Shown piece by piece: positions 1 through 32,818 of a stretch of DNA of 32,818 bases (positions are counted from its first letter, which is position 1; every line of letters begins with the position of its first letter). The notes below the pieces were generated by a model. It saw only the letters and a program-made list of their open reading frames with translations. It searched no databases and was not told the DNA's origin. The DNA is from Spirochaetota bacterium. GTDB lineage: Bacteria > Spirochaetota > B62-G9 > DRHN01. Made by a program: the position numbers and the translations under genes. The stretch covers positions 1 to 32,818 of the forward strand of contig DRHN01000314.1 in the NCBI GenBank assembly GCA_011049595.1, given 5' to 3'.

Positions 1-2
1 AA

Positions 3-161
3 TCTGCATGGCAGTATACGACCGAATTGGTGAAAAAGAAGATAAAGGAGCATGAATACCGGATAGATGATGAGGCAGGAAAGGAGCTCGATAGAATATA
101 TGAAAAAGCAAAAAAAGACAAAAAGCTCGAAGATTCTTTCAGGTTTAATAGAGGAAAATGA
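3..161 (+). CDS. Trimethylamine methyltransferase (MttB) family protein, C-terminal end only
   Basis: Partial gene running in from the left edge, with 52 codons before the TGA at 159-161. The visible tail (tryptophan-tyrosine near the start, then KIKEHEYRIDDEAGKELDRI and a lysine-rich end) resembles the C-terminus of the MttB/COG5598 superfamily, where a HEYR-like segment and an ELDRI helix are common. Family members transfer a methyl group from a methylamine or quaternary amine to a corrinoid protein in the cytoplasm. The corrinoid-protein gene that follows 98 bp later supports the call. The pyrrolysine/non-pyrrolysine position of the catalytic region lies outside the window, so the substrate cannot be judged. 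Confidence 0.7.
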   Translation, partial: SAWQYTTELVKKKIKEHEYRIDDEAGKELDRIYEKAKKDKKLEDSFRFNRGK

Positions 162-259
162 TCGTTCTAACCGGCGGGCAAATTGTGCATAGATCAAGGC
201 ATTCACTGTGTACTTTTATGTGCTTAAGATAAAATTATTAAAAACATTGAGGAGTATCT

Positions 260-658
260 ATGTTTGATGAATTGCCGGAATCAATTATCCGCTGTGATGA
301 AGAAGAGGCAAAGAGTTTAACACAGAAATATCCGGACCGCGGGAAAGAGCCTGAAGATATTTTAAAGAACGGCCTAATAGCGGGGATGGATGTTGTGGGG
401 CAAAGATTCAGGGTTTACGAAATGTATTTACCCGAAGTAATAATGTCGGCGACAGCGATGAAATCCGCGATGGGTTTATTGAAACCTATGCTTTCAAAAA
501 CAGAACGTTCAGCAGCCGGAAAGTTCGTTATGGCCACCATAGAAGGGGATGTACACGATATAGGAAAGAACCTGGTCACGATGATGCTGGAAGGCGCCGG
601 ATGCGCTGCGGGCTGTAAATCTTACCAGGAGACTGGCAGGAAAATAGAGACCGGTTGA
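260..658 (+). pseudogene. Truncated methyltransferase corrinoid protein (MttC/MtbC-like)
   Basis: The 132-codon frame starts at ATG 260 behind a GGAG ribosome site. Residues ~1-90 form the helical cap domain typical of corrinoid proteins (ILKNGLIAGMDVVGQRF, then a YLPEV segment). The cobalt-ligand motif follows as EGDVHDIGKNLV (D-x-H-D-x-G, around residues 95-106). Homology then stops after TMMLEGAG: the rest of the Rossmann-type B12 domain (the S-x-L and GG motifs, ~80 residues) is missing, and I cannot find it in another frame downstream. Family members are usually ~210 residues. The lower axial histidine is kept but the cobalamin tail pocket is lost, so I call this a 3'-truncated, probably inactive partner of the upstream methyltransferase. 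A short variant that still folds is less likely. Confidence 0.75.
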
Positions 659-731
659 ACCCATGCTGTGATTTAATAAATCAATGTTAGACAAAAAAAC
701 TCTCGCTGTTTATTCTCATAAAATTCGGCTA

Positions 732-760
732 TTGACAGCATTTTATTAAAAGTATATACT
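732..760 (+). promoter_or_regulatory. Sigma-70 promoter for the potABCD operon
   Basis: TTGACA (732-737), a 17-bp spacer and TATACT (755-760) give a near-consensus housekeeping promoter. Transcription would start near 767, leaving a ~120-nt leader before potA at 886. No clear riboswitch or terminator hairpin was seen in the leader. Confidence 0.75.
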
Positions 761-885
761 AAATAATCAATATTACAAAAAGGTCTTTGATCTGGTTCAA
801 GAACAGAATGACTGCCTGATTCCGGTACTCACAAGGAAACAATTGTAATTAATGATTCCAATATATTGTATTTAAGAGAGATAAA

Positions 886-1986
886 ATGGCTCCGAAAAGC
901 GCTCTTTGGTTGAAAGGTATCAGTAAAACATTCGGGAATGTGATCGCCGTAGAAGATTTCAGCCTTGATATTGAAGATGGGGAGTTCATTTCCCTGCTCG
1001 GGCCAAGCGGCTGCGGGAAAACTACACTGTTGAGAATTGTGGCCGGTTTTGAGGTTCCCGATTCCGGTGAGGTCCTGATCAACGGGACAAACATCCTTGA
1101 CATGCCTCCGAATAAAAGACCGATGAACATGGTGTTCCAAAGATACGCTCTTTTTCCTCACATGACAGTTTACGAAAATATCGCTTTCAGCCAGTTTTTA
1201 AAAAAAAGGCCCAGGGAAGAAATCGAAGGTAAAGTAAGTAAAATGCTCGAGCTGGTGCAGCTCGAGGGATTCGAGTCCAGAAAACCGGAACAGCTTTCAG
1301 GCGGGCAATGTCAGAGAATAGCCCTTGCACGCGCCCTGATCAATGAGCCGAAGGTCCTGCTTCTCGATGAACCTCTGGGAGCGCTGGACTTGAAGATCAG
1401 AAAGCAGATGCAGATCGAGCTTAAAAACATACAGGAAAAGCTCAGAATAACATTTATTTATGTCACTCACGATCAGGAAGAAGCCCTCGTAATGTCGGAC
1501 AGGATCGTATTGATGAGATCGGGAAAAATAATACAGGCGGACGCTCCCAAAAGAATATACAGTCACCCCAATTCCAAGTTTTCGGCTTCGTTCATCGGGG
1601 AGAGCAATATCTATGAAGGGGTAGTTGACGGAGTTGAAAAAGACCATTTATCGATTGATGTTGACGGGATGCGGTTCAAGGTCAATCGTACCGTTGATGT
1701 AAAAAAGGGAGACAGGGTCTTTCTGGCAATAAGGCTTGAAAAAGTCAAGAAAATCGGGGAAGAAGAGAACAGGACATATGATAATATGGTTGAAGGGCAG
1801 TGTGAAGATATTGTGTTTTTTGGTTCCCTGGTTAAATATTATGTAAAATTATCGAATAAAATCGAGATGCTGGTGGAAGAAAATGTGAAAGAAGAAGATG
1901 AAGCGTCCCAAACGGGACAGAATAATATCGGCGACACAATCACTCTGGGATTTAAAAGGACCGATGTAAATGTATTTTTGGAATAA
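886..1986 (+). CDS. potA: Spermidine/putrescine-type ABC transporter ATP-binding protein
   Basis: A 366-residue ATPase of the PotA type that energises uptake of polyamines or related amino compounds from the cytoplasmic face. Visible motifs: Walker A GPSGCGKT (39-46), Q-loop in VFQRYALFPH (~83-92), signature LSGGQ (137-141, followed by an unusual CQR in place of the usual QQR), Walker B LLLDEP (158-163) and switch histidine H195 in VTHD. The C-terminal ~125 residues form a TOBE-like regulatory domain. It is the first gene of an operon with two permeases and a binding protein, behind the promoter at 732-760. The start at 886 follows a weak purine-rich site (AAGAGAG). The family is clear. The real substrate could be a quaternary amine, given the methyltransferase genes upstream, but that is inference. 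Confidence 0.93.
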   Translation: MAPKSALWLKGISKTFGNVIAVEDFSLDIEDGEFISLLGPSGCGKTTLLRIVAGFEVPDSGEVLINGTNILDMPPNKRPMNMVFQRYALFPHMTVYENIAFSQFLKKRPREEIEGKVSKMLELVQLEGFESRKPEQLSGGQCQRIALARALINEPKVLLLDEPLGALDLKIRKQMQIELKNIQEKLRITFIYVTHDQEEALVMSDRIVLMRSGKIIQADAPKRIYSHPNSKFSASFIGESNIYEGVVDGVEKDHLSIDVDGMRFKVNRTVDVKKGDRVFLAIRLEKVKKIGEEENRTYDNMVEGQCEDIVFFGSLVKYYVKLSNKIEMLVEENVKEEDEASQTGQNNIGDTITLGFKRTDVNVFLE

Positions 1987-2021
1987 TAGAAGATATTTTT
2001 AAAAAGGAACGGACATCGTTA

Positions 2022-2870
2022 ATGCAGAAAAGTAAAAGACACATATATCTGCTTTCTCCACTTTTTACATATTTCACTATATTTTTCTTTGCACCCCTCT
2101 TTATACTGTTCATATATAGTTTCTGGCGGACTACGTCGACAGGCCTCGTTCCGACTTTTACCTTGTACAACTATCTGTACATATTCTCGAGACCGCTCTA
2201 CCCTTCAATAATATTGAAATCGATCCGAATTGGGTTTATCACCTCCATAATATGTGTGGGGCTGAGCTATCCGATGGCGTATTCGCTGACGTTTAAATAT
2301 AAAAAACTCCAGGACTTTGTTCTGTACCTTATCCTGATCTCGCTTTTCAGCAGTTACCTGGTGCGGGTTTACGCGTGGAAAACCATCCTGGGTTACAACG
2401 GTCTTATCAATCAGATTTTAAAGCACCTGGGTTTGATAAAGGAGCCGCTTACATTTCTTCTTTACAGCCCCACTGCCGTGATCATAACCCTTGTTTTTAT
2501 TTTTATACCTTTTACGATTCTTCCGATATACTCCTCTCTGCAAAATGTGGATGTGGACTGTATCGAAGCCGCGAGAGACCTGGGCGCGGGAATGCACAAG
2601 GCTTTTTATAAAGTAACGCTTCCCCTCAGCATGCCCGGTGTTATCACAGGTTTTATTTTCAGCTTTGTGCTTGCAGCGGGTGATTACGTTACGCCGCAGA
2701 TGGTAGGGGGGACAAGAGGTCTGATGATCGGGAGGATAGTACAGGACCAGTTCGGTTTGACCTACAACTGGCCGTTCGGTTCCGCGCTTGCATATTTTAC
2801 CATTTTTCTGTTGATCTTTCTTATAAACCTTGTGATATGGCTGACCAGGCTGCTGAAGCTGAGGAGGTGA
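2022..2870 (+). CDS. potB: Spermidine/putrescine-type ABC transporter permease 1
   Basis: A 282-residue inner-membrane permease with about six hydrophobic segments; the first spans roughly residues 8-32. The cytoplasmic EAA loop that docks on the ATPase is visible as IEAARDLGAGMHKAFYKVTLP (~181-201), with the conserved G. It lies 35 bp after potA with an AAGGAACGG ribosome site, and its stop is embedded in the Shine-Dalgarno of potC, indicating tight co-translation. Length and motif order match PotB. Nothing looks broken. Confidence 0.93.
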   Translation: MQKSKRHIYLLSPLFTYFTIFFFAPLFILFIYSFWRTTSTGLVPTFTLYNYLYIFSRPLYPSIILKSIRIGFITSIICVGLSYPMAYSLTFKYKKLQDFVLYLILISLFSSYLVRVYAWKTILGYNGLINQILKHLGLIKEPLTFLLYSPTAVIITLVFIFIPFTILPIYSSLQNVDVDCIEAARDLGAGMHKAFYKVTLPLSMPGVITGFIFSFVLAAGDYVTPQMVGGTRGLMIGRIVQDQFGLTYNWPFGSALAYFTIFLLIFLINLVIWLTRLLKLRR

Positions 2871-2878
2871 TTTTTTCC

Positions 2879-3688
2879 GTGAGCAAGAAAAAAATAAAGA
2901 ACGTAAAAATGTTTAAATTCAGCGTTATTGACATCATCAACATTTTTGTCATAGTTTATCTTATGCTGCCTATAGTGATAATACTGCTTTTTTCATTTAA
3001 CGCTAAATCTGCAGCCATGTTCCCGATGGCAGGTCTCACAATAAAATGGTATAAAAAAGTTTTAACCGATTATAAATTTATATCAGCGCTGAAAAACAGC
3101 ATTTACGTGGGTATCGTTGTAGCGGCCGTGTCGGTTATTATCGGAAGCCTTGCTTCGATCGCTTTGACCAGGTACAATTTCAAGTTTAAGAAATTCGTGA
3201 CATTTTCCGTGCTTGTCCCGATAACCCTGCCTCCTATTGTACTGGGAGTTGCCCTTCTATCTTTTTTTTCATCTATTGGGTTTACGAGGTCGCTTTTAAC
3301 AGTGATGATAAGCCACGTTCTTTTCTGCACACCCTTTGTGATACTTATATTGAATTCCAGGCTCGAGGGGTTTGATCTCTCCATTGAAGATGCTGCTATG
3401 GATCTTGGCGCGACTAGGGCGCAGACCTTCAGATACATAACGTTTCCACTTATCAGGCCTTCCATAATCGGAGCGGCGATGCTCACTTTCGCCCTGTCTT
3501 TTGATGAGTTTCTGGTCACTTTTTTTATTGTTGGAAAGCAGAACACCCTCCCGATAGTGATATGGGGGATGCTGCGCCGAGGCGTTTCTCCAGTGATAAA
3601 CGCGATCGCGACCATGGTGTTAATCATATCCATGACATTGATTATAGTAGCCAACAGATTCGCGAAGTTAAGATTAAGAAAAAATTGA
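2879..3688 (+). CDS. potC: Spermidine/putrescine-type ABC transporter permease 2
   Basis: A permease of 269 residues with the EAA loop EDAAMDLGATRAQTFRYITFP and about six membrane segments. I choose the GTG start at 2879: AGGAGG (2862-2867) overlaps the end of potB and lies 11 nt upstream. The in-frame ATG at 2837 would overlap potB by 34 bp, lacks a ribosome site and would add a non-conserved acidic stretch. The product starts SKKKIKNVKMFKF and reaches the first membrane helix quickly, as PotC proteins do. The partner binding protein follows after 176 bp. Confidence 0.9.
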   Translation: MSKKKIKNVKMFKFSVIDIINIFVIVYLMLPIVIILLFSFNAKSAAMFPMAGLTIKWYKKVLTDYKFISALKNSIYVGIVVAAVSVIIGSLASIALTRYNFKFKKFVTFSVLVPITLPPIVLGVALLSFFSSIGFTRSLLTVMISHVLFCTPFVILILNSRLEGFDLSIEDAAMDLGATRAQTFRYITFPLIRPSIIGAAMLTFALSFDEFLVTFFIVGKQNTLPIVIWGMLRRGVSPVINAIATMVLIISMTLIIVANRFAKLRLRKN

Positions 3689-3752
3689 ATGAAAAAGGGG
3701 GTGATAAACTGGAGGCTGAATGTTCATATAATCCAATAAGAAAGGAGGTGAT

Positions 3753-3812
3753 ATGTTTGCACGATTAGTTAAATTGAACGTTCCCCAAAAATTTGAAATA
3801 ATCATATTATGA
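3753..3812 (+). CDS. Possible 19-residue leader peptide with a perfect Shine-Dalgarno
   Basis: A 20-codon frame (MFARLVKLNVPQKFEIIIL plus stop) sits between potC and potD. It is preceded 4 nt upstream by AAAGGAGGTGAT (3741-3752), a full 12-nt complement to the usual 3' end of 16S rRNA. Such a site in front of nothing would be wasteful, so a translated leader peptide or a decayed gene start is possible. The codons show no recognisable homology. A palindrome-containing motif (3772-3785) lies inside it. The ribosome site is certain as a sequence, the peptide is not. Confidence 0.3.
   Translation: MFARLVKLNVPQKFEIIIL
3772..3785. promoter_or_regulatory. Possible operator, left copy of an inverted 14-bp repeat flanking potD
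   Basis: AATTGAACGTTCCC contains the 8-bp palindrome GAACGTTC (3776-3783). Its exact reverse complement occurs at 5076-5089, just past potD. Palindromes with a central CpG are typical of LacI-family operators. No such regulator gene is in the window, so this is a candidate only. Confidence 0.3.
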
Positions 3813-3864
3813 TAGCTGATTCGAGCTTTTAAAAAATAAATAAAAAACAAAGGGAGAGTGAATT

Positions 3865-4974
3865 ATGAAGAACAAAAAGATTTTGATTATCGCAACCTGT
3901 TTTTTCTGCCTGCTGGTGTTTGTAGTAGCCATCAGCGCGTTCGCTGAGAAAAAGGAGAAAGTAGCGGGTGAGATCAGCGGGGACATCAGAATGCTCGGCT
4001 GGGAAGGTTATGATTACCCGAAAACTTTTGCGGAGTTTAGTAAAAAGTACGGTGTAAATATCTCTATGACCTATATAAGCAGCAACGATGAAATATTCGC
4101 CAAACTGAAGGCAGGCGCCGAGTATGATATAATAACACCGAACCAGGCCAATGTGGAGCAGCTTGTGGTGAACGACCTTCTGCAGGTGATAGACACAAGC
4201 AGAATACCGAACTACAAGAATGTTCACCCTGAGATATTAAAAGCCTACAAGGACTTTAATTATCAGGGAAAAATATGGGGCGTCCCGACAGCTTTCGGAA
4301 AAAATGATTTTGTCTATTCAGCGGACAGGGTCGACTGCATAGATTCATGGTGGGATGTGCTGAAACCCGAGTGGCAGGGCAGGTACATAATGCTTGACGA
4401 CGCGCTCGGTCAGATAACACAGGCGGCAAGGGCTATCGGCAAACAAGGCGACCCGAGCCTTTTAACTCCGGCAGAGTTTGACGAGGTCAGGGACCTGCTT
4501 TTGGATATGAAAAGAGGAGCCCGGGCTATCGTTTCCTCCTTTGGCGAGGCAAAATCAATGCTTATATCCGGAGAAACTGACGGGTGGTTCAGCGCGAACA
4601 TAATGATAGCCGACGAGGCAAAAGCGGAAGGATACGATATAAGGGGCTGTATCCCTAAAGAAGGAACACTGATTTTCCTGGACAGCTACGGGATACCCAA
4701 GAGCGCCCCGAATCTCGACGCAGCTTACGCCCTGATAGATCAGATGCTTTCCGTGGAAACACAGTTGGAACTCGCCGATATGTACATGGGGGCTGTAACG
4801 GTCGACGCTCCGCCGAAGCTGAGCAAAGTGCTGTACAGCTACTTCCCGTATGACAACCTGCCGAAATTCTTTTCCGATAATATACTCAATGGTCCTATCC
4901 CTCTTGAGGAAGGTAAATATGCTACCATGGGGGACTGGGTAACTCTGTGGGAGGAAGTCAAGGCGTCAAGATAG
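3865..4974 (+). CDS. potD: Spermidine/putrescine-type ABC transporter substrate-binding protein
   Basis: A 369-residue periplasmic binding protein. It has a type I signal peptide (lysines at 2-5, hydrophobic core ~6-22, likely cleavage after AFA at residue 27). The mature protein begins with the PotD-like core IRMLGWEGYDYPKTFAEFSKKYGV and contains the LKAGAEYDIITP segment typical of the PotD/PotF group. GGGAG upstream of ATG 3865 serves as ribosome site. It completes the potABCD set and is followed by a hairpin at 5016-5075. PotD-like proteins bind spermidine, putrescine and sometimes other cationic compounds; the binding-site residues were not assigned, so the ligand is open. Confidence 0.92.
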   Translation: MKNKKILIIATCFFCLLVFVVAISAFAEKKEKVAGEISGDIRMLGWEGYDYPKTFAEFSKKYGVNISMTYISSNDEIFAKLKAGAEYDIITPNQANVEQLVVNDLLQVIDTSRIPNYKNVHPEILKAYKDFNYQGKIWGVPTAFGKNDFVYSADRVDCIDSWWDVLKPEWQGRYIMLDDALGQITQAARAIGKQGDPSLLTPAEFDEVRDLLLDMKRGARAIVSSFGEAKSMLISGETDGWFSANIMIADEAKAEGYDIRGCIPKEGTLIFLDSYGIPKSAPNLDAAYALIDQMLSVETQLELADMYMGAVTVDAPPKLSKVLYSYFPYDNLPKFFSDNILNGPIPLEEGKYATMGDWVTLWEEVKASR

Positions 4975-5015
4975 AACAGGGCTTTATATGCCTGAAGCAA
5001 TAAAGTGCTTATGAA

Positions 5016-5075
5016 AATTGGAGAAGTGAGGTGTGAGATGGTTTATCTTCTGCCGCGCTTCTCCAATTGGTTTTT
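5016..5075 (+). terminator. Hairpin with T-tract downstream of potD
   Basis: AATTGGAGAAG (5016-5026) pairs perfectly with CTTCTCCAATT (5058-5068) around a 31-nt loop and is followed by GGTTTTT (5069-5075). The stem is strong but the loop is long and the T-run short, so termination may be partial. It ends the pot operon in front of the gene debris. Confidence 0.55.
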
Positions 5076-5089
5076 GGGAACGTTCAATT
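5076..5089. promoter_or_regulatory. Possible operator, right copy of the inverted repeat flanking potD
   Basis: GGGAACGTTCAATT is the exact reverse complement of 3772-3785 and holds the GAACGTTC palindrome at 5078-5085. It directly abuts the potD terminator T-tract. See the left copy for interpretation. Confidence 0.3.
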
Positions 5090-5116
5090 CATTTAAATTA
5101 CATAGAAGGGGAATCA

Positions 5117-5523
5117 ATGGCCCAGGAATATTCAATCTTCTCTGATATTATTCTCCCAATATTATTAATATGACCCTGGGTATATTCCTGGTATCGAAAG
5201 GTCAGGTTGATTTTCAGGGGTCATTACGGAGAATGCTGCGTTATCCGATGTTCTATGCTGTTGCCCTTGCATTTACGTTGAGATGTTTCCAAATTCCTGT
5301 CTGGCAGCCTCTTTTTATATCCATAGAGAGGATCTCTTCCGCTCTTGTACCTGTAGCACTCATTACTCTCGGGGCAAATATGGCAAAAGTCCGGCTGAAC
5401 TACAGACTCTTTGATGTGATCCTATCCGCTTTATTTCGTCTATTGGCTGCTCCTCTCATTACTTTACTGAGCATTGCCACGGTAAGCTTTTTCATTTATG
5501 GTGCCGCTATATTGTTCCCATAA
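5117..5523 (+). pseudogene. AEC-family (auxin efflux carrier type) transporter remnant
   Basis: ATG 5117 follows GAAGGGGAATCA and reads MAQEYSIFSDIILPILLI, a plausible start of an AEC transporter, then stops at TGA 5171. The frame that overlaps it (5170-5523, 117 codons) begins TLGIFLVSKG and continues with a membrane-protein sequence including LRYPMFYAVALAF and SALVPVALITLGANMA. These match the middle-to-late part of the ~300-residue AEC permeases, where the P-x-A-L-x-x-L-G-A segment is typical. More than 100 residues are missing between the two parts, and the C-terminus is cut at 5523. The gene therefore carries an internal deletion with a frame change and an end truncation, and cannot work as a carrier. 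Confidence 0.7.
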
Positions 5524-5593
5524 TTTCGAGCAGCTGGTCTCCACGGTATAGATATCTGTTAAATCTTTTTTAAATAATAATGAAAAGATGCTC

Positions 5594-5622
5594 TTGACAA
5601 AAAATAGAAAGGACTTTATTCT
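5594..5622 (+). promoter_or_regulatory. Sigma-70-like promoter upstream of the E1-alpha remnant and alcohol dehydrogenase
   Basis: TTGACA (5594-5599), a 17-bp spacer and TATTCT (5617-5622). It could now drive the dehydrogenase at 5803 through a ~170-nt leader that includes the E1-alpha remnant. The -10 matches four of six consensus bases. Confidence 0.5.
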
Positions 5623-5640
5623 CATTTTGATGCGGTTTCA

Positions 5641-5730
5641 ATGCGTGAAATAGTCGATGCGGTGCAGTTCGCAAGAGAAAGCCCTGAACCTGATCCGGCT
5701 ACCGCCATGGAATATATATATGAAGAATAG
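5641..5730 (+). pseudogene. C-terminal remnant of a thiamine-diphosphate dehydrogenase E1-alpha gene
   Basis: Thirty codons ending in TAG read MREIVDAVQFARESPEPDP followed by ATAMEYIYEE. This resembles the C-terminus of pyruvate/acetoin dehydrogenase E1-alpha subunits, where an A-x-x-F-A-x-x-S-P-x-P-x-P-x-x-A pattern ends the protein. The same frame is open back to 5608 without a start codon, and no ribosome site precedes 5641. It is not a copy of the E1-alpha at 23316, whose tail is different (FAESSPWPKPEEAF), so it comes from a separate paralogue. Deletion removed the other ~90% of the gene. Confidence 0.6.
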
Positions 5731-5802
5731 AACGGGGTGTATGAAATTGGAAATGTTGAAATCAAAATTTGATTTGTACTGAATAATACAGGAAGGAAGC
5801 GG

Positions 5803-6864
5803 ATGAAAGCAGCTGTATGGCATAAACAGAAGGATGTGCGTGTAGAGGATGTCCCCGAGCCGCCGGCACCGCCGAAGGGTCAGGTAAAGATCGAAGTTGC
5901 CCGATGCGGTATATGCGGAACGGACCTTCATGAGTATCTGGGAGGCCCGATTTATATACCCGACAGCAACCCGCATCCATTGACAGGTGCCCGGTCTCCG
6001 GTCATACTTGGTCATGAGATGTCAGGCAGGATCGTTGAGATCGGGCCGGACGTTAAACGATTGAAAGTCGGAGACAGGGTGGCTCTCTGCCCTATCATCG
6101 GCTGTATGGAATGTGAGTGGTGCAAATCCGGTCTTATGGGTCTTTGCCCCAGGGTGGCGTTTCTCGGTATTTCCTGGCACGGCGGAGGATTTTCCAGATA
6201 TGTGAATGTGTACGAATACATGTGTTACATCCTGCCCCGGGAAGTCACCTATGATGTCGGGGCCTTAGTTGAACCTTTTGCCGCGACTGTAAGGGCAGTT
6301 AAAAAGCTGAAGGCAAAACCGGAGGAAACTGCAGCTATCATTGGTGCGGGCCCTGTCGGCCTTATGGCCCTCCAGGCTGCCCGGATAGCGGGTGTAAAAA
6401 AGGTCATATCCGTGGAACCTGCTGCCAAACGTCAGGAATTGGCCGAGAAGTGCGGAGCTTTTGCTGTAATCGATCCTTTGAAACAGGACCCAGTCAGCGA
6501 GATAAAAAGGCTCACCGGTCGCGAGGGTGTCGATATGGTTGTTGAATGTGCCGGTCTGGACAAAACCGGTATACTCGCGGGGCGAATAGCACAGCGGACC
6601 GGCCGTATCGTTGTTATGGGCGTCTTTGAGCGCCCGGCAGTTCTGGACTACACCGATCTGGTTTACGGGGAGAAGACCTTAATGGGCAGCATGGGCGGTT
6701 ACGGTGTGTTCGATGATGCTGTCAACATGATGGCGGAAGGAAAGTTCAACGGTGACATCCTGATCACCAGGAAGATTTCCCTTGATGACATAGTCGAAGA
6801 GGGTTTTAAAGCTCTTATCCGGCACAAGGAGGAGAACGTTAAAATTCTTGTCTCTCTTGAATAA
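5803..6864 (+). CDS. Zinc-dependent alcohol dehydrogenase, butanediol dehydrogenase type
   Basis: A 353-residue medium-chain dehydrogenase. Catalytic zinc ligands are visible at C38 (CGICGTDLHEY), H71-E72 (GHE) and E157 (LVEPFA). The structural zinc cluster is C101-x2-C-x2-C-x7-C115. The Rossmann motif GAGPVG spans 181-186, and E205 after the second strand suggests NAD rather than NADP. The HEYLGGPI segment and the overall layout resemble (R,R)-butanediol/acetoin dehydrogenases, though sorbitol- and threonine-dehydrogenase-like enzymes share it. The ribosome site GGAAGG precedes ATG 5803. An acetoin-type dehydrogenase complex 17 kb downstream and an E1-alpha scrap next door make a C4 diol or acetoin role attractive; this is inference. 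Confidence 0.85.
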   Translation: MKAAVWHKQKDVRVEDVPEPPAPPKGQVKIEVARCGICGTDLHEYLGGPIYIPDSNPHPLTGARSPVILGHEMSGRIVEIGPDVKRLKVGDRVALCPIIGCMECEWCKSGLMGLCPRVAFLGISWHGGGFSRYVNVYEYMCYILPREVTYDVGALVEPFAATVRAVKKLKAKPEETAAIIGAGPVGLMALQAARIAGVKKVISVEPAAKRQELAEKCGAFAVIDPLKQDPVSEIKRLTGREGVDMVVECAGLDKTGILAGRIAQRTGRIVVMGVFERPAVLDYTDLVYGEKTLMGSMGGYGVFDDAVNMMAEGKFNGDILITRKISLDDIVEEGFKALIRHKEENVKILVSLE

Positions 6865-6931
6865 TTTGTTAAATTGCTGTACTGCAAAGGATCATATTTG
6901 ATCAGTATATTGGACCTGGAATTCAGGTGAT

Positions 6932-7975
6932 CTAATTTGTCACCTCATATACAGCGACTTCATCAATATAACCGTTGGTGGCAGCGATCAAATCACGACC
7001 ATTGAATTTTAGGACATCGATTTGAGCAGTTCCCGTTCCCGCTTCTATGATTGTTTTTTTCAAGTTCCACGATCTTGTGTCTTCTATTGTATAGAGGCAT
7101 AAATCCCTCTTTCGGGCTCTTGATCCGAGAATGAAAGCGTTCTTTCCGCCTATGCGGCCGGCCCAGATCCCGTGGCCGAACTCCGTTTTTAGCTCACAAA
7201 CGGTTTCCCACTTTCCAGCCATATTTTTATAAATACATGCTTTGTCGCCATGAAATGGCTGTATTGTAACGATCTCATCTTTACCGTCTTCATCAAAATC
7301 CATTAAGGCAAGCTCGCTCACCGGCTGTTCTATGATTTTGTCAATGATCCATTCCTTCTCTGCACGGGGTACATGTATTTTAAAAACACCCTCATCTCCG
7401 CTTATAAATACAATTTCCTGACCACGTTTCCTCTGCACGTACATACCATGATTCCTTGTTATTCCGTTCAAAAGCAGGTTTTTTTTATGCTTAGTTACGT
7501 GCTCGCCCCTTTGTATTTGAACAGCGTAAACCGCACCCGGGGATGACCAATCGTCCGGGCCTTCTTTCCTGCCGCAAAGTGACGCAGCTATTATGGTTTT
7601 TTTCCCGTTTGCTGAAACGAGCGCGATTCTATGAATATACGCTAAGTCCGCGATACGGTGTCTATTCCATAGATTGCGTGCATCCTTCCCGGCGGAATAG
7701 ATCGAAATGCCTGCGTTCACAGATTGAAAATTGGTGTGAAGCCCTTCGGCAACTGCAATGGCAGGGAAATCGAATGATTCCAGGGGAATTAATCCCATAT
7801 ATCCACCGGGACCTTTCGCGAGTGTTCGCGGTGTCAGTTCTTTTCCGGAACAGACGATTAATTCACCATTTATTACTTCGGATCCCGCAAAAAGAACTGT
7901 TTCCCCTTTTACATTTGCAGAACAAATAGAATAAGGAGATGCAAAAGAAGATAATTTTTTCTTTGTAATTTTCAT
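6932..7975 (-). CDS. FG-GAP/VCBS-like beta-propeller protein, cytoplasmic
   Basis: A 347-residue protein, last gene of the leftward operon, starting 25 bp after the SDR gene behind GGAAAG. It has no signal peptide or membrane segment. One clear FG-GAP/VCBS-type calcium-loop motif, MDFDEDGKDEIV (residues 225-236), is surrounded by repeated beta-rich stretches of ~45-50 residues (for example GGKNAFILGS, NGRDLIAATNG, NGKKTIIAA), which suggests a propeller. I do not recognise a catalytic family. It may be a sugar-lactonase-like or aldos-2-ulose dehydratase-like propeller, or an accessory protein. Its operon position ties it to the metabolism of the imported substrate. Function unknown. Confidence 0.75.
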   Translation of the reverse strand: MKITKKKLSSFASPYSICSANVKGETVLFAGSEVINGELIVCSGKELTPRTLAKGPGGYMGLIPLESFDFPAIAVAEGLHTNFQSVNAGISIYSAGKDARNLWNRHRIADLAYIHRIALVSANGKKTIIAASLCGRKEGPDDWSSPGAVYAVQIQRGEHVTKHKKNLLLNGITRNHGMYVQRKRGQEIVFISGDEGVFKIHVPRAEKEWIIDKIIEQPVSELALMDFDEDGKDEIVTIQPFHGDKACIYKNMAGKWETVCELKTEFGHGIWAGRIGGKNAFILGSRARKRDLCLYTIEDTRSWNLKKTIIEAGTGTAQIDVLKFNGRDLIAATNGYIDEVAVYEVTN

Positions 7976-8000
7976 TATACTTTCCGTTTTTTGATCAATA

Positions 8001-8726
8001 TTACAAAAGCTGTTTTTTCGGCCTTAATGAGATCTCGCAGATCGTGCTATTGTCCGGCTGCTCGAAAGCGAAACGGATCGAGCGGGCAACATCTTCAGGA
8101 TCGAGAGGAAGCACAGTTTTTTTCAGCTCAGCTGCAACCGGATTGTCAATAAACGGCGTCTCAACCATTCCGGGTTCAATGATTGTCACCTTTATGCCTC
8201 TCGGCGTGGCCTCTTTACGTAAACATTCCGTGAATGCAACCTGGGCGTGTTTGCTGGTTATATAAACAGGCTCTCCGACATAAGTTATTCTGCCGGAAAG
8301 CGAAGAGACGGTGATAATATGTCCCTCTCCCTGGATGTACATCTGGGGCAGGAAAGCCCTGACCGTGTTGAGATAACCTGCGACATTGATCGTGATAACT
8401 GTACGCCACCATTCCGGGTCGCCGCCGTCGATGCTCGAGGCATCGTGAACAGCCGCGTTTGGTACAAGCAGATCGATATGCCCGAACCGGTCCACCGTTT
8501 TTTTTACGAGCCCTTCCATCGCGGAAAAGTCCGAGATGTCTGCCGGATGCGCAACCGCTTCACCGCCCGCACTGGTTATCAGGGATACAACCTCTTCAAG
8601 AGGTTTGGGGCGGCGGCCAACCACAACCACGCTCACACCGGTACCTGCGAGCTCTTTTGCGGTGGCGGCACCGATCCCGGTTCCACCGCCGGTAATAACT
8701 GCCACTTTATTGTTATTTTTTTTCAT
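8001..8726 (-). CDS. Short-chain dehydrogenase/reductase (SDR)
   Basis: A 241-residue classical SDR. Cofactor motif TGGGTGIG (12-19), an arginine-rich stretch after the second strand (GRRP, 37-40) that favours NADP(H), PNAA in place of NNAG (89-92), and the catalytic S141/S142, Y155 and K159 (YITSK). It probably oxidises or reduces a hydroxyl/keto group of the compound imported by the CUT1 system in the same operon. The ribosome site is AAGGGA. It sits between the lactonase-like and propeller genes with 50 and 25 bp gaps. Substrate cannot be told from sequence. Confidence 0.9.
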   Translation of the reverse strand: MKKNNNKVAVITGGGTGIGAATAKELAGTGVSVVVVGRRPKPLEEVVSLITSAGGEAVAHPADISDFSAMEGLVKKTVDRFGHIDLLVPNAAVHDASSIDGGDPEWWRTVITINVAGYLNTVRAFLPQMYIQGEGHIITVSSLSGRITYVGEPVYITSKHAQVAFTECLRKEATPRGIKVTIIEPGMVETPFIDNPVAAELKKTVLPLDPEDVARSIRFAFEQPDNSTICEISLRPKKQLL

Positions 8727-8776
8727 TGGAATTCCCTTAAAAAAATAACCTGCATTGTTATCTCACATCATAGAAA

Positions 8777-9718
8777 TTAATCCTGTGGAGGTTCCGGAAG
8801 CATTTTTGACCAGGGGTGGTCGGCACTTGATGAAGGGCAAAAAGGCAGCCGGTAACCCGGAACGTCAACTTTTATGGTCACAATTGTACCAGGATCGTCA
8901 ATAGTAACAAATAAAGTGTCGAAATCCGGACCACCGAAACAGACATTTGTCGGCCTGGTACCGCCGGTCGGGATACCCTCTATAAGTTTTCCTGCCCTGT
9001 CGAAAACATAAACAAAGCCAACCCCATAGGTTGCAACGTATATGTTACCTTCCTCGTCGAATGCCATCCCGTCAGGACCTGTCAGGTTCTTGACCTTTAG
9101 GTCCGGAAGCCTGCAGAACTCGACTGGATTCCGGGCCTTGCCCGGACCCACAATGTCGTATGCCCAGATCTTGTTGGTCAAAGTTTCGGCAGCGTATACG
9201 CGGCCGTCCCGGACAAGGATACCATTCGGGAAAGCCAGACCGGTATGGATCTGGTACAGCGAACCGGTGGACCATTCGTATCCGTAAACAGACCCTATCG
9301 GTTTTTTCAGTGAACTGCCCCAGGGGTCGGTGAAAAAAAGGTTGCCGTCCTGATCGAAACATAAATCATTGGGACCGTTGATCTGTTTGCCACGGTACTG
9401 ATAAATGAAATCGGATTTCTCCCCTTCGGGTGTGACGCGTACTATCGACCTGCGGCCTTCATCTGTTACGTAGAGGCATCCATCCGGACCGAAAGCTAAT
9501 GCTGCCGGGATCCCTTCGATTTTTTCGGTTGAAGTGTTAAAGACTGTGTGAGTGACCATGGGTCTTGAAAGGTGGGTTGCTGTGATGTCGCCGCCCAACC
9601 TCGGCCAGTCCCGATCTTTCAGGGTTAAACTGCAGACATTGAGCATCCATCCGTTTGGAGCTACTACGGGCCCTTCGGGCGCGCTCAGTTTTTCCGCAAA
9701 TAAAACAGGTGTTCGCAT
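8777..9718 (-). CDS. SMP-30/gluconolactonase family protein
   Basis: A 313-residue six-bladed propeller hydrolase. The expected divalent-metal ligands of the SMP-30 family can be placed: E15 (APEGP), N117 (NGPND), N165 (FPNG) and D216 (GPDGMAF). Members open sugar lactones formed by dehydrogenases. Here that would act after an SDR or the alcohol dehydrogenase, giving a dehydrogenase-plus-lactonase pair inside one transport operon. No signal peptide, so cytoplasmic. The start at 9718 follows AAAGGA with 8-nt spacing. A 112-bp gap separates it from the amidohydrolase gene, the longest gap in this operon. Confidence 0.87.
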   Translation of the reverse strand: MRTPVLFAEKLSAPEGPVVAPNGWMLNVCSLTLKDRDWPRLGGDITATHLSRPMVTHTVFNTSTEKIEGIPAALAFGPDGCLYVTDEGRRSIVRVTPEGEKSDFIYQYRGKQINGPNDLCFDQDGNLFFTDPWGSSLKKPIGSVYGYEWSTGSLYQIHTGLAFPNGILVRDGRVYAAETLTNKIWAYDIVGPGKARNPVEFCRLPDLKVKNLTGPDGMAFDEEGNIYVATYGVGFVYVFDRAGKLIEGIPTGGTRPTNVCFGGPDFDTLFVTIDDPGTIVTIKVDVPGYRLPFCPSSSADHPWSKMLPEPPQD

Positions 9719-9830
9719 TTCTCATTTCCTTTTACTAATGGGTCATATGTAATCATACCCGGCATCCGGAGACGTGCATCGTCAGATAAAAGCTGTTTAT
9801 TTCAGGAGATATACAATTTTGTTTCCGCCA

Positions 9831-11105
9831 TTACCCTACTATTTCCACCCAGGGCGGCGGGTCCGGTATCTCGAGAGGTTTTAATATTCTCCCTTCGTTG
9901 ATAGTCATAATGTTTCGGACCCTCTTTTTACCCAACCGCTTGTTTCCATGAATATCCTGAAGTTCAAAGTTGCCTTTATCGATCACAAATGTAGCAATAT
10001 CTGCGAGGGCGCCGGGCTTCAGTGTCCCGGTTTCCCCTTTCAATCCTAATATCTCTGCGGGCCGACTCGTTGTTGCCTTTATTAGATCCGGGAGCGGCAT
10101 CCCGAGAAAAAGCATCTTGTCCATGCATGTCAGCAGGTTAAAAACCGGCTTACCGTCGCCTTTTATCTGGACTATCATGCTGCGGACGTCAGAACTTTCG
10201 GAGAGGTCGCCGAAGGCGCTTCCCTTGAGCGGGTCCATGAGATTCGGACCGAATATGCTCATCCAGTGAAGATCAGTAGAAATAACATCCGGCCAGTATC
10301 CCTGGTTCACGAGTGATTCAGAAACATCAAAGGAGAACGACCCTGCGCCGTGCCCAAGATCCATAATCAGCCCTTCGTCCCAGACTTTTTTTGCAATGTC
10401 CAGAATTTTTCCTTTTTTATCGACAAGCCCCATGTTTTGGCCGGTAAAACAGTGGGTTACAATATCGCCGGGTTTCAGAAAACCAAGCACTGTTTCGAGG
10501 CCCGGAGGCGCGGTCGAAAGGTGGACCATGATCGGGAGTTCCAGATCGTCGGCGGCTTTTCGAGTGCGGTGATAAGGCTCAAGGTCCATAGAGCCGCCGC
10601 TGCGCCCGGCGCGCAGTTTGATACCGGCCACGATATCGCGGTTAAGATTTACCACTCGTTTGAGGATCTCAACATTGCAGTACTCGCCAACGGCAAGCTC
10701 GTAATCCTGGGCAACAAGACCGATACAGGTAATGTTTACAAAAGCAAAAATTTTCATTCTGGATGGTACTATTACATGCTCACGAAAACCACCGAGTGTT
10801 ATTGCCCCTGCCGACCCCGCGTCGGCCCATGTTGTTACGCCGGTTTGGGACCCGATTGCGTCGGCGTCAACACCCCAGTATGTCACATCTTTGTAGACAT
10901 GAGCGTGCATGTCGATGAGGCCTGGAGTGACGTATTGACCGGCGGCATCGATTACACGAAAAGCGGATTTTGCCGGGATTTCGGAGTCTACGGCTGCGAT
11001 CCGGTTATGATTTACGGCTATATCCATTCTGCCGTTGTAACCGGCGCCCGGATCAATAACCTCTCCGCCCTTTATAAGAAGATCAAAACGCACAGTTTTC
11101 TCCAT
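9831..11105 (-). CDS. Amidohydrolase/deacetylase family metallohydrolase
   Basis: A 424-residue TIM-barrel amidohydrolase. Metal ligands visible: H67 and H69 in DMHAH, probable carboxylated lysine K163 in GIKLRAG, later histidines in IMVHLS and DIVTHCF, and the active-site aspartate in ISTDLH. The N-terminal FDLLIKGGEVIDP and C-terminal ADIATF parts form the small beta-sandwich typical of the dihydroorotase/deacetylase group. It resembles the EF_0837/AHA_3915-type proteins, whose natural substrates are poorly defined (N-acyl amino acids or lactone-like compounds). No good ribosome site precedes ATG 11105, so translation may be coupled to the ATPase gene 42 bp upstream. Confidence 0.88.
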   Translation of the reverse strand: MEKTVRFDLLIKGGEVIDPGAGYNGRMDIAVNHNRIAAVDSEIPAKSAFRVIDAAGQYVTPGLIDMHAHVYKDVTYWGVDADAIGSQTGVTTWADAGSAGAITLGGFREHVIVPSRMKIFAFVNITCIGLVAQDYELAVGEYCNVEILKRVVNLNRDIVAGIKLRAGRSGGSMDLEPYHRTRKAADDLELPIMVHLSTAPPGLETVLGFLKPGDIVTHCFTGQNMGLVDKKGKILDIAKKVWDEGLIMDLGHGAGSFSFDVSESLVNQGYWPDVISTDLHWMSIFGPNLMDPLKGSAFGDLSESSDVRSMIVQIKGDGKPVFNLLTCMDKMLFLGMPLPDLIKATTSRPAEILGLKGETGTLKPGALADIATFVIDKGNFELQDIHGNKRLGKKRVRNIMTINEGRILKPLEIPDPPPWVEIVG

Positions 11106-11147
11106 ATGGTTGTGATTTTTGATGGTTTATCCGGATCGAATGCCGGA

Positions 11148-12272
11148 CTATTTTTTCGTGCTCATGATACGTGTGCCACCCGAATCAAAAAGGTGGATTT
11201 TATCCGGTTGAATATTGAGCTTTATGTGCTCACCTTCCCGGATTTCAAACGACTCGGGAACACGGACTTTGCAGAACACTTTATCTGCAATTTCAACATT
11301 GACGAGGGTGTCAGAACCGATCGGTTCGACAAGACCGACTTCGCCGGCGATGCTGTCAGGCCCGCCGTTTTTTTCAACGTTGATATCTTCGGGGCGTATC
11401 CCCAGCGCTACTGTCGATCTTTCCCCGGGGTAAGTGAAACGGCTTTTAAGATCAAGTTTAAAAGGTCCGGAAAAAACAAGCCCGCTGCCCTCCTGGTTTA
11501 GAGTACCGTGCATGATGTTCATCTGCGGGCTCCCTATAAAAGTAGCCACAAACAAGTTCACGGGGTTCCTGTAAACTTCATGCGGTTTTCCGATCTGCTG
11601 AATAACGCCTTTGTTGAGAATAACTATCCGATCGGCCATTGTCATCGCCTCGACCTGGTCGTGAGTTACATAAATGGTAGTTTTTTTGAGACGCCTGTGG
11701 AGCTTTAAAAGTTCATCGCGCATCTGCACTCGCAGTAAAGCATCGAGATTTGAAAGCGGTTCATCAAAAAGAAAAGCAATCGGTTCGCGAATGAGCGCGC
11801 GTCCAAGGGCGACACGCTGCCTTTGACCGCCGGAAAGTTGTTCGGGGTATTTATCAAGAAATTCCTCGATTTCAAGCAAAGAGGCTACATCCACGACTTT
11901 TTTATGTATTTCGTTTTTTTGCACTTTCCGCATCTTGAGCGGATATCCGATGTTTCGCTCTACCGTCATGTGAGGGTAAAGCGCATAGTTCTGGAATACC
12001 ATGGCCACATCCCGGTCTTTCGGCGCAACATAGTTCACAAGGCGGTCATTGATATAGACCTCGCCCCCGGTAGCGTCCTCGAGACCGGATATGATCTTCA
12101 ACATGGTGCTCTTACCGCAGCCGGATGGGCCGAGCAAAACAAAAAATTCACCATCGAGGATGTCAAGATTTATATCACGAAGCACGGTGGTATCTCCGAA
12201 TTTTTTGGTTACTTCAACCAGTTCTATGGCCAGGTCCTGTCCGCTGTTTGAATTCTTTATGTTGTCAACCAT
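11148..12272 (-). CDS. CUT1-type ABC transporter ATP-binding protein (UgpC/MsmK-like)
   Basis: A 374-residue sugar-type ATPase. Walker A GPSGCGKS (48-55), Q-loop VFQNYALYPH (91-100), signature LSGGQ (145-149), Walker B FLFDEP (166-171) and VTHD switch are all present. A C-terminal MalK-like regulatory domain of ~130 residues contains the LGIRPEDI motif. It is the energiser of the CUT1 importer encoded just upstream in the same operon (permeases at 12308 and 13212, binding protein at 14254). It is the only CUT1 ATPase in the window and could also serve the second CUT1 set at 25.5-28.9 kb, because MsmK-like ATPases are known to be shared between transporters. Confidence 0.93.
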   Translation of the reverse strand: MVDNIKNSNSGQDLAIELVEVTKKFGDTTVLRDINLDILDGEFFVLLGPSGCGKSTMLKIISGLEDATGGEVYINDRLVNYVAPKDRDVAMVFQNYALYPHMTVERNIGYPLKMRKVQKNEIHKKVVDVASLLEIEEFLDKYPEQLSGGQRQRVALGRALIREPIAFLFDEPLSNLDALLRVQMRDELLKLHRRLKKTTIYVTHDQVEAMTMADRIVILNKGVIQQIGKPHEVYRNPVNLFVATFIGSPQMNIMHGTLNQEGSGLVFSGPFKLDLKSRFTYPGERSTVALGIRPEDINVEKNGGPDSIAGEVGLVEPIGSDTLVNVEIADKVFCKVRVPESFEIREGEHIKLNIQPDKIHLFDSGGTRIMSTKK

Positions 12273-12307
12273 TATTTATCATTACCTCTTGTGCTGAATA
12301 TTATCTT

Positions 12308-13210
12308 TTATTGCTTTAGCGCTCCCGCGAGAGAAGCGGAAATCCATTGTTTCTGCAGCAGTAAAAAGAAAATTGTGATCGGTATTATTGCCAAAAAAGC
12401 ACCGGCCGAAAATATTCCGTAGTCGAGATGCGTTACACCCCTCTGTGTCGCGATACCCACCGTTAATACATACATTTTGGTGCTCGATACCGCAACGAGC
12501 GGCCACAGAAAGCTTGTGTATTGCAGGTTGAAGGTCAGTACGCCGAGTACCACAATCGCAGGCCTGACGAGGGGTAGAATGATGGTCCGGTAGATGCCAA
12601 ACTCGGAGGTCCCGTCGAGACGGGCGGCATTTTCGAGGTCACTCGGCAGAGATTCGATGAAACTCCGCATCAGAAAGATGCCGATGGGGTTGGCAAGCGG
12701 GGGTAGGATAAGGGCCCAATAGGTATTGTAAAGCCCCATTCCGCGGATAATAAAAAAAAGCGGTATCAGGATCGCGGAAAAAGGGATCATAAGTGTGGCG
12801 ATCACGAAAACAAAAAGAACATTCTTGCCCGGGAAATCCATCTTAGCAAAGGCGTAGCCTGCCATCGAGTCGAACAATAGTTTTAGACCAGTCACTATAA
12901 GAGAGACGAACAGCGTGTTAAAAACCCACCTTGGAAATGAGGTTTTGAAAAGCAGGTGCGCGAAGTTCCCCAGATACACTTCTCTGGGTATCCATTGAGG
13001 CGGATATTCGAACAATAATTTTGAATGCTTGATCGCGGTTGTGATGATATAAAAGAAAGGGAGCATGGCGATAAGCGATGCGACAACCACAACCGCGTAA
13101 GAAACGGCCATCAGAAGCGGCCCGGCTTCCCCGAAACGGCGCATACCGAACATCCGGCGCAGTGATTGTTTACTCAAAACAGCTGTTGGATTTACATTTT
13201 TTCCGGGCAT
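12308..13210 (-). CDS. Carbohydrate ABC transporter permease (MalG/UgpE type)
   Basis: A 300-residue CUT1 inner-membrane permease. The first hydrophobic segment lies at ~30-58 after a 28-residue cytoplasmic lead. The EAA loop reads ENAARLDGTSEFGIYRTIIL, with the conserved G that contacts the ATPase. The start codon is 1 bp beyond the stop of the preceding permease, and its ribosome site AAAGGTGA lies inside that gene, indicating translational coupling. The order MalF-like then MalG-like is normal for this class. Confidence 0.92.
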   Translation of the reverse strand: MPGKNVNPTAVLSKQSLRRMFGMRRFGEAGPLLMAVSYAVVVVASLIAMLPFFYIITTAIKHSKLLFEYPPQWIPREVYLGNFAHLLFKTSFPRWVFNTLFVSLIVTGLKLLFDSMAGYAFAKMDFPGKNVLFVFVIATLMIPFSAILIPLFFIIRGMGLYNTYWALILPPLANPIGIFLMRSFIESLPSDLENAARLDGTSEFGIYRTIILPLVRPAIVVLGVLTFNLQYTSFLWPLVAVSSTKMYVLTVGIATQRGVTHLDYGIFSAGAFLAIIPITIFFLLLQKQWISASLAGALKQ

Positions 13211-13211
13211 T

Positions 13212-14198
13212 TTAGGTCACCTTTCTCCCGCGTAATAAGCGCATCTGGATGAGAGTCAGTATCAAAATAACGATCAAAAGCACAAACGACAGGGTGGCCC
13301 CGTAACCTACGTTGCTGTAGGTGAAAAGGTTCCTGTAGATGTACCACACGATCGTAGTGGTGGCGTTGGCAGGGCCGCCATCTGTCATCACAAAGACACT
13401 GTCAAAGATCTGCAGGGTATAGATGGTCACCAGAACAAGCGCGAAGAGTATTGTAGGACGAAGCAGCGGGAGCGTTAGATTGAAAAAGCGCTGCCGGCTG
13501 CTGGCGCCATCGAGCTGGGCAGCCTGATAGAGCTCGGATGGTAAGGCGATCAAGGCAGCAAGGAAATAAACTGCCCAGAACCCGATACCGCGCCAGATTT
13601 CAACTGACGCTACCACAGGCAGCGCCAGGCTGCTGGTACCGAGAAAATTCAAAGGTTTTCCTCCGAATGCCCGTATGATCAGGTTGAATGCGCCGAAATC
13701 GGGATGGACCATGAATAACCAGATCAATCCGGCTACCACAAGCGGGACTAAAACAGGAAAATATACAGCCGCGCGAAATACTGTCTGGCCCTTTCTGATA
13801 TTCCGCAGGAAAAGAGCCACGATCATACCAAATATTAACGCTCCGGGTATGATGAGAATAGCGTACATCGCTGAATTCCTGATAGAACGCAGCGCTAATG
13901 GGTCGGTGAATGCCTCTTTCCAATTACTTAACCCAACAAACTCGGTCGGTCCTATAACACCGCCGCTTCTCATCGAAAACCAGAAAACCCACACCACCGG
14001 CACAAGTAAAAACATTACGAAAAAGACCAGGTTCGGCGTAAGGAAGGCATAGCCTGTTATTATCCGCTTGCGCCTGTACTTTCGGGCCAGTTTGCGATGC
14101 TCTTCACCGGTCAGGCGCCGCCTCGGGGTCCGCAGGTTTTTACCCGCGGACCCCGAGGCGAACCTGTTTTCAAAATTCGTGTCTGCTGTTTTATTCAT
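13212..14198 (-). CDS. Carbohydrate ABC transporter permease (MalF/UgpA type)
   Basis: A 328-residue CUT1 permease. An unusually long arginine/lysine-rich cytoplasmic N-terminus of ~45 residues precedes the first membrane helix (TGYAFLTPNLVFFVMFLLVP). The EAA loop is YQAAQLDGASSRQRFFNLTL. Codons ~14-27 contain a perfect 15-bp GC-rich inverted repeat (14119-14160), which may have been inserted into the reading frame and explains the extended N-terminus. The ribosome site GGAGG is 13 nt upstream. Otherwise intact. Confidence 0.92.
   Translation of the reverse strand: MNKTADTNFENRFASGSAGKNLRTPRRRLTGEEHRKLARKYRRKRIITGYAFLTPNLVFFVMFLLVPVVWVFWFSMRSGGVIGPTEFVGLSNWKEAFTDPLALRSIRNSAMYAILIIPGALIFGMIVALFLRNIRKGQTVFRAAVYFPVLVPLVVAGLIWLFMVHPDFGAFNLIIRAFGGKPLNFLGTSSLALPVVASVEIWRGIGFWAVYFLAALIALPSELYQAAQLDGASSRQRFFNLTLPLLRPTILFALVLVTIYTLQIFDSVFVMTDGGPANATTTIVWYIYRNLFTYSNVGYGATLSFVLLIVILILTLIQMRLLRGRKVT
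14119..14160. repeat. Perfect 15-bp inverted repeat inside the permease gene
   Basis: CGCCTCGGGGTCCGC (14119-14133) and GCGGACCCCGAGGCG (14146-14160) are exact reverse complements with 12 nt between them. An inner GGT/ACC pair extends the stem around a TTTT loop after one mismatch. It lies in the N-terminal coding part of the permease, just after the binding-protein gene in transcription order. It is much GC-richer than its surroundings. It could damp translation of the permeases relative to the binding protein or be a small palindromic element. Confidence 0.8.
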
Positions 14199-14253
14199 TT
14201 GGGCGTCAAGCCTCCGGTTACACTGGCCGGGGAATCCTCTGCCCGGGCTTTGA

Positions 14254-15573
14254 TCATTTGAGTCTCGAGTTGATCTGCTCGCTTGCCTTATCTATTAACT
14301 CCTGAGGAGTGATTTTTCCCTGCATCATCTCATCAAAGAGCGGTGAAACCAAATTCTGGAACTCCACCGCCTGCGGGTGGAATTGAGGACCTTGAGCATA
14401 CTTTAACAGATCCATGCCGTCGCGAAGCACCTTGTCATCCGGGAAAATTTCGATCCCGTGTGTATCGTGAAGTGCCGGGTAAAGACCGGCAGTACTGTTT
14501 AAGTAGGTTACCTCATTCTCAGGTAAAGTCCAGAACTTGATCACTTCCCAGGCAGCCTCTTTGTTCTTGCTTGTCTTCGGAATTGAATAAAACCCGCGGA
14601 AAGTCAAAAGAACATCTTTAACGTTTCCGGGGATCGGGAAGAATTTATACTCGAAGTCGGGAGGGTTGCTTTTAAGAGGCCCTGTGATCGGCGGCTCGTC
14701 ATGTAAAATCCCGATCCTGCCTGCCTGGAACAGACCCCGCAGGCCGTCCCAGGTGTAGGCGCCAAAGTCGGGCGTCACTTTATCCTTGTTCTGAAGATCA
14801 ACGAGCCATTGAAAGGTTTCAACAAGCTCGGGTTTATTCATACCGCTCGCTGTAAAGTCTTCGTTTAGAAAGTCTGCACCCGACCTGAGCATGTAGCCGT
14901 ACCAGTCAAAGTGGGAAAAGTTGATCATACCTCCGGTACGGAACGCAAATCCGTATTTTCCGTCTTTTGTCATCTTAATCGCTGCGTCCCGGACTTTGTC
15001 CATTGAAGTGTACCAGTCGTCGGGCACACCGGCTTCCTTCAGCATGTCGAGGTTTGCTACAAAGTGAGATTCAGGTATCCAGACGTTGGGAACACCGCCC
15101 AAATAACCATCGGGCGCGGTAGCAGCATCCCAGAAGGCCACATTTTTGCGTTCCTCCTGCCAGGTCGGGTCGGTTACATACGAGGATAGTTCTTCCAGCG
15201 GGCCACCCTGGTAACAGAATTTCGAATACATGTGTTCCGGGAAATATATCACGTCGTGTGTTCCGCCTGCTAAAGCAGCAGTAAGCTGCGCCTCCATGGT
15301 CGGCCAGTCAAATGTCTCGAAGGTTACCTTTATATTTGGGTAAATCTTGTTGAATTCAACAATAATTTTATTGTGCAGTTCGACCTCATTCGGCCCGAAC
15401 GGTCCTTTATACATCAAGACGGTTCCTTTCATATCTTCCGGACGCTTGGAAGTTTCCCCTACGGCCGCATCCTCTTCACCGCCTTTTTTCTTCTTACCGC
15501 CGCTGAACGATATTGCAAAAACAGCGATGAGAAGCACACAAAAAACAATCATCGTAAATCGATTTTTAAACAT
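14254..15573 (-). CDS. CUT1 ABC transporter substrate-binding protein
   Basis: A 439-residue extracellular solute-binding protein (family 1), first gene of the leftward operon. N-terminus: KNRF, a hydrophobic core to about residue 24 and then SGGKKKKGGEED. There is no lipobox cysteine and no clear A-x-A cleavage site. The mature part has the family features: GPNEVELHNKIIVEFNKIYP near the start, LAGGTHDVIYFPEHM, and the C-terminal FRGFYSIPKTSKNKEAAWEVIKFW typical of sugar-type binding proteins. The ribosome site AAGGAGG lies 6-7 nt before ATG 15573. Ligand unknown; the operon suggests a polyol, sugar acid or acylated sugar. Confidence 0.92.
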   Translation of the reverse strand: MFKNRFTMIVFCVLLIAVFAISFSGGKKKKGGEEDAAVGETSKRPEDMKGTVLMYKGPFGPNEVELHNKIIVEFNKIYPNIKVTFETFDWPTMEAQLTAALAGGTHDVIYFPEHMYSKFCYQGGPLEELSSYVTDPTWQEERKNVAFWDAATAPDGYLGGVPNVWIPESHFVANLDMLKEAGVPDDWYTSMDKVRDAAIKMTKDGKYGFAFRTGGMINFSHFDWYGYMLRSGADFLNEDFTASGMNKPELVETFQWLVDLQNKDKVTPDFGAYTWDGLRGLFQAGRIGILHDEPPITGPLKSNPPDFEYKFFPIPGNVKDVLLTFRGFYSIPKTSKNKEAAWEVIKFWTLPENEVTYLNSTAGLYPALHDTHGIEIFPDDKVLRDGMDLLKYAQGPQFHPQAVEFQNLVSPLFDEMMQGKITPQELIDKASEQINSRLK

Positions 15574-15737
15574 GTAATCCTCCTTGTAAGCCTGACGGCT
15601 TCTAAAAAATTTTGCTAAAATAAAACTTATATGACTTATATGATTGTATGATCACTAATCTCGTTTGGTGGATCCCGAGTCACTATCTGATCATAAAATC
15701 AATAATTTGAAATCGTTTTCTGTTAAAAAACTGTCTA

Positions 15738-15765
15738 ATTCTACAATATAATAAAATCCTGTCAA
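15738..15765 (-). promoter_or_regulatory. Sigma-70 promoter of the leftward eight-gene operon
   Basis: Read on the - strand: TTGACA (15765-15760), a 16-bp spacer and TAGAAT (15743-15738). Transcription would begin near 15731, about 158 nt before the binding-protein start. Confidence 0.65.
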
Positions 15766-15965
15766 GATTTTTTCTTAAGAAATGTGTTTTTTTGTACTAT
15801 ATTAATTTTATCAACGTTTTTTTACGAATAATTCTTTTTAACGGGAATATATTTTGAAAAGTGCAGAATCATCTGAGATATCAATATGATATATTATTAC
15901 TTCACGCCCTGAATCTATAGATTTATTAATTAAAGCAAAAGCACACATGAAATTCGGTAAAGTTA

Positions 15966-15994
15966 TTGACATAATATTAGTATGTGAATAGGCT
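15966..15994 (+). promoter_or_regulatory. Weak promoter candidate for the SDR gene
   Basis: TTGACA (15966-15971), a 17-bp spacer and TAGGCT (15989-15994). The -35 is perfect but the -10 matches only three bases. AAAGGAGG follows before the start, so the leader would be very short (~18 nt). Confidence 0.35.
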
Positions 15995-16018
15995 GTGCGT
16001 TAAAGGAGGAAGTTCAAT

Positions 16019-16846
16019 ATGAATGGTGCAGGTCACAGAGTCGATGGTAAGGTGGCAATTGTAACCGGGGCCAGTCGGGGCATTGGGAAAGCTGTAGCCC
16101 TGGCTCTGGCTGAAGCCGGTGCGGATGTCACAGTCATTGCCCGCACAAAAGACCAGGTTGAACAAACCGCAGAAGATATCAGTAAAATGGGCCGCAAAGC
16201 CCTGGCAATACCGATGGATGTAAGCCGGGAAGATCTGGTGCAAAGCGCCGTAAAGCGGACAGTTTCAGAACTTGGCAGAATTGACATTCTCTCCCACAAT
16301 GCGGCTATATTGATATTCAAGCCGGTTGCTGTCATACCCGGCGCCAGGTTCCCGGGATTGGACACAGCCGATGATATGGAGGCCCAAACACTTGCAGAGT
16401 GGCAACGGGTAATGGATGTTAATTTGACGAGCGCGTTTCTCCTGACCCAGGCTGTCGGACCCCACATGTTAAAGCAGAAGAGCGGGAAGGTAATCATCAT
16501 GAGCTCGAATGGTGCTGAGCAGGGCCAGAGCCTTCAGACCGCATATAATACCAGCAAAGCAGGGTTATGTATGTTTATCAGATGTCTTGCAACAGAGTGG
16601 GGAGCTTACAATATAAATGTAAACGCCATTTCCCCCGGAGTTATAAACACCGAGATGGTAGCGCCTCTTATCTCTGACCCCGAAACAATGAAGACTATTC
16701 TTGAAGCTACGCCGCTCGGTCGAGTGGGTGAACCGGAAGAAGTGGCGATGCTTGCACTTTTTCTTGCTTCTGATGCTTCCAACTATATTACGGGACAGAC
16801 TGTCACAATCGACGGCGGTGCTATTGGAAGAGGGCCGGGTGTATAG
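16019..16846 (+). CDS. Short-chain dehydrogenase/reductase (SDR)
   Basis: A 275-residue classical SDR of the 3-oxoacyl reductase/polyol dehydrogenase style. Cofactor motif TGASRGIG (16-23), HNAA (93-96), catalytic S162/S163, Y176 and K180 (YNTSK), and the C-terminal YITGQTVTIDGG stretch common to the family. An arginine after the second strand (IARTKD) suggests NADP(H). An insert of ~15-20 residues after NAAI (FKPVAVIPGARFPGLDTADD) makes it longer than the usual 250 and could shape the substrate pocket. AAAGGAGG precedes ATG 16019. It is divergent from the CUT1 operon and converges on the NHL gene, so it seems to be a single-gene unit. Confidence 0.9.
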   Translation: MNGAGHRVDGKVAIVTGASRGIGKAVALALAEAGADVTVIARTKDQVEQTAEDISKMGRKALAIPMDVSREDLVQSAVKRTVSELGRIDILSHNAAILIFKPVAVIPGARFPGLDTADDMEAQTLAEWQRVMDVNLTSAFLLTQAVGPHMLKQKSGKVIIMSSNGAEQGQSLQTAYNTSKAGLCMFIRCLATEWGAYNINVNAISPGVINTEMVAPLISDPETMKTILEATPLGRVGEPEEVAMLALFLASDASNYITGQTVTIDGGAIGRGPGV

Positions 16847-16931
16847 CTGCTGAAAGGGAGACTGTAAGGCTGGTTGACCGCATAAATAGGGTGATGAGGT
16901 TAGCGTGCAAAAAAAATGGGTTCGGCGGCCT

Positions 16932-17897
16932 TCATGTTCTTTGCTTTCTGGTCAGTTTCTGCATGGATCGAAGTTCCCTGGGAGGTTTCATTAGCATCCC
17001 AAACTCGGTGTATGAGACTTCTGCAACATATATGTCCCCTCTGGAATCTGCAGCTACCGCATGGGGAGCGTAAAATCTGCCGGGTTCATCTCCAAAAGGT
17101 TTGTCTCCAAGCCTCGTGAGAAGGTTGCCTTTTGTGTCAAGGATTGAAATACGTGGTCCCAGTCTCATCCCGGTCTGGTAAGCCTCGGGCCCCCCGCCAA
17201 AGTATTCTCCTACACAAACAAATGGCGCCTCACTTTCACAGATTTGTATACAAGCGGTCCGGGAAAAGTTACCCCACTGCGTCTCAAACGTGCCTTCCGG
17301 GGAGAAAATTTGAATACGTCGATTCTCACGGTCACCGATATATATCCAGCCATCCCTGTCTATAGCGATATCGTGGACTATGTTAAACTGCCCCGGGTCA
17401 GTGCCTGACTTGCCCCAGGAGTTGAGGAGCTTTTTCCCATCAGGTGTGAACCTGTGCACTCTCGCGTTTCCGTAGCCGTCAGCCACAAGAATTTCTTCAT
17501 TGCGGGGGTCGACTGCAACGCGGGTAGGGCCGTTGAAGGGTGTCCCGCTCATGGCAGGGGAGTGCTTGTTTCTCTCGGAGAGCGTAAAAAGGAGCCTGCC
17601 CTCATTTGTGAACTTTCGGATTGAGTGATCTTTATTATCGACACACCACACTGTATCGTCAGGGCCGATGGTGACTCCGTGCGGGTTGGTGAATAAACCC
17701 TCACCCCATGACCTCAGGAAATGACCGTCGGAGTCGAATATTATCATAGGGTGGTTGCCGCGGTTGAAGATATAGACGTTGTCGATGGAATCAACGTCTA
17801 CTGCTGTAGCTTCCCGGTAGGACCAGCCCTCCGGAAGCTCGCCCCAGTTTTTTCCGGAAACCTCATATAAGAAATTGCCACTGCCCAATGTAGCCAT
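16932..17897 (-). CDS. NHL-repeat beta-propeller protein
   Basis: A 321-residue propeller with at least five NHL-type blades, seen as repeated patterns such as NPHGVTIGPDDTVWCVDNKDHSIRKF split over ~50-residue units, GPTRVAVDPRNEEILVADGYGNARVHRF, and VHDIAIDRDGWIYIGDRENRRIQIF (described by their G/V-x-V/I-D-x-x-G cores). The layout resembles peptidyl-alpha-hydroxyglycine amidating lyase-like and other NHL proteins. No signal peptide. It lies 105 bp downstream of a phosphotriesterase-family gene in the same direction and may be co-transcribed. Ribosome site AAGGAAGG, somewhat distant (~12 nt). Catalytic role not provable; a lactonase or lyase function is possible. Confidence 0.82.
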   Translation of the reverse strand: MATLGSGNFLYEVSGKNWGELPEGWSYREATAVDVDSIDNVYIFNRGNHPMIIFDSDGHFLRSWGEGLFTNPHGVTIGPDDTVWCVDNKDHSIRKFTNEGRLLFTLSERNKHSPAMSGTPFNGPTRVAVDPRNEEILVADGYGNARVHRFTPDGKKLLNSWGKSGTDPGQFNIVHDIAIDRDGWIYIGDRENRRIQIFSPEGTFETQWGNFSRTACIQICESEAPFVCVGEYFGGGPEAYQTGMRLGPRISILDTKGNLLTRLGDKPFGDEPGRFYAPHAVAADSRGDIYVAEVSYTEFGMLMKPPRELRSMQKLTRKQRT

Positions 17898-18002
17898 TTA
17901 TTATTCAACCTTCCTTTCCATGTTTCTTAACCGGTTTGAGAATCTCAATCCCGCGAACAGTAAATCCCCGGGGACCAGAGTCTCTGTCAATCAGGGCTGT
18001 TA

Positions 18003-19073
18003 TTAAACCCCGGTAAACCGGAACAACCTTTTCGGGTTCTCCACCAATATTGTGCTTATCTGCTCCTCACTCATACCTTTCATTTTCATTCCCGGAACAA
18101 TTTCACGAATGATATGCGCGTACCCGTATCCGCCGTACGCGACATATGTGTGCTTGTAGCAGTGATCGCAGGAGATAAGGATATGTTCCAGATATCCCTT
18201 GGCGATAAGTTCAATGATCGCGTTGACACGCTGTGCATCACTCGGTGTTTCTATTAGGCGGTCTTGAAAGGAGAAGAAAACCCCCGCAGGCTGCCCGAAA
18301 TTATCAAGCTCGATGAAGCATCCTGCCTCCACGAATTTGTCCAGCGTGCGCTGCGCAAGGCTGAATATATCGCAGTGGCACATAACGGTGTGAGACAGGT
18401 CGGCACCGGCGTCCTTCAGTATATCGATAATCTCAAGCGCCAGTTCATCATCCGGGCTGGTGTGTATACTGAGCGGCGCCCCGGTTTGCTGCTGTGCGAT
18501 CGCGGAAGCACGGAGCACTTTTTTTTCATTTTCTTCCAGAGGCTTTGAGCATCCTATTTCGCCGATAAGACCTGCCCGTATCCCTGTATCCCCGACACCT
18601 TCTTTTATGTCTCTGATGATCCCGCGGGCAACTTCTTCGTCTGTCATGCCGGACAGCTCGTCAGGGTGAGATGGCGCCACATAATATCCTGACCCCATGA
18701 TTATGTTAAGACCGGTTGCTCTCGCAATGTTGGCCAGCCCAATAGGGTCGCGGGACATGCCGATATTTGTCACTTCGACTATCGTACCGCCTCCTGCCCG
18801 TTTGTAAAACATGGCCTCATCGATTGCCAATTTTTGGTCCATCAACTGCATATTGTCAATGTTATTTATCCAGTGGGTTTTTATCCAGTAGAGATTGTCC
18901 ATGCGGACAGGCTGATGCGCAAAGAATCTATCACTTGCTGCGTCCGGCTCGATGTAGCAGCCTTTTGTTAAATCCATCAAGAGGTGCTCGTGAGGAAGTG
19001 TTATGCCTAAAGATTCAGATTCGATCAGGCCAAGCACGGTCTGTGCTTTCCCTGCCAATTCAGATTTGTTCAT
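18003..19073 (-). CDS. Phosphotriesterase-family metallohydrolase, copy 1
   Basis: A 356-residue TIM-barrel hydrolase of the phosphotriesterase/PHP family. Metal ligands by position: H28 and H30 (HEH), bridging E172 (LIGEIG, a glutamate instead of the carboxylated lysine of true phosphotriesterases, as in E. coli PHP), H204, H233 and D303 (SCDH). Known relatives include lactonases and uncharacterised carboxyl-ester or amide hydrolases; true organophosphate activity is unlikely to be the natural role. GGAGGT precedes the ATG at 19073, and a promoter lies at 19162-19189. It is ~45-50% identical by eye to the neighbouring copy and has exactly the same length. Confidence 0.88.
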   Translation of the reverse strand: MNKSELAGKAQTVLGLIESESLGITLPHEHLLMDLTKGCYIEPDAASDRFFAHQPVRMDNLYWIKTHWINNIDNMQLMDQKLAIDEAMFYKRAGGGTIVEVTNIGMSRDPIGLANIARATGLNIIMGSGYYVAPSHPDELSGMTDEEVARGIIRDIKEGVGDTGIRAGLIGEIGCSKPLEENEKKVLRASAIAQQQTGAPLSIHTSPDDELALEIIDILKDAGADLSHTVMCHCDIFSLAQRTLDKFVEAGCFIELDNFGQPAGVFFSFQDRLIETPSDAQRVNAIIELIAKGYLEHILISCDHCYKHTYVAYGGYGYAHIIREIVPGMKMKGMSEEQISTILVENPKRLFRFTGV

Positions 19074-19161
19074 CGAACATTTACCTCCGGTATAATTGAG
19101 AGCAGATTCGAAATATCCGTCAAAAGACTATTCGTCTGCTTTTGTTCCCTTTGCAAATAAC

Positions 19162-19189
19162 ATTACAATGGGTTGTGAAAGCATGTCAA
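19162..19189 (-). promoter_or_regulatory. Promoter for phosphotriesterase-family copy 1
   Basis: Read on the - strand: TTGACA (19189-19184), a 16-bp spacer and TGTAAT (19167-19162). It gives copy 1 its own start about 85 nt upstream of the ATG, separate from copy 2. Confidence 0.6.
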
Positions 19190-19226
19190 GAAAATTCTAA
19201 AAGTCGGGCAAGCACGAAGTTGCAAG

Positions 19227-19245
19227 AATGCGGCTTGTCCGCATT
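19227..19245 (-). terminator. Hairpin between the two phosphotriesterase-family genes
   Basis: AATGCGG (19227-19233) and CCGCATT (19239-19245) form a perfect 7-bp stem around a 5-nt loop, 36 bp past the stop of copy 2. No T-run follows in the - direction, so it may be a weak terminator or an mRNA 3'-end stabiliser. Confidence 0.35.
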
Positions 19246-19281
19246 AGTACCTTGTGGAGCTGTAATCAGCATTTGTGTATT

Positions 19282-20352
19282 TCATTTATCAAGCGCAAGC
19301 AGGCGTTTTGGATTTTCAACCAGCAGCGTGTTAATTTGTTTTTCAGTCATACCGAGAGTTTTCATCAACGGCACATCATTCCGCAATATATGTTCATACC
19401 CTCCTCCCCCGTAAGAGGTTAGAAGGTATTTATTGCAACGGTCAGTGGCTATGGTGATCTGCTCTATATAGCCCCCGTTTATAAGGCGCATTATGTCCTG
19501 TATTCTCTGTTTATCCGTTGGTGTGTTCTGATGTAGACCAAAGTAGGGTGTGTATATTCCTTCTATTCCGAAGGTGTCGTACTCCACACAGCAGCCCATG
19601 TCCAATAACTTATGGATGATCTCACTGCTGAATTCCATACAGTCCATATGACTTATAACGACCCGGGTAAGATCCGCGCCGGTTTCTTTTAATATCCCGA
19701 CATTCTCCAGAACTAATTCTTCTTTTACGATAGGATGGCTTGGATGAACGTTTATCATTGCGCCTGTTTCCTGTTGTGCTGCAGCAGCAGACCGCAGTGA
19801 TTTTCTTTCGAATTCTTCTATCGGGGCGTTGACCCCGACTTCGCCAATTACACCTGCCCTGATCCCAGAGTTGCCTGCACCCTCTTTTATATCTTTGACC
19901 AGCATTTTTGTCATTTCATCCTCTGTCATGGCCATGGTTTCCGATGACTGAGACGCACATAGATAAAAACCGGTCCCCATAATAATATTGAGCCCGGTAG
20001 CTCTCGAGATGCGGGCCAGGCCCATAGGGTCGCGGCTGAGGCCGATGCTGCTCATTTCGACTATAGTGCAGCCCCCGGCGAGCTTGAAACGCATTGCTTC
20101 TTTTACAGCTAAATTTTCATCTGTAAGCCTGAGGTTATCAAGGTTATCGTTGCAATTGTACCTGACAATGTACAGATTTTCCAGGCTCAGAGGCTGGTGC
20201 GCTATCTCTCTTGCCGAAGCTTCAGCGGGTTCCTTAAAGAATACTGATAGATCAGCCAGCAGATGTTCGTGTATCGAAGTGATACCCAGCCGATCGGGGT
20301 TTATCAAACCTAATACTGTTTGCGCCTTCCCTTTGGAATCAATTTTATACAT
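19282..20352 (-). CDS. Phosphotriesterase-family metallohydrolase, copy 2
   Basis: Metal ligands H28, H30 (HEH), bridging E171, H203, H235 and D304 match copy 1 closely, and long blocks such as GKAQTVLGLI and ATGLNIIMG are shared. I choose ATG 20352 rather than the in-frame ATG 20373. AAAAAGG lies about 10 nt before 20352, none precedes 20373, and the chosen start gives 356 residues, the same as copy 1. Differences concentrate in the loops after the histidine ligands (for example DHCYKH versus DRCNKY), so the two enzymes probably act on different but related substrates. It is divergent from the aminotransferase at 20474 with a ~120-bp shared control region. Confidence 0.87.
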   Translation of the reverse strand: MYKIDSKGKAQTVLGLINPDRLGITSIHEHLLADLSVFFKEPAEASAREIAHQPLSLENLYIVRYNCNDNLDNLRLTDENLAVKEAMRFKLAGGCTIVEMSSIGLSRDPMGLARISRATGLNIIMGTGFYLCASQSSETMAMTEDEMTKMLVKDIKEGAGNSGIRAGVIGEVGVNAPIEEFERKSLRSAAAAQQETGAMINVHPSHPIVKEELVLENVGILKETGADLTRVVISHMDCMEFSSEIIHKLLDMGCCVEYDTFGIEGIYTPYFGLHQNTPTDKQRIQDIMRLINGGYIEQITIATDRCNKYLLTSYGGGGYEHILRNDVPLMKTLGMTEKQINTLLVENPKRLLALDK

Positions 20353-20417
20353 AGGACCGTACCTTTTTAACATTATTGGCTGGATTAAAACAATACACCA
20401 TAAATAATTTATATTAC

Positions 20418-20447
20418 TTGGTAAGAAAATTCAATTCATGTTATAGT
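20418..20447 (+). promoter_or_regulatory. Promoter candidate for the aminotransferase gene
   Basis: TTGGTA (20418-20423), an 18-bp spacer and TATAGT (20442-20447). The start would lie ~20 nt before the AAGGAGG ribosome site at 20461. The -35 is weak. Confidence 0.4.
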
Positions 20448-20473
20448 TTAATGATTAAAGAAGGAGGACGAGC

Positions 20474-21820
20474 ATGGACCCTTTATTAAAAAAAGCGACC
20501 AGTTTGAGTAACGAACAAAGAGTAGAATACGGAAAAAACCTGATGCCTTTTTATAAAACGAAGGACCCGATTCACATGAAAAGCGGAAAGGGTGTATGGT
20601 TTGAAGATATACACGGCAAGAAATATCTCGACTTTACCACCCAGATGTTTGCATGTTATCTGGGGTTGGGAAATGAAGAGATCGCTGAGGTTATTTATGA
20701 GACAGCTAAAAATATGACGACGGTCCACCCTCACATGCATACAGATTTACGATACAGCCTTGTTCATAAGATCGCTTCAATTGCACCAAAAAACTTAAAT
20801 CGAATATCCTTTACAGTCGGAGGGGGGCCCGCAAACGAGTCGGCGATGAAGATCGCTCTCAAAAATGTCCCCGGTTCAAAGAATTTTGTCACCATGTGGG
20901 GAGGATATCATGGAGACACGTTAACAGCGGGTGCGGCAACTTTTGAAGCGACCAGAACACAGGCACCATACGGCAATTCGTGCGTCCTGTTCAATTATGT
21001 AACAAACTTGAACAATATTTTCATGAGAGTTCCGCACCCTTATTGTTACAGGTGCCCTATAAAGCTGGAGCCAAAATCCTGCGAAATAGCATGCGCGGAC
21101 CTGTTAAAGGACATGATAATAAACGGTGTCGTCGGACCTCTGGCTGGTATTATTCTCGAACCGATCCAGTCGGCAGGGGGTCAGTTCCCCTTTCCAAAAG
21201 AGTATCTACAGAAAGTAAGAAAAATATGTGATGAATTCGGAGCGCTCCTTATCTTTGACGAGATCCAAACCTTCGCCAGGACAGGCAGGTGGTTTGCTGC
21301 CGACTACTTCGGTGTGGAGCCGGATACAATCTCCTTTGGAAAAGGTATCGGTGCAGGAGTGCCTGTGGCGGGAATAATTATTCACGACAGGCTCAAACCT
21401 TTCGAGGATATAATGGAGGATCTGCACACATTCCAGAATAACCATATAGGTTTCGCCGCAGCGCTTAAGACGCTGGAAATCATAGAACGCGATAACCTGC
21501 TGGATAACGCAGTTAAGATGGGCCGGTATCTGCAGGATAAGTTTTTCGAGATGCAAAAGAAGTTTCCCGAGATAGGTGATGTCAGGGGCATCGGTCTTGC
21601 AATAGGTGTCGAGCTTGTAAAGGACCCTGAAACTAAAGAACCGATACCCAGAGCCGTGTCTGACCGGATTTTGGAGAGGTGTGTTGCAAAAGGGCTCTTT
21701 TTCCAAATAACGGGCCAGAGTATATTAAAAATAAAACCGGCCCTCATAATAAAAAAAGATGAAATCGATACCGCGCTGGGAATTCTGGAGGAATCGTTCC
21801 GGGAAGTGCTGAGGGCATAG
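20474..21820 (+). CDS. Class III aminotransferase
   Basis: A 448-residue PLP enzyme of the ornithine/4-aminobutyrate/dialkylglycine decarboxylase group. Visible: GGGPANESAMKIA (116-128), the WGGYHGDT phosphate-side motif (142-149), D262 in FDEIQT that holds the pyridine nitrogen, and the Schiff-base lysine K290 (ISFGKGIGAG). A cysteine cluster CYRCPIKLEPKSCEIAC (191-207) is found in one subgroup of these enzymes. The ribosome site GAAGGAGG precedes ATG 20474. It would interconvert an amine or omega-amino acid with the aldehyde or keto acid, which fits with amine-type import in the left part of the window. Exact amino donor not predictable. Confidence 0.9.
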   Translation: MDPLLKKATSLSNEQRVEYGKNLMPFYKTKDPIHMKSGKGVWFEDIHGKKYLDFTTQMFACYLGLGNEEIAEVIYETAKNMTTVHPHMHTDLRYSLVHKIASIAPKNLNRISFTVGGGPANESAMKIALKNVPGSKNFVTMWGGYHGDTLTAGAATFEATRTQAPYGNSCVLFNYVTNLNNIFMRVPHPYCYRCPIKLEPKSCEIACADLLKDMIINGVVGPLAGIILEPIQSAGGQFPFPKEYLQKVRKICDEFGALLIFDEIQTFARTGRWFAADYFGVEPDTISFGKGIGAGVPVAGIIIHDRLKPFEDIMEDLHTFQNNHIGFAAALKTLEIIERDNLLDNAVKMGRYLQDKFFEMQKKFPEIGDVRGIGLAIGVELVKDPETKEPIPRAVSDRILERCVAKGLFFQITGQSILKIKPALIIKKDEIDTALGILEESFREVLRA

Positions 21821-21954
21821 TGTGCTCTTCTTTATTTCATGTAAACATAAAGTTCAGTAAATGATGTACGATAATCAGAGTGTCCGGAGGGTTGTGATGG
21901 GCATAAAAGGATTTATCCGGAATCTTGAACCGCAATAAAGATTAATAATTACTG

Positions 21955-21983
21955 TTGCGCTTTGGATGAGAATATGATACAAT
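21955..21983 (+). promoter_or_regulatory. Promoter candidate for the VOC gene
   Basis: TTGCGC (21955-21960), a 17-bp spacer and TACAAT (21978-21983), a five-of-six -10 match. The implied leader is ~30 nt with AGGAG before ATG 22019. Confidence 0.4.
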
Positions 21984-22018
21984 AGCGATAATATAAATTT
22001 TATTAGGAGCAACGCGCA

Positions 22019-23032
22019 ATGAGCAAAGAAAGCCCTGCCAAAGTGAAGTGTGAAAGGATAAATCAGATCGCGATTGCGGTATATGATCTGGAGCTGGTAG
22101 CCCAAAACTTTTGGAATATCCTGGGCATCGGCCCCTGGGAAGTCTACAACTGGGAGGAGACGCTGGTCTATAATCGGATGTACGGGGGGAAACCTGCCTG
22201 GAGCAGGGAAAAGATTGCCCTTGCGCAGGTCGGCGATGTGCAGCTTGAGCTGGTACAGCCGGTTGACGGGCCCTCTCTTTACAGGGACTGGCTTGAGGAA
22301 CACGGAGAAGGGCTCCACCATTTTAACTTTTTTGTGGACGACTGGGATAGTACTGTGGATAACCTGGCGAATGAGGGTTTTTTGAGCCTCCAGAGCGGTA
22401 TGTTCGGTCAGCATGAGATGAAAAACGCGTACAACTATTTTAACATACCGCCCCTGCGGGCTATCTGGGAACCGGTGTACATGGGAGGGGAGGAAATCGG
22501 TGCAAAGCCTACCTTGATACCTGACACCGATAAAGAAAGCCCTGCAAAGGTCAAATGTAAAAGGATAAATCAGATCGCGATTGTGGTCAATGACCTTGAG
22601 ATGGTAGCCCGGAACTACTGGAATATCCTGGGCATCGGCCCGTGGGAAGTTTACAACTGGGAAGAGCCCCTCGTTTACAACCGCAGATACCATGGGAAGC
22701 CTGCCTGGGTCAGAGAAAAAATCGCACTAGCGCAGGTCGGCGGTGTGCAGCTTGAGCTGGTACAGCCGGTTGACGGACCCTCTGTTTACAGGGACTGGCT
22801 CGAGGAACATGGAGAAGGGCTTCACCACATGAACTTTTTCGTTGACGATTGGGACGGGACAGTGGAACATCTGACGAATTGGGGTTTTTCAAGCATCCAG
22901 AGCGGTTTGTTCGGTCAGCGCGATCTAAAAAACGCGTACAACTATTTTGACATACCTCCCCTGAGGACAATCTGGGAACCGGTGTACAAGGGAGGGGAGG
23001 AAATCGGTGCAAAGCCCACCATGATCCCGTAG
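22019..23032 (+). CDS. Two-domain VOC (glyoxalase/dioxygenase-fold) protein
   Basis: A 337-residue protein built of two copies of one ~166-residue VOC unit (residues 3-168 and 172-337, period 169). I count 138 identical residues of 166. Each unit has RINQIAI at the first strand, where classic enzymes have a metal histidine and here a glutamine stands, then VQLELVQP, a GLHH segment and IWEPVY near the end, the usual positions of the other ligands. Single-unit relatives are normally ~150-170 residues, as in methylmalonyl-CoA epimerase-like and glyoxalase-like proteins. A single polypeptide with two halves would fold like the normal VOC dimer. Substrate unknown. It follows the aminotransferase by 198 bp. 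Confidence 0.88.
   Translation: MSKESPAKVKCERINQIAIAVYDLELVAQNFWNILGIGPWEVYNWEETLVYNRMYGGKPAWSREKIALAQVGDVQLELVQPVDGPSLYRDWLEEHGEGLHHFNFFVDDWDSTVDNLANEGFLSLQSGMFGQHEMKNAYNYFNIPPLRAIWEPVYMGGEEIGAKPTLIPDTDKESPAKVKCKRINQIAIVVNDLEMVARNYWNILGIGPWEVYNWEEPLVYNRRYHGKPAWVREKIALAQVGGVQLELVQPVDGPSVYRDWLEEHGEGLHHMNFFVDDWDGTVEHLTNWGFSSIQSGLFGQRDLKNAYNYFDIPPLRTIWEPVYKGGEEIGAKPTMIP
22025..23029 (+). repeat. Intragenic tandem duplication, 507-bp period
   Basis: Unit 1 runs ~22025-22522 and unit 2 ~22532-23029. Many blocks of 15-20 identical bases remain, for example AGGATAAATCAGATCGCGAT in both. The high DNA similarity shows a fairly recent duplication of the whole VOC coding unit, in frame and joined by a three-residue linker (DTD). 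Confidence 0.9.
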
Positions 23033-23156
23033 GTGAATGTTTATGGTCAATATTTAGATTATCTTTAATAAAACATTGAATAAATATGAAAAGAACAAAA
23101 ATAACATACGAAATTCGAAAAAACGTAAAAAAAGACGGTAAATATTAACTTTTATC

Positions 23157-23184
23157 TTGACAATAATTTGCAATATAATAAAAT
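23157..23184 (+). promoter_or_regulatory. Sigma-70 promoter for the dehydrogenase-complex operon
   Basis: TTGACA (23157-23162), a 16-bp spacer and TAAAAT (23179-23184), five of six at the -10. Transcription from near 23191 leaves a ~125-nt leader before E1-alpha. The rest of the 283-bp gap (23033-23315) is AT-rich; a loose 7-bp inverted pair AATGTTT/AAACATT lies just after the VOC stop codon. Confidence 0.6.
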
Positions 23185-23315
23185 ACAAACCTGCTGATTT
23201 TGATATCGTATTTAAAGATTAAATAAGTTATAACCTCTGGAGCTCTGTTTCGCTTTAACATTTTTAAATCGAGAATTATTATTTTGTATCTAATAAATAA
23301 CATAAGGTCTAAAAA

Positions 23316-24287
23316 ATGGATTTTAAAAAAAGCGATCTAATCGAGATGTATCGAAGTATGTATTTGATCAGGCATTTTGAGATAAAAACGAAAGAGTTAT
23401 TTGCGGCTGCCAAAATCCCCGGATTTGTTCACCTGTACGCGGGGGAAGAAGGGGTAGCTGTAGGTGTATGTTCAGCATTGCGTAAAGATGACTACATAGG
23501 AAGCACACACAGGGGGCACGGGCATTGTATCGCGAAAGGCGGTGACGTAAAATATATGATGGCTGAATTGTACGGTAAAGAGACCGGGTACTGCAAGGGC
23601 AAAGGCGGCTCCATGCATATTGCTGATTTTGACCTTGGTATACTTGGTGCGTGCGGAATTGTGGGAGGTTCTCTCCCGTTAATAACCGGCGCGGCATTAA
23701 ATTTTAAATACAAGGAAACCAATCAGGTAGCTGTCGCGTTTTTTGGTGATGGGGCCACGAATCAGGGCAGCTTTCATGAATCAGTGAATCTTGCCGCTAT
23801 ATGGGATCTTCCGATATTGTTCGTTTGTGAAAATAATCAATACGCGGAATCCACCCATATCTCCAGCGTAATGAAGGTTGAGAAAGTTGCGGACCGTGCG
23901 GCAGCTTATGGTATCCCCGGAATAACGGTGGATGGTAACGATGTATTGGCAGTACATGATGCCGCATTGGAAGCGATAGAGAATGCAAGGCAGGGAAAAG
24001 GGCCGACCTTTTTGGAGTGCGTTACATGCAGGCATTATGGTCATTTTGAGGGTGATGCTGATACTTATCGAACAAAAGAAATGGTTGAGGATTGTAAAAA
24101 ACGTTGTCCCATAAAAAAGCTCGGGGCTTTTTTGGTGGAAGAAGGCTTCGTGTCTGAAAAAGAATTAGAAGAAGTGGACAAAAATGTAGAAGAAGAGGTC
24201 GCTGGCGCTATTGATTTTGCCGAGAGCAGCCCGTGGCCGAAACCGGAGGAAGCGTTTACAGATATATTTGTCACACCTTATTACTAA
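23316..24287 (+). CDS. acoA: Acetoin/2-oxoacid dehydrogenase complex, E1 component alpha subunit
   Basis: A 323-residue thiamine-diphosphate enzyme subunit. HRGHGH (65-70) holds the active-site histidines, and the ThDP motif GDGATN begins at 144 with the matching ENNQ at ~172-175. KGKGGSMHI (94-102) is typical of the family. The size and the short N-terminus match acetoin dehydrogenase AcoA and the related pyruvate-type E1-alpha subunits; these cannot be told apart with certainty by eye. It decarboxylates or cleaves the substrate and, with E1-beta, loads the acyl group onto lipoyl-E2. It is the first gene of a six-gene operon; its ribosome site is a modest AAGG. Confidence 0.88.
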   Translation: MDFKKSDLIEMYRSMYLIRHFEIKTKELFAAAKIPGFVHLYAGEEGVAVGVCSALRKDDYIGSTHRGHGHCIAKGGDVKYMMAELYGKETGYCKGKGGSMHIADFDLGILGACGIVGGSLPLITGAALNFKYKETNQVAVAFFGDGATNQGSFHESVNLAAIWDLPILFVCENNQYAESTHISSVMKVEKVADRAAAYGIPGITVDGNDVLAVHDAALEAIENARQGKGPTFLECVTCRHYGHFEGDADTYRTKEMVEDCKKRCPIKKLGAFLVEEGFVSEKELEEVDKNVEEEVAGAIDFAESSPWPKPEEAFTDIFVTPYY

Positions 24288-24365
24288 AATAATTTAATTA
24301 ATTGTCTGTGGTAATTCCAGGCTTGGCTGGTAGATTTTCCAAATCTAATTAGAGGTATTACGGGC

Positions 24366-25370
24366 ATGAGAGAGATATTGCTTGTAGAGGCTATACGCGA
24401 GGCTTTAAGTGAAGAGATGCGCAGGGACGAATCTGTTTTTCTTATGGGCGAAGATCTGAGGATCTGGGGCGCCCCTCTGGGTCAGACCAAGGGACTCTGG
24501 GATGAGTTCGGAGATAAAAGAGTTTTGGACACACCAATATCTGAAGCGGGATTCGTAGGGGCCGGGGCTGGTGCCGCGTCCCTTGGGTTGAGACCTGTTG
24601 TCGAGCTGATGTTCATCGATTTCTTCGGTGTCGCCGGTGATCAGATATTCAATCAAGCCCCGAAGCTGAGGTACATGTTCGGCGGGCGTATGAAAGTGCC
24701 TATGGTTTTAAGGACCGTGATAGGTGCGGGGATGTCTGCGGCAGCGCATCATTCATCGTCCGCTTATTCCATTATAGCCCACATACCGGGCTGGAAATGC
24801 GTAATACCATCGACAGCTTACGACGCGAAAGGATTGCTGAAAACAGCGATTAGAGACGACGACCCGGTAATGTATTTTGAACACAAGATGCTGCTCAATG
24901 TAAAAGGGGAGGTTCCGGAAGAGGAGTATACAATTCCTTTTGGTGAAGCGAGCATTAAGAGGAAGGGGAAAGATGTAACAGTAGTCGCTTTAGCATGGAT
25001 GGTGCACAAAGCTCTTAAAGCTGCCGAAAAACTGTCGGAAGAAGGCATTGATGTGGAGGTGATTGACCCGAGAACCATTGTTCCTCTGGACAAAAAAACA
25101 ATTATTGACTCCGTGAGAAAGACCGGCAAACTGGTTGCGGTGGATGAGGATTATGAGCGATGCGGCTTCAGCTCTGAAATATCCGCTATGGTTACCGAGG
25201 AAGCATTCGATAGTTTAACTGCCCCGATCATGCGTGTGGCGACACCTACAGTACCCATACCTTTCAGTCCGGTATTAGAGGATGCGGTTATCCCGAATGA
25301 AGATCGTATAATTAAAACAGTGAGGGAAGCTGCTTTATATAAAAAAAGTAAATTGCAGGCTAATATTTAA
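24366..25370 (+). CDS. acoB: Acetoin/2-oxoacid dehydrogenase complex, E1 component beta subunit
   Basis: A 334-residue partner of E1-alpha. The ThDP-activating glutamate is E60 in DTPISEAGFVG. The FNQAPKLRYMFGG segment and the C-terminal transketolase-like half (VVALAWMVHKALKAA, then EVIDPRTIVPLD) are typical. The gap from E1-alpha is 78 bp. In most such operons the E2 gene comes next, but here a binding protein and two permeases intervene. GAGG at 24352 is the probable ribosome site. Confidence 0.88.
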   Translation: MREILLVEAIREALSEEMRRDESVFLMGEDLRIWGAPLGQTKGLWDEFGDKRVLDTPISEAGFVGAGAGAASLGLRPVVELMFIDFFGVAGDQIFNQAPKLRYMFGGRMKVPMVLRTVIGAGMSAAAHHSSSAYSIIAHIPGWKCVIPSTAYDAKGLLKTAIRDDDPVMYFEHKMLLNVKGEVPEEEYTIPFGEASIKRKGKDVTVVALAWMVHKALKAAEKLSEEGIDVEVIDPRTIVPLDKKTIIDSVRKTGKLVAVDEDYERCGFSSEISAMVTEEAFDSLTAPIMRVATPTVPIPFSPVLEDAVIPNEDRIIKTVREAALYKKSKLQANI

Positions 25371-25451
25371 TTTATCCTTTTTGACCTTTATTAAATATTG
25401 AATGAATAAACATGTAGTTTTATATGGATCGGACGTTGTCATTTAACACAA

Positions 25452-25480
25452 TATAATTAAAAAATTTACAGGAACTAATT
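25452..25480 (+). promoter_or_regulatory. Possible internal promoter with overlapping GAACTAATT operator
   Basis: A perfect TATAAT (25452-25457) lies in the 127-bp gap before the CUT1 binding-protein gene, without a good -35. GAACTAATT (25472-25480) is placed about +9 to +17 from the implied start and matches the motif repeated at 32.6-32.76 kb. This suggests repressible internal expression of the importer. Confidence 0.4.
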
Positions 25481-25497
25481 AAATAAAGGAGGTAAAC

Positions 25498-27024
25498 ATG
25501 AAAAGAGTATCTTCACGCTTAGTTGTTATTCTGATGAGTGTTGTTCTTATCTCGGCTTTCCTGTTTATAGGAGGCAAGGGTAAGGATGAAGGACCAACCG
25601 AAGAGCCGGCTGAAGCTGTTGAAGAAGTCAAGCTGACCGGGACACAGAAGGATCGGGCCGAAGCGCTTGCTAAAAAGTATGCGGGTGTAACGATAAGCAT
25701 TCTCACCGAGGGCATTGCAGCCGGACCGCCTACGGCGTTTGGCGCACAGTTCGAAAAGATCACAGGTGTAAAGGTCAATGTCATTCCTTCCCCGTACACA
25801 GAAACAATGTCCAAGCCGTTTCTGGAGCACGAAGCCCGCTCAGGAGCCATCGATATCTATCGTATCGTGCCCGACTGGGTACCGGACTTTGCGGCAGCGG
25901 GTGTCATTGTGTCGCTCGATGGTTATGTCAAGAAATACATGACCGAAGAGGATCTCGCGGATATCGAACCCGGGCGCAAACTTGCAACGATGTATTATCA
26001 GGATGAGATATGGGGGATTCTCATGGACGGCGATATTTTCATTCTATACTATCGCGCCGACATCTTCGAGGACCCTGAGACAATGAAACAGTTCAAGGCA
26101 AAGCACGGGTACGATCTTGCCCCGCCGAAAAATTGGGAGCAGTACAACCAGATCGGCCAGTTCATAACGGATTTTACCGGCGGCGAGGTCTATGGAGGGG
26201 CCGGTGTTCGCGCAGCCGGTCAGGCATACTACTGGTTTCTCCAGCTGTTCCGGGGCGCCGGCGGACAGCTTTTCGATCCTGAGACCATGAAACCCACGAT
26301 CAACGGCAAAATCGGCAGGCAGACTATGGAGCAGCTCGTGAAAGCGCTTGAGTTCGGCCCTCCCGGCATGGATAATTATAATGTAGGTGAATTGTGGAGC
26401 GCGTTTGTTTCAGGCACGATCGCCATGCAGTTCAGCTGGCCGCCCAGCGGACGGTTTGCGGAAGCTTCGAGCGGCCTGGCAAACTACCCGACTTGGCTGC
26501 CGCCTACCAAGGTGGCGGGTAAGATCAAGTATGCCCTGCTTCCCGGGGTTTTCAAGGGTGAAGGCCCGCCTGCGGCTGGAATGATGGGCAACGGATTCTG
26601 GGTGCTCTCGGCTGACTCTAAAAACAAGGAAGCTGCTTTCGCCTTTATGATGTGGATGAACGCAAAGGAGATGGCGCTCGCGACATCCCTCTACGCAAGC
26701 AGTCTCATGGATCCGTACCGCATCTCACAGTTCGAATCTCCCCAGTACCAGGCAGCCTGGCCGAACGCTCCTCTGTACCTGGAAACACTCCGTGAAGCAG
26801 GAAAGTACGCCCTGGTTCCCACAAAGATACTGGGCGGCACGGAATACGACCAGATTGTCGATGAGGCTTTAACATCGGTTATGGGTGGTATGGACATACA
26901 GGCCGCTCTCGATGAGGCAGCCGCAAAGATGGATGGTGTCACCAACCGGCTTGGACGCGACAGGGTCAAAGCCACTTACCAGGATTTAATGAAGATGCAG
27001 GATAAAATTCGCGAATTGCAGTAA
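25498..27024 (+). CDS. CUT1 ABC transporter substrate-binding protein (second system)
   Basis: A 508-residue solute-binding protein. The signal-like N-terminus (KRVSSRL, hydrophobic to ~23) runs into GGKGKDEGPTEEP without a lipobox cysteine, the same pattern as the binding protein at 14254. A ~40-residue acidic linker follows, then the domain with GVKVNVIPSPYTETMSKPFLE and the C-terminal FWVLSADSKNKEAAFAFMMW that mark family 1 sugar-type proteins. AAAGGAGG precedes ATG 25498. It is embedded between the E1-beta and permease genes of a dehydrogenase-complex operon, so its ligand is probably turned into a substrate of that complex. Ligand unknown. Confidence 0.9.
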   Translation: MKRVSSRLVVILMSVVLISAFLFIGGKGKDEGPTEEPAEAVEEVKLTGTQKDRAEALAKKYAGVTISILTEGIAAGPPTAFGAQFEKITGVKVNVIPSPYTETMSKPFLEHEARSGAIDIYRIVPDWVPDFAAAGVIVSLDGYVKKYMTEEDLADIEPGRKLATMYYQDEIWGILMDGDIFILYYRADIFEDPETMKQFKAKHGYDLAPPKNWEQYNQIGQFITDFTGGEVYGGAGVRAAGQAYYWFLQLFRGAGGQLFDPETMKPTINGKIGRQTMEQLVKALEFGPPGMDNYNVGELWSAFVSGTIAMQFSWPPSGRFAEASSGLANYPTWLPPTKVAGKIKYALLPGVFKGEGPPAAGMMGNGFWVLSADSKNKEAAFAFMMWMNAKEMALATSLYASSLMDPYRISQFESPQYQAAWPNAPLYLETLREAGKYALVPTKILGGTEYDQIVDEALTSVMGGMDIQAALDEAAAKMDGVTNRLGRDRVKATYQDLMKMQDKIRELQ

Positions 27025-27042
27025 TTTTGATATCCAGGACAG

Positions 27043-27082
27043 GGAGGGGGCTGTATTAAATGGTCCCCTCCTTCTTTTTATT
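27043..27082 (+). terminator. Attenuator-like hairpin between binding protein and permeases
   Basis: GGAGGGG (27043-27049) pairs with CCCCTCC (27065-27071), extendable by wobble pairs at both ends, followed by TTCTTTTTATT. This is a typical intercistronic partial terminator that keeps binding-protein mRNA in excess over permease mRNA. Confidence 0.6.
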
Positions 27083-27107
27083 CTCAGGACAATAAAAGGG
27101 GTTTCTT

Positions 27108-28034
27108 TTGGGCCGGGCTAATGATAATATTTCGGTTGTTCCGGAATCGCGGTGGGGAAGCAGCTTCCGAAAATGGATACGGAGGCACGAAGGATGGCTG
27201 ATGATTGCGCCATCCATGGCTCTTATGCTGGCGGTCGGCATTTTTCCCCTTGTATTCTCGCTTGGAATCAGCTTTATACGATGGGAGCCGAAGGTCCCGG
27301 GACGACCCTTCGTCGGCCTGGCCAATTTCAAGGACATCCTGACAAGCTTAGAGTACTGGAAGGCCATGTGGACAACGACGATCATCGTCGTCTCGGGTGT
27401 GACCATCGAGTTCTTCTTCGGGCTGGGGCTTGCGCTTCTCATGGTCGGCCATGTGAGGGGAAAACGTTATTTCCTGGCCCTGCTTATTCTCCCGGTCATG
27501 ATGGTTCCCGTAGTTGTCGGCTATACGTGGCGTATGCTCTGGCATCCCGCATTCGGACCGATCAATCAGGTCCTCGGATGGTTTGCCGGCCACCGGGTGA
27601 CGATCTCCTGGCTTACAAGACCGAAGACGGCTTTTGTAGCCCTTATCGTCACCGAATTCTGGCAGTGGACCCCGTTCATGTTTCTTGTCCTGCTTGCCGG
27701 CCTGTCATCTGTCAATCCGGAACTGGGGGAGGCCGCTTCAATCGACGGGGCCTCGAAATGGCAGACTTTCTGGAAAATAACGATCCCGGTCATCAGTCCC
27801 GTGGTCATGGTTGTCATCCTGATCCGGACTATCGAAGCATTGAAGATTTTTGACATCGTGTATGTCGTCACTCACGGAGGGCCCGGTCTTGCGACGCAAA
27901 CGATCGCTTACTACTTATACAAGACAGGGGCGCGTTTCTTCCGCATGAGCCATACCGCGGCGGGATCGTGGGTCTTCCTGATTATATTGGCGGTCATAAT
28001 CACATTGGCCGTTCGACAATTCCAAAAAGAGTGA
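27108..28034 (+). CDS. Carbohydrate ABC transporter permease (MalF type, second system)
   Basis: A 308-residue CUT1 permease. The TTG start at 27108 follows AAAAGGGG with ~7-nt spacing; there is no in-frame ATG before the first membrane helix (WLMIAPSMALMLAVGIFPLV). The EAA loop reads LGEAASIDGASKWQTFWKITIP. A lysine/arginine-rich cytoplasmic lead of ~25 residues precedes the membrane part. It is 83 bp after the binding protein and separated from it by a hairpin. Length and motif order are normal. Confidence 0.9.
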   Translation: MGRANDNISVVPESRWGSSFRKWIRRHEGWLMIAPSMALMLAVGIFPLVFSLGISFIRWEPKVPGRPFVGLANFKDILTSLEYWKAMWTTTIIVVSGVTIEFFFGLGLALLMVGHVRGKRYFLALLILPVMMVPVVVGYTWRMLWHPAFGPINQVLGWFAGHRVTISWLTRPKTAFVALIVTEFWQWTPFMFLVLLAGLSSVNPELGEAASIDGASKWQTFWKITIPVISPVVMVVILIRTIEALKIFDIVYVVTHGGPGLATQTIAYYLYKTGARFFRMSHTAAGSWVFLIILAVIITLAVRQFQKE

Positions 28035-28046
28035 AGGAGAAAAAGA

Positions 28047-28919
28047 TTGAATATAGCAGCAAGGAGCATAATTACCGGGCGCAGACAAAATAGCTGGCTT
28101 TACTTTTTAAAGAAAGCCGGACGTTACACAGCCCTGATAATTGCAGTTCTTTTCTTTCTGTTCCCGATCTTTTGGATAACAGTAACAGCGATAAAACAGC
28201 CGGGGCAGTACTACAATTACCCACCCATATGGTTTCCGAAGCGGCCAACCTTTGTGCATTTTATTGCTGTGCAGAAAACCGGTTTAGGAGGGTACACGGC
28301 GCTGAAGAATAGTTTTATCATCACCATTTGCTCGACCGTTTCCGTCATGGTGCTGGGCACACTTGCGGCCTACGCTATGGCACGTTTTAAGACTGGCGGG
28401 CGCAACCTGGCTTTCTGGGTCCTGTCCCAGCGCATGCTGCCTCCAATTGCCATAGTATTTCCGCTCTTTCTGATGATGCGTATAATACGCTGGATCGACA
28501 CCTACCAGGTGATGATCCTGTTCTACACAACGTTCAACCTGCCGTTCGTGATCTGGATGCTGAGGAGTTACTTCCTGGAGATTCCGGTCGATGTGGAGGA
28601 AAGCGCCATGGTGGACGGGTGCTCACGCATTGGCGCCCTTGTCAGGGTCGTTTTGCCGATGATTATGCCGGGGGTGATAGCGACTGCTGTATTCGCGTAT
28701 ATCTTCAGCTGGACGGAATTTCTTTTCGGTGTAATTTTCTCGCGCACCCGTGTATTCACTGTGCCGGTGGCTGTATCGACCTATTTCGGCAACGAGGGGC
28801 AGCTCTGGGGAGAGTCAGGCGTGATGGCAGTGCTGTCCATGGTTCCCGTTTTTATAATCGGCCTCGCCGTACAAAAACACTTCGCCCGCGGGCTTACGCT
28901 CGGGTCGGTGAAAGGATAA
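28047..28919 (+). CDS. Carbohydrate ABC transporter permease (MalG type, second system)
   Basis: A 290-residue CUT1 permease 12 bp after its partner. The start is TTG 28047 behind AAGGAGA with 6-nt spacing. The EAA loop is VEESAMVDGCSRIGALVRVVLP. First membrane segment ~27-48. No ATPase gene follows; the next gene is the E2 component. Both permeases of this system use TTG starts, which would lower their yield relative to the binding protein. Confidence 0.9.
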   Translation: MNIAARSIITGRRQNSWLYFLKKAGRYTALIIAVLFFLFPIFWITVTAIKQPGQYYNYPPIWFPKRPTFVHFIAVQKTGLGGYTALKNSFIITICSTVSVMVLGTLAAYAMARFKTGGRNLAFWVLSQRMLPPIAIVFPLFLMMRIIRWIDTYQVMILFYTTFNLPFVIWMLRSYFLEIPVDVEESAMVDGCSRIGALVRVVLPMIMPGVIATAVFAYIFSWTEFLFGVIFSRTRVFTVPVAVSTYFGNEGQLWGESGVMAVLSMVPVFIIGLAVQKHFARGLTLGSVKG

Positions 28920-29004
28920 GTGATTCGGGCTGGATGAGTCAACCCCGAATGAAAATTAAATCCCTATCTTTTTAAAATCATAAACTAAGAGGTGTTGATG
29001 AGTC

Positions 29005-30192
29005 ATGGTAAATGTGGAGATGCCGAAGCTTGGTTTGACTATGGAAGAAGGAAAAATAATAAAATGGCACAAAAGTGAAGGGGACAGTGTTATAAAAAAT
29101 GAACCTTTATTTGAGGTCGAGACGGAAAAAATTACTTCAGACGTTGAATCTCCGGTGTCCGGTGTTCTGACCAGGATAATTGTTCCCGCAGGTTCTACGG
29201 TGCCTGTTTCGGAATTGGTTGCCCACATAGGGGAAACAGTGGAGGAAGAAGAAGTACAAATAGAAGAACAAATGTCCGCGGGCCAGGGGATGGAAAAAGA
29301 TAGGAAAAAAGAGATGGGGATTGAAGCCCCTCAAAACAGGGCCCGGACCGGGGTTTCGCCTCTGGCACTTAAAATTGCAGAAAGCCATAATATTGACCTG
29401 TCAAAGATAAAGGGAACAGGTTTAGGCGGTATGATCTCAAAAGAAGATGTGTTAAAGATAGTCGGGCGTGATAAAAAATTCCCCGTCGAAATAGCAGGAG
29501 TGGAGATCCTCGAATCGATCGAGATGAGTCTGCCCAGGAGAAAAACAGCCCAGAGACTTTCCCGAATGCACCTGGAGGCTCCCCATGTTACGATCACATC
29601 ACCTGTCGATTGCACAAAAACGGCTGAGCTCAGGAATAGATTGAAACAGGAAATATTGAAAAAAACCGGTAAAAAGCTGACCTACACGCATATCTTTGCC
29701 AGGGCCGTGACCCTGGCACTTAAGGAGTTTCCGGTTATTAATTCCCGTCTTCTTGAAAATAAAATTTTTAAGATCAAAGATATAAATTTAGGAATTGCTG
29801 TTGATATTGATGAGGGCCTGGTAGTCCCTGTTGTAAAAAATGCAGAAAAATTGAAATTAACTGATCTTGTAGTTAAAATGTACGAGCTGGCTGATAAAGC
29901 TGCAAGCAAAAAATTGACTCTCGATGATATTACCGGCGGGACTTTTACAATAAGTAATCTGGGCACGCTGGATGTTGACGTTTTCACCCCTATCATTAAT
30001 CCGCCTGAGTGCGCGATCCTGGGTATAGGAAAAATGTTCAAAAGAGCATGGGTCGTTAGCGATAAAATAGAAGTTAGAACTGTTGCGACTTTCAGCCTGA
30101 CATTTGACCACAGGATCGTGGACGGTGCCGGCGCTGCCAGGTTCCTCAAGAGAATAAAAGAAATATTAGAAAATCCTGGCCCTTTTTTCTAA
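29005..30192 (+). CDS. acoC: Dihydrolipoamide acyltransferase (E2) of the acetoin/2-oxoacid dehydrogenase complex
   Basis: A 395-residue E2. Domains in order: lipoyl domain ~1-78 with lipoylated lysine K42 in ETEKIT; an acidic/charged linker ~79-112; the peripheral subunit-binding domain ~115-152 (VSPLALKIAESHNIDL, GTGLGG); the catalytic domain ~165-395 with H369-x3-D373-G in FDHRIVDG. It transfers the acyl group to CoA. It has one lipoyl domain, as do most AcoC and Gram-positive-type E2 proteins. No E3 follows, so E3 must be encoded elsewhere. AGAGGTG lies ~11 nt before ATG 29005. Confidence 0.92.
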   Translation: MVNVEMPKLGLTMEEGKIIKWHKSEGDSVIKNEPLFEVETEKITSDVESPVSGVLTRIIVPAGSTVPVSELVAHIGETVEEEEVQIEEQMSAGQGMEKDRKKEMGIEAPQNRARTGVSPLALKIAESHNIDLSKIKGTGLGGMISKEDVLKIVGRDKKFPVEIAGVEILESIEMSLPRRKTAQRLSRMHLEAPHVTITSPVDCTKTAELRNRLKQEILKKTGKKLTYTHIFARAVTLALKEFPVINSRLLENKIFKIKDINLGIAVDIDEGLVVPVVKNAEKLKLTDLVVKMYELADKAASKKLTLDDITGGTFTISNLGTLDVDVFTPIINPPECAILGIGKMFKRAWVVSDKIEVRTVATFSLTFDHRIVDGAGAARFLKRIKEILENPGPFF

Positions 30193-30272
30193 GGGATAAA
30201 TGCAACAGCGAAAGAGCGGGGGATGGTGTTTATAAAGCCTGTTGAATAATTAAAGAAATTAGTTTTCGTTTA

Positions 30273-31217
30273 TCAGAAAATTGCCACAGGATTGATCAGT
30301 GAGCCGGTCCCCCCCGGCAGCCTGAGCGGTGACACGACTGTCATAAACTCCCAGCGTTTTTCCTCCTCGCACACTTTAACAAGCTCCTCAAACTGAAGGC
30401 TGTCGGCGCAGATCATGCCCATGGCGGTGATCTGTAGGGGGTGGACCGGATAGGCCATTCCTTCGACATTGCAGGGCACAGTTTCCCCGTCACCGTCCGG
30501 CAGGAACACAGCCGCCTTCCGCTCGTGAAGCCAGGGCAAGGCATCGACATGCAGCCCGGCCTTGCCGTCACCTTCGTAGCCGTTGTCCCACGCCCCCAGC
30601 TCGAGCCGCCTTCGGTGATGGCCGGTCCGGAAAAGAAAAATATCCCCCTCACCAAGTCTGACGCCCTGTGCTTTTTCAGCAGCCTCGAGCTCTTCTGCCG
30701 TAACAGCTTCACCCGGCTCGAGCCATTTGACTTTGCGAAGGCGCGGAATGTCAAGGAGTACGCCGCGCCCCACGATGCTGTGCGCGTAGGTTGTAATGTC
30801 GTAAATTTCCGGCCCCCGGGAGGTGACGCTGCTGACAGGTCTGTCATTGTAAAGCCTGCCCCTGTAGCTGACATGGCAGAGCGCGTCCATGTGTGAATGA
30901 CAGTCGCCATGACATTCACTGGCCAGGAAGTCCAGAACAAAATGGGGCTCCCCCTGGGGTATGTCGATATCGTGGTTATGGGTAATATAATGAAGCGCGG
31001 GATGAGGGTTGTCGGGGCCGGCCACCTTGTTGATCGGTATGGCAAGCGAAACAGTGCGCCCGGATTTTACAAATGACGCAGCTTTTTGTACAGTTTCAGG
31101 GGTTATGTAGTTGAGAGTGCCTTTTTCATCGTCCGCCCCCCATCGTCCCCAGTTGCTGACTGATTGAAATATTTCATCAAACTCTTCTGCTGAAACATAA
31201 TCGGGTTTTGTCATCAT
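30273..31217 (-). CDS. Cyclase-family (kynurenine formamidase-like) metallohydrolase
   Basis: A 314-residue member of the cyclase/KynB superfamily. The metal motif reads ECHGDCHSHMDALCH (residues 101-115): H103, H107, H109, D111 and H115. In KynB the corresponding core is T-H-x-D-A-P-x-H; here T and P are S and L, as in a larger bacterial subfamily with SHMDAL- or THLDAL-type motifs. The N-terminal WGRWGADDEKGTLNYITPE is also typical of that subfamily. Members hydrolyse amides, lactones or cyclic esters. It lies 24 bp downstream of the PLP-enzyme gene with AAAGGAG before the start, so the two form a small operon. Confidence 0.88.
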   Translation of the reverse strand: MMTKPDYVSAEEFDEIFQSVSNWGRWGADDEKGTLNYITPETVQKAASFVKSGRTVSLAIPINKVAGPDNPHPALHYITHNHDIDIPQGEPHFVLDFLASECHGDCHSHMDALCHVSYRGRLYNDRPVSSVTSRGPEIYDITTYAHSIVGRGVLLDIPRLRKVKWLEPGEAVTAEELEAAEKAQGVRLGEGDIFLFRTGHHRRRLELGAWDNGYEGDGKAGLHVDALPWLHERKAAVFLPDGDGETVPCNVEGMAYPVHPLQITAMGMICADSLQFEELVKVCEEEKRWEFMTVVSPLRLPGGTGSLINPVAIF

Positions 31218-31241
31218 AATAAACAGCTCCTTTATCGGTCA

Positions 31242-32381
31242 TTAACCGCCAAGAATACCATTATGACCCGGTCCTCTTGGAATGATCGGCCAGATATCGA
31301 CCACCACATCATCCTCGACAACGTGGAAGGCATCGTAAAGATTGACAGTAGTGGGCGCGTATCCGGGGGTCAGCTCAACTGTATCTCCGAGTTTGAGCTT
31401 GCACTTTTCATCCACGTCAAATAGAGCGTGCTCCTCGGCAAAAAAACGGGCCTGGTAGTCCGGATATTCCATCATGGTCGGAGGCGCAAGGTCAATACCG
31501 ATGGATTTACGTCCGGCATCCATTATTATTGTGTTCCCGTGCTGGATAAAGACAGTGCTCAGCACCGTAAGCGACCGGGAAAAGCCGGGCACAAGGCTGC
31601 CGTGAAAATTGTCCATAAAAACGTATGAGCCGGCCTGAAGTTCTGTGATGCGCGGGTCCGCGCCTGTGATGTTATATGTTCCCGTGCCTCCGCCGGAGAC
31701 GATCCTGCATTCAAATCCTGCCTTTGCCAGCCGTTCGATGACCTCACCCAGGAGGTCAATGGCCTGTTTTGCCTTCTTGACGCGCAGCTCGTGGTCCGGT
31801 TCCAGCATGCAGTGGCCTTCGTATCCCTGAATACCCAGGAAACGGAGGTTGGGAAGTTTGCTCAAATGCTGTGCCAGATCCTCCGCCTCGTCAACGGAGC
31901 GCACGCCCCCCCTCCCCATGCCCACATCGACTTCGATCAGGACGCCGAGCTCGCTGCCTGCAGCCTTAGCCGCGCTTGACAGATCATCGGCATTCTGTTT
32001 ATTGTCGACTGCCAGGCTCAAACGGCCGCGCTTTGCCTCCTGGGCCAGAGCCTTTATCTTTGCCGGACCGCCGATCTGATTTGCAATGTACACATCCTCA
32101 ATGCCGGCGCGGCTCATGACAATTGCTTCCCACACAGTGGCCGTGCAGACACCTATGGCCCCCGCTTCTATCTGCATTTTGGCAAGTTCGGAGCACTTCT
32201 GGACCTTTATATGAGGTTTTAGGTCGGCGGGCATTTTACTTAAGTAGTCTGCCATGTACTTTATATTGCGTTTTGCCACATCGAGATCAAGGATCAGGGC
32301 AGGTGTGACGATTTCATGCCGTTTTTTACCGATTGCAGGCTTGTACGCGTTATACACATAATCATGAAGGGATTTAATCAT
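31242..32381 (-). CDS. DSD1-like PLP-dependent enzyme (D-serine dehydratase/D-threonine aldolase fold)
   Basis: A 379-residue fold-type III PLP enzyme. The Schiff-base lysine is K59 in KPHIKVQK, where relatives usually have PHxKTHK; here T-H is V-Q. The alanine-racemase-like barrel is complete, with the EVDVGMGRGG and ISGGGTGTYNI-like phosphate loops (the latter reads VSGGGTGTYN). In the C-terminal domain the EEH at 316-318 is kept. The metal motif that in eukaryotic D-serine dehydratase is H-x-C is Y341-A-P343 here (GYAPTTVNLYD). AAAGGAGA precedes ATG 32381. Reaction on a beta-hydroxy D-amino acid is likely from the family; the altered metal site leaves it uncertain. Confidence 0.87.
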   Translation of the reverse strand: MIKSLHDYVYNAYKPAIGKKRHEIVTPALILDLDVAKRNIKYMADYLSKMPADLKPHIKVQKCSELAKMQIEAGAIGVCTATVWEAIVMSRAGIEDVYIANQIGGPAKIKALAQEAKRGRLSLAVDNKQNADDLSSAAKAAGSELGVLIEVDVGMGRGGVRSVDEAEDLAQHLSKLPNLRFLGIQGYEGHCMLEPDHELRVKKAKQAIDLLGEVIERLAKAGFECRIVSGGGTGTYNITGADPRITELQAGSYVFMDNFHGSLVPGFSRSLTVLSTVFIQHGNTIIMDAGRKSIGIDLAPPTMMEYPDYQARFFAEEHALFDVDEKCKLKLGDTVELTPGYAPTTVNLYDAFHVVEDDVVVDIWPIIPRGPGHNGILGG

Positions 32382-32479
32382 CTGAAATCTCCTTTTTTAA
32401 ATTATTAAACATCTCTCTGAGATATTTACCTCAGCAACAAACGAAATCTTTATACCGTTAAACCTCTCTTTTTTTTTGT

Positions 32480-32509
32480 ATGCTACAATGGAATAATACA
32501 TTATGTCAA
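32480..32509 (-). promoter_or_regulatory. Promoter candidate for the PLP-enzyme/cyclase operon
   Basis: Read on the - strand: TTGACA (32509-32504), an 18-bp spacer and TAGCAT (32485-32480). The start would be ~90 nt upstream of ATG 32381. The -35 is perfect, the -10 matches four bases. Confidence 0.45.
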
Positions 32510-32586
32510 GAACATTACTGTAAATTCAGGAAAATATTATAACTTCGGTCCTAAAAATTTTGATTTTAAAAGAAAATAAGGATATA

Positions 32587-32756
32587 ATTAGTTCTTGGTG
32601 AACAATTGGCATTTTTACTTTAACTAAGTATTCTTAAGATTAGCAATTATGAAAATATAAACAGTTAAATAGAACTAATTAGTCGCGGTGAAACGGCTCA
32701 ATTTAGTGAATTTGTGATTTATTCACAAAGAACTAATTTGTAAACCTAATTAGTTC
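32587..32756. promoter_or_regulatory. Cluster of four GAACTAATT operator-like sites
   Basis: GAACTAATT occurs at 32672-32680 and 32730-32738 (+) and as AATTAGTTC at 32587-32595 and 32748-32756. Two sites extend to GAACTAATTAG (32672-32682; reverse at 32746-32756), nearly the full palindrome GAACTAATTAGTTC. An extra AACTAA lies at 32622-32627. ROK-family repressors such as XylR of Firmicutes bind TTAGTT/AACTAA-type half-sites, so a ROK-like regulator is a candidate. Confidence 0.5.
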
Positions 32757-32802
32757 GAAATTTCAAAAGCTTGAAATAACTTGATAAAGGAGGCGCTGAT
32801 TT

Positions 32803-32818
32803 ATGCCACCTGCCGATG
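32803..32818 (+). CDS. Start of an unknown gene, cut by the right edge
   Basis: ATG 32803 follows AAAGGAGG (32786-32793) with ~9-nt spacing; only the codons for MPPAD are visible. Placed directly after a cluster of operator-like sites, it may be a regulated transport or catabolic gene or the regulator itself. Nothing can be said about its product. Confidence 0.55.

Follow-up and report, generated by a model that had tools for sequence, protein, structure and literature searches.

A probable uptake-and-catabolism operon with a variant COG3964-type amidohydrolase in an uncultured Spirochaetota lineage

Results and discussion

Eight intact minus-strand genes fill positions 6932-15573 of a Spirochaetota contig, and their best reading, which we consider fairly probable from their sequences and neighbourhoods, is an uptake-and-catabolism operon combining import, ester and lactone hydrolysis and one oxidation. 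A gene set of this kind is known and ordinary, this combination is unusual, and together with a loop in the amidohydrolase it makes the operon a variant. Should the module act as proposed, it would give a first handle on how this uncultured Spirochaetota lineage feeds; failing that, the operon is an ordinary catabolic one.

Layout of the operon and its source

All eight open reading frames are complete and their coordinates match (Table 1). The transcript order is binding protein, permease, permease, UgpC-type ATPase, COG3964-type amidohydrolase (abbreviated AHS), SMP-30 protein, SDR and an orphan propeller, with intergenic gaps in that order of 55, 1, 35, 42, 112, 50 and 25 bp, the 112-bp gap lying between AHS and SMP-30; the earlier note was thus right to describe co-directional genes with mostly short gaps. 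A scan of the region for terminator-like sites on the minus strand found none in any operon gap, every one being intragenic. About 165 bp ahead of the first gene lies the promoter-like site TTGACA-16-TAGAAT, the top consensus match in the scanned region, and its score of 11/12 was equalled by 10 of 500 dinucleotide shuffles of the same intergenic stretch, so the ‘strong promoter’ proposed previously is a fair sequence reading but not a proven one. A single transcript for the eight genes is likely on this layout.

Table 1. Features of the operon, with the basis of each assignment.
Feature	Position	Strand	Basis
Orphan, probably a VCBS/FG-GAP-like propeller	6932..7975	-	PF22301 below cut-off; one DxDxDG-like loop
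Classical SDR	8001..8726	-	PF00106 180 bits; cofactor and catalytic motifs
SMP-30/gluconolactonase-family protein	8777..9718	-	PF08450 (SGL); Ca-site residues
COG3964-type amidohydrolase (AHS)	9831..11105	-	NF006689 above cut-off; 2ics, 2ogj; metal ligands
UgpC/MalK-type ATPase with TOBE domain	11148..12272	-	NF008653
CUT1 permease, UgpE/MalG-like	12308..13210	-	PF00528 (BPD_transp_1)
CUT1 permease, UgpA/MalF-like	13212..14198	-	PF00528 (BPD_transp_1)
CUT1 solute-binding protein	14254..15573	-	PF01547 (SBP_bac_1) 92 bits
Promoter-like site TTGACA-16-TAGAAT	15738..15765	-	11/12 consensus, upstream of operon

The source is a Spirochaetota MAG with an assembly of 4.4 Mb and an estimated completeness of 89% and contamination of 7.7%, and the 33-kb window, i.e. 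the whole stretch of 32,818 nt analysed here, is one whole contig of it. Orthologues of 79-81% identity in a genome of the same family and a second genus, CP070841.1 (‘Spirochaetota bacterium isolate bin100’), argue against this contig being contamination.

Three ABC importer gene sets occur on the contig (886-4974, 11148-15573 and 25498-28919), which suggests a catabolic island. Its other genes include a truncated corrinoid protein of 132 aa related to MtgC/MtbC (260-658, plus strand), in which the DxHxxG cobalamin motif is kept and followed by a stop, and a 117-aa ORF that matches only the C-terminal part of the Mem_trans carriers (5170-5523, plus strand), both probably remnants. Adjoining the operon, an NHL propeller and two phosphotriesterase-family proteins lie consecutively on the minus strand (16932-20373) and form a second lactone/ester-hydrolase set, the phosphotriesterase-family pair being related to PRK09875 and the phospho-furanose lactonases, far under the cut-offs. 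Further along come the genes of a 2-oxoacid dehydrogenase (E1 alpha, E1 beta and E2), in which another solute-binding protein and two permeases stand between E1 and E2 (23316-30192, plus strand), a PF04199 cyclase (30273-31217, minus strand), which has a 48% relative in one Chloroflexota genome (L107:16161-17144), close to a CUT1 importer akin to that of the operon, and a 3-hydroxy-D-aspartate aldolase (BhcC)-like protein, below the cut-off (31242-32381, minus strand), with a 38% relative near the CP070841.1 AHS locus.

The importer and the three enzymes

Pfam and NCBIfam profiles confirmed the family names given previously to the importer, the amidohydrolase, the SMP-30 protein and the SDR. 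The CUT1 (UgpC-type) importer set is complete, comprising the solute-binding protein, two BPD_transp_1 permeases and a MalK/UgpC ATPase with TOBE domain that scores 469.7 bits against the NF008653 cut-off of 432. Importers of the CUT1/UgpC class usually transport sugars, polyols or glycerol phosphates.

AHS scores 385.6 bits against a cut-off of 371 for NF006689 (amidohydrolase/deacetylase metallohydrolase; PRK09237). Its binuclear metal site (HxH, Lys, His, His, Asp) is complete, the six ligands being H67, H69, K163, H195, H218 and D278, and these are invariant across 35 aligned sequences. Among solved structures, 2ics (EF0837) and 2ogj (Atu3266) are the nearest in sequence. A structure model built from an input alignment without the plasmid rows (pLDDT 87.5) superposes in Foldseek on both, with a TMq of 0.80, and also on 8je0/8wzy, 2024 entries titled ‘a novel amidohydrolase’. 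Past the strand-8 metal ligand Asp278, at about residues 288-320, AHS carries a 33-residue insertion which is present in its CP070841.1 orthologue and missing from the 33 other relatives in the 35-row alignment, whilst in a second CP070841.1 copy of AHS the insert is shorter. The low modelled confidence of the loop is expected, because only two rows carry it. This extra loop, which lies beside the active site, probably adapts the enzyme to the substrate of the operon. By analogy with the studied COG3964 enzymes, AHS itself probably hydrolyses an ester or amide bond next to a carboxylate; Atu3266, the nearest studied relative, is known as an esterase for alpha-acyloxy acids and not as a sugar deacetylase.

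The SMP-30 protein exceeds the PF08450 cut-off widely (130.1 against 26.3 bits), and in the alignment with DFPase the Ca-site residues E15, N117, N165 and D216 are present, matching the four calcium ligands of DFPase. We infer that this protein hydrolyses a lactone ring, yielding the free acid. The SDR carries both TGxxxGxG and Ser-YxxxK, with TGGGTGIG at residue 12, SS at 141-142 and YITSK at 155, and none of the NCBIfam sugar-dehydrogenase profiles reached its cut-off. Its PDB matches are led by clavulanic acid dehydrogenase and include ribitol 2-dehydrogenase, and these nearest relatives do not fix the substrate class of the SDR.

The orphan propeller

The product of the last gene is beta-rich and has no signal peptide apparent in its sequence. 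Residues 95-250 match PF22301, the propeller of aldos-2-ulose dehydratase, weakly (20.5 bits against a gathering score of 27) and the FG-GAP match to PF01839 is weak also (E 0.029), both under threshold, so that the ‘FG-GAP-like propeller’ label of the earlier note is a weak one. There is a single DxDxDG-like loop, DFDEDGKDE at residue 226, which fits the VCBS calcium motif; both the motif and the assignment of aldos-2-ulose dehydratase (AUDH) to the VCBS superfamily have been described (PMC8023676). The single-sequence fold had a pLDDT of 38 and was not used. No homologue of the propeller was detected in 60 relatives, 301 Chloroflexota, plasmids or viral contigs, and in CP070841.1 a CocE/NonD hydrolase occupies its position after the SDR. 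The propeller may have an accessory part or may recently have taken the place of another hydrolase, such as the CocE/NonD protein of the relative; an accessory hydrolytic or lyase step is the least unlikely guess at its role, and it is the weak point of the operon reading.

Conservation of the module and origin of AHS

In CP070841.1, orthologues of SMP-30 (81%), SDR (79%) and AHS (66%) lie within 6.4 kb (L012:3581-9966), in a row on one strand that runs SMP-30, SDR, CocE/NonD hydrolase, URO-D-family methyltransferase-like protein, AHS and zinc-type alcohol dehydrogenase. The second AHS copy of this genome directly follows two binding-protein genes (68% and 64% identity) and is interrupted by a 100-N assembly gap (L011:16357-16456), which sits exactly where the window has its permeases and ATPase; these genes may therefore be missing from the CP070841.1 record at this point. 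No strong permease match was found in the CP070841.1 genome, an absence that proves nothing because the gap cuts the importer locus.

Amongst Chloroflexota, one locus (L015) has the order SDR (44%), AHS (47%) and permease (57% to the UgpA/MalF-like protein), and in another (L093) AHS is accompanied by an SMP-30 relative and by an ABC importer of another kind. Importer genes thus adjoin AHS in three separate loci, in the window, CP070841.1 and L015. In the stretches of 7-20 kb read around some 20 Chloroflexota AHS loci, none had all operon parts together and an SMP-30 relative occurred only in L093. Most of the AHS relatives in this phylum have other, varied neighbours, and in two genomes importer relatives of 49-52% identity are located away from AHS, so that beyond the family the module does not hold together as a fixed unit. 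The Chloroflexota SMP-30 loci L108 and L109 contained no other operon part, nor did any occur around AHS on plasmids of Thermomicrobium, Mesorhizobium and Rhizobium, and the SMP-30 relatives carried by plasmids of Rhizobium and Variovorax gave no further information.

Those varied neighbours, together with the absence of the propeller from the CP070841.1 locus, would be expected if unrelated genes from different pathways had piled up by chance behind an importer, but this is improbable given that SMP-30, SDR and AHS keep company in a second genus, that the 2 of 60 relatives with SMP-30 are also the two with AHS, and that importer genes recur beside AHS. On the linkage in CP070841.1, L015 and L093 and this co-occurrence, we regard SMP-30, SDR and AHS as a real module, tied to this importer. 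The concern of the earlier note that the enzymes might prove to belong to unrelated pathways in relatives applies in part to AHS, given its other neighbours in most Chloroflexota loci.

AHS was present in 2 of the 296 Spirochaetota genomes sampled, as against 61 of 400 from Chloroflexota, and in the AHS tree the two Spirochaetota rows are nested among Chloroflexota with modest support. The simplest reading is that AHS was probably acquired by this Spirochaetota family from Chloroflexota by horizontal transfer, and perhaps the whole module was also acquired horizontally.

Proposed pathway and substrate

In the route that we propose, a small carbohydrate or hydroxy-acid derivative would enter through the CUT1 importer, AHS would cleave an ester or amide bond of the imported compound, the SDR would use NAD(P) to oxidise a hydroxyl that has been freed or belongs to a ring, and SMP-30 would open a lactone to give a free acid for central metabolism elsewhere, the SDR, AHS and SMP-30 steps being listed in no particular order. 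Literature searches for a described pathway with this gene set gave nothing relevant.

The earlier note had envisaged one operon for a sugar or polyol bearing acyl or amino groups: after import, AHS would remove the acyl group, the SDR would oxidise the product to a lactone and SMP-30 would hydrolyse this lactone. Such a scheme corresponds to a nonphosphorylative sugar route. The deacetylase element in the NCBIfam name of the AHS family and the ribitol 2-dehydrogenase match of the SDR speak for such a route, as does a cluster on a Microvirga ossetica plasmid (L112), in which a CUT1 importer with UgpC, SMP-30 and SDR recurs alongside the sugar-acid enzymes aldose epimerase and mannonate dehydratases, and which shows that sets of importer, SMP-30 and SDR do occur. 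Against it, the window proteins scanned include no sugar-acid dehydratase, aldolase or aldose epimerase, and thus do not make up the nonphosphorylative sugar oxidation cluster (sugar 1-dehydrogenase, lactonase, sugar-acid dehydratase and aldolase); moreover, the SDR has clavulanic acid dehydrogenase as its top match and stays under every sugar-dehydrogenase cut-off, and the studied COG3964 activity is on alpha-acyloxy acids. We give this full sugar route a low likelihood. What stands of the earlier claim is the operon itself, the intact AHS, SMP-30 and SDR residues and the linked trio, but not the sugar substrate, lactone formation by the SDR or the step order.

Alternatively, and with a similarly low likelihood, the genes may serve salvage or detoxification of lactones and hydroxy-acid esters, such as signal lactones or esters of aromatic or plant origin, instead of acting on sugars, in which case the cargo of the importer would be an organic acid or ester. 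The alignment of SMP-30 with DFPase and the 7ris/8djf lactonases would suit this, as would the CocE/NonD acyl hydrolase in the CP070841.1 module and the presence on the contig of two phosphotriesterase-family lactonase relatives, an NHL propeller and a PF04199 cyclase; these flanking hydrolases, however, are outside the operon, and the usual cargo of CUT1/UgpC importers points the other way. Within the uptake-and-catabolism reading, a sugar-acid-like substrate is favoured by the class of the importer and by the Microvirga cluster, but the window proteins scanned hold no matching dehydratase or aldolase.

A bolder suggestion, which we hold to be doubtful, is that AHS represents a new COG3964 subfamily whose loop gives a new ester or amide specificity, and that with SMP-30, SDR and an AUDH-like lyase or isomerase propeller it would form an undescribed importer-fed route. 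For COG3964, a large enzyme family with few assigned substrates, the AHS insertion at the active site and the conserved SMP-30/SDR/AHS trio offer a compact starting point for screening substrates.

Comparison with known systems

The COG3964 amidohydrolases Atu3266 and EF0837 share with AHS the fold, the six metal ligands and an NCBIfam score above the cut-off, but the window protein has the added 33-residue insertion and about 30% identity to the solved members. DFPase and the 7ris/8djf lactonases have the SGL domain and the four Ca-site residues in common with the SMP-30 protein, which outside its own family is about 32-49% identical to database relatives. The propeller resembles aldos-2-ulose dehydratase and VCBS proteins in a weak profile match and the DxDxDG-like loop, but the orphan scores under the curated cut-off and only the propeller domain model matches. 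The Microvirga ossetica cluster L112 shares with the operon the importer class and an SMP-30 gene followed directly by the SDR; it has mannonate dehydratases, RraA and aldose epimerase, whereas the Spirochaetota operon has AHS and the propeller instead.
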